The translations under genes were made by a program, and so were the position numbers. This document shows, piece by piece, positions 1-64,000 of a stretch of 64,000 nt of DNA. Origin of the DNA: Siphonodentalium dalli (lineage: Eukaryota; Mollusca; Scaphopoda; Gadilida; Siphonodentaliidae). Where the stretch lies: positions 42,073,503 to 42,137,502 of the forward strand of contig CP136065.1 of the NCBI GenBank assembly GCA_032622095.1. The letters run 5' to 3'. Numbering within the stretch: position 1 is the stretch's first letter; every line of letters begins with the position of its first letter. The notes under the pieces were generated by a model. That model did no database searches and was not told the origin of the DNA. It saw only the letters and a program-made list of their open reading frames with translations.

Positions 1-428
1 TCAAGGTCAAACGCCGGAATATCACGGGATTTCGATGAAACTTGGTATGTGGGGGTACTTTCTTATGGCGAGTCTCATAAGCATATTCATTTGCCCGTGC
101 GACGTGACCTTGACCTTTAAATCGGGTAACTTCAAGGTCAAATCGCCAATTTTAATGGGATTTCGACGAAATTTGATACGTGGGGTTACTTTTGTCCACT
201 GATTGTTTTGGACGGGTACAATCGTGACCCCGACCAGACCTTGACCTTCAAAATTATCAATTCAAGGTCAAATCGGGTAAAACCGGATGGATTTCGACGG
301 GCACGTTTGTCGGGTACTTTTGTCCGGGCAGTGTTTTTGGACTGGTCAAATCGTGACCCCACTTGACCTTGACCTTCAAAATGGCCAATTCAAGGTCAAA
401 GCCCGGACGAAGTCGGGTCACCTTCTAG
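1..428 (+). repeat. Helentron-like (pearl-like) non-autonomous element, 3' part
   Basis: The body consists of diverged tandem cores of about 130 bp containing repeated TCAAGGTCAA and TGACCTTGACC. The 3' end has a potential hairpin (CCCGGAC-GAA-GTCGGG), about 9 nt of spacer, then CTAG (425-428) followed by T and an AT-rich flank. Hairpin, spacer, CTRR and T is the known Helitron/Helentron 3'-end layout. The 5' end lies outside the window. ORFs read through it are incidental. Confidence 0.6.
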
Positions 429-614
429 TCTATTATATATTTTTGAAAGATCTGTGTGTGTGTGTGTGTGTGTGAGGGTGTGTCTGTGTAATCGATGAAC
501 TCAAAAACGACCGACCCGATTTCGATGAAACTTGGTACGTGGGGGTATTTTCGGCCGGGGGTTAACATAGGCCTATTGATTTGCCCGTGCGACGTGACCT
601 TGACCTTCAAAACT
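429..614 (+). repeat. Truncated Helentron-like 5' fragment with (TG)n
   Basis: Directly abuts the CTAG end of the preceding unit. It begins with an AT-rich leader, then a TG microsatellite (about 451-474), then the start of a core (ATTTCGATGAAACTTGGTA). It breaks off after ACCTTGACCTTCAAAA. The head-to-tail abutment repeats what is seen at 12.7-15.6 and 42.1-43.8 kb. Confidence 0.5.
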
Positions 615-1099
615 CATATTTCGGGATCCGCAGTGCTATCATGCCGGATTTAGCACTGCGATGCAGGGAGGATAACTCTATATTCATACGTCGACGAACG
701 TTAGCAATTTGCAGGCATGCAATTACGCATCGTGTATTTTTCCCAAAATTAAAACATTTACAATATATATTGTCAATTTGCAGGCTATTAAAAATCGTGC
801 ATCTATCCCAAAATATATCATTTATTACAATTTCTGATATATAAATTTTGTTACAGCTAATATTCTTAGGTCTATTGTCGATAGATTTATCTTTTGTATA
901 TTCACACCACGCATAGGCTCAAGCTGTTTACATTTACCCCGCGGGACTGGAATCTCATCCAAGAATCCATTTAGCTGAAATGATACTTCGTTGTTGCGAA
1001 ATGGAATCTACCGGTGGCCCCAAGCCGTCAATGTCAACAACATCGAAATTGTTCAACTTTGACTGCGAGAAAATAATTAGTTAAAATTTACCACACAAT
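615..1099. other. Unannotated interval
   Basis: AT-rich sequence with no ORF that looks like a protein and no repeat boundary I could place. Confidence 0.4.
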
Positions 1100-1470
1100 G
1101 CTAATTTATCTTTACGTTGAAGCTTGATAATTAATGAGCGTGTGTATATGAGGCGCGTTTACATACTTTAGTGGAAATCAAATCGGGTAAAACTGGCGGA
1201 TTTTTACGGACGAAATTTGATACATAGGGTATCTCGGTATCCGCTGGGCCGATTTCCCGGTATCCGCTTGCCCAATTTCCACCATTTTTGGGGTGTTGGT
1301 GTTGGAAAATTGCCAGACGGATTTTGACAAAATTTGATACTTAGTGGACCATAGTGGTAATTGTTTCCAGGGAGTGTTTTGGACGGGTCAAATCGTGACC
1401 CCACCTGACCTTAACCTTCAAAATGGTCAATTCAATGTCAAAGCCCGGACGAAGTCGGGTCACCTTCTAG
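1100..1470 (+). repeat. Helentron-like element, 3' end
   Basis: Ends in the hairpin CCCGGAC-GAA-GTCGGG, a short spacer and CTAG (1,467-1,470), followed by (TA)n. About 380 bp of it is a close inverted copy of 12,724-13,140. The shared landmarks are the CGGTATCCGC motifs, the TTTTTGGGGTGTTGGTGTT stretch and the TTAATGAGCGTGTGTATATG stretch. Confidence 0.55.
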
Positions 1471-1529
1471 TATATATATATATATATATCGATACACCAG
1501 AGAACAAACATTTACGAGTCTCCGTCGTG

Positions 1530-2580
1530 GAAATTCCTTGTTCGTGACCTTTACTCCCCACAAAATGGGAAGTGAAAACTCAAACCAGCGAACTGATGTT
1601 ACGATATGCTCATGTCCACGTCCGATAACGAAACGAAACTCAAAAGCTGGAAAGATTCGGGGAATTTCCGAATTGCCAATACAAGCCCACATACAAAATA
1701 AATACACGTACCTACATGCACATTAATTATTGTTGACAAAGCGAAGGGCAACACATCGCACTAACTCTATTTCGTGTACACAATTATTATTCTGGGGAGT
1801 GGCATAGATACTAATACTGAAAACAATGTCCAGCCTATAATGTTATGTACAGCTTATAAGTAAATATCTAAGGCCTTTAAATCATGCGCTCTACTTCTTC
1901 CTCAATAGGTTGAGAAGTACCTGGAAATGTATTGCCTGATACTCACGTTTTGTTTGATAGTTAATCTGTTTTGTCGAGCAACTTAATATCCATGAAAAAT
2001 ATGTTTGAACTTTGAACTTTCCGGATCTGGAGGTGGCCCGCTCGTACTTTTTGCCGGTAAACTTAATTGCAAAAGTTACCAATGTTCGATAATACAATTG
2101 GGTTTAGAAAATACACCGCGGATGACTATAGCGTTCAGCATATCACACGCCCGTTTTTTGTTCTGTCTATGCCACAAGTCAGCACCTGTCGCATATTCAG
2201 GGGCGTTGCTATAGAGTGTCTCCGTCGGGGTGGGTAGGCGGGGTGTGACTATACATTGACATTTTCAACTAAACCCCTACCTTGATTCAGGCCAAGCTCC
2301 AAAGTAAGCATAATTGGAATTTCCCAATTTGGTACCTCTCACGCTCTCAGATGCCCTCGATATCGTCATCCGCGATGTATTTTCCCAACACAATCGTATT
2401 ATCGTACAGCATCCATGGGTAACTTTTTAGATCAAGTTTATCGCAAAAAGCACGAGCGGGCCACCTTCAAATCCGGAAAGTTCAAAGTGCAATTTATATA
2501 TGCCATCATATACTCCCATCAGATTCGTTCAAGTATAGATCCAATAGTACTGCGATGCAGTGGAAATTTAGCTTTGATGT
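1530..2580 (+). repeat. Interspersed repeat A, copy 1
   Basis: About 1 kb shared in the same order with 7,450-8,950 and 25,347-26,710, and in inverted orientation with 28,300-29,110. Landmarks are TGTTACGATATGCT (an empty hAT target site at 1,603-1,610), GATAACGAAACGAAACTC, TTGACAAAGCGAAGGGCAAC and TTCCGGATCTGGAGGTGG. No transposase coding is visible. A CAGGGGCGT motif near 2,197 could be an element end. Confidence 0.6.
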
Positions 2581-2829
2581 GCCTAAATTATCGGGAGGAC
2601 GGAATGACGGCATAAATCAATTTCTTAAGTTCCGCAAGTACAGCATAAAGGGATCAGGAACCCACCAAAAATCCATATCAAAGTGTCAATGACACTGTAG
2701 CTCAACTTGGAGGCGTTAATAATTCTATGCTGAGCAGTCAATAGAATGATAACGAGGGAAAGTCAAAATGATTCAGTAAATGGGTTGTATGTGTAAATGA
2801 ATTTAATTTCATTTAAAACATTTCTCCAC

Positions 2830-3850
2830 TAAATGTAGTCTGGAGGATGTGCCGATGGATTCAAATGTGAAATCCAAGATGGCTCCTAGCCCCCCCCCCC
2901 CCCCCCCCCCACCCCCCGTTTTAAAAAACAAATTTCGGAAGAATTGGACAGCATCCATCTAAAGGTCACACCGAAGAACCATATGAAGTTTGGACGAGAG
3001 ATGAGGGACGTGGCATGTATAGTGTGTGCCAAATAATTTAGTCATGCAAAGAGTAAAATACATGATGGCTGCCGGCGCCCATGTTTTTAATCGAAAATCG
3101 TTCAAATCGATAGCTCTCATCTAGCGGTGATCCTAATCATGCCTGTAAATTTACAAAACATTTATCAGATATATGTGGGTGCAGAGTGTGCTGATTGATT
3201 CAAATTTAAAATCCAAGATGGCTGCTGGCGGCCATGTTTGTTAACAACTTTCAGATATAATCGATGGCTCCCATCTATATATATATATATATAGGTCACC
3301 CCAAAGATCCGTATGAAGTTTGGTGACGATCGGTTGAGGAATGTGGCCTGTAAGGTGTGCCAAAGTATTTAGTCATGCAAAGAGTGATATCCAAGATAGC
3401 TTCTGGCGGCCATGTTTTGTTTTTACAAATTTCAGAAATAATCGGTGGCTGTCATCTAGCGGTCACCCAAAAGATCCATATGACGTTTAATGGCGATCGG
3501 ATGAGGGATGTGGCCTGTAGGCTGTGCCAAAGGATTTAGTCATGCAAAGAGTAAAATCCAAGATGGCTGCTGGCGGCCATGTTTTTTAACAAATTTCAGA
3601 AATACTCAATGGCTCCCATCTAGAGGTCACCGTGAAGATGAATATGAAGTTTGGTGGTGATTAAATGAAGGATGTGCTCTGTAGGGTGTGCCAAAGGATT
3701 TATTCATGAAAAGAGTAAAATTCAAGATGGCTGCCGGCGGCCATGTTTTTCATAAAAAATCGCTAAAAAAAAATTATAGATCAAATCTAGATGTGATCCT
3801 AAACATGTCTTTAAATTTTAAAAATATTTCTCTAATAAATGCAGGGGGGG
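2830..3850. repeat. ~165-bp tandem repeat array with palindromic core
   Basis: Units share ATGCAAAGAGTAAAATCCAA, AAGATGGCTGCTGGCGGCC and ATGTTTTTTAACAAATTTC. ATGCAAAGAGT recurs at about 3,376, 3,541 and then in variant form at about 3,706, a period of 165 bp. About six units are visible. A poly(C) tract interrupts the first unit (about 2,889-2,910). Each unit has an imperfect inverted repeat, AAGATGGCTGC against GGCGGCCATGTT. The array recurs at 21,390-22,380 and, diverged, at 51,040-51,560. Confidence 0.8.
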
Positions 3851-4286
3851 GTCGGAAAAAATGTTCAGGCACGTATGCTGATTTTTTACTTTCGACCCTT
3901 GTTGGGACCCACCGTCGCTCAGGCTCGCTGTATATGAATTTCTGTGCATACTATTTGTCATGGATGTTAACATTGACATGTATATAGGAACGAGTCATTT
4001 TGAGGTCATTCGGCCAAAAAAACATGGCTGCCAGCGGCCATCTTGGATTTCAAAATTTGCAACAAAATACAACACGATAACTGCCTGCAGTCAGTTTAGC
4101 AGTTAGTATTACATTATTTATTTATTCTGAGGTGTTTTAAGCCAAACTCATTGCAAAAATAGTCAAAAGACTTGCATTAAAAAAAATTTGAGTTGCAGAA
4201 AAAAAAAATTATTTGTCCCATGGACCACCTACCCACCCGGCATACGTGCCCGAAAAAAAAAATTGTCCCCCCCCCCCCCCCCCCTG
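3842..4286. mobile_element. Non-autonomous DNA element present only in block 1
   Basis: The other duplication block reads straight through this point (TAATAAATGCGGAAT near 22,362), so the 445 bp are an insertion or a deletion in the other block. The ends are inverted: CAGGGGGGGG then GGCACGTATGC at the left, and the reverse (GCATACGTGCC then poly(C) and CCTG) at the right. ATG flanks both sides, so the apparent target duplication is only 3 bp. A related piece lies at 7,118-7,446. CAGGGG ends suggest hAT, but the short duplication does not. Confidence 0.6.
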
Positions 4287-4289
4287 ATG

Positions 4290-6680
4290 CGGAATAAAAT
4301 TAGTTGGGTGAAGTTAAGACATGGGGTGCAGGTACACTAGGCTATCAGTTCTCGGTCAAATGGCCAATTTCCAAGTTTTAGGGGAGGGGTCATAATACCC
4401 CTTCTTATCTGAAAATGTGGCAGATATCCGCATTAAGTTGGGTTTCTTTGTTAAGGATGTACATAAGATTCACCACAGTAAAATGTGTAAATTTCAAGGA
4501 CGTACGCGAAAGTTCGAATAAATGTTATTTGTTTTATATTTCGTGGGGTTTTGTCAAGACTCAAAAGGCCCCTTCTTATCTGAAAATGCTGCACAAATCC
4601 ATTTCTTAAGTTATGTTATGATTGCAGCAAATGTCATTCTCGTACTCGAAAGTTCGATTAAAAGTGATTTTGGGGTGTTTTGCTGGCCCCTGACCCCTTT
4701 ATGCTGTAATTGAGGAAATTAATAATTTGGTTTGCATGTGTCAAACCTTTCGCGCTCAATATTTCGAATAAAACATTCTGCGCTCACTAACTACATGGGA
4801 AACGTTCATACCTATACCCATAAAGATTAACAACTTTTTTTCACACTGACTGTTAATACTATAGTAGAGCAGGTGATCGTGGTACAAAGATAATTCTTCG
4901 TGATTTCTCCCGAAATGTTTTACTCTTAAGACCAAATAAAATAGTACCTTCGTTTCCGGTAACGGAGGGGGGAAATAGGATTGGGAGGGGGTAAACAATA
5001 TTGACCTGCTAAAAGAAATCCCACCTCCCTACACCTTCCCACAAATCATCAATTCAATTTTCATACTGGGGTTACATACTTCAGTGCCTATTAACTATCA
5101 GAAAATTTAACAACAGATTGTTGAGAATTTGTATGAAACAATCAATTTTCATATATGTCCAAAGCCATTTAATTTCTATTAATCAACACCCCCAAACATC
5201 AAATTGAGTTAATAAACATATTCCATACCCATCAGTCTAAAAGACTTTGGGTTAAAGTTGCCTATTTTCGAGGATTCGTGTTTTCATATGTTTGTTAGCC
5301 CACTATCCCTGGTTTGGTGTGCTTTGTGAGTGCGATTTTGCAAGTTAATTAGGCTAATGACTCATTGAATTGAAACCAGCAACTTAAACTAATAGAAACT
5401 GGAAGAATATTTAAAAGTCATGTTGGGAGAATGAGATTGGGTAATTTTCAGACTGTAAATTGGGAACTTTTGGAAATTTTATTATTTTGCAAATAAAAAG
5501 TTTAGGGGGCATCTGGCGAACGGTGGGAGGCTTACCGGAAACAAAGGTATTCTTCTTTTCATGCCTAATCATAGGGAACTGTAAAAAATAATTCCTGAAC
5601 CATCACAAAGCCGACAATAGAATGACTTCCGATGTAACAGTTCCTGTACAGCACTTGGTAGAAATGGGTGTAGTCCAATCCGTCCTCTTCTATGTTCGTG
5701 AACGTGTTCTCGTGAGATCTCGAATTAGGGACGTTGCTATGGGGTTCCAACTGGGGTGAGACCATAAAATTTCCAACTATATAGGATTTGGTCTAATAAT
5801 ATTTCCAACTATATTGGATTTGATTTTTTAGTAATACAAAATTCCAATATTGGCTTAATGACTTAATAATTTGGGTTTCTATATATGTTCTTTTTAAGAG
5901 TATGGACTGTGTAAATAAAGACACTGACACTAGTATCAAGAATGACATAGCATTGATCCATGTTTTATGTATTTGAGTACACTATGCATGCAGTACATTA
6001 TACATTATATTAATCAGAATATGGTTGAGGAACGAATACGTGTTTAAATACATGTATTCAAAGTTCAAGAAGTCACAAGCTATAACTCACACAATGGTAA
6101 CAAGTATGCATGCTGACCGATTGTTATATTGTTAAAGCGTAAAGTTAAAGAAATATATTACTGATAGACTAGTGACCATGAATCTATTGTTGGTAAAACA
6201 TACCAGTCTGAACTTGAAGGAAATGCTTTGCTTTCAATTTCATATATGTGTTCAGGTAATGAGCATTACTGGAATTGATTTACTCAATGACTGTGTATTA
6301 ACTTGTAATATTGACATTACATTGCTACTTTGGAGGACAAATTTAAATAAACTGATTAATATACTGCTATGAGAGGAACTAAATGTACCAAATTACCAAT
6401 TGGCTGGGAATAAAATAAAGCATTACTTACTTACTTACTTTATAAGTATAAATACGACCATTTGAATTTAAGTCATGAAATTTCCAACGATTGAAAGTTA
6501 TGGTCCTCATTGGGTGTGAGACACCCCACACCCCTGCCGTTACGTTCCTGTCTCGAGTGTTAGAATTGTGAGCAGATGTGAATGGATATTTCCGCACATA
6601 TTCACTAGTGGGAGGATCGAGCATACAGTTGCTAGGAGACAAGGTGTGTGCAGAAATAGTTTAGCTGATCAGCGCACGCC
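4290..6680. other. Non-coding part of duplication block 1
   Basis: Collinear with about 22,370-24,290. No protein-like ORF. The short ORFs here are not conserved as open frames in the partner block. Confidence 0.5.
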
Positions 6681-6686
6681 ATTATG

Positions 6687-6687
<1 letters not shown>

Positions 6688-6738
<51 letters not shown>
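6688..6738. repeat. (AT)n microsatellite
   Basis: About 50 bp of uninterrupted AT. The partner block has only a short CCTATATGG stretch at the equivalent position (about 24,293), so the expansion followed the duplication. Confidence 0.9.
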
Positions 6739-6742
<4 letters not shown>

Positions 6743-7117
6743 GATATTATGGGACCATTTTGATATTTTAAAAAATTTTTTTAATATAATTTGTTTTTCA
6801 GATTGAGCCACTTCAACATTTAAAACATTTAATTAAAAATATATATATATAAACCCGTCGGGGTACCCGAGGCATCACACCAAATCTGGTTGAAATCAGT
6901 CCAAGGGTCACATCTGGGAGCAAAATCGCGAAAAAAAAAAAACAGACAGACATAACATACTCTGGAATATATATCGATACATCGATCATTTTTTGTACCA
7001 ACCCACCCCCACGCCAAATTTTTTTCCGTTTACGGCAGTTTTTTCCGCATTTTTTGACACCCACCCCCCTTTTAACACTAAAACAGAGATTTGCGGGGGG
7101 AAATTCACTGTAAACAG

Positions 7118-7446
7118 CTGTATATGAATTTCTGTGCATACTATTTATCATGGATGTTAACATGGACATGTAAATAGGAATGAGTCATTTTGAGGTCATT
7201 CGGCCAAAAAAACATGGCTGCCAGCGGCCATCTTGGATTTCAAAATTTGCAACAAAATACAACACGATAACTGTTTACCAGTTAGAATTACATTATTTCT
7301 CTCATTCAAAGTGGTTTTGAAGCCCAACTCATTGCCAAAACACTAAAAAAAACAAGCAGAATTTTTTTTTTTAGTTGCGGAAAAAATTGCTTGTTGGTGG
7401 CTTTGACCACCCACCCACCCCGGCATACGTGCCGGAAAATTCCCCC
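7118..7446. mobile_element. Second copy of the 3,842-4,286 element (partial)
   Basis: Matches 3,929-4,286 from CTGTATATGAATTTCTGTGC through CATGGCTGCCAGCGGCC to GGCATACGTGCC and a C-rich CCTG end. The left end could not be placed; the insertion seems to start near 7,000. Block 2 lacks it at 24,530-24,620. Confidence 0.55.
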
Positions 7447-7449
7447 CTG

Positions 7450-8950
7450 ACAAAATGGGAAGTGAAAACTCAAACCAGGGAAGTGAAAACTCAAACCAGC
7501 GAACTGATGTTACGATATGCTTATGTCCACACTCCACAGGTGCCCAGAACAAAAAATTACCCCACCCCAATAATACTTAATCCTGTAGGATTATTTATTA
7601 TTGGGGTGGGTCAATTATTGTTTGGGGACCTGTGATTGTGTCTGTTCCTGATGTTTACATCCCAAAGAACAGGTTGACCTTGCTCACGAGAACAGAAGAA
7701 CACCGATTCGAATACGCCCAATGGTAGTTAAAACATAAGAGAACAGAGCCTAGCTGCATGAAGTTCTAATTATTTTAGACTCACGAACAAGCTTCGTCAA
7801 ACGATCTACTTCTAGTTCTGGCAAGTTACATAGCTTCGTGATTCTACCCACATGACTTACCAACTAGAGGAATCCGAAAGCACAGTCCAAAATCTAATCC
7901 GAGTCATTCCTAAATATAGCTCCGTCCGATAACGAAACGAAACTCAAAAGCTGGGACGATTCGGGGAATTCCCGATGAATTTCCCGGGTGAATTTCCGTA
8001 TTTCCGAATTGCCAACAAAGAGCCCAAATACAAAATAAATACACGTATCGTCACATGTCGCAGTGCTATATACCTACATGAATATTAATTATTGTTGACA
8101 AAGCGAAGGGCAACACATCGCGCTAACTCTATTTCGCTAACTCTCCTATTTCGTGTACACAGTTCTGGGGAGTGGCATAGATAATAATACTATATACAAT
8201 GTCCAGCCTATAATGTTATGTACAGCTTACATGTAAATATCTAAGGCCTTTAAATAATACGCTGACTTCGTCCTCAATAAGTTGAGAGGTACCTGGAAAT
8301 GTATTGCCTGATACTCACGTTTTGTTTGATATTTAATCTGTTTTGTCGAGCAACTAAATATCCATGAAAAATATGTTTGAACTTTGAACTTTCCGGATCT
8401 GGAGGTGGAAAAAAGTTTACCGGCTTTTTGCCGGTAAACTTAATCGCAAAAGTTTCGATAATACAATTGGGTTTAGAAAATACATCGCAAATGACTATAG
8501 TGTTCAGCACATCACACGCCTGTTTTTGTTTCTGTCTACACCTGTTGCATATTCAGGGGCGTGGCTATAGAGTGTCTCAGTCGTCGGGCGGGGCGGGGTG
8601 CGGGGTGCAACTAGATACATTTACATTTTCAACTGAACTCCCATATCACCTTGATTCAGGCTAAGATCCAAAGTTCGTATAATTGGAATTTCCCAATTTC
8701 GTAACTCTCAGAAGCACTCGATATCGTTATCCGCGATGTATTTTCCCCAACACAATCGTATTATCGTACATGCATGGGTAACTTTTGAGATTATGTTTAT
8801 CGTAAAAAGCACGAGCGGGCCCTCTTCAATTTAAATTCGGAAAGTTCAAAGTGCAATTTGTATATGCCATCATATTCTCCCATCAGATTCGTTCAATTAC
8901 AGATCCAATAGTACTGCGATGCAGTGGAAATTTAATATTTAGCTATTAAT
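7450..8950 (+). repeat. Interspersed repeat A, copy 2
   Basis: Same landmarks as 1,530-2,580. The hAT target octamer GATATGCT at 7,514-7,521 is uninterrupted here, giving an empty site for the element at 24,672-25,346. Confidence 0.65.
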
Positions 8951-9419
8951 ATTAAGCATCATTTAATTGAAGTTATTCTTGGTGTAACTTAGTCACTGTG
9001 ACTAACAGCAGAGTTATAGTCGTAGTGAATCGCTGAAAGGTGTGGGTTAGTCAAAGTGACCCCCAGATCATATTGACCCGAATAAGTAATAAACTTGCTG
9101 CGCCGTCAAGTCACACTAATAAAGTGATGGAACTGGATCTCACACGCCATCGTTTTGATTCGAATGTTTCAACAAGTACCCCAGACATGGACGTAGCTCC
9201 ATTGTGGGAGCCAGTGTTCAACTAAACATTTCCAACTTCAGAAATCTCGAACCAGACGCAAATTCTTGGGAAAGTCCGGGAAATTCTATTTGCACCCCCA
9301 AGAGCCATGGAGAACCGGGGCGATACAGGGGATCCAGCCCACTTAATTGTCCACTGGCACTTGTAGAAATGCAATTCGTTATGGTCCATCAATAACAAGT
9401 CATTTGCAGAACATATACC

Positions 9420-10140
9420 CGACTGTTTTCGTTAAAAATCGGTTAAACTGCGTTCTGTGGAATCTGTTGAACTGTACCCAATAACGTGCTGAACGGGATT
9501 TTGAACTGCTGTTCTGATGTGGACGTGGGTCAAATGGTGTTCTCTCCCTTTATTTGGTTATGGCACATCAACTACAAGTCATCTGCATAACCTACACCCG
9601 ACTGTCTTCGATAAAATCAGTTAAACTGAGTTTGTGAGAATCTTCTGAACTGTTCCTGAAAAAGTGCTGATCGGGATTTTGAACTGCTGAACTGGGGTGA
9701 AGGTCGGTCAAATGGTCTGCATTCCCTGTATTTCGTCTCGTCGATAAAACGTCATATACCAGACTATCTTCGTTAAAAATATGTTAAACCTGCGTTCGGT
9801 GGAATCTGCTGAAGTGTACCCAAAAAAGTACTGATCGGGAATTTGAACTGCTGAACTGTGGTGAACGTCGGTCAAATGGCGATCCCTCCCGGTATTTAGT
9901 TACGGGTCATTGAATAATAGTCATATGCATAACCTATACCCGACTATCTTCGTTAAACATCAGTTAAATGAGTTTGGGGGAATCTGCTGAACTGCATGGT
10001 CCAGATAAAGTGCTGAGCGGAATTTAGAAATGTTGAACTGGGAGGAGGTCGGTCAAATGGTTTTCCCTCCCTGCATTTAGTTATGGTCCATCGAATACAA
10101 GTCATTTGCATAACTAATGTGTGATGTAGAGGAACATTCC
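9420..10140. repeat. ~165-180-bp tandem repeat array
   Basis: Four units marked by TTTTGAACTGCTGAACTG, GGTCAAATGG and CGACTATCTTCGTTAAAAAT. The marker recurs near 9,499, 9,677, 9,841 and 10,021. The same array closes duplication block 2 at 27,170-27,960. Confidence 0.8.
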
Positions 10141-11164
10141 GACTATGTGGTACCATAGATTCACGAGTCAAGATTCTTTATTAAAGCTAACCATACATAA
10201 TAGTGTATAAACATATAGATAATAACAAAAGGTGGAATAATAACATTAAAGAAATGAGTATGCCATTATATGATATGCTTCCCCGTTGAACAGGGGCGGT
10301 GGAGCCGGGGGGGGGGCACAGGGGGCACGTCCCCCCCCCCCCCCCACCTTTTTCCCCCAATTATGGGTACATAATCTTCCAATACTAAATACATTGTAGA
10401 AAATAATTTTTATTCCCAAGAAAACATTCCATTAGTAGACAAATGTGTTTAATCTTATCAGTTATGCCAATATGGCTATGCATAGCTAGCAAGATAGATA
10501 GTTAATCCCTTGGTCAGTATTGACACTGTGTTTGAGTAATAGCCCTCTGGGAATTTAACTACAGACTTTGAGTTCTTTGTAGAACTCATGTCTTGTTGGG
10601 GCACCATTATAGCCATGTCTTGAGCACAGCAACTTGTCTAATTAAAATCACATTCATCATACCAATCAAAGGTTTAAATTTGAGTGTCTTCAATAAAAGT
10701 GCAAACATGGGCCTTGGCAGGTATACAATGTCATGCCAAGGTGGTCAAACTCCTGATATGAGATCACTTGCTATATACAATATCAGTTGATGCTGAATAT
10801 TCATTGGAATAACTTGACTAGGATTTTTATCAACTCAGCTAATTCGTTATTAATGAGAAATAAGAAGATTTAGAATAATTATTTTCTACATGAAGTTTAC
10901 TGTGTACATGCAAGTGTTTGTGTACATATATTATTATAGTGTTATTTAATATTCAAAGTTACTTGTGATTATTGTTTCTTCGATATCAACGGTTGTCGTA
11001 TGTGGAGTGAATTGGATTATTCAGTATAGTGTTTACTAATTTCATCATAACATTTATGACAAAGGATGCAGGTTTTAGAAGTTGTATCAACGTCATCGGT
11101 CATCTTTGGAATATATCACACATTGGCTGCAAAAATAAGTGAGTAGCAGAGTAGCATCAATTAA

Positions 11165-11723
11165 CTCTTTCAGTGCCAGGCTTATTTTGTAGGTTTAGTG
11201 CCAGGGAATCTTACGTTTTTCATGGGCATCAAAATTATTACTATGAATACTTGGTGATAGTTTTGAGTTTTAACATGCCCCTAAGGACTTATCCAGTTTG
11301 TTTTTAAATTCGCTATAGCATGCTTAAGCATGCCCATATGAGAATCGACACAGGAATTCATTAACTACATCGGGCCAACTGAAGCAGCATATGAGAATCG
11401 ACACTGGAATTCATTAACTACATCGGGCCAACTGAAGCAGCATATGAGAATCGACACAGGAATTCATTAACTACCTCCGACCAACTGAAGCAGCATATGA
11501 GAATTATACGACTACATACCTGCTGTTTACCTTTGTAAAACCAATGTCAAACCCTTTTACATCCCAAAAAAACGAAATTTTACCAAAAATAACAAATTTC
11601 GAAAATTCCTATTTTTAACAACATTTCTTGACATATTATTTTGTTAGGGCCGATCTCATCGACCCTGGCACTCTACAGACCGTAAATTAGGGCCGATGAG
11701 ATCGGTCCCTGGCACTGAAAGAG
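11165..11723. mobile_element. piggyBac-type MITE, TTAA-flanked
   Basis: TTAA flanks both sides (11,161-11,164 and 11,724-11,727). The 16-bp terminal inverted repeats CTCTTTCAGTGCCAGG are perfect. Further copies of the GTGCCAGGG motif sit subterminally, with GGGCCGATGAGATCGG near the right end. TTAA duplication with this type of end is typical of piggyBac-like elements. At 559 bp with no ORF it is non-autonomous. Confidence 0.85.
11335..11507. repeat. 53-bp tandem repeat (about 3.2 units) inside the MITE
   Basis: CATATGAGAATCGACAC begins at 11,335, 11,388 and 11,441, with a partial unit at 11,494. Each unit contains GGAATTCATTAACTAC and CAACTGAAGCAG. Confidence 0.95.
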
Positions 11724-11899
11724 TTAAACACTCTTTCTTATTTTCTACCCTCATAATGGTAGCCACGAATAACATCACACTAAACAATCTTTGCGCTGGT
11801 GCACAATGGACCAGTTTTCAATTCATACATGTAGTATATTTTTTTTAAATGGTGCCCCCCCCCCACTTTTTTGTAGCTTCCGCCGCCTCTGCCGTTGAA

Positions 11900-12723
11900 T
11901 TGTGGGAAATGGCCGCAACGTAGATGTCGTATTTAGTGTCTAGACCGACAGTAAAGATATAATGTTGTTATTCAAAAATTATATCTTCGCTGTCACTTAC
12001 TTCGGGTAAAATCACGGAATAATACTGAACGAATATCAATGCGCGACGGAACTTCCTGTATAAACACCTAAGTAATGTTATTATTTCGTTATTAGAATGT
12101 CAAGCGTATTGTTATTTTGGGATATTAATTAGGTATCCGTCCATAATTATTTGTCGCTTTTAGTGATTATTTGTGGAAACTATTTTCTTTAAAACTAATT
12201 TCTCGCCATTTGAAAGTGGTTCGTTGGCTATCAGTTGGCGAACAACAACAATCAATTTCAACTGAAATTTTGTGTACGCTTTGTGGGACATTATTTGCCA
12301 ACAGTTAAAGGGGTACTGTACGCCAAATGTTGTTGTTGGTTTCTATAGTCTCCGAGTCTGAGAATAAGGTAACACTTTTTTCATTATTTGAAAGTCTGTT
12401 GAGTACGAAGTAGTGTTACGGATGACAAATTTACCGGAATGCAAAAATAGAAATTGTCGTTGTCGAGTAATTTTTGTACAGTTTTCAACCAAATGAATCA
12501 AATAAAAGTATACTCGTCCCATATAATCATTTAAGTTATTGTATCGTCGCTAGTCAGTGAGTGGCTTGAGTGTTCTCCCCGTATCATCATAATATTTTAA
12601 GCGATCGTGTGTGCGATCGGTTTAACAAGCCAGTATCCCTCATTTACTTTATTTGATTACGCAAATTCGTAATTTAATTGACGCCATTTTATGGCTCCAG
12701 TCATAAATTCAATTTATATCAAA
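11900..12723. other. Unannotated interval
   Basis: Apart from the hairpin near its start I see no gene. A TGTTGTTGTTGG stretch near 12,328 resembles stretches near 30,210, 34,955 and 36,045, perhaps a further dispersed repeat. Confidence 0.35.
11947..11994. repeat. Short hairpin
   Basis: GACAGTAAAGATATAA is followed after 16 nt by TTATATCTTCGCTGTC, a 16-bp stem with two mismatches. No terminator role is implied in this eukaryotic context. Confidence 0.6.
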
Positions 12724-13632
12724 CTAGAAGGTGACCCGACTTCGTCCGGGCTTTGACATTGAATTGTCTATTTTGAAGGCCAAGGTCAAGTGGGGTCACG
12801 ATTTGACCCGTCCAAAACACAGTGCCCGAACAAAAGTACCCGACAAAAGTACCCGTCGAAATCCATCCGGTTTTACCCGATTTGACCTTGAATTGACCAT
12901 TTTGAAGGTCAAGGTCAGGTGGGGTCAAACACCAACACCCCAAAAATGGTGGAAATCGGCCCAGCGGATACCGGGAAATCGGCCCAGCGGATACCGAGAT
13001 ACCCTATGCATCAAATTTCGTCCGTAAAAATCCGCCAGTTTAACCCGATTTGATTTCATGCACTGAAGTATATAAACGCGCCTCATATACACACGCTCAT
13101 TAATTATCAAGTTTCAACGTAAAGATAAATTACCATCGGTGCCCGAGATATCGCCAAGACATCTGAAACAGTCAAATGCATCGGCCTGTTAAGAGTTAAC
13201 GTGATCTAACTTTATGACCTCTAACGACGTCATAGAAGTTACGCATTGTTTTTACCCTGATAGAAGATCGTACCACTTCTTCTTAATAATTGAGGCAGAT
13301 AACTAAAACGGATACATACATATTATATATCGTTGGAAAGAGGAAACACGAAAGATTCTCATAGTGTCATTATTATGACTGGCATGTTATTATTCGCGCT
13401 GTTTCGAATCGATTTGTAAGCACCGAACTGAAATATATTAGCGCAAAACGGCGTAAAAACAGATTTGACCTCGGCACGTGAAAAGTTGACCTCGCACGGA
13501 CAAATTAATAGGCCTATGTTAGTCCTGACCCGAAAATACCCCCACATACCAAGTTTCATCGAAATCGGCTGGGCCATTTTCGAGTCCATCGATTACACAC
13601 AAACAAACAGATCTTCCAAAATATATAATAGA
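12724..13632 (-). repeat. Helentron-like element, unit 1 of a minus-strand tandem
   Basis: On the minus strand the unit runs from an AT-rich leader with TGTTTGTTTGTGTGT near 13,600 through GGTCAA-type cores to hairpin and CTAG at 12,724-12,727. The terminal part is an inverted copy of 1,100-1,470. The CTAG of the next unit (13,633) directly abuts its start. Confidence 0.6.
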
Positions 13633-14960
13633 CTAGCAGGTTAGCCCGCCACCGGCGGCTTGTCCGAAACATGACATTTTTTTAATATTTTTTTTTAATT
13701 TTTAGCTTCACGCGTTTCAATAAGAAAAAATTGTACCCGGTAGCTCCACCCGTTTCCGAGATCTGGTCTGCGCGTGCGCGAAGCTGGCGTCGCACGGACT
13801 CGGCGACCCGATAAAATTTGTACCCGGCGCAAGATACCTTCACATAGCAAATTTCAAGTCGATAGCTCCACCCGTTTCCGAGATCTCGTCTGCGCATGCG
13901 CTGCACGGGCGTCGCACGGGCTCGGCGACCCGATAAAATTTGTACCCGGCGCAAGATACAATCACATACCAAATTTCAAGTCGATAGCTCCACCCGTTTC
14001 CGATATCTCGTCTGCGCATGCGCTGCACGGGCGTCGCACGGGCTCGCCAATACGACAGCGACGACCACCTGGTCAAACTACACTCACGTACCAAGTTTCG
14101 TCCCGATCGGTCGAGGTGTTGGTATCTGATGCAAAAGACGAAATTGTGAGTGTTGGTCAATAGTCCCCGCCGTGAACCTCATCGTCGCAAAGAGCGGACA
14201 GTCAATTAACCCCGTTGTGAACCTCAATCACCAACGCGACGTAAACATGTGTTGCGTTCTAAAAATAGGAAAGCACTTTCTCTCTGCATAATTCTGCAGA
14301 TGCTAATAACGTTGCTCCCCGTAGGTAGCAATATCGTTGTTGTTGATATTTACGGCATGGGGGCTATTTTCTTATTTAGCAAGTTTGAGCTCAATCGGTT
14401 CGAGTCTATAAAGGACACACTCATATATATGACACTTCCCGTGGGTAGCAAGTTTGAGCTCAATCGGCATTCCCTGGAATTTCCCGTAGATTGGCAGATT
14501 CCAGTAGCTTTTTATTACGGTATATCTGGGGAGAAATCTGATGCTATATTCGTGATTATCTGGGATGATTTCGGTATATAACTATATACTGTAAAAACAA
14601 AGCGCGCCATCCGTGCTCGCAGGGTTGGTCAGAAACAAATGTTTTTTAAATTTAATGTATGTTCCGTATATCTCTCTGCAGATGCAAATAGCGTTGAATG
14701 GCAAACAGACGCTCTTTATAGAGATGCGTCAAAAACAAACGCTCATTAAATAATCACTTGATTAACCCACGCCGTGCCTTTGCGGTGATTTGAGATTGGA
14801 GAACGGGTGCTCTGAGCTTTTCTAAACTGCGACCACGGTCGTGTCGGTGGGATTTGACACTTACATAGGAAGTTTGAGCTCAATGTGTACACGCGTTTTG
14901 GATTCTATGAAGTACACACACACACACACATATACGAAGTCTCAAAATATATAGTATAGA
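13633..14960 (-). repeat. Helentron-like element, unit 2 of the minus-strand tandem
   Basis: Its minus-strand 3' end has a G/C-rich hairpin (GCCGCC-GGT-GGCGGGC) and CTAG at 13,633-13,636. Its start has a TG-rich microsatellite near 14,920. The core differs from unit 1, consisting of three 122-bp repeats plus a GAGCTCAATCGG segment. Same ends with a different core suggests a modular family. Confidence 0.6.
13739..14104. repeat. 122-bp tandem core units (x3)
   Basis: GATAGCTCCACCCGTTTCC recurs at about 13,739, 13,861 and 13,983. Each unit carries GCGCATGCGC and GGCGACCCGATAAAATT. The same monomer occurs in opposite orientation at 42,240-43,340. ORFs rich in RARRPDKI-type peptides in either strand come from this monomer and are not genes. 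Confidence 0.9.
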
Positions 14961-15610
14961 CTAGAAGGTGACCCGACTTCGTCCGGGCTATTCAAAAACC
15001 AAATTTCAAGTCGATTGCTCCACCCGTTTCCGAGATCTGGTCTGCGCATGCGCGAAGCTCGGCGAAGCTCGGCGACCCGATAAAATTCGTATCCGGGGCA
15101 AGATACATTCACATACCAAATTTCAAGTCGATAGCTCCACCCGTTTCCGAGATATATAGCCCAATGTCATTTGCGGATACCTCGGCCGGTGATGAGTTAA
15201 CGCGACATCGGCCTGTTAAGAGTTAACGCGATCACGTCACGATATGTTGATGGCGTAATATATTTTTTTACGCAATGATTTTCGATGAGCGAAGCATGGT
15301 CCTGCGTTCTTCCCGATAATTAAGGTAGAAACTTTAAATGTACACAGGCGTGTGATGCATCATTGGAAAGATGAAGCCACACAGATTCTAACCGTGCAAA
15401 TTATATGACTGGCAATTTATTATTCGCGCTATATCGAATCGATTTGTGAGCACCGAACTGAAATATATTAGCGCAAAACGGCGTAAAAACAGATTTGACC
15501 TCGGCACGTGAAAAGTTGACCTCGGATCTGAAAATCAATAGGCCTATGTTACTCCTGACCCGAAAATACCCCCACATACCAAGTTTCATCGAAATCGGCT
15601 GGGCCATTTA
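14961..15610 (-). repeat. Helentron-like element, unit 3 of the minus-strand tandem (truncated)
   Basis: CTAG at 14,961-14,964 with the CCCGAC-TTC-GTCCGGG hairpin, then one 122-bp core. This is followed by a segment matching 13,370-13,590 (GTGAAAAGTTGACCTCG and CATACCAAGTTTCATCG). It breaks off near 15,608, before any 5' microsatellite. Confidence 0.55.
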
Positions 15611-15689
15611 TGTTCACCAAGGAAACGTTCCTGGTCAAGTCCATAGGCCTCCTTTAGAAAAAATGGAAGCATCTTAAGCCGTAGATAAT

Positions 15690-16200
15690 ATCCAATGTAA
15701 GTTTCTAGATAGTAATATAAATGGGTGTTCTGCCATGTTCACACAGACTTGAAATGTTGGCAGAATTTCGATTTATACCTAGTACGAATTTACAAAATCT
15801 GGTGTTAATCTTTTCAAAAGGCGTTGAATCTTTGATCAAGCACTTCTCAGTGTAATCTCCTATCCAAACTTCTAATCCATAAGTTATAATGTGTCTGATG
15901 AGGGTGTCAAACAGTTTATTAGCTAAGTCTGTATTAGATGTTTTGAATTAAAAATTAGATTTAAGTGAGAAAATAGCTTTAAGAGCTGTATTAGCCATAT
16001 GTTAACAGCATGTTGTAAATTGCCAGTATAGTAAAATATATAACCGAGGTATTTGTAGCATTGGACATATCATGTTCAGCAATTGATAATCTAAAATTTA
16101 ATTTAGAATAATCTTTTATCTTTTTAGTTCTATTTATATGAATTTTGAGCTTCCATGTTTCGAAGCAGTTCTAAGCACATTCTGAAGAACCACCAACTTA
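15690..16200 (-). pseudogene. LINE reverse transcriptase C-terminal relic
   Basis: On the minus strand, 15,722-15,940 reads as a typical region downstream of a non-LTR reverse transcriptase palm. It contains ANKLFDTLIRHIITYGLEVW, then FCKFVLGINRNSANISSL and CEHGRTPIYI, matching the LFDKL-ILxYGxEVWG and FCKxILGVxKxxxN pattern of LINE polyproteins. Upstream, up to about 16,200, the similarity continues only with frame changes and stop codons. The catalytic domain and endonuclease are missing. It lies immediately 3' of the propeller pseudogene. This is a dead fragment and its clade cannot be set from what remains. Confidence 0.7.
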
Positions 16201-16353
16201 CATTACAGTTCGACTACGTTGTCCCTCATGATCCACTGTGACTTGGCGTTGTCCCTCATGATACAATGTGACTTGACAGTGTTGTAACTGATTACTTGTC
16301 TGCCTTTTATATAAATCGTGCATATATAAACTACTACATGTACGGGAACTTCT

Positions 16354-17841
16354 CTAGACATTTTGCATCCGCGGAATGTATGATGTAATATTGGAATTAT
16401 TTGAAACCATGAAGCACATCCTGGTAGGGTTGACGCATATTCCGACGGGATTGGTTACTGATATTACTGAGCGACTACATTGTCCGTCACGGCTCAGTTC
16501 CATCACTCCATTACTGCCGTAGTTGCAGACGTAAATGTTGGCTCCAAACACACACACGCCCATCGGACCAGATCCACCACACGGTATTGTTCTGAGATGT
16601 GTCGTGAGATCTGGGGACAAAACTACCACATTATCTGCTGTATAATCCGTCACAAACACAGCGTCGGCCTCCGGAGATACAGCCACGCCATGTGGATACT
16701 TGAATGTATATAACGACTGAGAAATGACGTCACCGATCGTTGATAGAGCACGCACGCAGCGATCCGTGAAACATGCAACGACTAATCTGTCGCCGACGGC
16801 TTCGATACCTGCACACAGGAAACGATGTTTGGTGACTAAGATCTGATGTTTGATATACCGATATCTGATCACGATCATCCGTTACGTAGATGCGATCATT
16901 CATAAGACATACACCATATGGTTGGCAGGCGTTCTTGAGAGCGACAGACTTGGTGGTTTCGCCACTTTGGGTTACCACACTGAGTCTGTACTGACCAGAG
17001 GACGCAACAATCATATCCGACTTCAGATTCCTGTTGAGAAATGCCATGACTGACCAAGTTCCTCCGCACGAAAAGTCCATTTCCTTTGCCAATTGTATGA
17101 TAGGCTTTTCACAAATATGGATATTACAGGACTCTTTCAAAATATTCTGTACAGAATCGAGAACGCCTTTATTGGTGACGACTTCATAATCTATCGGCGA
17201 TAAGTCTTCGTAATCGCTGATCAGGCGTTCTGATTTGGATATCGCCTGGCGGAGCTTGATTGAACGTCCGTTAAGGGTTTGAGCTCTTTGTGCAATCGAT
17301 TCTTCAGAGGTGGCATTGTCAGAAGCGACAGGAGCGTCATCTATTCCCGAATTTATCACCGCGGCCCCCTCGCTAGAACCTAATTCCAACTCATGCCCTA
17401 GCTCTTCTGCCAATACTTGTTCTTGCTTCAGTTCGGACAGAACTTTTACTATCTTATCCACACTCCGTGCTGATAACTTGTGCTTTGACATAGTCTCCCT
17501 AACACCATTGATCGTTTTCTGCTCGCAGTCATCAACGACTCGGCGAATCTCAGAAAATAAAGTATGTATCTCCGTTATCATATCATTCTCTCGTCCGTCC
17601 TGCTTGGTTAACCACCCGGGAACAGATTCCTTCACCTCTTTTGCTTTTGAGATTAACTTATCAAGACACGATTCGTATTTTTGGACATCCGCTTTATTTT
17701 TGCTGCAGCCTTCGACAGCTCTTCGAGTTTACATTCGGGATATGTGATTTCATGGCACGAAGCACAGCATGGTATGAAGTGGGTGCCACAGAACGAATCA
17801 AATGGTCGGGAGTCAAGCTCACAGAATACAGCGGACGACAT
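16354..17841 (-). pseudogene. B-box/coiled-coil/NHL-like propeller gene, copy 1 (frameshifted)
   Basis: The start at 17,841 (MSSAVFCELD) follows a retained TTTTATTTTTCAG acceptor, as in the other copies. Order of parts: variant B-box (C-x2-D-x7-C-x2-H-x3-CC-x2-CH), helical coiled-coil region, linker, then propeller blades with GVAVSPEADAVFVTDY and GVCVFGANIYVCNYGS. Compared with copies 2 and 3 there is a 1-bp loss near 17,693-17,703 (CTTTATTTTTGCTG against CTTTCATTTTTTCTG). There is also an 11-bp loss near 16,809-16,815, after GCCGACGGCTTCGATACC. Either break destroys the full-length protein, so the remaining open segments (17,653-17,841, 16,730-17,635 and 16,354-16,878) are in different frames. 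An intact version would be RING-less and TRIM-NHL-like, probably a ubiquitin-pathway or RNA-binding scaffold. That function is inferred from the family only. Confidence 0.85.
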
Positions 17842-18143
17842 GACTTTTCTGAAAAATAAAAGCAAAATTATCAACATGGGTCTCATTGTTGAATCGGGAA
17901 GGTTCGTCATAGGAAATAGCATATTATCGTGACTCCTTCATTTCTTAACACTAAACAAACACAGACGAATAGATCACTTTGGGAGATGTTGAGCGAAACA
18001 TTCAACAAACATAAATTGCATATGGCCGTTTGTTGAATTTATTATTGCAACATTTTACACCAATTAATAGAATTCTTTCTGCACTTTTATAACTTTCTAT
18101 AATTACAGTTTTTGTTGTGTCTTATTTGCGCATCCATATGCAA

Positions 18144-18272
18144 CACGTGTTCTGTGTGCACCCCGTTGACGTCACACGATGTAAATGACGTTTGCCTCAA
18201 CTATGATCGAACGGACTAAAATAAAAGCATCATCACATATGACAAAACATGCCCTGTGTGTGCCTTTATAAA
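18144..18272 (-). promoter_or_regulatory. Candidate promoter region of propeller copy 1
   Basis: Read on the minus strand: TTTATAAA (18,265-18,272), a TGACG half-site (18,186-18,190), a full CRE palindrome TGACGTCA (18,167-18,174) and an E-box CACGTG (18,144-18,149). All are preserved upstream of copy 3. They lie 300-430 bp 5' of the ATG, with an acceptor between, so a non-coding first exon is likely. Transcription start is not determined. Confidence 0.35.
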
Positions 18273-18694
18273 CCGTGAAAGTCTGTATTTTTTAATGCAC
18301 GGATTCTATGACGGGTGGTGTGTAATAACACAGGACGACACGAGTGTTAATGGGTTTGTCGATACGGCACTTGTACCATCGTGTAAGGATAGAACTCGAG
18401 ACTGTGCCTCTTGTTCCATCCGCCCGCGGTAGCTCTCGTGTCACATCAACAGACCCATTAACACACTCGTGTTGTTATGTGTGTATATAGTACCTGTCCA
18501 CCTGTCTTTCGTCTGATTATATTTTAAGACATCCCTCCAGATGGATAATGGGCCATTTCATTGTATCATTATATAACTATTGGAGAATCCATTTAGCAAA
18601 TAAAGGGTTAATCTGAAGTAGATATATAACGAGACATAATACTTCCCTTGATATATTTCTAGTAGTTTGTAATTCATGGTGTATATATCAAGGA

Positions 18695-19802
18695 CATGGA
18701 CGTGGCGACAGGGGGTTTGGGTGTGTCTCACCCCCAACGTTGGATAACATTTTCAACAGTTGGAAATTTCATATCTGACACAACATTAGTTGGAAATTTC
18801 ACACCAACAATAGGTTGAAAATGTTCTTGTAGTTTGATTTTCAAACAACTAAGTGGGGGGAATTTATTGTTTTTGGACCAATATTTGCATATTTTCCTTC
18901 TTTTGGTAAAAATTTTGGACTGAGATGGCCCATCATTCCAACCTTAGCGGGGTTTCAGGTTGGACATGTCCAACACTTAGAAAGCTTGTGTCCTGGTCCC
19001 TTCCCCGTGGCCAGTCAAACAGTGCTAGTTAATTTAAGAAAACAATTGTCCTACATTTGGTCAAAATTGTCACTGGAATTGTCATCAGTTGGAACTTTAC
19101 AACCTAAGTCGGAGTGTCAGGTTTGAAATGTCCAACTCTAGAAAGTCTTGAGGCTAGTCTAGATGCTAGGATTTTGGTCATGGTCGACCCAGTGTGTTCT
19201 GTCCCTCCCCCACGGCCAATATAAAACTGCTAAAGAGTTTAAGAAAATAATATTTTACTACATTTGGTCAAAACTGTTGACTGAAATCAGTTGGGAAAAT
19301 TCCAACCTAAGGGTTAGTATGAGGTTTGATTTTTCCAACACTAGGACAGTTTGGAGCTAGGATTTTGCGATTTTCTTGTTTAGTTTTCAAACTTTTCTCA
19401 AACCGGGCCGAACAACCATGGTCGGCCCGGTGTGTCCTGGTCGTGTTCATTTGACTGGAGTTAGACCACTAGATATTAGGATTTATGCAATTTTCATGTT
19501 CAAATATCTTAATATTATCATACCGGGTAGATATAACCATGGTTTATGAATAGGCTATTAGCCCTGAATACTTAGGTGCAAGGGGGTGGAATTATGCAAA
19601 ACCTTTGCTTGGTCTGATTCAATGGGTGCAAATGGAATTATGCAAAACCTTGTGTTTTGGTTTGATTCATGGGGGGGGGGGGGGCGCAAATTGAATTATG
19701 CAAAACCTTGTCTCTGGCCTGATTCAAGGGGGTGCAGTTGGAATTCCCCAATGTGGACAGCCCCCCCCCCCCCCAAACGGAGACCCTCTAGTCACGTCCA
19801 TG
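18695..19802. mobile_element. hAT-like non-autonomous element (repeat C)
   Basis: Flanked by ATCAAGGA (18,687-18,694) and ATCAGGGA (19,803-19,810), an 8-bp duplication with one mismatch. The ends are inverted: CATGGACGTGGCGACAGGG at the left and, on the other strand, CATGGACGTGACTAGAGGG at the right. The interior carries repeated GTTGGAAATTTCA motifs. Related interior sequence is at 45,190-45,600, 54,130-54,400 and (inverted) 61,190-61,380. No transposase is visible. Confidence 0.65.
19575..19745. repeat. Short minisatellite with poly(G)
   Basis: GGAATTATGCAAAACCTTG recurs with a spacing of 45-60 bp (near 19,588, 19,633 and 19,693), with a 14-bp G tract around 19,671-19,684. It lies near the right end of the hAT-like element. 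Confidence 0.7.
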
Positions 19803-19859
19803 ATCAGGGATTCCACTAAGGGGGAAACAGGTTGTGTTTCGCGAGGAATTGAAAACTTG

Positions 19860-20477
19860 GAATGGTCTGGTTTCCCAATGACAATTCAATGCTTTGGAAA
19901 CGCTTAAATTTACATACTAGTACTATTAATTAGATATCACATTGCAGCCACTCTTGAAAACTAGATATTTCTTTCCAGACACTCATGATATATTTCGGTA
20001 TTCAAACATAAACTGTATTCTTTATAAACTCGGCTGATAGCCCATCAAACTCGGCTGATATCAGGTGTGGTATCATCTGGAACCAACCATTAAGTTTAGT
20101 TCTTCAAAGAACCCACCGAGTTCAAGGTTAAATGTCCTGGTCTAAAAATTTAACAGTTTGTCCACGCGTTTGCATGGGGTTTTCATTGACTTTTTCGAGT
20201 CATATATATTCGAAATTAAAATATGCATGGTCTATAGTTTTAATTAGACTTGTATAGACTCTGATCATTTTATTGCTGGGGGGAGTGGTAACTATATTGC
20301 TCATGTCACAAATAGGGGAGAAACGACATTGTATTAATATCATTCGATATTTCTTTCATCAGAACCAACATCAGGTGATATGAATTGTAAACGGTATAAC
20401 TTATTTACGAACTTATAGAACATACAGAAACAAAGACACTTTAAACGTGTTTATAACTTACATAGTGTCATGGAACA
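19860..20477. other. Unannotated interval
   Basis: AT-rich. A CTCGGCTGATA motif is repeated at about 20,030 and 20,050. No gene seen. Confidence 0.35.
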
Positions 20478-20600
20478 TTGGAATTCCCCAAGGTGGACAC
20501 CCCCCCCCCCCCCCCACGGAGACCCTCTAGCCACGTCTACGATCAGGGATTCCAGGTAGGGTGAAACAGGTAGTGTTTCGCGAGGAATTGAAAACTTGTT
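20478..20600. repeat. Copy of the right end and flank of the 18,695-19,802 element
   Basis: GGAATTCCCCAAGGTGGAC, poly(C), GGAGACCCTCTAG, CACGT, ATCAGGGATTCCA and GTGTTTCGCGAGGAATTG match 19,739-19,858 in the same order. The copy includes flanking DNA outside the element, so it arose by duplication of the region rather than by transposition. Confidence 0.75.
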
Positions 20601-20715
20601 TCATAGAACATGCATTTAATGAACCAAATGGAACACATAGGAACTATAATATATTCCATGTTCTGGTTATATCCGGGGGAAATAGATATAGAACGAACGC
20701 AGTTTGAGAAACAAG

Positions 20716-20895
20716 TTTGGTTCCATGTGGAACCAGAATGTGTGTTGTGTACATGATTTGTTTGGTTCCATGTGGGACCAGAATGTGTGTTGTATACATG
20801 ATTTGTTTGGTTCCATGTGGGACCAGAATGTGTGTTGTGTACATGATTTGTTTGGTTCCATGTGGGACCAGAATGTGTGTTGTATACATGATTTG
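20716..20895. repeat. 45-bp tandem repeat x4
   Basis: Exact units start at 20,716, 20,761, 20,806 and 20,851 with TTTGGTTCCATGTGG. Because 45 is divisible by three, several frames stay open on both strands. Those ORFs are by-products. Confidence 0.97.
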
Positions 20896-21389
20896 GTTCT
20901 TTAATTCCGTTCATCGTGAAGAACCAACATGTTTCGTTTTTCAGTTGGGTCTTTATTTAGTTCTTCATGAAGAACAACAACATGTATGTTTGGTTTGTCG
21001 TTTTGGTTTCTCTATGTGCGTGTAGTCACAGTGATTTTCAAATATAACGAGAATTTCTGAATTGATTTGAAGTAATGCGAGCTTTCATGCCATTTCAAAC
21101 TGATATTTACTCCCAGTTAGGGAGCCCTGAAAGTTAATGCGCCTGAATTGTCGGAAGGACCGGACTGACGGCACAAACCAAATTCTTAAGTTCCGCAATT
21201 ACAGCATAAAGGGATCAGGGACCCACCAAAAATCCATATTCATAGTGTCAATGACACTGTAGCTCAACTTGGAGGCGTTAATAATTCTATGCTGAGCAGT
21301 CAATAGAATGACAACGAGGGAAAGTCAACAAGCTTCAGTAAATGGATTGTATTGTGTAAATGAAATTAATTTCATTTAAAACATTTCTC

Positions 21390-22380
21390 CACTAAAAGTG
21401 GTCTGCAGGGTGTGCCGATGGATTCAAATGTGAAATCCAAGATGGCCCCACGCCCCCATCCTTTTTTAAACAAATTTCGGAAGAATAGGGCAGCATCCAT
21501 CTAAAGGTCTCACCAAAGAAACATATGAAGTTTGGATGAGAGATGAGGGACTTGGCATGTATAGTGTGTGCCAAATGATTTAGTCATGCAAAGAGTAAAA
21601 TACATGATGGCTGCCGGCGTCCATGTTTTAGTCGAAAATCGTTCAAATCGATTGCTCTCATCTAGCGGTGATCCTAATCATGCCTGTAAATTTACAAAAC
21701 TGTTCTCAGATATATGCGGGTGCAGAGTGTGCTGATTGATTCAAATTTGAAATCCAAGATGGCTACTGACGGCCATGTTTTTTAACAATTTCAGAAATAA
21801 TCGGTGGCTCCCATCTAGAGATCACCCCAAAGATCCGTATGAAGTTTGATGACGATCGGATGGGGAATGTGGCTTGTAGGGTGTGCCAAAGGATTTAGTC
21901 ATGCAAAGAGTAAAATCCAAGATAGCTTCTGGCGGCCATGTTTTTTTTTAATACAAATTTCGGAAATAATTGGTGGCTCTCATCTAGCGGTCACCCAAAA
22001 GATCCATATGAAATTTTAATGACGATCGGAAGAGGTATGTGGCCTGTAGGCTGTGCCAAAGGATTTAGTCATGCAAAGAGTAAAATCCAAGATGGCTGCT
22101 GGCGGCCATGTTTTTTTAACAAATTTCGGAAATAATCAATGGCTCCCATCTAGAGGTCACCGTAAAGATGAATATGAAGTTTGGTGGTGATTAAATGAGG
22201 GATGTGGTCTGTAGCCAAAGGATTTATTCATGAAAAGAGTCAAATTCAAGATGACTGCCGAAGGCCATGTTTTTTTTTATCAAAAATCGCTCAAATATGA
22301 AAGCTCAAATCTAGATGAGATCCTAAACATGTCTGTAAATTTTAAAAACATTTCTCTAATAAATGCGGAATCAAATTACT
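21390..22380. repeat. ~165-bp tandem array, block 2 copy
   Basis: Same unit as 2,830-3,850, with AAGATGGCTGCTGGCGGCC and ATGTTTTTTTAACAAATTTC. About six units, without the poly(C) interruption. Confidence 0.8.
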
Positions 22381-24560
22381 TCGGTGAATTTAAGTCGTGG
22401 GGTGCAGGTACACTAGGCTATCAGTTCTCGGTCAAATAGCCACTTTCCAAAGTTTTTAATAGGGGCGGGTCAAACTACCCATTTTATCTGAAAATGCTGC
22501 AGATATCCGCTTATTAAGTTGGGTTTCTGTGTTAAGGACATACATACCACAGTAAACGGTGTAAATTTCAAAGACGTACGCGAAAGTTCGAATAAAAGTT
22601 ATATGTTTTACGTTTCGTGGGCTTCTGTCAAGACACAAAACACCCCTTCTTATCTGAAAATGATGCACAAATCCATTTCTTAAGTTATGTTATGATTACA
22701 TAAATGTCATGCTCGTACGTTCTCGAAAGATCGTTTAAAAGTGAGCTTTTTGGGGTTTTGCTTGGCCCCTGGCCCCTTTATGCTGTACTTGCGGAACTTA
22801 ATAATTCGGTTTGTGTCAAGCCTTTCGCACTCAATAGTTCGAATAAAACTTTCTGCGATCCCTACCTATACGGAAACATTTATACCTATAACGTGCCTTT
22901 ATATCCATAAAGATTAACATTTTTTCTCTCACATGCATGACCTTTAATACTATAGTAGGACATAGTAGAGTAGGCGATCGTGGTATAAATATTATTCTTC
23001 GTGATTTTGTCCCGAAATGTTTTACTCTTAATCATAGGGAACTGTAAAAAATAGTTCCTGAACCATCACAAAGCGGACAATAGAATGACTTCCGATGTAA
23101 CAGTTCCTGTACAGAACTTGGTAGAAATGGGTGAATTCCAATTAATCCCGCGTACCGAAAGGGGGGGGGGTGATACATTCCTAGTAGAGTAGGCGATCGT
23201 GGTATAAATATAATTCTTCGTGATTTTGTCCCGAAATGTTTTACTCTTAATCATAGGGAACTGTAAAACATCACAAAGCGGACAATAGAATGACTTCCGA
23301 TGTAACAGTTCCTGTACAGAACTTGATAGAAATGGGCGAATTCCAATCCGTCCTCTTCTATGTTGGTGAACGTGTTCTCGGGTTATCTCGAGTTAGGGAC
23401 GTTGCTATGGGGTTCCAACTGGGGTCAGACCATAACATTTACAACTATATAGGATTTGGTCTAATAAAATTTCCAACTATATAGGATTTGATTTTGAGTA
23501 ATGCAAAATTCCAATATTGGCTTAATAATTTGGGTTTCTATATGTTCTTTATAAGAGTATGATCTGTGTAAATAAAGACAATGACACTAGTAACAAGAAT
23601 GACATAGCATTGATCCATGTTTTATGTATTGAGTACACTGTGCATGCAGCACATTATACATTATATTAATCACAATAAGGCTGAGGAACGAATACGTGTT
23701 TCAATACATGTATTCAAATTCCAAGAGGTCACAAGTTATAACTCACACAATGGTAACAAGTATGCATGCTGACTGAATGTTATGTTGTTAAAGCTTAAAA
23801 TTAAAGAAAGATATTACTGATAGACTAGTGACCATGAATCTATGGTTGGTAAAACATAACAGTCGGAACTTGAAGGAAATGCTTTCCTTTCAATTTCATA
23901 TATGTCTTCAGGTAATGAGCATTACTGGAATTGATTTACTCAATGACTGTGTATTAACTTGTAATATTGACATTACATTGCTAACTTGCAGGACAAATTT
24001 AAATAAACTGATTAATATACTTCTATGAGAGAAACTAAATGTAGAAGTATAATTACGATCATTGGAATTTGAGTCATGAAATTTCCAACTATTTAAAATT
24101 ATGGTCCTCTTTGGGTGAGACACCCCCACATCCCATGTCGTTATGTTCCTGTATCGAGTGTTAGAATTGTGAGCAGAGGTGAATGGATCTTTCCACACAT
24201 ATTCACTAGTGGGAGGATCGAGCAAACGGTTGCTAGGAGACAATGTGTATGCAGAAATATTTTAACTTATCAGCGCTCGCCAATATGCAATACCTATATG
24301 GAACAGGTTCCTTTATGCGCTTCGTGCACATTTTAATATTTAAAAAACAATTTAATATAATTTTTTTCTTCAGATTGAACCACTTTAACAATTAAAAAAT
24401 GTAATTAAGAAAAAATATATATATACACGTCGGGGTACCCGAGGCATCACACCAAATATGGTTGAAATCAGTCCAAGGGTCACGTCTGGGAGCAAAATCG
24501 CGACAAAAAAAACAGACAGACAGACATAATTTACTCTGTAATATATATATCGATACAACA
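22380..24560. other. Non-coding part of duplication block 2
   Basis: Collinear with about 4,290-6,980. It contains a local duplication in which the GTAGAGTAGGCGATCGTGG to ACTTCCGATGTAACAGTTCC segment occurs at 22,964-23,115 and again at 23,183-23,312. No gene recognised. Confidence 0.5.
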
Positions 24561-24671
24561 GAGAACAAACATTTATGAGTCTCCGTCATGGAAATTCCTT
24601 GTTCGTGACCTTTACTGCCCACAAAATAGGAAGTGAAAACTCAAACCAGCGAACTGATGTTACGATATGCT

Positions 24672-25346
24672 CAGGGGTGGCACCAGAAAATCCCCGACAG
24701 GGGAGCTGTGCCCCCGACAGGGGGACTACACTAAATTACACCATATTGCCTGTTGGTATGTGAAATGAGCCCACATAGTCATAAAGTTTAGCAATACATC
24801 AGCCATAATTAGCAGATGAGATAACTCGAAGATTAAAACCCATGAATTGTTGTTAAAATTCCTATATTCTAGGGAGGCCACTTGTCTTCTGTGTCAGTTC
24901 TAATTTCTAATTTCATTAGTTGCAAGTGCCAGCACTGTCGTGCCAGCTAACATGTGGTCATACTGTAGGTACTCAATGGTTCTATATACCAATGTGGCCA
25001 TTGTGACGAATGCCAGAGTAGCCAACAATGATAAAGCACACATGTTTCAATAGATTTTCATTACCACTAAAACGATGATGGTGTAACAATACAGGGGAAT
25101 ACCCCAGGATTTGATGGGAACATGTGCCATGAATATTTTGTGTGGGATATATTCTGCTGTATGTTCTCTCTCTGACACTTTCCCACACTGACAGTCTGTA
25201 CATGATTACTTCATCTTATACACACAACCGACTTACATATAGAAAATCCCCGACAAGTCCTCCCCGACGAGGGGGCTAGAGCTCCCCGATAAGGGGGTGT
25301 AGCCCCCCCCCCCCCCCCCCCGTGCCCCCCACTGGCACCACCCCTG
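24672..25346. mobile_element. hAT-type non-autonomous element (675 bp)
   Basis: A perfect 8-bp duplication GATATGCT lies at 24,664-24,671 and 25,347-25,354. The ends are CAGGGGTGGCACCAG at the left and CTGGCACCACCCCTG at the right, near-perfect inverted repeats. Subterminal CCCCGACAGGGG-type repeats occur on both sides. The unoccupied octamer is present in the two other repeat A copies (1,603-1,610 and 7,514-7,521), so the insertion is proven by empty sites. No transposase. Confidence 0.92.
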
Positions 25347-26710
25347 GATATGCTCATGTCCACAGGTGCCCAGAAACTAAAATTGACCACACCCCAATAA
25401 TACTTAATCCTGTAGAATTAAGGCGGGTCAATGTTTTTTTAGGGACCTGTGCTTGAGTATGTTGCTGATGTTCACATCCCAAAGAACATGTTGACCTTGG
25501 TCACGAGCATAGAACAACACCGATTCGAATACGCCCAATGGTAGTTCCAGGTAAAACATAAGAGAACAGAGCCTAGCCTCGTGAAGTTCTAATTTATATT
25601 AGACTCTCGAACAAGCTTCGTCAAACGATCTACTTCTAGTTCTGACAAGTTATAGAGCTTCGTGATTCTACCCACATGACTTACCAAATAGACGAATCCG
25701 AAAGCACAGCCCAAAATCTAATCATTCCTAAATATAGCTCCGTTCGATAACGAAACGAAACTCTAAAGCCGGAAAGATTCGGGGAATTCCCGATGAATTT
25801 CCAGGGTGAATTTCCGTATTTCCGAATTGCCAATAAACTATAAAGAGCCCAAATACAAAATAAATACACGTATCGTCATAGTCGCAGTGCTATATACCTG
25901 AACATTAATTATTGTTGACAAAGCGAAGGGCAACACATCGCGCTAACTCTATTTCGTGTACACAATTCTGGGGAGTGGCATAGATAATTTTAATAATACT
26001 TTATACAATGTCCAGCCTATAATGTTATGTACATCTTACATGTACATATATAAGGCCTTTAAATCGTGCGCTGTACTTCTTCCTCAATAAGTTGAGAAGT
26101 ACCTGGAAATGTATTGCCTGATACTCATGTTTTGTTTGATAGTAATCTGTTTTGTCGAGCAACTAAATATCCATGAAAAATATGTTTGAACTTTGAACTT
26201 TCCGGATCTGGAGGTGGACAGCTCGTGCTTTTTGCCGGTAAACTTAATCGCAAAAGTTACCAATTTTCGATAATACAATTGGGGTTTGAAAAATACATCG
26301 CGGATGACGATGCACGCCTGTGTTTTGTACTGCCTATGCCACAAGTCAGCACCTGTCGCATATTCAGGGACGTGGCTATAGAGTGTCTCAAACGGGATGG
26401 GGTGTGGAGTGTGACTATACATTGACATTTTCAACTGAACCACTACATTGATTCAGGCCAAGCTCTAAAGTTCGCATAATTGGAATTTCCCAATTTGGTA
26501 ACTCTCAGAGGCCCTCGATATCGTCATCCGCGATGTATTTTCCTCAACACAATCGTATTACGGTTCAGCATGCATGGGTAAATTTTGAGATTCTGTTTAT
26601 CGCAAAAAGCACGAGCAAATCAAATCCGGAAAGTTATATTATGCCATCATATCCTCCCATCAGATTGGTTCAATTATAGATCCAATAGTACTGTGATGCA
26701 GTGGACATTT
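25347..26710 (+). repeat. Interspersed repeat A, copy 3 (main part)
   Basis: Continues collinear with 7,514-8,950 after the hAT insertion. The first part of this copy lies at about 24,590-24,671. Confidence 0.65.
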
Positions 26711-27169
26711 AATATTTAGCTATGAATATTAAGCATAATTTAATTAAAGTTATTCTTGATGTAACTTAGTCACTGCGATTAACAAGAGAGTTAGTCGTAG
26801 TGAATCGCTGAAAGGTGTGGGTTATTCAAAGTGCCCCCCCCCCCCCCCAAATCATATTGACCCGAATAAGTAACCACTTGCTGCGCCGTCAATTCACACT
26901 AATAAATGATGGAACTGGATCTCACACCCCATCTTTTTGGTTCGAATGTTCCAACAAGTACATCAGACATGGACGGAGAGGGTTTCCAATGTGGGAGCCA
27001 GTGTTCAACTAAACATTTCCAACTTCAGAAATCTCGAACCAGACGCAAATTCTCGGGAAAGTCCGGGAAATTCTATTTGCACCTCCAAGAGCCATGGAGA
27101 ACAGGGCATACAAGGGATCGAGCCCACTTGTCCAATGATACTTGTAGAAAAAAAGTCATTTGCAGAATA

Positions 27170-27960
27170 TATACCCGACTACTTTCGTTAAAAATCGGTT
27201 AAACTGCGTTCTGTGGAATCTGCTGAACTGTACCCAATAACGTGCTGAACGGGGTTTTGAACTGCTGTTCTGGATGTATGTGGGTCAAATGGTGTTCTCT
27301 CCCTGTATTTGGTTATGGCACATCGACTACAAGTCATCTGTATAACCTACACCCGACTATCTTCGATAAAAACCAGTTAAACTGAGTTTGGCAGAATCTA
27401 CTGAACTGTTCCTGAAAAGTGCTGATCGGGATTTTGAACTACTGAACTGGGGTGAAGATCGGTCAAATTAATGGTGATCCCTCCCGGCATTTAGCTACGG
27501 GCCATCGAATACAAGTCATCTGCATAACTCGACCATCTTCGTTAAAAATCAGTTAAACTAATATTTGGAGAATCTGTTGAACTGCATGTACCCGATAGCA
27601 TGCTGAACGGGATTTTGAACTGCTGAACTGGGATGATCGTTGGTTAAATGGTGATCCATCCCAGTATTTAGTTACGCGAAATCGAATACAATTTGCATAA
27701 CATATACCCGACTATCTTCGTTAACAATAAGTTAAATGAGTTTGGGAGAATCTGCTGAACTGCGTAATATATACCCGACTATCTTCATTAAAAATGGATT
27801 AAGCATTGTTCGGTGAAATCTGCTGAACTGTACCCCACAAAGTGCTGAACGGGAATTTGAACTATTGAACTGGGTGGATGTCGGTCAAATTGTGTTCTCT
27901 CTATGTATTTGGTTACGACACATCGATTAAAAATCATATGCATAACATATACCGTAGTTC
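27170..27960. repeat. ~165-180-bp tandem array, block 2 copy
   Basis: Units are marked by TTTTGAACTGCTGAACTGGG and ACCCGACTATCTTCGTTAA. About five units, some rearranged. Confidence 0.8.
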
Positions 27961-28299
27961 AACCCCCATGCGGGTGTGGAGGGACGTTAAGTTTTTTCAT
28001 AAATGTGTTTTCTTATACACACATGTATACAAGGAAATTTATTCAAACAGATATAAGGCTTGCTGTTCAATCTACAATTGCCATGTCTGTCCACCCGAAT
28101 AACATTTACATGCATATGTACATCGAGGATGTGGATATATCATGACCCCCACCCCTCCCCCACCCCCACATGACACACACTGTGACACATACGCAGATCA
28201 AAAGGGGCGTGGGACAAATAGAACTTGGGAGCGTAGTCTGTTTAAGGCGAATACAATTGGAACTTTCAAGGTAGTAAACCAACCCACTCCCACATACAC

Positions 28300-29110
28300 C
28301 CACCCCAACCACAACAGGGACCATTTCGCCACGTCCCTGAATATGCGACTGTTGCTGACTGGTGTCATAGACATGCGCGTGAATGTGGTGAACGTTATCG
28401 TCGTCCGCGATGTATTTTCCTAACCCAATCGAATTATTTTACAATGGTAACTTTTGCGATTGAGTTTACCGGCAAAAAGCACGAGCGGTCCACCCCCGGA
28501 TCCTGAAAGTTCAAAGTTGAATCATATTTTGATCGACATATTTACTATTTAGTAACTCGCAAAACAAGATAACCACCAAACAAAACGTAAGTATCAGACA
28601 GTACATTATTTTAGGTACATCCCAATTATCGACAGAGAAGTACAGCGCATGCTTTTAAATGTTTAGATGTTTACTAGTGAGTTGTCATGTGTACATTGTA
28701 TAGTATTATTCAAAATCAGTGTCTATTGCACTGTCCGGAATTGTGTGCACGAAATAGGGTTAGCGATGTGTTGCCGTTCGCTTTGTCAACAATAATTAAT
28801 GTTCAAGGAGGCATATAGCACTGCGACATGTGATGATTATTTTGTATTGGAATGTGTATTATTCAGTCCCATTATCTACAACACGCGTACGTGCATGAAC
28901 CTACATGAACACAAAAGATCATTATATATTGTCGGAAGTACGGAAATACATCGGCGAAATCGGAGGGAATTCCCCTACTCGTTACAACTTTTGAGTTTCG
29001 TTTCGTCATCAGACGGAGCTAAATTTAGGAATGACTCAGATCATATCTTGTGCGTTGGACTGTTTCGTCCAGTTGGTAGGTTGAATTTCGAAGCTCTATA
29101 ATTCGCAAGA
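28300..29110 (-). repeat. Interspersed repeat A, copy 4, inverted
   Basis: On the minus strand it carries the same landmarks as the plus-strand copies, including TTGACAAAGCGAACGGCAAC near 28,780. The left end CACGTCCCTGAATATGCG near 28,331 matches, inverted, the CGCATATTCAGGGACGTGG of copy 3 (near 26,358). The 100-codon plus-strand ORF at 28,799-29,101 falls inside it and is not a gene. Confidence 0.6.
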
Positions 29111-29599
29111 ACTAGAACAGTTTGAAGAGATCGAACTAGGGTTGAGAGACATGGGGGTGTCAAAATGGAGACTTCTCGATCTTAGAAGTTAAAACTTGTT
29201 TATCCCATAAATGCCTGTGCTATTGTGTAACACCTGTTTTGTAAATTTCATCTTTACGCCCTGCTGTGGGTATAATTGACTGCTGTGGGTTTAATGCTCA
29301 AACGGTATTCCATGGGTTAAACGTTTATACCCATAGTAGAACTACATCGTAGTTAGCAATATAAATCTTCTGTTACATTGATTTAAAATTGGAAGTTGTT
29401 ATAATAATCAGTTATCATATCCTGCAATATCAATTAAATATTAGGAAAATTGCCTTCATTTCCATAAAACGTAGCTTGCTATGGTGTGATATGAATTAGG
29501 AAACATATGAATGGAATATCAAGTGACTGATGACTTGGAAACAGGTTGACGTCATGACATAAAACTATGCATCACTACGCGTGACAAAATCGAAAAAGA

Positions 29600-30250
29600 A
29601 CTCTAGTTTTCGAGACACCCATACCCACGGTAGAACAAGTTGAAACCAGCTTTACCCACGGTATAAAATGTTGAAACCAACTTATTTTTAAGAAGAAATA
29701 TATATTTTTCACGAAAATGACAGTGAAAAATAACGGAATTTGTGGTGGCTATTGTCAAATTGACGATGAACGATACACACCAGTGACTTTTCCCAGAAAT
29801 TAACGATTTTGCTAAGCCCTGGCTGAGTCCTAACTTATTTGCCAACTTTGTTCGTGCTAACATTACTACATCATACCATATCACCACTTGATAGGAAAAA
29901 ATTGTTGATTAATCTGGATTGTCCTGCCACTTGGAGCCGAAACATTAAATTTTTGCTGTAAAATCTCTCTGTTTCACATAATTTTTTGTTTAAACATTAT
30001 TATTCAAACGGATATTGCAATGATGCCAAAATATTTAATCCATATGGTGTAGTAGTTATCGGACAAGCATATGTAGAAAGAAGTTAACAGAAAGTTTTAA
30101 CAGTTGCGAGATACTGAATTTTAGCAAATTTACCAAATTTCCTAATTGATCATAATGGGACCCATCACGACTCGTTCGCTTAAGTGATTGAAGGCGTGTT
30201 CAGACCCCCATTTACAACAACAACAACACATGTTATTGATAACAGTTAAG
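29600..30250 (+). repeat. Left inverted arm around the ~190-bp array
   Basis: Diverged inverted match to 34,930-35,350. Corresponding pairs include CCCACGGTAGAACAAGTTG with the reverse near 35,310-35,325, GGTGGCTATTGTCAA with the reverse near 35,222, and TACAACAACAACAACA with the reverse near 34,955-34,975. It may be the terminal inverted repeat of a large old element. Confidence 0.45.
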
Positions 30251-30559
30251 ATAAACATGCATCGACGTCGAAATTCGACTAAACTATTTGATATAAACTA
30301 TGACACCAATGTATACATATAGTCTCGCAGATATCAAACAAAATCACGTTTGTTGTCAACGATATTGTTAGTGTCCCTCTAAATAATAAGAAATATAGAA
30401 CATAAATATAATATTAAGAATCCCCACTATAGTATCACCAAGGTGTCAGTTCTCTCAGTTTTATATTACCAGTATATCTAAAGCAAAAGCAAAATAGTAT
30501 GATGTGTAGCTGAGAGAACATTGTCATATATTCAGTTCGCTGGGTGTTAAGGACTTAAA

Positions 30560-33500
30560 ATAGGGTAGGTAGCTTCCAAACCATCGAAAAATCGGCTTTC
30601 TTATTTGCCGTTTGCTTTTTTGTAAGGGTAGAGGGGGTCCCAAAAAGAGTGAAAATTCGCCTTTCGTATTTGCCAGCCGATTATTGCAAAGTGTCCCAGG
30701 ATTTAGGATTCAGCCCGTCAATATAAACTGTTTACTTCCTGAGCACTACCATCTGTCCGCACCTCAGTTAAAACTGAGATTGATTTATTTATTTCTTATT
30801 CGTGCAATAACAAATGATATATAACAACAAAATGGTGTGATACGTATTGTACATGATCATGGTTTGTCGTCTTCCTGTTGCTCCTGTATGGAGATATATA
30901 AAACATGAAGGATGGTGGATATTTAAAGATATCTGAGATCATACCCACTCAGTTCTTGGTGTTTTCATGACATAAAATAGCGCAGGTAATCACAAAATAA
31001 GTTAAAACTGTATTTTTCTTATTTGCCAGCCGCTTTTTGTAAAGTGTCCCAGGGTGTCGGAAACCAACACAGCCTTATATATCGTATATTGCCTGATATA
31101 ATAGCCATCGATTGATACTGAGACCATAATCCTTTCCGTGTGTGACGTGTTCAACACTTCCGCTAGGGTGGGGTACATAAACAGTGGAAAATTGCCAGCC
31201 ACTTGTTGTGAAGTGCTACATGGTGCAGGCTTTCGGGAACCAACATGTGTATATCCTGGTAAAACAAATACCTTTGGCCACACGCTTAGTTAATACTGAG
31301 ATCATATAATTTCAGTATGTGGTGTGACTGGTGTCGTCTAGACTTCAAATAGAATAGGGGTCCTCAAACAGAAAGTGTGCCTTGCTTATTTGCCAGCCAC
31401 CTTTATGATCCAAATCCATCTATATAAATTGTGTACTACCCATGGTCCATAGACTTAGTTAATCTTGGAAGGATGTCATTCCAGTTCGGTGTGTGTCATT
31501 GTGTACAGGTGTCCAAAAAAACAGTGAAGAATCACATTTTTTTTTTCGCCAGCCACTTTTTGTAAAGTGTCCCTCGCTGTCGGGTACCAACCCATATATA
31601 ACAATTGTGTATTTCCTCATTACAGCCTAGTCATCTGTCCACACCGTCGTTTGACATTGAGAGCACATTCATGCAGTTCGTGATGGGTTCAATAGTTTAC
31701 ATGTGGTAGACATTACCGTAGAGGGTCCATCAAAACAGTGAAAATTCGCCTATATCGTTCGCCATTCGCTTTTTGTAAGGTACCAAATGCTTTCGTGAAC
31801 CAACCTATCATTGAATATTGCATCTTTTCTGATAGAATAACTATTCGGCCCCATGCAATCTCTTGTGATATTGATAGCATATCCCTTCAGCTAATGGTGT
31901 GTTCAAGACTTCAGATAGGGATTGGGGTCCCCTAAGACAGTGAAAAACATTAGCCTTTTTCGTTTGGTAGCCTCTTTTTGTAGGCTTTAGTGAAGCACCC
32001 CATCCATAAAAGATGCGTTTTTCCTGATAATAATATCAATTATCCACGCCCCATTTAAATTTGAAAGCATATCCTTTTAGTTCGTGGTGTGTGTAAGACT
32101 CCAAGTGGGAGAGTGGGTCCTCAAACAAGACCATTCGCCTTTCGTATTTGCTAGCCACTTCTTGTAAAGTGCCCCAGGATTTCAGGAGAACCCAACCACC
32201 CATATCAATTGTATATTCCCGATAGCACTACATTTCGTTCACATAATCAGAAAGTTGTGAGAACATATGACTTCAGTTCATGATGTGTCCAGATATTAAA
32301 TGAGTTATGAGGTCCCCCAAAACAGTGAGAATTGGCCTTTCTCGTTTGCCAACCGCTTTTTGTAAAGTATCCCAGACATTTGGAACTATAAACTCGTCCA
32401 TACACTATGTGTTTTTCCTTATATAGCGTCCACTCTACACTATCAGTTAAAATCGGGAACATATTCTTTCAGTTCGTGGTGTGTTCGACTTCAAATGTGG
32501 TAGGGCATCAAAACAAAGAAAAGTCATGGCTTCGTATTTTACAGCCGTCTTTTTGTAAAGTGCCCTAGGATTTCGGGAACCAAACCACTCATACAAATTC
32601 TGTATAATCCACGATAGCACTATACCTTTCGTTCACGCACTCATTTAATATTGGGAGCTTATATCCTTTCAGTTTATTGTGTGTTTAAGTCTTTAAATTG
32701 GGGTAGGGGGCCCTCAAAACAAAACAAAAATCTACTTTCGTTGAACCTTTTGTAAAGTGCTCTATATGATTTCAGGGACTGGACTACCCATATAAATTGT
32801 ATATGCCCTGACAGCCACTGTGTGGGAACTACTCCTGACGATTTGGTTCTCTATCGAGTTTCGTGATCATTTTTGAGCGACGATTCCGATTCTCTATCGA
32901 GCAATCGCGGCATAAAACATACAACAGTGTTTCGCGAGTTTCGTAGCGACAAAACACATTCAGCCTCGTTTAAGCGGACGAATGGCAGATCCCAGGGTAG
33001 TGGGTTTTGGAATCATCCAGAAATGCTTCGCCATGTACTGTGTGTGGCGAATATCATCCCCAAATACACCGCACAGCAATACGACATCGAGGTCCTTGTA
33101 TACAATGAGGGTATGCTGCGGCTTCTGGTTTCCATCTCCAATCTTTGCTTGGAAATAATAGCATCGCCATTTATGAGGAATATATATTCAAAACCGTGCA
33201 AATGTTTTTCTTTGGCGAAACGGTTTTGCAAAAACAACATCCAACAACTGAACAACAAACAGAAAACAAAAAATGCTTAATTCGTTGGCACACGTATTTG
33301 CTTCACTGCGCCTAAACATACAAGAGAAACGCATACTATTACATATAATTCACTTAAAAGTATCGTAAAATAAATTGCTCTCAAATTAGGTTCAATTCCT
33401 GTCCCAGTTTATACTAAACATAAAGCAAAACAACTATTGCCCAGTAACATAGGTTGAATTTGTGATCCCTCTGGCTGAAACTTCGTATGTTATACCCCTC

Positions 33501-34830
33501 AATCAATACAAAAACTTCAGGAACGAGATGTGTCAAATTTACGTGCACGCGAAGATAAATAATGTCCGTAAGAAACAACGATATGGCATGGGCTCGATAA
33601 TTGTTTGCATGTCGTAACTTTGTGACAAATAGATGTTATAATTGTGAACAGATAACTATTTAGGTAATAGGAACCCTATTATATATCTTGTTTTAGCCAA
33701 ATAATTGTTTGAACATGATTTTGGCGTTAGATGTGGACATATAAAAACTACTCCGGACATATGTAGAGAACCGGAGCCACCGCTATTAAGTTTCAATGAA
33801 TCCGAGCCCTCAATCGAGAACCGGAACCTTCACCAGATTTTCATTATAGATTTGTTTTTTAAATGCGAGTTATAATTGATTTTTTAGCATCCCCCAGTGG
33901 GTGTCACGGGCGCCATATTTTCATAGTTACGACAATTGTTTATTAATATTAGTTTGTGAAAATGTTGTGGAAATGAAGAATTTTCCTCGGCAACTGTCAA
34001 ATACCGAGTAATTTCCCAATAACATTTGAAATTCTGACGATAAACTGACCCTATTTTGCGACAAATATTAATAACCTTCACTTGTGCGTCCATTGCTCCT
34101 GTTGGAATGAGAATCGGAATCGGAAACTTTGCTCGGTAGAGAATGTAAATAAAGCTCGGTATAGAACCAAATCTTCAGGAGTAGTTCCCCAGCAGTTCTG
34201 TTAGCGCTACATTTCGTTCACATTGTTAGTTAATATGCATATCATACAGCATACCTGTAGTGTGTTTTGTGTCCAATAGTTTAAATGGATTAAGGGATCC
34301 CACACAACAAAAATTATTCACCTTTTTGTAAAGTGCCAAAGGCTTTCGGGACCCAACCCATCCATACACATTGTGTATGTCCTGAAATTATTACCCTTTG
34401 CTCACGTCCTCAATATTGAGAGCAATCATTCCAGTTAGTGGTGTGTTCAACTAAAACACTTCAATTTGGGTAGGGGGTCTTCAAAATATCTCATTCGGCT
34501 TATTTATAAGCCGCTTTTTGAAAACCGACACATGCAGGCTTTCTGGAAACGAGCCACCTATATAAATTATGTAGTCCCTGATAGAACTACCTTTCGTTCA
34601 CATCCTCGGTTAGTATAGAGAGCATATAGCTTCAGTTTCTATTGTGTTCAAGACTTCATTTCGAATGGAAAATTCGCCTCTTCCATTTGTCACGCAGTGC
34701 CACACTATTTCGGGAACCAACTCATCCATAAACATTGTGTATTTCCTTATATAACTACCTTTGTCCACACCCCCAGTTAACATTGAGATCATATCCTTTC
34801 AGTGACATATAATAGGGTAGGGTACCTCAA
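30560..34830. repeat. ~190-bp tandem repeat array (about 14 units)
   Basis: Units share CGCTTTTTGTAAAGTGTCCC, a GGAACCAACCCATCCATA-type stretch and a TTCAGTTCGTGGTGTGTT-type stretch. Marker positions near 31,030, 31,557, 31,768, 32,157, 32,356, 32,548, 32,749, 34,325 and 34,508 give a period of about 185-200 bp. Units are well diverged, so this is an old array. A hAT-like element splits one unit (32,816-34,197). Confidence 0.85.
32816..34197. mobile_element. hAT-like non-autonomous element (1.38 kb) in the tandem array
   Basis: The ends are inverted: CACTGTGTGGGAACTACTCC at the left and, on the other strand, AACTGCTGGGGAACTACTCC at the right. They extend for about 35 bp and are followed by repeated TCTCTATCGAG and GATTCCGATTCTC motifs on both sides. 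The flanking octamers CTGACAGC (32,808-32,815) and CTGTTAGC (34,198-34,205) each differ by one base from the array consensus CTGATAGC, consistent with an aged 8-bp duplication. Two internal ORFs (135 codons at 32,873, plus; 69 codons at 33,884, minus) show no recognisable domain. Confidence 0.7.
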
Positions 34831-34929
34831 AATATAGAACACGTTTGAGCTAACGCTTAAAATACAATATCCGTTGTTTTAAAATTTTGGTCGAATTAGA
34901 GAGACTCTAACAATCACTTATGGCAGCAA

Positions 34930-35350
34930 CAATTATTTTGTGCTGCATAAGTTATGTTGTTGTTGTTGTTGTTGTAACTAGGGGTTGGAAGACTGAGGGC
35001 ATCTTTAACCACATGCGCGATGTCTACGGATCCGGTTTTCATCACATGAATCATGATTTGGTCCCATTAGAATAATTTAGAAAAGTATGTCGTTATCGTA
35101 AATTTGTATCATTTCTTCCAAAACATGTTCGGGGAGAGGTCGCTAAATTTCTTTCAAATTATTTCTACATGTGACGTCCAGATAACTACTGCGCCATAAG
35201 AATTATATTGTTTGTCATATGTTGACAATAGCCACCACACATTCCGATATTTTTCACTATCAATTTCATGAACAATATATATTTCTCCTTCGACAAAAAT
35301 TGGGTTCAACTTGTTCTACCGTGGGATGGGGCGGTACCGACCACTTTTGG
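34930..35350 (-). repeat. Right inverted arm around the ~190-bp array
   Basis: Inverted partner of 29,600-30,250. It is shorter, so one arm has lost or gained sequence. Confidence 0.45.
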
Positions 35351-38300
35351 CGTTTGGCCGCTGCAATAATTCCTTATAGCGTCGTTTGTTTGTGTATCTT
35401 GGTGAGGATACATTTTAAAAGTAACAAATCAAAACTAATAATTATGGAATAAATAAAATTCACCCATCGTAGCACAGAAAGGGTCAGGTTACTATACGTT
35501 TTCAACTTTTCGGTGAAAAAGACAATTATATCGTGCAAAATTCGACAACAACTGTCTAAATTTCTAAAGCATGTAGCAAAAGTATATTTTAATGAATGAT
35601 TTTCATCTCAAAGTTGATATAACTGCTTTGTGAATGAAAATTGCCATCCAGCTGTCGTCTGTCATTGTTTTTACGACTCTCGTGTCTGTTTATTTGCGCG
35701 CACTCAATGTCTCTTGATAGATAGACTGGTTCCTGGTCGATAGCTGCAAAAATCTTAAAAGATAGTACTTTAAACATATTTTATTTGTATATCGAATAAT
35801 ACAAAAGGGATTGGGGACAAGTTACAAAACTTACTTTGCCCCTCTCCCTAGATAGTAACCTGACCCCTCGAGCTATAGTAGCCGAAAGTAGCAAATTGTA
35901 ACCACTTGCGTTATTGCATGAGGTTTTATTGTGGTTTCATTCATGGTGAAAATTTGCTGATCTCGTCTACTATAAGTATATTCTATATTTAAAGGTACTC
36001 ATTCCGTTCCGATGGTCCCCATATAATCAGATTCCAACAACAACAACATTTTCTGAAAGCCTCTTCAGTTATCAGAATCGATTAATTACCCAAAAATAAT
36101 GCTAACCACAGTCAACTATAGTATAAAATTGCCCAAAACGTGTTATCTATCGACATTTTATTCAACGAAATATGGCCGAATTTTAAAATTTATAATATCC
36201 AAAGCACTTGATTTTAGAGTTATCCATCTTCATCCGCAATTTAGTCCGAGACCGTCGCCTTGACGAATTTGGTCCAGGCCACTAATAAGTGCATATCTCT
36301 AAAATAACAAATTTCAAAATTCGATATCTGAACACTCTGGGCTCCGATGCTTGGGTTTCTCGACTAGTTTCAAATATTGGTTACCCCCGAAGCCAAACTA
36401 ATAGTAATTTGGGAGCGTTAATTCGGATTATGCATCTTTAACATGCAGCTTGGCTCTAGTCTCTTATGTTTTACAACAAACTGCCATCTTTAAGTTCTTC
36501 GAAATGGACCCACCCCCACCACTTTAGTCATATTTTTCAAATGTTAGAAAATTTATGCCTGACATAACATCAGTGCGAAATGTTAGACCCAAATTTTCTA
36601 ATTCTAATTTCTAATTCAATTCATTTTATTTTCTCTGATCATCAAATGTATATATATATCACAGAGCGTGATTTGATTACAAATTAAATAATACAATGTA
36701 TAAGGGGTTGTGTATGGGGACATTGGATAATTTATGTATGTGATCATGAGTTTATGGTGCTACCTCAGAACGCAGCTATAGTAATATCAAAAATTATATT
36801 GATGGCGGAGTCATTCTTTATGGAGATATGGTACATGAATAAATAACATGCATATTGTATATAAAATGATTTTATGAGTGGAGTCATAAATTAATTTTCA
36901 CTATAATTACTATGTTGTTTGCATCGTTAATATGGTACACGAGTGTATTTTTCACTAATCCATGGCTCAAATTTGTTGCATATATTCTGTTCAGTATAAA
37001 AGGAGATGGTCCCAAAAATGACCGAATTCAGATTTCATTTTGGTGGGAAATGTATTGTTTTAGACCGAATATATTACTAGTTCCCACTCGGGTGTAGGGG
37101 TATAGTAAAATAATTTTTAAACCCGCGTTTGTTACAATAAACAACCCCTCCCCAATCCAACCAGAATTTCACTAACTTCTGAGTTATTCAGTATCTCAGC
37201 ATATACCCCCACGTGTTGTGCTCATCCGCATGGACAATTATTTCACCCAGTCTATACGTAGCGGACTTAGACGTAAAACATGGATATAGATTAGATATAT
37301 CTGCATCTTATATCAAGCTAGTCGCTCCTGATGTGCGTCGCCCCCACCATTGCATCTCAGCCAACACAATTGCGACAAAATAAAAAAAAATATCAACAAA
37401 ATAAGCATTGATGTTTCTTATATGTAGGTCACTGAAGGTCATGACTGATGCAGATTTGCTTTTCTTTTGGAATTGGCAATCTAGAAGAGTTATCATTAAT
37501 CCAAATCTTATTTTCATATTTTGCACCAAACATGTCCCAAAACATCCAGAGTTTGGATGTCAATTGTAAACATCTGAGAGGTCAATGTTTCATGTTTGGC
37601 GTCCAATACGTCTAATTATACAAATAGAACTTATTAATGTTTTCTAGATTACCTGTTCCTTAGTGTAAGTAATTTTACAATAGTCATGACCTTCGCCGCA
37701 CGTGGCTATTTTCACACGTAAGAGAACCAACAACCCTTTCCTCAAGAGTCCATGCATCCTGGCATAATCTGGTTGCTTACCGGTACTTAATATTCCAATA
37801 TAGAATATCAGCTTTAACGTTGTTTCATATGGAGATGGTTAACTTAACTGTGAAATAATTCCACTGTACATAGAAATCATAGACTCCCCCCCCCCCCCCC
37901 AGTGATCATGTGACAAAATTGACCTGGAACATGAGTCAGATTACCCTCTCTTTGTCTGGATCACAAATTTATATATACTTATCAGAAATATAGCTAGAAT
38001 CTATACTGCTGGGTCGATTATGGCCGTCTAACGCAAAATGCACCAGCACGAAGATCAACCGCTATGCCTCTATTAAAGTCAAGGCTATATATTCTTTAAT
38101 TCAATGCCATTTCTCATCGAGCGCTGTCGAATATAATGCACCTCTTATAATATGTAATCTAAGCGCTGCCAAAAGCCTCGAATGGACATTTGTCAGATTC
38201 CGTTTTCAACTCATCGCGAAACAAAACGTGTTTCCCCCAGCGGAAACCATTAGATACCACAAATTAGAAACTATTAGAAATACTTCAAGAGAAGTAATTA

Positions 38301-39170
38301 TGACGTCGAGGAAGGATGTGCGCCGGAGGGGCCGCTCAAAACGTTTAATGTTTCTTCGTGTATTATATCTATTATAGGATATCGCGAGTGTGTCAGATGA
38401 CCATATATATTACTAACACTTTCTAATCAAGCATGGACCATACTTCAGTGTTCATCCCGACCTTTCCTACCTCAAATCTGTTTGTTCTGCAACAAATACC
38501 ATCCTCCTACATGCTCGGAATTGGGAGAGGCCGCCATTACAGTATCGGACCATTTTACCTCCGGACTAATTTTATTTTAAACTGTTATCACCTTCTATTT
38601 TAACCGTTTCTATATGTGGCAACTGATGCAGTTGATGGATATCTCGTGGAGATGCGTGACTGCTTTTCTGAGTGGGCTTGTTCCTGTCTGTGGGAATGTG
38701 TTTTCGGATGTAATTTTGAATTAAATATGTAAATCAAAATTGGACATTCCAGTCAACGTATGTTTATGAAGAGGCCGGGTAGTCAGGCCATGCAGAGTTC
38801 AAACCGTATTTATGATGTGTGCATACTTACATGCACAAACATTTGTAACTCAATGCGTTCGTTCTGCAGTGTGACTGGGTTCTCTTGAAAGCATCGGTAC
38901 CTCAGTGTGTAGCCCATCAGTCCATGTGTTGTTCAAGTTATAGAATAATATCCAGAACTCAACAGTAACTCTTTCGGAACTTCGGATGATTCTTTTGCGT
39001 TGTTTGCACCAGTTGAGCAAATTCCAAGTGATATTAACTGTATTTTATCTTGATGTATAATTGACTCAGTCTTTCCACTTGTTTTTTTACCCCGATTGAC
39101 GGGGGTGCGCCGTAAAATCACCGCCGAAATCTCAGTAAAAACATAGCCATATGCCTCGCGATCTACTTCA
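35350..39170. other. Unannotated interval
   Basis: The longest stretch without identifiable repeats. Short ORFs only (longest 73 codons at 37,308, minus), none with a recognised domain. Contains a poly(C) tract near 37,887 and short (TA)n. Exons of a gene extending beyond what can be read cannot be excluded without transcript data. Confidence 0.35.
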
Positions 39171-39504
39171 GATTAACCCTTTCATTATCAAATTGATTTC
39201 CCCATTTCTTAATGGAAAGATACATTGAAATGGCCTATTTCATATCGCGCGATGTTCAGAAAATGTAATCAGACGACAGACACATGAAAGGATCATACAA
39301 GTAAGAGCAGCAGGATTCATATTCATTGGTGAAACAATAGTCTGATAATACATTCAACAAACAGCCTTTGGTGGAACTTTTTAGCTGAACATTTCCTAAT
39401 GGAACTACTCGTCGATGAGCGTTTAGTAAAGAAAGGATTAAGACTTTACTATAACCTGCCATTTCAATGACGAATCTTCCCATTTCAACAATGGTTAATT
39501 ATAT

Positions 39505-39528
39505 TTTGCTTTATTTTTCAGAAAAGTC
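39505..39528 (+). other. Splice acceptor and short 5'UTR before the intact propeller gene
   Basis: A pyrimidine-rich TTTGCTTTATTTTTCAG ends at 39,522, followed by AAAAGTC and ATG. The same acceptor and the same nucleotides up to ATG occur in copies 1 and 3. This supports a spliced 5' leader and a single coding exon, and chooses the start at 39,529. Confidence 0.6.
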
Positions 39529-41028
39529 ATGTCGGCTGCTGCATTTTGTAAGCTCGACTCCCGACCATTTGATTCGTTCTGTGGCACCCACTTCATACCA
39601 TGCTGTGCATCGTGCCATGCAGTCGCATATCCTGAGTGTAAACTAGAAGACTTGACGAAGGCGACAGCACAAATGGAAGCGGATGTCCAAAAATACGAAT
39701 CGTGTCTTGATAAGTTAATCTCAAAAGCAAAAGAGTTGCAGGAATCTGTTCCCGGTTGGCTAACCAAACAGGACGGAAGAGAAGATGATATGATAGCTAA
39801 TGTGAAGAATTTATTTCTTGAAATTCGTAGGATCGTTGATGATTGCGAGAAGAATGCGCTTAATCGTGTGGGAGAGACCATGTCAAAGCACAAACTGGCG
39901 GCACGGAGCGTGGATAAGATAGTAAATGTTTTGTCCGAACTGAAGCAAGAACAACGCGTATCGTCACCAGGACCAGGACAAGAGGTGGAATCATGTTCCA
40001 GCGAAGGGTCGGCTATAAATGTAGATGAAGTTCCTGTCCATTCAGATGCTACTTCTAAAGTATCAACTGCAAAAAGGGCTAAAATTCTAAACAAGCGTTC
40101 AATCAAGCTCCATCAGGCGATAGCCAAGTCAGAAAGTCTGATCGGCGATTATGAAAACCTATCGCCGATATATTACGAGACCGTCATCAATAAAGGCGTT
40201 GTGGATTCTGTAGAGAATATTTTAAAAGATTCTTCTAATATCCATATCTGTCAGAAACCTATCACGATCAGTCAATTGGTCAAGGAATTCGACTTTTCCT
40301 GCGGAGGAACTTGCTCGGTCATGACGTTCCTCAACAAGAGTCCGGAGTCGGACATGATTATTGCATCCCACAAGCCGAACAAACTCAGTATGGTAGCTAA
40401 AAGCGGTAAAACCATCAAGTCTATCGCCCTCGCCATCAATGGCCGACCGATGGGTATTTGTCTTCTGGATAATCTCATCTACATAACGCATATTAATCAA
40501 GATCAGATATCAGTGTACAAAACCTCAGATCTCAGTCACCAAAAATCGTTGCGTGTATCCGGAGGGTGTGGAGGTATCGGATCCGTCGGGGACAGATTAG
40601 TTGTTACGTGTGAGAAGGATTGTTGCGTGCGTGCTCTAACAACGAGTGGTGACGTCATTGCTCAGTCATCACACGCCTTCATCAAAAATCCATGGGGCGT
40701 GGCTGTATCTCCGGAGGCCGACGCCGTGTTTGTGACCGATTGTTCGTCAAATCAGGTGGTAGTGTTGTCACCGGATCTCGCGACACACATCAGAACGATA
40801 TCATGCGGCGGGTATTCTCCGGAGGGTGTGTGTGTGTTTGGTGGCAACATTTACGTCTGCAACAACGGCAGTAATCAAGTGACGGAACTGAGCCGTGACG
40901 GACAACGTAGTCGCTCCGTAATATCAGAAACCTTCCCCGTCGGAATATGTGTCAACCCTGCCAGGGTGTGCTTCATGGTTTCAAGTTGGGCGAACGAGTC
41001 TATCACATCATACGTGGGTCAGATGTAA
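39529..41028 (+). CDS. B-box/coiled-coil/NHL-like beta-propeller protein, copy 2 (intact)
   Basis: A 499-residue single coding exon. Residues 7-37 hold a variant B-box zinc finger, with C7, D10, C18, H21, C25/C26, C29, H30 and C37 as likely ligands. There is no RING before it. Residues 42 to about 150 are charged and helical, a probable coiled coil. A serine-rich linker follows (about 150-185), then a second helical stretch. From about residue 265 come propeller blades, with DNLIYITH, GVAVSPEADAVFVTDC, VVVLSPDLATHIRTI, GVCVFGGNIYVCNNGS and GICVNPARVCFMVS, an NHL/SMP-30-like pattern. There is no signal peptide or membrane segment, so it is likely cytosolic. The family (TRIM-NHL without RING) acts in ubiquitin signalling, RNA binding or innate immunity and is expanded in molluscs. 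The exact role here is unknown. It is the only copy in the window with an unbroken frame. Confidence 0.92.
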   Translation: MSAAAFCKLDSRPFDSFCGTHFIPCCASCHAVAYPECKLEDLTKATAQMEADVQKYESCLDKLISKAKELQESVPGWLTKQDGREDDMIANVKNLFLEIRRIVDDCEKNALNRVGETMSKHKLAARSVDKIVNVLSELKQEQRVSSPGPGQEVESCSSEGSAINVDEVPVHSDATSKVSTAKRAKILNKRSIKLHQAIAKSESLIGDYENLSPIYYETVINKGVVDSVENILKDSSNIHICQKPITISQLVKEFDFSCGGTCSVMTFLNKSPESDMIIASHKPNKLSMVAKSGKTIKSIALAINGRPMGICLLDNLIYITHINQDQISVYKTSDLSHQKSLRVSGGCGGIGSVGDRLVVTCEKDCCVRALTTSGDVIAQSSHAFIKNPWGVAVSPEADAVFVTDCSSNQVVVLSPDLATHIRTISCGGYSPEGVCVFGGNIYVCNNGSNQVTELSRDGQRSRSVISETFPVGICVNPARVCFMVSSWANESITSYVGQM

Positions 41029-41459
41029 AATATCGAGGGAACTTCACGTACATTACATGAAAAGTCCCCGGACTTCGGGCACATCTCATAACATTACCGT
41101 GTTGTGGTTCTTATCCGATGGATGCAAGAAACATGTATGAACTTCAAGAACTCATTCATTCAAACAAAGTAAACAAGCACTCGGAATGTGTGAGGTGGTC
41201 AGATCCTAAGTGAGATGTTGTGGCTCTTTATACTATGTTTATACGTCATTTTGTGGGGAGAGGTATCAATACCTATATATGGAATACTGCCTACTGAATT
41301 CATCGATGTGGCGCTGAAAAACATAGCGTCCTTTCGTTTCAATATTCCACGTGCGGCCTCGTATAAATATCACGACGGGAGGGGCCATACAACGGACTGG
41401 TTTAATATATATTAGGCCTTACAGGGACTCAATACATTTGCATTGGATACATGTGAAAA

Positions 41460-41745
41460 GGCATGGGCGAACGACTCTATCACATCATACGTGGGTCAGC
41501 TGTAAAATATCGAGGGAACTTCACGTAAATTACATGAAAAGTCTCGCGACACATCTCAGAACGATATCGTGTGGCAGGACTTATCCAATGGGTGTGTGTG
41601 TGTTCGTCGACAACATTTACATCTGCAACAATAATAAAGTGGTGGAACTGAGCCGTGACGGGCAACATAGTCGCTTAGTCATATCAGTAACCAGTCCCAT
41701 TGAAATATGCATAATAGGAAAATACAGCGAAATAGCGGAATAAAA
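41460..41745 (+). pseudogene. Scrambled tail fragment of the propeller gene
   Basis: 41,460-41,548 copies the gene's last codons and 3'UTR (GCGAACGACTCTATCACATC, CGTGGGTCAGCTGTAAAATA, matching about 40,987-41,075). It is joined directly to a copy of an earlier part, starting at TCTCGCGACACATCTCAGAA (matching about 40,776), which runs on through a blade (GVCVFVDNIYICNN, VVELSRDGQHS) to about 41,712. That order, tail then earlier blade, is what a tandem duplication junction of a unit of about 300 bp would leave. It cannot make a propeller protein by itself. Confidence 0.8.
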
Positions 41746-42107
41746 AATGCAGCGAAATATAGAAATAGGAAATTATTTTTTACTAACTAAATAACGGAGA
41801 TATTTGAAGAACTGTTTTAAAGAGCGTAACCCAAACCTCCCCAAGCCCCCACCCAATATGACAATGGCCATCTAATCGTGAACCCCGATTAGTTATCTTT
41901 TGATAGACAAGCGTGTGCTTATTAAGTTAATAGGTGCTCTACTACTTCATCTTCTTCTTCTCTCCTATATATTTTGATACAATCTGTATTCGAGAGATAA
42001 CCCACATCCTCCGGACCTCAATGATATGATCGTGAATGAATATTGATATACCCCACTAAACTTTGACAAACACCAGTAATGGTGTGTAGATAATTTACAT
42101 AGCTCTC
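41746..42107. other. Interval with a partial MITE copy
   Basis: ACTAAATAACGGAGATATTT near 41,787 and CTAATCGTGAACCCC near 41,872 match the palindromic element at 48,915-49,390. No gene. Confidence 0.45.
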
Positions 42108-42474
42108 TTATATATGTTGATACAATCTATCTGTTTGTCTGTCTGTCATTTATACAAATTTACGATTCTCCACCGATCGAGACCAAACTTCCTATCTAGG
42201 GGTAAAATCCCACGGACACGGTCGTTGTCGTATTGGCGACCCCGTGCGACGCCCGTGCAGCGCATGCGCAGACGAGATCTCGGAAACGGGTGGAGCTATC
42301 GACTTGAAATTTGGTATGTGAATGTATCTTGCCCCGGATACGAATTTTATCGGGTCGCCGAGCCCGTGCGACGCCAGCTTCGCGCATGCGCAGACCAGAT
42401 ATCGGAAACGGGTAGAGCTATCGACTTGAAATTTGGTTTTTGAATAGCCCGGACAACGTGGGCTCATCGGCTAG
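42108..42474 (+). repeat. Helentron-like element, plus-strand tandem unit 1
   Basis: Starts with an AT-rich leader and (CTGT)n, carries 122-bp cores with GCGCATGCGC, and ends with hairpin AGCCC-GGACAACGT-GGGCT, spacer, CTAG (42,471-42,474) and T. Confidence 0.65.
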
Positions 42475-42983
42475 TCTCATATATATTTTGAAGACCTCTG
42501 TTTGTCTGTATGTTTGTTTGTCTGTATGTATGTCATTTATACAAATCTACGATTCTCGACCGATCGGGACGAAACTTGGTACGTGTGTATAGTTTGACCA
42601 GGTGGTCGTCGTTGTCGTATTGGCGAGCCCGTGCGGCGCCCGCTTCGCGCATGCGCAGACGAGATCTCGGAAACGGGTGGAGCTATCGACTTGAAATTTG
42701 CTATGTGAATGTATCTTGCCCCGGATACGAATTTTATCGGGTCGCCGAGCCCGTGCGACGCCAGCTTCGCGCATGCGCAGACCAGATCTCGGAAACGGGT
42801 GGAGCTATCTACTTGAAATTTGGTATGTGAATGTATCTTGCCCCGGATACGAATTTTATCGGGTCGCCGAGCCCGTGCGATGCCAGCTTCGCGCATGCGC
42901 AGACCAGATATCGGAAACGGGTAGAGCTATCGACTTGAAATTTGGTTTTTGAATAGCCCGGACAACGTGGGCTCATCGGCTGG
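42475..42983 (+). repeat. Helentron-like element, plus-strand tandem unit 2
   Basis: Abuts unit 1. Leader ATATATATTTTGAAGACC, then TGTTTGTCTG microsatellite, four 122-bp-type cores, hairpin and CTGG at 42,980-42,983, which still fits CTRR. Confidence 0.65.
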
Positions 42984-43428
42984 TCTCATATATATTTTGA
43001 AGACCTCTGTTTGTCTGTCTGTATGTTTGTTTGTCTGTATGTATGTCATTTATACAAATCTACGATTCTCGACCGATCGGGACGAAACTTGGTACGTGTG
43101 TGTAGTTTGACTAGGCGGTCGTCGTTGTCGTATTGGCGAGCCCGTGCTGCGCATGCGCGAATGCGCAGACGAGATCTCGGAAACGGGTTGAGCTATCGAC
43201 TTGAAATTTGGTATGTGAATGTATCTTGCCCCGGATACGAATTTTATCGGGTCGCCGAGCCCGTGCGACGCCAGCTTCGCGCATGCGCAGACCAGATCTC
43301 GGAAACAGGTAGAGCTGTCGACTTGAAATTTGGTTTTTGAATAGCCCGGACAACGTCGGGCTGGGTAGAGCTATCGACTTGAAATTTGGTTTTTGAATAG
43401 CCCGGACAACGTCGGGCTCATCGGCTAG
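42984..43428 (+). repeat. Helentron-like element, plus-strand tandem unit 3
   Basis: Same leader and microsatellite as unit 2, two to three 122-bp-type cores, and a local repeat of the terminal segment (about 43,306-43,353 and 43,362-43,420). The hairpin AGCCCG-GACAACGT-CGGGCT has a perfect 6-bp stem, with CTAG at 43,425-43,428. Confidence 0.65.
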
Positions 43429-43455
43429 TCTAATATATATTTTGGGACTTCTGTT

Positions 43456-43486
<31 letters not shown>

Positions 43487-43766
43487 TAGCTATGGCCGGG
43501 AAAACTGCCGGACGGATTTCGACGAAATTTGATAGCTATGGGTACTTTTGTCCGGGGAGTGTTTTGGACGGGTCAAATCGTGACCCCGACCTGACCTTGG
43601 CCTTCAAAACGGTCAATTCAAGGTCAAAACTGGTAAAAACGGACGGATTTCGACGAAATTTGATACCTAGGAGTACTTTTGTCAATGGTCAATTCAAGGT
43701 CAAATCGCGCCTTTCGACGGAAAGCAGAGGGGAAACAGCCCGGACGAAGTCGGGCCCACCAGCTAG
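43429..43766 (+). repeat. Helentron-like element, plus-strand tandem unit 4
   Basis: Leader, (TCTG)n at about 43,459-43,485, then the other core type (GGTCAA cores with GTTTTGGACGGGTCAAATC). Hairpin CCCGGAC-GAA-GTCGGG and CTAG at 43,763-43,766. It shows GGTCAA and 122-bp cores sharing the same end types within one tandem array. Confidence 0.65.
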
Positions 43767-44217
43767 TTATAATATATACTATATAGGTCCGCTCCAAAAT
43801 GTATAGAGAAATTTCCAGCACGTGTTATGCGCACTGTTGCTTTAATCAGATTAGACAGGTTATTTGTTTACCAAACGACAGGTGGTCCCATCCAGAAGGA
43901 CAAGTAATCAGTTTACAAGTGTAAGTCGAATCCGTTTTAGTCGACTACCAACATATGATTTTCAATTGAAATGAAATAGTTCCGTCGACAGATTACACAA
44001 GTGCGATTCTGAGAATTATCACACGCCTGAAACTCGTGCGAATTATGTTGATAGATAATAAAAAATAATATTTAATGCAACATACACCCAATGGGCAGTT
44101 GCACATATAATAAATACAACATATATCAACATAAAGAATAATTTAACATGAGTAATCACGTAGTATATGCATATACGTTCTCGTGAATTTACTGTCATAA
44201 AATATCACGTATACTTG

Positions 44218-44679
44218 CTAGCTTTTGTTATATATATGTATATTGTCTCGAATGGTGAAGAAAGACCGGATCATGTCGCATATAACGTTAACGGTTGCAA
44301 TTTGTTCATTCTGCATAATAAATCTGAACTTCTCATAATTTGTCATTTCTAAGAAATGGGGACACGTTGCAATTATGTCCTTTAAATAAGTTTCACGAAT
44401 ACTTTCGTAGGCCTCACATTATAAGATAAAATGATATTGTGACTCAATTTGTTTTGAATTACACACGGAACACAGGTTTTGGGGGCTGTTTGTTTCTCCT
44501 TTTTTCGATTTCCAGTCGATGATTATCAATCTTGTGAATAGAATGCTCACTTTGACAGATCGCGCATTGACAACGTATGGTTCAATTTCATACTTTGACT
44601 TGAATAATCTATACGTTCGTATTTTATTTTCAATGATCGCTTTCTTTTCGGCATGATTTACATTATAGAATCTCATCAA
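44218..44679 (-). pseudogene. LINE C-terminal domain relic
   Basis: About 150 codons on the minus strand with a single internal stop (44,419-44,421). Before the stop is CSVCNSKQIESQYHFIL; after it the same frame continues with ESIRETYLKDIIATCPHFLE and NYEKFRFIMQN up to a stop at 44,218. The CxxC...H...C pattern followed by FLE and the YEKF motif is typical of the C-terminus of aquatic-invertebrate LINE polyproteins. Reverse transcriptase and endonuclease are absent. Confidence 0.7.
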
Positions 44680-44789
44680 ATTATCAGATGTTTATGTATA
44701 TACATTATTCTATTCTTATATAATCTTATTCTACCATAACTAGACAGGCAAATAAATAACCAGTAATTAAGTTAGCAACACGGTAATAA

Positions 44790-45650
44790 TGGTACTACAT
44801 ATATATAGGTCTGACGATTCAATCAGACAAGGATTGATGTCTATTGAAGGGCACAAATCCTTCACAAATCACAGAAGTTGAAACGAGGTGTGTGCAATGT
44901 ACTACACTGATGGATGGATAACTTATGCGTGACAACTACATTGCCACGCTGTTGGTGGATAAATAATTCATGACACTGAGGTGCCGTTTGCTACAATTAT
45001 GGGTAAAAAATCATTCGGTGAAAAATCATTCATGACAGTGACTGGGATGCACAGTTTATTACACTCTTGAGAATATATAGTAATGATTCATGGCAGCCAT
45101 GTGCAATTTGATACACTGCTGGATGGATACATCGTGACGGCAACCGAATTTCCAAGAACGAGGGAAGAGGGACATTGGGACAGGGGGGTGTTGGGTTATC
45201 TCACATCTTCCATCTTTTGCCAAACTTGTCAACATTTGAAAATTTCAAGCCTGACGCATTAGTTGGAAATATCAGACCGAAACTAGGTTGATTGTTTTCT
45301 GATATTGTTATATTCCAACCGTTATTTAGTGTGAAATTTGTTGCGGTTTTCAAAAAAGTTGATTTTAGACTCAGAGTCAATTATTTTCCTACTTTCTGCT
45401 GATCTCGGTCAAATATTTGGACTGATATGGAATCATATAAAAAGTTTCAACCAAAGGCTTGGTATGTTGGAAATTTACAATTTTAGGTATCAGTCAGTGT
45501 GTATCAGTTGGAAAATTCCAACTTAAGTTTAATTCTCGGACTTGGAATTTCCGGTCTTTTTCAATAGGGTGGCATTGGAAATTATAAGGTGGACACCCCA
45601 AATGAGACACTCTAAATCACCCCCGCGCGGAGCTCAGTCCTGGAAATAAC
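44790..45650 (+). repeat. Interspersed repeat D/C, inverted partner of 61,190-61,610
   Basis: The part at 44,800-45,170 carries GATACACTGCTGGATGGATA-type motifs whose inverse is at about 61,430-61,460. The part at 45,190-45,600 carries TTGGAAATATCAGACCG and TTTCTGATATTGTTATATTC, related to the hAT-like element at 18,695-19,802. Ends could not be fixed. Confidence 0.5.
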
Positions 45651-46010
45651 AGACTCTTGCACAGATCTGACCGCCTTGCAATATTCTAACTTGATCAGTT
45701 CATTTCTGTTCGCTCACTATGATTTGTGTTGGGACTGTATTCGTGAATTAAAGCGACTCACTGAAATAACATAAAAGTCTGTAAAACAAGTACATGAAAC
45801 AATAGATTTACTTTATTCTTATGTTCATTATTAATATCTGTCCAATAATGAGCTTTCGGATGTCAAAACCATAAACATTACTGTCACAGTGGACTTATAT
45901 ACCTATACAAGACAAGTAAGTCCAATAAACAAATCACTGTAACATTTATTGAGGTATGCACATGAAGGCGATATTTTATTGCAAGGTAAGATATAAAAAT
46001 TGTTACATTT

Positions 46011-46575
46011 GTGGAAGGGGTTGTTCGTGAAGTAAGCATGGGACACGTTTGGTCAACTCAGTCATCGTTAAGCAAAACAACGATAAAATACATAACAATT
46101 CAGCTGATTCACAATTATGAACGTAATTTTTATGACAGGCTGAATTCGTCCACATCTACCAGAGCTATATTCTACAGCAAAATAAAAGACTCCATTAAAA
46201 TGAACCGATATCTAGCATATTTGCCAGCGCATTTATCTAACTTCTCACTGAAAATACGAACAACCAATAATAAATTGCCAGTTGAAAAGAATAGATGGAC
46301 AAAAGGAAAATATAATATAGATTTAAATTGTGTTTTATGCAGCGATAACCCATGTGGTGAGTTCCATTTGTTATGTATATCAAGAGCTGAAAGATTTTCT
46401 CAAATTATATATTCCCAAATATTGTTGGGATAATCCGAGACACAATAAATTCCATGGATTACTTTATCTTGAAAGTATGAGCGTTCTGAAAAGATTGTGC
46501 ATAACAATGGTTCAACATTTCGTTATTGGAGAACAATCAACAAATGAATATACCAAAAGACAATTTATCTATTGA
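46011..46575 (+). pseudogene. LINE C-terminal domain relic, frameshifted
   Basis: The first part (46,011-46,370) holds YLAYLPAHLSNFSLKIRTTN and NKLPVEKNRW, then CVLCSDNPCGEFHLL. After a frame change near 46,370-46,390 it continues with YQELKDFLKLYIPKYCW and NKFHGLLYLESMSVLKRL. This follows the usual LINE order: basic R-x-x-NHxLPxExxRW segment, CxxC-H zinc motif, then a helical tail. The reverse transcriptase domain is missing. On the opposite strand to the relic at 44,218-44,679. Confidence 0.7.
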
Positions 46576-46929
46576 TCCATGTTTTGTAATTAGTATAATT
46601 CATATATATATATTCTTAACATATCGTAATAACTTTGAATTTTTTTTCAGAATATATGAATGCGGTAGAGCTTGATTTAATTTTCGAATGTGTATCGACA
46701 TATCTTTCAAATTACGTATTTAGATGTTCAAATGAGCCATGTTCGATTAGCCACTTTATTATCAAATCTTGTTTTTGGCCGCACATGTATTTGTGCATAT
46801 GTATTTGAATTGATCGTGTGTTTTGTATTTTATGTTATTCATGTGCATGTATATTCTTAACGCCATGTATTTGGATATATCGTTATAAATAAAGCCTGTA
46901 TATCTTTAATTAGTTTTCATATACTAGTA

Positions 46930-47160
46930 CACCAAACTAATAAGTGAGTAACCGGGCACTATCCCAATATAATACTGAATGAATGTGGCATTCAACTACT
47001 GTTTACCGAAAAATCCCGATCGTAATATTGCAGTAAACACCTTAACTATGCTCGCCAATGTAAACATTCACTCCTCAATTCGGGACCAATTTTCGCCGAT
47101 AAACAAACGGCAATGATTCCTCCACCGAGAGTCGATGCATATAATTACTTTCGCCAATAT
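46930..47160 (+). repeat. Interspersed repeat, inverted partner of 58,690-58,830
   Basis: GGGACCAATTTTCGCC, AACGGCAATGATTCCTC and GATGCATATAAT occur here and, inverted, at about 58,700-58,790. Confidence 0.6.
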
Positions 47161-47429
47161 CAATATTATCCAGTAGTCAGTCAGCTATGTTCTATTTCCA
47201 AACAACGTATGTGCAACATTACACAGCGCCTTCATTGTCAAAGAGAAACGACACAAATGTCTTGTTATACGTGTCCCTGCTAATTTGTTATATATATGAT
47301 GTGGGTCTTGCTATATTGCTATTATTCTGGTTGGGCAAAGCGATGGTATTACAAACAAGTACCGTCATTTTTCATGAAGTCAATTTTACGGTGTTTGGCT
47401 AATCCAAGAGAAAAGAGAAGTTTCTGTTG

Positions 47430-47525
47430 GAAACATTCAAGAACATATATGTTTTAAATATTTAATAATGCAACAACCAAACGTGTCATTAATTAAATAT
47501 TTTAAAACATATATGAATGTTTTAT
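47430..47525. repeat. Palindromic AT-rich element
   Basis: AACATATATGTTTTAAATAT at the left pairs with ATATTTTAAAACATATATG at the right around a 25-30 nt loop. A decayed hairpin MITE is possible. Confidence 0.6.
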
Positions 47526-47539
47526 AAACACAATGGTTT

Positions 47540-48320
47540 TTCCTCCGTTCGTTTAGATTGGACAAATGTCGTGAAACCTCTATTGCATTTCCTCTTAGTA
47601 GTGAACATCCATACCAAATGTCATTTAGATCCGAGCACTCCTGTTGAAGTTATGACATGAACAGACATAGGACGGACCAAAAAGAAGCCAACATTACCAG
47701 ATTATCAAAACTTCAATAACTCTAGAACGGAAAATCCGAACAAAACGTTTGAACACTCAATTGAAGGTCCTCGTAGTAGTGAGATCCAAACACTGCTGTT
47801 CAAGTTATGATTTTAACAGGCATCGGACAGACGGATAGGGGCAGACGACTGACTAAATGGTAGTTAATGGGCTTCGCGTTTGTGGGAACTTCGACAAGAG
47901 TTATGGGACTTCCATATTGTGTTCTTCTGAACTGCCTCTTCTGGGACTAAACCACAAAATACCAAGTTTCAAGGCGACTGAAAATCCAAAACTAGTGTTA
48001 TCACCCCGAAACCAAAAACAAAAAAAAGCACAAAAAGGGCCATAACTCCGACAACTTAGAGGAAAATTCGAAAGTGACCAAGCATGTTCTGGGACTTTTA
48101 CCGGTTTATGGGGCTTTCTGAAGGCTCTTTGAAGGTATCTGCCCAAGAGTGTCCAAAGATATCCATATCAAAAGATGTCCATAGGGTACTAGGACTTTTG
48201 TCTGAATCAAATTGTATCATGTTTATAAAACATAATAATGAGACAATATACATCACAATTGTGGGACTTTCAAAAAGTCTCATGAGCCAGAGAAAACTCC
48301 TACAACATACCACCATTCTT
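47540..48320. other. Unannotated interval
   Basis: Contains two related segments (CTCTTAGTAGTGAACATCC near 47,592 and CTCGTAGTAGTGAGATCC near 47,769) about 177 bp apart, so a diverged tandem pair. No gene recognised. Confidence 0.35.
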
Positions 48321-48460
48321 AAAGACGCCCCGACGGACAGCCATTCGTAAAGACGCCCTGGCGGACAGCCATTCGTAAAGACGCCCCGACGGACAGCCAT
48401 TCGTAAAGACGTCCCGACGGACAGCCATTCGTAAAGACGCCCCGACGGACAGCCATTCAT
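48321..48460. repeat. 28-bp minisatellite x5
   Basis: AAAGACGCCCCGACGGACAG plus CCATTCGT, repeated five times from 48,321. Frames read through it give repetitive peptides that are not genes. Confidence 0.95.
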
Positions 48461-48914
48461 TTGGTCTTCAATTCTTTTGTTGTTTTTGACCACTTAACTC
48501 CTAAATTGTACGGAATAACGGGCATGAGGTGGTAGTTTGACGTGAGGTGGTAGTTTGACATTAGATGGTCAATCATATTAAACTTTCTTTTGTATTTTTT
48601 ACTATGATATAACCCACATATATTATATGATGTCACATTTGAATATTTTGTAATCAATACTACATATAGTCTGTACCACCTATACCTACCATTGTATATT
48701 GTGTGTATATACTTCACCTCCAATAAAGGAGGAATAAAATCATATGTCTGTCTGACCATATAAGGCTCAATTGTGCACCAATACGGACGGACAGGCGCAA
48801 AACTGTATACCCCCATTATTTTAAAGGGGGTGTAATTAACCCAGGAAGAGATCATTGTTGAGCTGCTCCGGGTGAATTATGCAGCCAATACTCACGCGAT
48901 TACATAGCGAAAGA

Positions 48915-49390
48915 TATACAAACGGGGTTGACGAATAGATAACGATTGATATTCAATCGCAGTAACATATGCCACGCGGGATTTGGATTGAGGTTATTAG
49001 CATCGACTAAATAACGGAGATATTTGAAGTGTTTTTAAAGAGCATTGGAATAGGTTATTAAAGTGTTTTAAAGAGCGTTTCCTAACATGTGCATGTTGTA
49101 AATTCGTTTATACATATCTCATTGACTAAATAACGGAGATATTTGAAGTGTTTTTAAATAGCATTGGAATGGGTTATTAAAGTGTTTTAAAGAGCGTTTC
49201 CTAACATGTTGTAAATTCGTTCATACATATCTCCGTTATTTAGTCAAAGCACGTTCTATATATATAGTTATCATCCTTCTGATTAACTCACTATACTCCT
49301 TTGGAATCTAATCCTAACCTCGCGTGCCACGTGTTACTTCGATTGAATATCAATCGCTATCTAATCGTGAACCCCAAATAAGTATCTTTC
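48915..49390. mobile_element. Palindromic MITE-like element with internal direct repeat
   Basis: Outer arms: GATTGATATTCAATCG with TAACATATGCCACGCG (about 48,944-48,979) against the inverse near 49,322-49,354. Inner arms: GACTAAATAACGGAGATAT (49,005-49,023) and its perfect inverse (49,227-49,245). The GACTAAATAACGGAGATAT unit, with about 119 bp following it, also occurs a second time as a direct repeat (about 49,123). A partial copy is near 41,787-41,900. Confidence 0.6.
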
Positions 49391-49569
49391 AGTTTCGAAT
49401 CGAGTGGAACAAGCAAAATGCTTTTTTAAAGTCCTCTCCTCGTGGAATAAATGTTACCCCAAGTGACAAAAATATCACTTTGGGTAAAGCAGACGGGATA
49501 TATAGTTTTGATTGATTGGAATATTATTTAGGATTGAGATACGGTATACACTGTAATACGGAAGTTAAG

Positions 49570-49652
49570 GATGAGAAAGGGAATGAAAGAGAATGAGAGA
49601 GAGGGGAGAGTGTGCAAGAGAGAGTGAGGGGGGGGAGAGAGAGAGGTTTGAC
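49570..49652. repeat. GA-rich polypurine tract
   Basis: An almost pure purine run with repeated GAGAGAGA. It is capable of triplex formation or GAGA-factor binding, but nothing ties it to a gene here. Confidence 0.8.
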
Positions 49653-49876
49653 ACAACATACATTCGATACAAAATAACACAAAAAACATCCGTTCAGTGG
49701 GGAAATCACTTGCACGAATGCGTCACGACCACGGAGGAGAAAAAGCGGTTGATGCAAATGGAATGGAATCTAGCCGCGTCACCTTAAGTGGTTATGAGAA
49801 ACGGCCACTATCTAAAACAAGAAAACTAAGATGCATGCATCAGGTCGGCCGTGAACTATCTACCATAGAATTGTTG

Positions 49877-50270
49877 TAGCTGTCGATTATACATTTTGGA
49901 ACACCTGTCTGTATGTATGTGTGTATGCATGATTGCATGTGTGTATGTGTTATAGACGATAACGCTGCTCGACTGATCCGACTCGGATTTGGTATTTAAC
50001 GTGTCAACTTGACCTCGCTCATAGGCATGTTTCTGGACCTTGACCGATCCGACTAAAAATTTGTGTGTAGGACTACTTCGATCCCGGGAGCAATATGGAC
50101 GGGTCCAATTTCACGTGGGACCATGTTCTCGAACGTGCTGATATAGGCATGTTTCTGGACCAATTGAACAATAGTTTGGCCAGACGCTGTATATACTGGG
50201 TACTGTCCAGATGGAGGCGATCACAAAAAAATCCCTAAATAGCCCGAACGAAGTCGAGTACATCAGCTAG
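49877..50270 (+). repeat. Helentron-like element, unit 1 of a plus-strand pair
   Basis: TGTCTGTATGTATGTGTG leader, cores with GGACCTTGACCGATCCGAC, then AGCCCGAACGAAGTCGAGT and CTAG at 50,267-50,270. The hairpin is partly decayed. Confidence 0.55.
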
Positions 50271-50775
50271 TTTAATATATATTTTGGACATTTGTCTGTC
50301 TGTTTGTCTGTTAGCTACATGTATGGCCGGGAAAACTGCCGGACAGATTGACGAAATTTGATACCTAGGGGAAATTATTTCCAGGGAGTATTTTGGACGG
50401 GTCAAATCTTGATCCCGACCTGACTTTGACATTCAAAAAGATCAATTCAAGGTCAAGTCTGGTAAAACGGAAGTATTTCAACGAAATTTAATACCTACTG
50501 TTACTTTTGTCCCAGGAGTGTTTCGGGTTGGGTCAAATCATGACCCTGACCTGATCTTGACATTCAAAATTGTCAATTCAAGGTCAAATCGGGTAAAGCC
50601 GGGCGGATTTCGACGGGTACTTTTGTCGTGACTTTTGTCCGGGGAGTGTTTTGGACGGGTCAAATCGTGACCCGACATGACGTTCACCTTTAAAATGGTC
50701 AATTCAAGGTTAAATCGCGCAATTCTCCGAAAATCAGAGGGGAACATCACGGACGAAGTCGGGTCCACCAGCTAC
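50271..50775 (+). repeat. Helentron-like element, unit 2 of a plus-strand pair
   Basis: Leader TTTAATATATATTTTGGAC with TGTCTGTCTGTTTG, GGTCAA-type cores, hairpin CGGACGAAGTCGGG and a degenerate CTAC (50,772-50,775) in place of CTAG. Confidence 0.55.
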
Positions 50776-51039
50776 TATTATATATTTCTAGATTTAGTTA
50801 CAAACTAAATACCTGTATATTGTACAAAGAAATGTTTGACAAATATATCTGTATCAATATTTCCATACGGGTCATTAAAATAGATACGACGAAACAAATT
50901 TTGAAGGGTGCATGTATCAGGTAACTTTTTATATTTCAAATGATGACAGGAATGCGGAAAGTTGAAGTACCTACGTAATATTGGCTATCCGAATGAAGAG
51001 ATATACATGTATATAAAAACCAAAATAGAAGATGTCGAC

Positions 51040-51560
51040 AATGTTTTCCAAAAAAATTCAAAGCATTCGATAGCTCCCATCTAGTTGTCAGCCCGAAGAT
51101 CAATATGAAGTTTGGTGACTATCAGATGAGGGATATGTCTGTACAGTTGCTAAACAATTCAGTCATGCAAAAGAGGATCAAACAGTAAGATACCAAATTG
51201 CTGCCTGTGGTAATGTTTTTTAACGAAATTCGGGAAAATTAGATTAATCTCACCCTGGTTATCCAGAAGATCATTGTGGAATCTGGTGACGATCGGACAA
51301 GGGGTGTCGTCTGTAGGATCAACCAAATTATTTAGCCATAAAAATAGTAAAATTCAAGATCACCGCTGACAGTGATGTCTTCACAAGGACAGTTTGAGAA
51401 CAAAATATGGCTCACATCTAGCGGTGACCCAAAATATCCACATGAGAAACAGTTCTCCAATAAAAGCTGGCTGCAGGGTGCGCCAATTGATTCAAATTCG
51501 AAATTTAGCAGGGTGTACTGCTTGTGGCCATGTTTTCCCCGCAAATTTGATAGACTGATT
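51040..51560. repeat. Diverged ~165-bp satellite units
   Basis: About three units related to 2,830-3,850: TAGCTCCCATCTAG, AATATGAAGTTTGGTGAC and TTTTTTAACGAAATTCGG are recognisable, but the palindromic core is largely lost. Confidence 0.6.
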
Positions 51561-52080
51561 GACAAAACCACTGAATCCGTTGAATCAATATACATGTACA
51601 TGTATACATGGATTAATTTATATGCATTGTTATACACAGTACTGGTATATAAAGGTACTGAAAATAACAATATTACTAGTATACACAAAATAAACCATAT
51701 ATCATGGCTATGGGTTCTAATATCCGAATATGACAGCTGAGAACTTGGTGTGAATTGAAGAGTGGTGGTGTCTCAAGCATATCTAACCCTCCACGTTAGA
51801 AACATGCCATTAAATGTCATAAGTATAATCTAGCTTGAGGACAGAAGTTATCCATAAAACCCCCCTTAATTCAACCAGGTCCTCGCGCGATGTATGGTCG
51901 ATCACATGATGATCTAGGGGGGATTAGAATTGTTGTATAAAAACAGCACTGCATGTAAATATAAAATAAAATAGTGCTACATCTTATTACAGATTATTGC
52001 CATATATAATCAGTGACTATACAGACAGTCTGACAAAATAAAGTTTCAGTGACACTCTATCCGAAGAGGGGAATAATTCC
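51560..52080. other. Unannotated interval
   Basis: Includes a TACATGTACATGTATACATG stretch near 51,590. No gene recognised. Confidence 0.35.
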
Positions 52081-52103
52081 ATCTGTTACAGTCAATGGAG
52101 CAA

Positions 52104-53690
52104 TTATGAATCTGGAAAAACCGAAATAAACTTCTGTACCGCCAAGAATATTTCGGAATTTAATTTGTTTGGAAGTTCGTGAGATCCGTACAATAGAACA
52201 TCGATTGTTATCATACTTACTGGTAAGTTACTTTGAAGTTCTGATCTAATTCTGGCGTAAAGAGGGCATTGAAAGAAGAAATGGTAAGCTGATTCAGTTT
52301 CAAAACTACCGCATTGACACAGTGGTGATTCTTTCAAGTGATTAATAACAAGGTCACGGTTTAGGTTGCTGCAACCTAATCTGATACGAGTATGATATAT
52401 TTGGATTTTCCTGGAATAACACTGAAGATAAAAATTTGCAATTTTCGCACGGTCAATGTTTAGTTTACGCTTAAATTCTTCGAGTGTTTTTGACGATTTT
52501 ATTGAATTCGATAAACTATTCCATGCTCGTGTAGCCGAGGGCAGAAAAGTATTCATGTAAATGTCTCTGTTGCTGCCAGGCGGGTGGATACTAACATGCC
52601 TAAAATTGTAACCAGATGAAGTGGAATCGGGGGAATCATGTTTGATAGATAAGACGGAGCTTGGTTACTAGTAATTTTGAAAAATTGTATCATTTTCTGT
52701 TTTGTTCTACGCGAGGCAATTGTTTCCCAGCCGGTTTCTAATAGTAAGTTGCGATCGCTGGTACTTCTCGTGGACCCAGTGACAATTCGTGCCATTTCAT
52801 ACTGAATATCTTCGATATAATCGCTCATATATTTTGGTATGTTATCCCATACTGGTGATGCATATTCAAGAGTGGGTCTAACAAAAGCAAGATATATATT
52901 TTCAAGGGTCTTTCTGCTCAGTCTGAATTGTGCTTCCTAATCATATTTACCTTTTTCCATGCCCTATCGGTTATGTTACTTATGTGAGTTTCCCATGAAC
53001 CGATGTTGTCGAAAGTAAGACCAAGATGTTTGTTATTTTCTACTTCAGTTATGTGAGAATCAGCCATGATTAGGGGTGGGTGAACTATATTTGTAGATTT
53101 CCTCGATATCATTAAAGCTTTAGTTTTGAGGGGATTAAATTTTACGAGCCATTTTTTGGACCAATCGACAATAGTGGCAATGTCTCTATTAATTATTTCA
53201 GCTGCTAAAACAGGGTTCTCGACACATAAATATATTGATGTATCATCAGCAAATAGACGTATGTTGCACGTGATGTTTTCGGTTATGTCGTTAATGTAAA
53301 TCAGGAATAACAGTGGGCCTAATATTAAGCCTTGAGGCACACCTGCGGAAACATTTTGCCAATCGGAACTAGCATTATCAACTATAACTCTCTGTTGACG
53401 ACATTCAAGATAAGATGAAATTAGTTCATATACTTTACACTTTATTCCAAGTTTCCTAAGCTTAAACAGGAGACCTTTGTGCCAAACCTTGTCAAAGGCT
53501 TTGCTTATATCACAAAAAATACATCGAATTTCTTTACCTTCGTCCAGAGATCTGCTAATATAGTCATATATGTCAGTAAGCTGATATACTGTAGAGTCAC
53601 CTTTTTTTTAATCCAGATTGGTAAACAGAAAGTAACTTATTTTCGTCTAAGTATGTCCAAAGATATTTGTAAATGCACTTCTCATTGTTG
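52104..53690 (-). pseudogene. 5'-truncated LINE (non-LTR retrotransposon), reverse transcriptase to C-terminus
   Basis: Minus strand. It starts within the reverse transcriptase domain near 53,690 (EKCIYKYLW, then STVYQLTDIYDYISRSLDEG). Next come the palm motifs: DISKAFDKVWHKGLLFKL, VPQGLILGPLLFLIYIND, the catalytic FADD box and NPLKTKALMISRK. Then LAFVRPTLEYASPVW, MNTFLPSATRAWNSL, and a CxCGxxETExxxHFxxQCPLY motif near the end, to 52,104. Three frame breaks are evident, at an A8/T8 homopolymer near 53,610, near 52,935 and near 52,640. The endonuclease domain is missing. That is usual for target-primed insertions cut short at the 5' end. It is inactive, in a Jockey/CR1-like part of the LINE tree as far as the motifs show. 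Confidence 0.92.
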
Positions 53691-54129
53691 TTGTTGGAAT
53701 CTGTTGAGATGGGGACCCTCTGTTCGGATTGAGTACATTTAAACGGCGAATAATTGACAACGATGGATTTCATGGTCGTATTATAGGGTGCTTGTTTAAC
53801 TTGTTACTTTTGGGAGGCACTTGGTGAAACGATATTTTCGAATGAATGGCAGAAGCCATTTTTCAAGAACAGTTTTTATTGTACTCAGCATGTCTAAACA
53901 GTTTAATCTGGAATTAATAGTTGGTGATAATCCAACCTTCATTTTGATATATAATATTTTTCACAGAGATCGAGCGCCCAGAACCGAAAAACTCTCGACG
54001 ACGAAGTATTTCCCTAATGTAATCGCATTATCGTACGTTTTCATAATGGCGTGCCGACATGAGTTTGGTGTATATCACAATCACCCCCCCCCCCCCCCGT
54101 TGTGGATTATCCTAGGTACATCCGTACTA

Positions 54130-54400
54130 TGATCAATTTGTTCAACCTTCAGAAATTTCATACCTGACACAACATTAGGTGGAAATTTCACACAAATAGG
54201 TTGAAATCGTTCATACAGTTTGAGTTTCCAACCAGTAATTATTAGGCATTTATTGTTTTTAGACCAATAGTCTCATATTTTCTACTTTTTGTCAGAATTG
54301 TGGACTGAAATTGTCCAACCTTATACATGGGAGGCAGGTTTGAAATATCCAAGAATTGTAGCATTCGAGGTCAGTCCAGATGCATTACATTGTGGCTTTT
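54130..54400. repeat. Repeat C fragment
   Basis: CCTGACACAACATTAGGTGG, AAATTTCACACAAATAGGTTG and GCATTTATTGTTTTTAGACC match 18,765-18,900. No ends preserved. Confidence 0.6.
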
Positions 54401-54660
54401 CGCATTAAGCTCATTCATCCACTGGCTTGTTATTATCGGGAGTGAAGTTCATGAAATATAAGCAGACGACAGGCAAACAAAAATACAAAGTGCAGAAAAT
54501 GGGAAGAATAATCACATTGATTAAAAGTTAAATGTACAGGTGATAAGTTCAACAAACATGACCATTTGTTGAACTTATTATTTTTGAACATATCCTATGA
54601 GAACTACAATAACCAATGAATATTTAGTATAGATAGGGTTAACACACATAAGATGTCTAT

Positions 54661-55050
54661 AATTTTGAAGCGCAGTCGTTGATTCCATTCAAAACGAATG
54701 TTGTAGTTTAGAGCAAATAATGACGTACATGCAGAGTATAATTTTGAAGCGCAGTCATGGGTTCCATTCAAAACGAATGTTGAAGTTAAGAGCAAAGTAT
54801 GGCGTACATGCAGAGTATAATTTTTAAGCGCAGTCATGGGTTCCATTCAAAACGAATGTTGAAGTTAAGAGCAAATAATGACGTACATGCAGAGTATAAT
54901 TTTGAAGCGCAGTCATGGCCCTCATGGGTTCCATTCAAAACGAATGTTGAAGTTAAGAGCAAAGTATGACGTACATGCAGAGTATAATTTTGAAGCGCAG
55001 TCAATGGGTTCCATTCAAAATTAATGTTGAAGTTTAGACCAATTTATGAC
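54661..55050. repeat. 79-bp tandem repeat x5
   Basis: AATTTTGAAGCGCAGTC starts at 54,661, 54,740, 54,819 (one-base variant), 54,898 and 54,986. The fourth unit has a 9-bp insertion. Confidence 0.95.
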
Positions 55051-55089
55051 GTACAAGTAGGTAGATGTACCTGCAAGGCCCTGGCATCG

Positions 55090-57850
55090 CTCTGCCAACA
55101 TTGAACCACACCATTAGACTCGCGGAAATGCCTACATGTATAATTATATCTAATTTGATAATAATTGGCGATAAACATTTTCATCCTGGTATGCTGGTGC
55201 CCTCTTGTGCCCAACCATTGACCCATCGCCACCTTTAAACCCATGCACACCATTAAATATTCCATGAATATATTATGATTATGTAATTTTGGTGAAAATC
55301 GGCGAAACATAATTTAGTTCATGCACTTTGTGTGTCCCTCCCCTCCCCTTCACTGACTCGAATAGGGCCACTTCATTAGAATCCTCGTATCATGGAGATG
55401 ACTATATTTAACTTTGGTGAAAATTTGCGGCTAAAACATTATTATCAATGTTAGTGCCATTCCCCATTTTGACCCTCCCCTCCCAATGCCTGATCCAGAC
55501 GGCACCAATATGGCGTCTTTAAACCACCCGATTAGATTCCGCTTATCATGGAGAGAAAAATATGTATCAATTTGGTGGAAATCGGCGCTGAAATTATTTT
55601 GCCCCTCCCCTATCCCATCGACTCGAGCGGTGCAAATTTTGACATCTATAAACCACATCATTAGACTCCTCATATCATGTAGATGATTATGTATTAAGTT
55701 TGGCGGAAATCTGTGACAAAAATTGTCATGGATGTTGTTGCCCCTCTCTTTTTTCTGTCCCTGACACTAACAACGTCACTTTAGAAAATTTGGACCTGCA
55801 ACATTATATCGTCCTCGTAAAAGGTGGGAACATGTCTCTATTCCGAAGGTTCGCTATTCCGAAGGTTCACTAATCCGAAGGTTCACTAATCCGAAGGTTC
55901 ACTAATCCGAAGGTTCACTATTCCGAAGGTTCACTATTCCGAAGGTTCGCTATTCCGAAGGTTTTTGTTATTTTAAAAGTTAATTCTATATTCTAAAGTA
56001 TTGAGAGGGTTCTTTAGTACGAAGACTCTTTTTATGAAGGAAATAACTTAAAACATTACAAAAATTAATGTAATTTTTGTTTTCGTGGGTTTCCTTGAGA
56101 TTTAACCCTTTTATATTTGGCGAGTAGAACGACATATATGTCGTCTATCGGCTGAGGACTAAAACGACAAATATGTCGTTTTAGGAAGTGTTATTTTACG
56201 TAGACATAACTTCAATAAATCATCTGATTTATAAATGATTTACATAGGAGTTATTTTGATTAATATAATGTCCCAAATGCTAAAGGCGGACTATAACAGT
56301 GGGGCTATTACGGTCAATCAATACTGGAGCGCTATAACTTACTGTATAGCAGAATACCGCTGAATGGACCTGACTGCAATTCTGACTTTGTTTTGATTTC
56401 AATGTTGATGTTTCTTTCAAGTACAGATTGCCAGTTAGGGTAGAATGCATCTCTAACTCGTAGTTTATTTCAGTCATTGTGTTTTCAACTTTCTATAATA
56501 TTAAAATGATAAACTGATACTGTCTTCTTGCTATTAATAACCGACATCTGGGACAAATTAGATATTAGATTGGGGTGTATAAATGTACGGGGGGTGCAAA
56601 TTTTGATTCATTTCTGGCTAAAAACTCCCATAATAGAAAACCTTCGGAATAGCGAACCTTCGGAATAGTGAACCTTCGGATTGGTGAACCTTCGGATTAG
56701 TGAACCTTCGGATTAGTGAACCTTCGGAATAGCGAACCTTCGGTATAGAGAACCCTACCCGTAAAAGGTTACCCCTGTTAGACCCCTCTGGAGCCATTGT
56801 TAATTTCTATTGAATACAGACTGACATACATTCGCAAATATAGATATAGAAGATAAGATATATAAGTTTGGTGAATATCGGCGACTAAACGCATTCTTAT
56901 CAAATTTAGTACCCCTCTATCTTTGACCCAAGCGGCACCAATTTGACGCCTTTAAACCACACGTTTAGATTCCTCGTATATGACGTGGAGAAGAATACGT
57001 ATCAATTTTGTGGTAATCGATGGAGGTGACTAATATAAGTTTGGTGGATATCGGCATTATCAAATGTATTGCCCCTCCCCATCGTTGATCCAAACACCTT
57101 TAAACCACACGATTAGATAAACTCGTACCACGAAGAAGAATATGTATAAATTTGGTGGAAATCAGCACAGATCCCCTGGTGCAACAACCCCACCATGAGT
57201 ATCCACCTAATACCTTGATACAAGATTTGTACCTATCGGACCAATATGGAGTATAGACTCACTTAATTGCGATAAAAATTAATCTCAAAGTCCCCTGTGC
57301 TTGAGAAAATGTCACATAACAATTTCTTTAGACCATATTCGCACCTTTAATTTGATGTATCTGCCGCATCGATACATGGAAGATCAACAAATATATATAA
57401 TTATGTGCACACATTCGAAACTGGACAAACCATTGAACAGATTCCCATCAAACATAGATAGCACTGCAGAATTCCACTTGTCACAATGAGTCACCATGTG
57501 TGCTCCTGTATATGTGTGTGACCTCTGCAGAGTAAATTATGCAGTGCTTGCTATGCTTATATTCATGGTAGTTACCGTAGTGTAGTCGCACAGGAAACCT
57601 GTGGAAATCAGCATTAAAATGATGTTTATAAATGTTGGTGCCCCTCCCCAAATCTGACTCGAACGGCGCCACTTTTGGCATCTTTAAACCAGCAATTAGA
57701 TTCATCATATCACGGAGATGATTATAAGTTTGATGGAAATCAGCGACAATACCATCGATTATGTTGCCCCCCCCCCCCTTCTTCCCCGGATACCACCAGC
57801 GTCACTTTAGAAAATTTAAACCTCAACCAATATCTTACTGATGAAAACGT
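55090..57850. repeat. Diverged ~150-200-bp tandem array
   Basis: Recurring TTTAAACCACACGATTAGA, CTCGTATCATGGAGATGATT, AGTTTGGTGGAAATCGGCG and GCCCCTCCCC. It is split by the Foldback-like element at 55,826-56,760. Confidence 0.7.
55826..56760. mobile_element. Foldback-like element with ordered 16-bp repeats in its inverted termini
   Basis: A 9-bp target duplication GTAAAAGGT lies at 55,817-55,825 and 56,761-56,769. The left terminus has eight 16-bp units (TATTCCGAAGGTTCGC and variants with TAAT and TTCAC) to about 55,970. The right terminus (from about 56,638) has seven units in inverted orientation. The order of unit variants is the same in both, apart from one unit missing at the right. Both ends begin GGG when read inward. 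The interior has palindromes ACGACATATATGTCGT (56,129-56,144) and an imperfect 22-bp one (56,161-56,182), preceded by TTAACCCTTT (56,102). Long inverted termini built of short tandem repeats with a 9-bp duplication match Foldback elements. No transposase. Confidence 0.85.
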
Positions 57851-57857
57851 TACCCAA

Positions 57858-58040
57858 GTTAGACCCCTTGAGGCCATCTAGATGGTCCCCCATTAATTAC
57901 CCATGTTAGACCCCTTGAGGCCATCTAGATGGTCCCCCATTAATTACCCATGTTAGACCCCTTGAGGCCATCTAGATGGTCCCCCATTAATTGCCCATGT
58001 TAGACCCCTTGAGGCCATCTAGATGGTCCCCCATTAATTC
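57858..58040. repeat. 47-bp tandem repeat x4
   Basis: GTTAGACCCCTTGAGGCCAT plus CTAGATGGTCCCCCATTAAT, near-identical in each unit, so recently amplified. Confidence 0.95.
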
Positions 58041-58091
58041 TTATAGAACACAGCCAGACATGCAGACATTCACAAATATATAGAGGATATC

Positions 58092-58225
58092 CAACGAGTT
58101 ATGTTGGGATATAAGATGTTATGAAACGAGTTTGATAAATTTTATTCACAACGAGTCGTAGACGAGTTGTGAATAAAATTGATCAAAGAGTTTCATAAAA
58201 TCTTATAGCCCAACATAACGAGTTG
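58092..58225. mobile_element. Hairpin MITE-like palindrome (134 bp)
   Basis: CAACGAGTTATGTTGGGATA at the left pairs with the inverse ending at 58,225. The arms are about 65 bp each, near-complementary, meeting at ACGAGTCGTAGACGAGT. It could be one terminus of a larger element that includes 58,225-58,690, where AAAACATATCACAT-like motifs recur inverted. Confidence 0.65.
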
Positions 58226-59160
58226 AAGAACTTGTATATCACATGAAAAAAACTAGAGCTTTATGCCTTTTTAACAAAACAAAATCCTTAAATAAACCTT
58301 TAAAATGCATACATTTACAGCGTTGGCTGAGACGCTCCACAACCGTATTTGATAGTATTGCGCGCTCAGGATTGCAACGAAAATATAGTTCCCCAATTTG
58401 CCTCTTTGTTTTTGTGCCCATTTTCGTTAGTGCAACGAAGTTGGACAAGAATTTTACTTTGATGAACAAATCGATCATTTTATTGTCTGGTTTTGGTGTC
58501 ATGCGCGGCTTTTCAACATATTATTAATCCGCCTAATCAATGTAAAGTAATTTTATTGGCGCGCTACCTTATTGGCGGGAAGCACGCGCTTATTCGTGAT
58601 TACCGCTATCAGACATTCAGCTATTACTCACCAGTGAGAGATAAGCAAATATCAAATGGATTTTCAATGATATTATAGGGGTTTTATGTGATATAGCTAT
58701 AGATTATATGCAGCGACCTTCAATAGAGGAATCATTGCCGTTTCTTTGTGGGGAAAATTGGTCCCAAATTGAGGCGTGAATTATATTTGCGCATAGTCTA
58801 TGTGTTTTAGTTTATTGTTTATATTAAGGGGTTATATAACGGTAAAATATGGCATGAGAGGAACAAAATTACCACTTATTGAAATAGTAGACCAGCATGG
58901 GGCGATTCCAAGCTCATATATATAGTATAAATAGGTAAACTGAAGTCATATATAGCCGCGACTGAAAAAACTTTTAACAGTGCTTTTGGTGAAGAAAATG
59001 ATATTTTAATTATTTTTATGATGATATCACAAATCCTTTAATTTGAGCTACATTGATAAAAACCAAGATCTATTGTTGCCACGAAGGTATAGATAAATTA
59101 TGAACTATCTCTATAGCTTATGTAGGTGATATTTATCAGGAATACGGTCGTAAAATTTAC
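58226..59160. other. Unannotated interval with repeat fragments
   Basis: Overlapping ORFs on both strands at 58,239-58,527 show no recognised domain. 58,690-58,830 is the inverted partner of 46,930-47,160. No convincing gene. Confidence 0.35.
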
Positions 59161-59169
59161 AACGAAACA

Positions 59170-59620
59170 GAGGAAATGTGTGGCGGGCGTCGCCCGACCT
59201 GACCTTGACCTTCAAAATGGTCAAATCTTGGTCAAATCGACCCGTTCGACGGGATTTCGATGAAATTTGATACCTAGGGATACTTTTGTCAGGGGAGTGT
59301 TTTGGACGGGTCAAATCGTAACCCCGACATTCAAAATGGTCAATTCAAGGTCAAATCGCGACTTTCGACGGAATTTCGACGAAATTTTATATCTAGGGCT
59401 ACTTTTGTCCGGGGAGTGTTTTCGACGGTCAAATCGCGCCTTTCGACGGGATTTCGACGAAATTTGATACATAGGGGTACTTTTGTCAGGTGAGTCTTTT
59501 CGACGGGTAAAATCGTGACCCCGACCTAACCTTCAAAATAGTCAATTCAAGGTCAAATCGCGCCTTTCGACGGATGAAAGCAGAGGGGAAACAGCCCGGA
59601 CGAAGTCGGGTCACCATGGT
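59170..59620 (+). repeat. Helentron-like element fragment
   Basis: GGTCAA-type cores with GTTTTGGACGGGTCAAATC and CAGCCCGGACGAAGTCGGGT hairpin. The expected CTAG is replaced by CATGG, so the very end is lost or mutated. Confidence 0.55.
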
Positions 59621-60250
59621 GAGTGTGCAAAGGACGTTGTTTTTTTTCTTCCGAAAACGCAAGTCTTATGCCGATTTTGTGCTTGTCTTTTGTCTAATGT
59701 GTACGTGTTCCTAGGAATACTGTTTTGTAAACAAATACCAGATTTTTTTTTATTTTAATATTTATTAAATACCAAAAGTTAATGGAAGTAATTAATATAA
59801 TATTGCAGTCGGGTGTGTCCAATACTGGCCACATATAATGTGTTCGGATGACACACTCTTCGTAACTGATAATAAAACATATTTGACTCATTTATTACAT
59901 GCATTCTACGGTTACAAGTATAACTGCCTTTATTATTATTTCACAGTACGTGAAGATTTCAGCTCGCATTTTCATGATTGTTGTGCAAAAAAATAAAACT
60001 CTGCAAATACATCACCGCTAAGAAATAGATATACTTTGTTCTTATATTCATTATTGATAGCCCTCCAATAACAGAAATATAGTCATTTGAGACCATTGTT
60101 ATGTAAACAAAGCTGTTACAGTGATTTGTCAACAAACATCGCTAATCGTGTAGTAAAGTTCAATATTTTAGTCTGAATAAGATTTCCAGAATAATGTTCA
60201 ATGCTTTGATCCTTTCTTATGTTTACCATTAAGTTTTTTAACTACCTTTG
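59621..60250. other. Unannotated interval
   Basis: AT-rich. 60,000-60,130 resembles 45,790-45,950 (ACTTTGTTCTTATATTCATT and CAATAA motifs). No gene seen. Confidence 0.35.
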
Positions 60251-60254
60251 TTAA

Positions 60255-60636
60255 CCCTTTACCCAACAGAAGGGCCCTGTGCCAATGCATTCTCTTATAT
60301 ATGCGAGTCGACCATAAGTCGCCTCGCATATATACGAGAATGCATTGGCTTAACACATTAAAAATTATAAAATTGTTAAAGAATGTAAGAAAAAATGGTA
60401 AAAAAAGATTTTTTTTAGGCCAATGCATTCTCTTATATATGCGAGGCGACCTATGGTCGACTCGCATATATAAGAGAATGCATTGGCACAGGGCATAACT
60501 GTAACTATCACAATGTGGTCAAGGAGCCGGTTCCAATGATATCCATATTTGTATGGTGTTATTGAGACAGACCGAAGATATTTTAGGCTGTTGAAGCTTT
60601 ATTTGGCCGGTTTTGGCCGGTTTGTTGGGTAAAGGG
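60255..60636. mobile_element. piggyBac-type MITE with doubled nested palindrome
   Basis: TTAA lies on both sides (60,251-60,254 and 60,637-60,640). Perfect 14-bp terminal inverted repeats CCCTTTACCCAACA. Inside, two 75-bp arms (60,275-60,349 and 60,419-60,493) are inverted copies of each other with two differences. Each arm is itself a hairpin (GCCAATGCATTCTCTTATAT to the inverse) around GAGTCGACC/GCGACTTA. So the DNA can fold either as one long stem or as two separate hairpins. No ORF beyond those reading the palindrome. Confidence 0.88.
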
Positions 60637-60640
60637 TTAA

Positions 60641-61100
60641 TAGTTTATTAACCTTTGGTATTTGATTGGACTAATTGGACTTTTATCGATAATTCCAGTG
60701 TAACAGAAATTTTAATAATTAAAATAAGAACAAAGTCAATCTATTTGTTCATGTACTTGTTTATGGCACTCTTCGAACTTGTTATGGAATGCTCGTAGCG
60801 AATTCCTGCATATACATGCATGTTGTCCTGATTTTTGCGATGCATATGGAAGTAGGATTGGGTGCCATTGTATAAAAGAGATCACGCGGATTCGGAAGGG
60901 TGTCTACATCATAGGTTTTCTGGATGGTTATCACACACTTGCCAGGAACGATAAAAAGATTTTTTATTTGCAAATTGGCCACATTTTCCAATAAATAAAA
61001 AAGTCTTATATATTCATCTAATCGGTGTACATATAAACATATTATCGCCCTCTCATATGGCGTTAATGCCACCTCCACTCGCTAGTCTGTTTGAGTTAAA
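60641..61100. other. Unannotated interval
   Basis: 60,650-60,760 resembles the inverse of 60,000-60,130 and 45,790-45,950. A 98-codon minus-strand ORF (60,782-61,078) has no recognised domain. Confidence 0.35.
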
Positions 61101-61640
61101 TTTATATTTAACCGGGAGCGATTGTGAAAGCTGTTTTCCAGCCGAATGAAAATATTTTACGTTTACTTTGTCTAATTTAAATTAATTTTTTTTTTAAACT
61201 AACAAATTACACACTAAATATTGGTTGGAATATCAAAATATCAGAAAAATTATCAATTTAGTTCTAGTTTGATATTTACAACAACTATTGTGTCAGGTAG
61301 GAGCTGTACATCTGTAGAACAGTTTGACCAAGGTTGGAGGGTGTGAAACAACCCCAAAGCCCATGTAGCAACGCACCCGTTCCCTCGTTATTGGAAATAA
61401 TGGAATTCGGCTGTCGTCATGGAGTTTTTTATCCACCCAGCAGTGTATCAAATTATTAATATTATATACTCAAATCATGAATTATTTATCCACCCAACAA
61501 TATTGCACACTCCACCTCATTTCACTCCCGTAATTGAATGACGATAGTTGAGGGCGAATGCCCCTTAATAACCACCAACCCTTGTCCATATTGAATCGTC
61601 GGATCCATGACCGTGTTGCTAACTGAACAACTTGTCTGTC
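61100..61640 (-). repeat. Interspersed repeat C/D, inverted partner of 44,790-45,600
   Basis: On the minus strand it contains the TGGATAAATAATTCATGA-type and TTTCTGATATTTTGATATTC motifs in the order seen at 44,940-45,310. Confidence 0.5.
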
Positions 61641-61904
61641 CAGTAAAAGAAAAGCTTATACTAAAATACATGCATATGATGTTTTCCACACATTTTGCAA
61701 CTAACCAATGAATGATTTAGCAGAGTCATTCCGACTATATTTTGTACCATAAAAACATTCCGAGTGTCATCAACTTATATTACGGCTCGACTACGATGTC
61801 CATCATGATCCAGTGGGACTTATTGGTGCTGTAAACTGATTACTAGTACTCGTTAGTCTGGTTATAGAAATCGTGCCTATATACATATATGTACAGGAAC
61901 TTCT

Positions 61905-63412
61905 CTAGACATTTTGCTTCCGAGGAATGTATGATGTTATATTAGAGTTTTTACTATTTGAAACCATGAAGCACATTCTGGCAGTGTTGACGCACATTCC
62001 AATGGGACTGGTTACTGATATTACTGAGCGACTACGTTGTCCGTCACGGCTCAGTTCCATCACTTCATTACTGCCGTAGTTGCAGACGTAAATATTGGCT
62101 CCAAACACACTCACATCCAACGGGTTAGACCCACCGCACGGTATCGTTCCGAGATGTGTCGCGAGATCTGGGGACAAAACTACCACCTTATCTGCTATAT
62201 AATCCGTGATAAATACGGCGTCGACATCCGGAGATACAGCCACGCCCCATGGGTGCATGAACGTATATGTCGACTCAGCAATGACGTCACCACTCGTTGT
62301 TAGAGCACGCACGCAACAATCCGTCTGACATGCAACGACTAATCTGTCGCCGACGGATCCGATACCTCTACACCCTTCGGATACAGGAAACGATGTTTGG
62401 TGACTGAGATCTGATGTTTGATATACCGATATATGATTAGAATGATCCGTTACGTAGATGCGATCATTCATAAGACATACACCATGTGGTCGGCGTGCGT
62501 TCTTGAGAGCGACAGACTTGATGGTTTCGCCACTTTGTGTCACAACACTGAGTCTGTACTGATCGGAAGACGCAACAATCAAATCCGACTTCAGACTCTT
62601 GTTGAGAAATGCCCCATGACTGACCAAGTTCCTCCGCACGAAAAATCCACTTCCTTTACTAATTCTATGATAGGCTTCTCACAAATATGGATACTACAGG
62701 AATCTTTCAAAATCTTCTGTGGCGAATCCATGACTCCTTTATTGGTGACGACTTCGTAATCTATCGGCGATAAGTCTTCATAATCGCTGATAATGCGTTT
62801 TGACTTGGATATCGCCTGACGGAGATTGATTGAGCGTTCGTTAAGATTTTTAGCTCTTTGTGCAATCGATTCTTCAGAGGTGGCATTTTCAGAAGCGACA
62901 GGGGCGTCCTCTACTCCCGACTTTATCACCGCGGCCCCCTCGCTAGAACCTGATTCCAACTCATGCCCAAGCTCTGCTGCCAATACTTGTTCTTGCTTCA
63001 ATTCGGACAGAACATTTACTATCTTATCCACAGTCTGTGCTGATAACTTGTGCTTTGATATAGTTTCCCTAACACCATTGATCGTTTTCTGCTCGCAGTC
63101 ATCAACGACTCGTCGAATCTCAGAAAATAAGTTCTGTACCTCTGCCAACATATCCTTCTCTCGTCCGTCCTGTTTGGTTAACCAATCTGGAACAGATTCC
63201 TTCACCTCTTTTGCTTTTGAGATTAATTTGTCAAGACTCAATTCGTATTGTTGGACATCCGCTTTCATTTTTTCTGCAGCCTTCGACAGCTCTTCGAGTT
63301 TACATTCGGGATAGGCGATTTCATGGCACGAGGCACAGCATGGTATGAAGTGGGTGCCGCAGAACGAATCAAATGGTCGAGAGTCGAGCTTACAGAATAC
63401 AGCGGACGACAT
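61905..63412 (-). pseudogene. B-box/coiled-coil/NHL-like propeller gene, copy 3 (one frameshift)
   Basis: The start at 63,412 (MSSAVFCKLD) lies after the shared TTTTATTTTTCAG acceptor. The B-box, coiled coil and linker are open from 63,412 to about 62,617. The propeller is open from about 62,612 to 61,905, with VVTQSGETIKSVAL, GVAVSPDVDAVFITDY and GANIYVCNYGSNEVMEL. Between them two extra bases are present at 62,611-62,616 (AATGCCCCATGAC against AATGCCATGAC in copy 1), so the two halves are in different frames. Repair of this one site would not need any other change, so an assembly or read error is possible. Otherwise this is a recent pseudogene. The domain plan, and so the likely role, is that of copy 2. 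Confidence 0.85.
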
Positions 63413-63716
63413 GACTTTTCTGAAAAATAAAAGCAAAATTATCAACATGGCGCTCATTGTTGAATCGGGAAGGTTCATCATTGAAATACAATATTATCTT
63501 TATACTAAACAAACAGAGTCGAGTAGTTCCCTTAGGAGATATTGAACGAAACATTCATCAGACATCAATTACATATAATACATAAGGCTGTTTGTTGAAC
63601 TTATTATTAGAACATTTTCCGCCAATGAATGGGAATCTTCCTGCACTTTTAAAACACGCTTGTTTCTATAATTACAGTTTTTGTTGTGTCGTATATTTAC
63701 GCATCCATATATGCAA

Positions 63717-63845
63717 CACGTGTTCCGTGAGCACCGCGTTGACGTCACACGATGTAAATGACGTTTGCCTCAACTATGATGGAACGGACTAAAATAAAAG
63801 CATCATCACACATGACAAAACATGCCCTGCGTGTGCCTTTATAAA
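63717..63845 (-). promoter_or_regulatory. Candidate promoter region of propeller copy 3
   Basis: The same sites as in copy 1 are kept in the same order: TTTATAAA (63,838-63,845), CRE palindrome TGACGTCA (63,740-63,747) and E-box CACGTG (63,717-63,722). Conservation may reflect only recent duplication. Confidence 0.35.
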
Positions 63846-64000
63846 CCGTGAAAGTCTGTATTTTTTAATACACGGATTATATGACGGGTGGTGTGTAATA
63901 ACACAGGATGACACGAGTGTTAATGTGTTTGACGATACGGCACTTGTGCCATCGTGTAAGGATAGAACTCGAGACTGTGCCTCTATACTTCTATTGGACT

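Follow-up and report, generated by a model that had tools for sequence, protein, structure and literature searches.

The TTAA element and its surroundings

The window, by which we mean the whole 64-kb stretch of DNA analysed, contains a short element bounded on both sides by TTAA, hereafter EL1; its parts, together with a second TTAA element (EL2), are given in Table 1. Read from left to right, EL1 consists of TTAA, the terminal inverted repeat (TIR) CCCTTTACCCAACA, an interior, the sequence TGTTGGGTAAAGGG and a second TTAA. The initial annotation had proposed perfect 14-bp ends, and these are confirmed (14/14, or 18 when the TTAA is counted); beyond them the ends are 88% complementary over 26 bp, the right copy lying at 60615-60640. 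The span that it gave, 60255-60636, was correctly located but covers only the part between the two TTAAs. When the 18-base end word was searched for with up to three mismatches, its only matches in the window were two exact ones, one per strand, at the edges of EL1, against a mean of 0.08 matches in shuffled sequence. The bases beyond the two TTAAs, compared by eye, differ from each other, thus suggesting that the TTAA acts as the target duplication. The right-hand segment (60495-60622) has no inverted partner listed elsewhere in the element, its last 8 bases excepted, and close to the right tip its minus strand carries the word CCGGCCAAA twice, at a spacing of 10 bp.

EL1 is itself nested in another inverted repeat, the arms of which (60020-60055 and 60714-60749) are 86% complementary. 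A third related arm at 45762-45848 shows 75% likeness to the left one of these two arms over 88 bp and, inside that span, 87% to the right one over 54 bp. Other repeated structures in the window include an imperfect palindrome of 162 bp at 58078-58239, with outer 50-bp arms that are 82% complementary and an inner hairpin at 58131-58187; a hairpin at 7561-7610, CCCACCCCAATAATA...TATTATTGGGGTGGG, which took fourth rank in the scan of the window; and two tandem arrays of a 16-bp unit (55838-55963 and 56639-56754), which lie in opposite orientation about 670 bp apart. Three stretches, 39499-41025, 61908-63493 and 16357-17728, are relatives at the DNA level. NHL repeats were recognised in the first of these, in an open frame of 509 codons, and at 61908-62678 in the second, and no NHL match was found within the scanned part of the third (16733-17728). 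Reverse transcriptase fragments occupy 52107-53607, where RVT_1 was recognised at 52921-53607 and 52107-52664 matched zf-RVT below the cut-off. In our judgement the reverse transcriptase, the NHL proteins and the content of repeats point to a eukaryotic genome, probably that of an animal.

Table 1. Positions of EL1, of its component parts and of EL2 within the window
Feature	Positions	Strand	Remarks
EL1, whole TTAA element	60251-60640	.	390 bp including both TTAAs; sequence and TIR searches
EL1 left TTAA and 14-bp TIR CCCTTTACCCAACA	60251-60268	+	Inverted-repeat and end-word searches
Left arm of mutual inverted repeat	60274-60353	+	80 bp; 77/80 positions match right arm
Palindrome P1	60281-60349	.	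69 bp; inverted-repeat search, hairpin scan
AT-rich spacer	60354-60414	.	61 bp; T runs on both strands; sequence
Right arm, inverted copy of left arm	60415-60494	-	80 bp; inverted-repeat search, arm alignment
Palindrome P2	60419-60487	.	69 bp; inverted-repeat search, hairpin scan
EL1 right-hand segment	60495-60622	.	Last 8 bases within 26-bp imperfect end repeat
EL1 right TIR and TTAA	60623-60640	-	Inverted-repeat and end-word searches
EL2, second TTAA element	11161-11727		567 bp; 20-bp perfect inverted ends including TTAA

The doubled palindrome and its predicted folds

Within EL1 two palindromes, P1 and P2, lie in mutually inverted arms. Each palindrome has arms of 32-33 bp which are 94-97% complementary and enclose a loop of 3-5 nt, whilst the two 80-bp arms that contain them are 96% complementary, with three mismatches, and stand 61 bp apart. 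Both 80-bp arms have in common, in addition to the palindrome, 7 bp of outer flank and 4 bp of inner flank, the latter with one mismatch. Counted from the left tip of EL1, the 80-bp arm begins at bp 20 and P1 at bp 27, and the centres of P1 and P2 fall some 61 bp in from the left tip and 184 bp in from the right tip, respectively. The earlier description of arms that fold on themselves is upheld, although not the size of 75 bp assigned to them, as each palindrome measures 69 bp; likewise the mutual folding with two mismatches that it described applies to the 69-bp cores, and the full arms of 80 bp have three.

When the whole window was scanned for hairpins, P2 (score 28) and P1 (24) were the top two, followed by an AT run (23), and the highest scores in 12 shuffles of the whole window ranged from 8 to 11; a chance origin of these hairpins is excluded by the shuffles. 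As a single strand, EL1 is predicted to fold at -211.6 kcal/mol as RNA (z = -20.3) and at -126.3 as DNA (z = -21.2), none of 100 shuffles reaching this stability in either case; these are energies which apply to isolated strands and not to duplex DNA in the cell. For the part from 60274 to 60494 the long stem formed between the two arms is predicted at -146.6 kcal/mol as RNA, compared to -108.3 for local pairing alone, and at -97.4 as DNA, compared to -76.9, such that the long mutual stem is predicted to be favoured over local pairing. The two alternative folds put forward in the initial annotation are therefore present on paper. Such folds would result from the sequence itself without any need for a function, and a role of the doubled palindrome as a cruciform or as a processed hairpin is possible but unsupported.

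Probable assignment to the piggyBac superfamily and the second TTAA element

The earlier assignment to a TTAA, piggyBac-type MITE is well supported by the TTAA at both edges, the CCCT tip and the perfect 14-bp ends. TIRs that are 12-19 bp long and carry CC[C/T]T are given as the hallmark of piggyBac elements (PMC2872659), with which CCCTTTACCCAACA, at 14 bp and with its CCCT tip, is in agreement, and the length of 390 bp falls within the size of a MITE (usually <500 bp and non-coding). EL1 is overlapped by two stop-to-stop frames of 85 aa or more (60181-60495 on the plus strand and 60201-60518 on the minus strand), neither of which has a Pfam match at E up to 0.1. We consider it likely that EL1 is a non-autonomous MITE of the piggyBac superfamily, the interior of which was built first as a palindrome and then by inverted copying of an 80-bp unit. 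To judge from its family, it would have been inserted at a TTAA by a piggyBac-type transposase supplied from elsewhere in the genome. It speaks against this reading that a piggyBac transposase domain was not found among the 20 ORFs scanned of the 92 in the window with at least 85 aa; these 20 gave NHL repeats, reverse transcriptase and weaker matches below the curated cut-offs. Kolobok elements and T2-MITEs are similar to EL1 in their TTAA target and TIRs, but the tips are RR in Kolobok and AGGRR in T2-MITEs where EL1 has CCC, and a Kolobok origin was rejected on this ground (PMC6004289). Counting against the end architecture of piggyBac and piggyBat, neither end of EL1 has a short palindrome near bp 25 of the type bound by the CRD (at least 6 of 8 pairs); the centres which do reach this number of pairs are at 44.5, 45.5, 76.5, 77.5, 114.5 and 124 from the left and 57.5 from the right.

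Also counting against the reading as a piggyBac MITE, EL1 is present as one copy, no further copy being found in the 64-kb window, nor was there a match in the window across the join that would represent a paralogue with an empty, undisturbed site. Exact-pattern scans of viral and prokaryote contigs gave no match, and neither did blastn at E 1e-5 against plasmids and phages; these results say little and are to be expected for an animal element, as none of these is an animal-genome collection. A search of papers for the words of the TIR and arms gave none, although words that are split or otherwise printed would escape it, and among the papers listed by literature searches no title or start of abstract showed a piggyBac MITE with a doubled palindrome, which is no proof of absence.

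A wider search for paired ends started from the 447 TTAA sites of the window and gave five TTAA-anchored pairs with at most two mismatches in 14 and seven with at most three. In 30 shuffles, pooled, there were none with at most two mismatches and 20 with three, a control which does not extend to the repeats of the real window that explain at least two of the five pairs. EL1 and EL2 make up two of these five. The pair at 25905-28799 was not taken as a transposon since it lies inside a longer inverted repeat running past its TTAAs, and neither was that at 21186-22801, a copy of a dispersed repeat in which the likeness starts outside its TTAA. The remaining pair with at most two mismatches is at 1983-3970, and those with three are at 2625-4722 and 18347-18461.

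A single genomic copy together with the absence of related TTAA elements had been named in the initial annotation as a result that would speak against it. A second TTAA element with perfect ends, EL2, was indeed found; however, it has no sequence match to EL1 (window search, E up to 1) and its tip, CTCT, departs from CC[C/T]T, and it therefore bears on this question only in part. The interior of EL2 holds a 53-bp unit repeated 3.2 times (11335-11504). Words of AGTGCCAGG occur at bp 8 and 52 from its right tip, 44 bp apart, and at bp 8 and 33 from its left tip. Near-palindromes with 6 or more of 8 pairs have their centres at bp 14, 25, 38, 68 and 123.5 of the right end and at 61.5 of the left, those at 25 and 68 of the right end each following a AGTGCCAGG word. 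The left end of piggyBat is described as having a motif and an imperfect palindrome repeated with a 44-bp step, and its right end as being without such a palindrome (PMC11707139). The right end of EL2 is reminiscent of this layout, which EL1 does not have, but the likeness may serve as a lead only, as this level of pairing is attained by about 0.75% of the centres in the window, many centres were considered at the four ends, and the words were already known when the comparison was made.

Origin of the interior and comparison with known systems

The differences between P1 and P2 provide an order for the events which shaped the interior. In the inverted register the two differ at 2 of 69 positions and in the direct register at 7 of 69, and a direct duplication of the palindrome was rejected on this count. 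Between the four half-arms there are three differing sites within the first 33 positions. At position 28 the bases are T in P1-left, G in P1-right, G in P2-left and T in P2-right, and P1 has ATA as its loop where P2 has TAT; as these asymmetries (positions 28/42 and the loop) are mirrored between P1 and P2, the palindrome appears to be older than its inversion. The other two differences, at positions 15 and 33, occur in P1-right and in no other half-arm, and both later changes in the 69-bp cores are located there. We propose that foldback copying would first have produced a near-perfect palindrome with 33-bp arms, and that an 80-bp unit, comprised of the palindrome and its flanks (7 bases on the outer side and 4 on the inner), would then have been copied in reverse across the 61-bp spacer, for example during the repair of a break.

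It is from the shape of EL1 that foldback copying is taken to have acted in it, and accidents of DNA repair could explain how its palindromes came to be arranged. In yeast, the foldback inversions that arise at breaks range in size from 2 to about 150 bp, most of them being shorter than 14 bp; they are primed by inverted microhomology, and the loop was 41 nt in the case studied (PMC11724301). According to the same source, Mre11 processes hairpins with loops of up to about 8 nt and so inhibits foldback inversions, for which reason a palindrome with a loop of 3-5 nt would not be expected to form easily at the first of the two steps (PMC11724301).

A different history, which we regard as unlikely, is that of a nested transposon, in which a palindromic element, either the 221-bp unit at 60274-60494 or each of the 69-bp hairpins, was inserted into a TTAA MITE. 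A palindrome of 69 bp with a 3-5 nt loop does resemble Made1 (PMC1784062), and nesting is present at this locus, where EL1 lies inside another inverted repeat. However, to judge by eye, neither the 221-bp unit nor the 80-bp arms nor the 69-bp hairpins are flanked by a direct target duplication, and the outer and inner flanks are common to both arms; because of these shared flanks a single inverted duplication fits better than two insertions.

It is also rather improbable that the palindromes are the selected part of EL1, where they may act as transposase-binding or cruciform-forming sites which tune its mobility, by analogy with the subterminal palindromes of piggyBac and piggyBat. P1 and the arm around it overlap the zone in which the CRD-binding palindromes of these transposons are located, namely bp 17-33 from the tip in piggyBac (PMC7351741) and, by arithmetic from PMC11707139, about bp 19-32 in piggyBat. 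Subterminal sequences restrict piggyBat (PMC11707139), and in EL2 one end carries short near-palindromes with centres at bp 25 and 68. Against this, neither tip of EL1 has a short palindrome with its centre near bp 25, and P1 and P2 are far longer and have the centres given above, about 61 bp from the left and 184 bp from the right. We hold it very doubtful that a whole MITE family has conserved the doubled palindrome as a selected module, one which would alternate between a pair of local hairpins and a single long one, whether in DNA or in RNA, and so regulate transposase assembly or feed RNA silencing.

Transcription of EL1, followed by cutting of the hairpins into small RNAs by Drosha or Dicer, would be consistent with the very stable predicted folds and has a precedent in Made1 and hsa-mir-548 (PMC1784062), but is highly improbable. 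A search of the window against Rfam gave no match at the curated gathering thresholds. A loop of 3-5 nt is, moreover, short for a typical pre-miRNA, which counts against this possibility. An artefact of assembly or cloning at the palindrome is likewise highly improbable, as, even though inverted duplications are a known type of artefact, such a copy would usually be exact, whilst the arms of EL1 show 3 differences in 80 positions, are bordered by distinct flanks on either side and lie inside intact TTAA and TIR ends.

We thus favour a piggyBac-superfamily MITE with an interior that would have been formed by a palindrome and its inverted copying. Animal transposons are already known to include elements of this type, the TTAA MITEs, and the doubled palindrome is an unusual detail of one copy. 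The mirrored asymmetry, by which the palindrome events can be ordered, provides a small datum on how inverted copying can build the interior of a MITE. Should many genomic copies keep both palindromes, this would point to selection on the structure and the finding would matter more.

Amongst known systems, the coral CMITE families I-VI are similar to EL1 in being small, non-coding and flanked by a TTAA duplication (PMC2872659). Their terminal words begin with CCCTTT in five families and with CCCCT in one, with TIRs of 13-14 bp in families I-III; EL1 differs in its length of 390 bp as opposed to approximately 100 bp, in its doubled palindrome and in a TIR which is absent from Table 1 of that paper (PMC2872659). 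With piggyBac and piggyBat, EL1 shares the presence of palindromic DNA just inside the transposon end, although their palindromes are short, at about bp 17-33, whereas that of EL1 is 69 bp long and P1 has its centre 61 bp from the left tip (PMC7351741, PMC11707139). Made1, a palindromic MITE related to Hsmar1, is comprised of two 37-bp TIRs around 6 bp, and its palindrome is, as in EL1, near-perfect and of similar hairpin size (80 bp compared to 69 bp); however, in Made1 the palindrome is the whole element and is made of the TIRs, whilst in EL1 it belongs to the interior and is found twice, inside piggyBac-type ends (PMC1784062).
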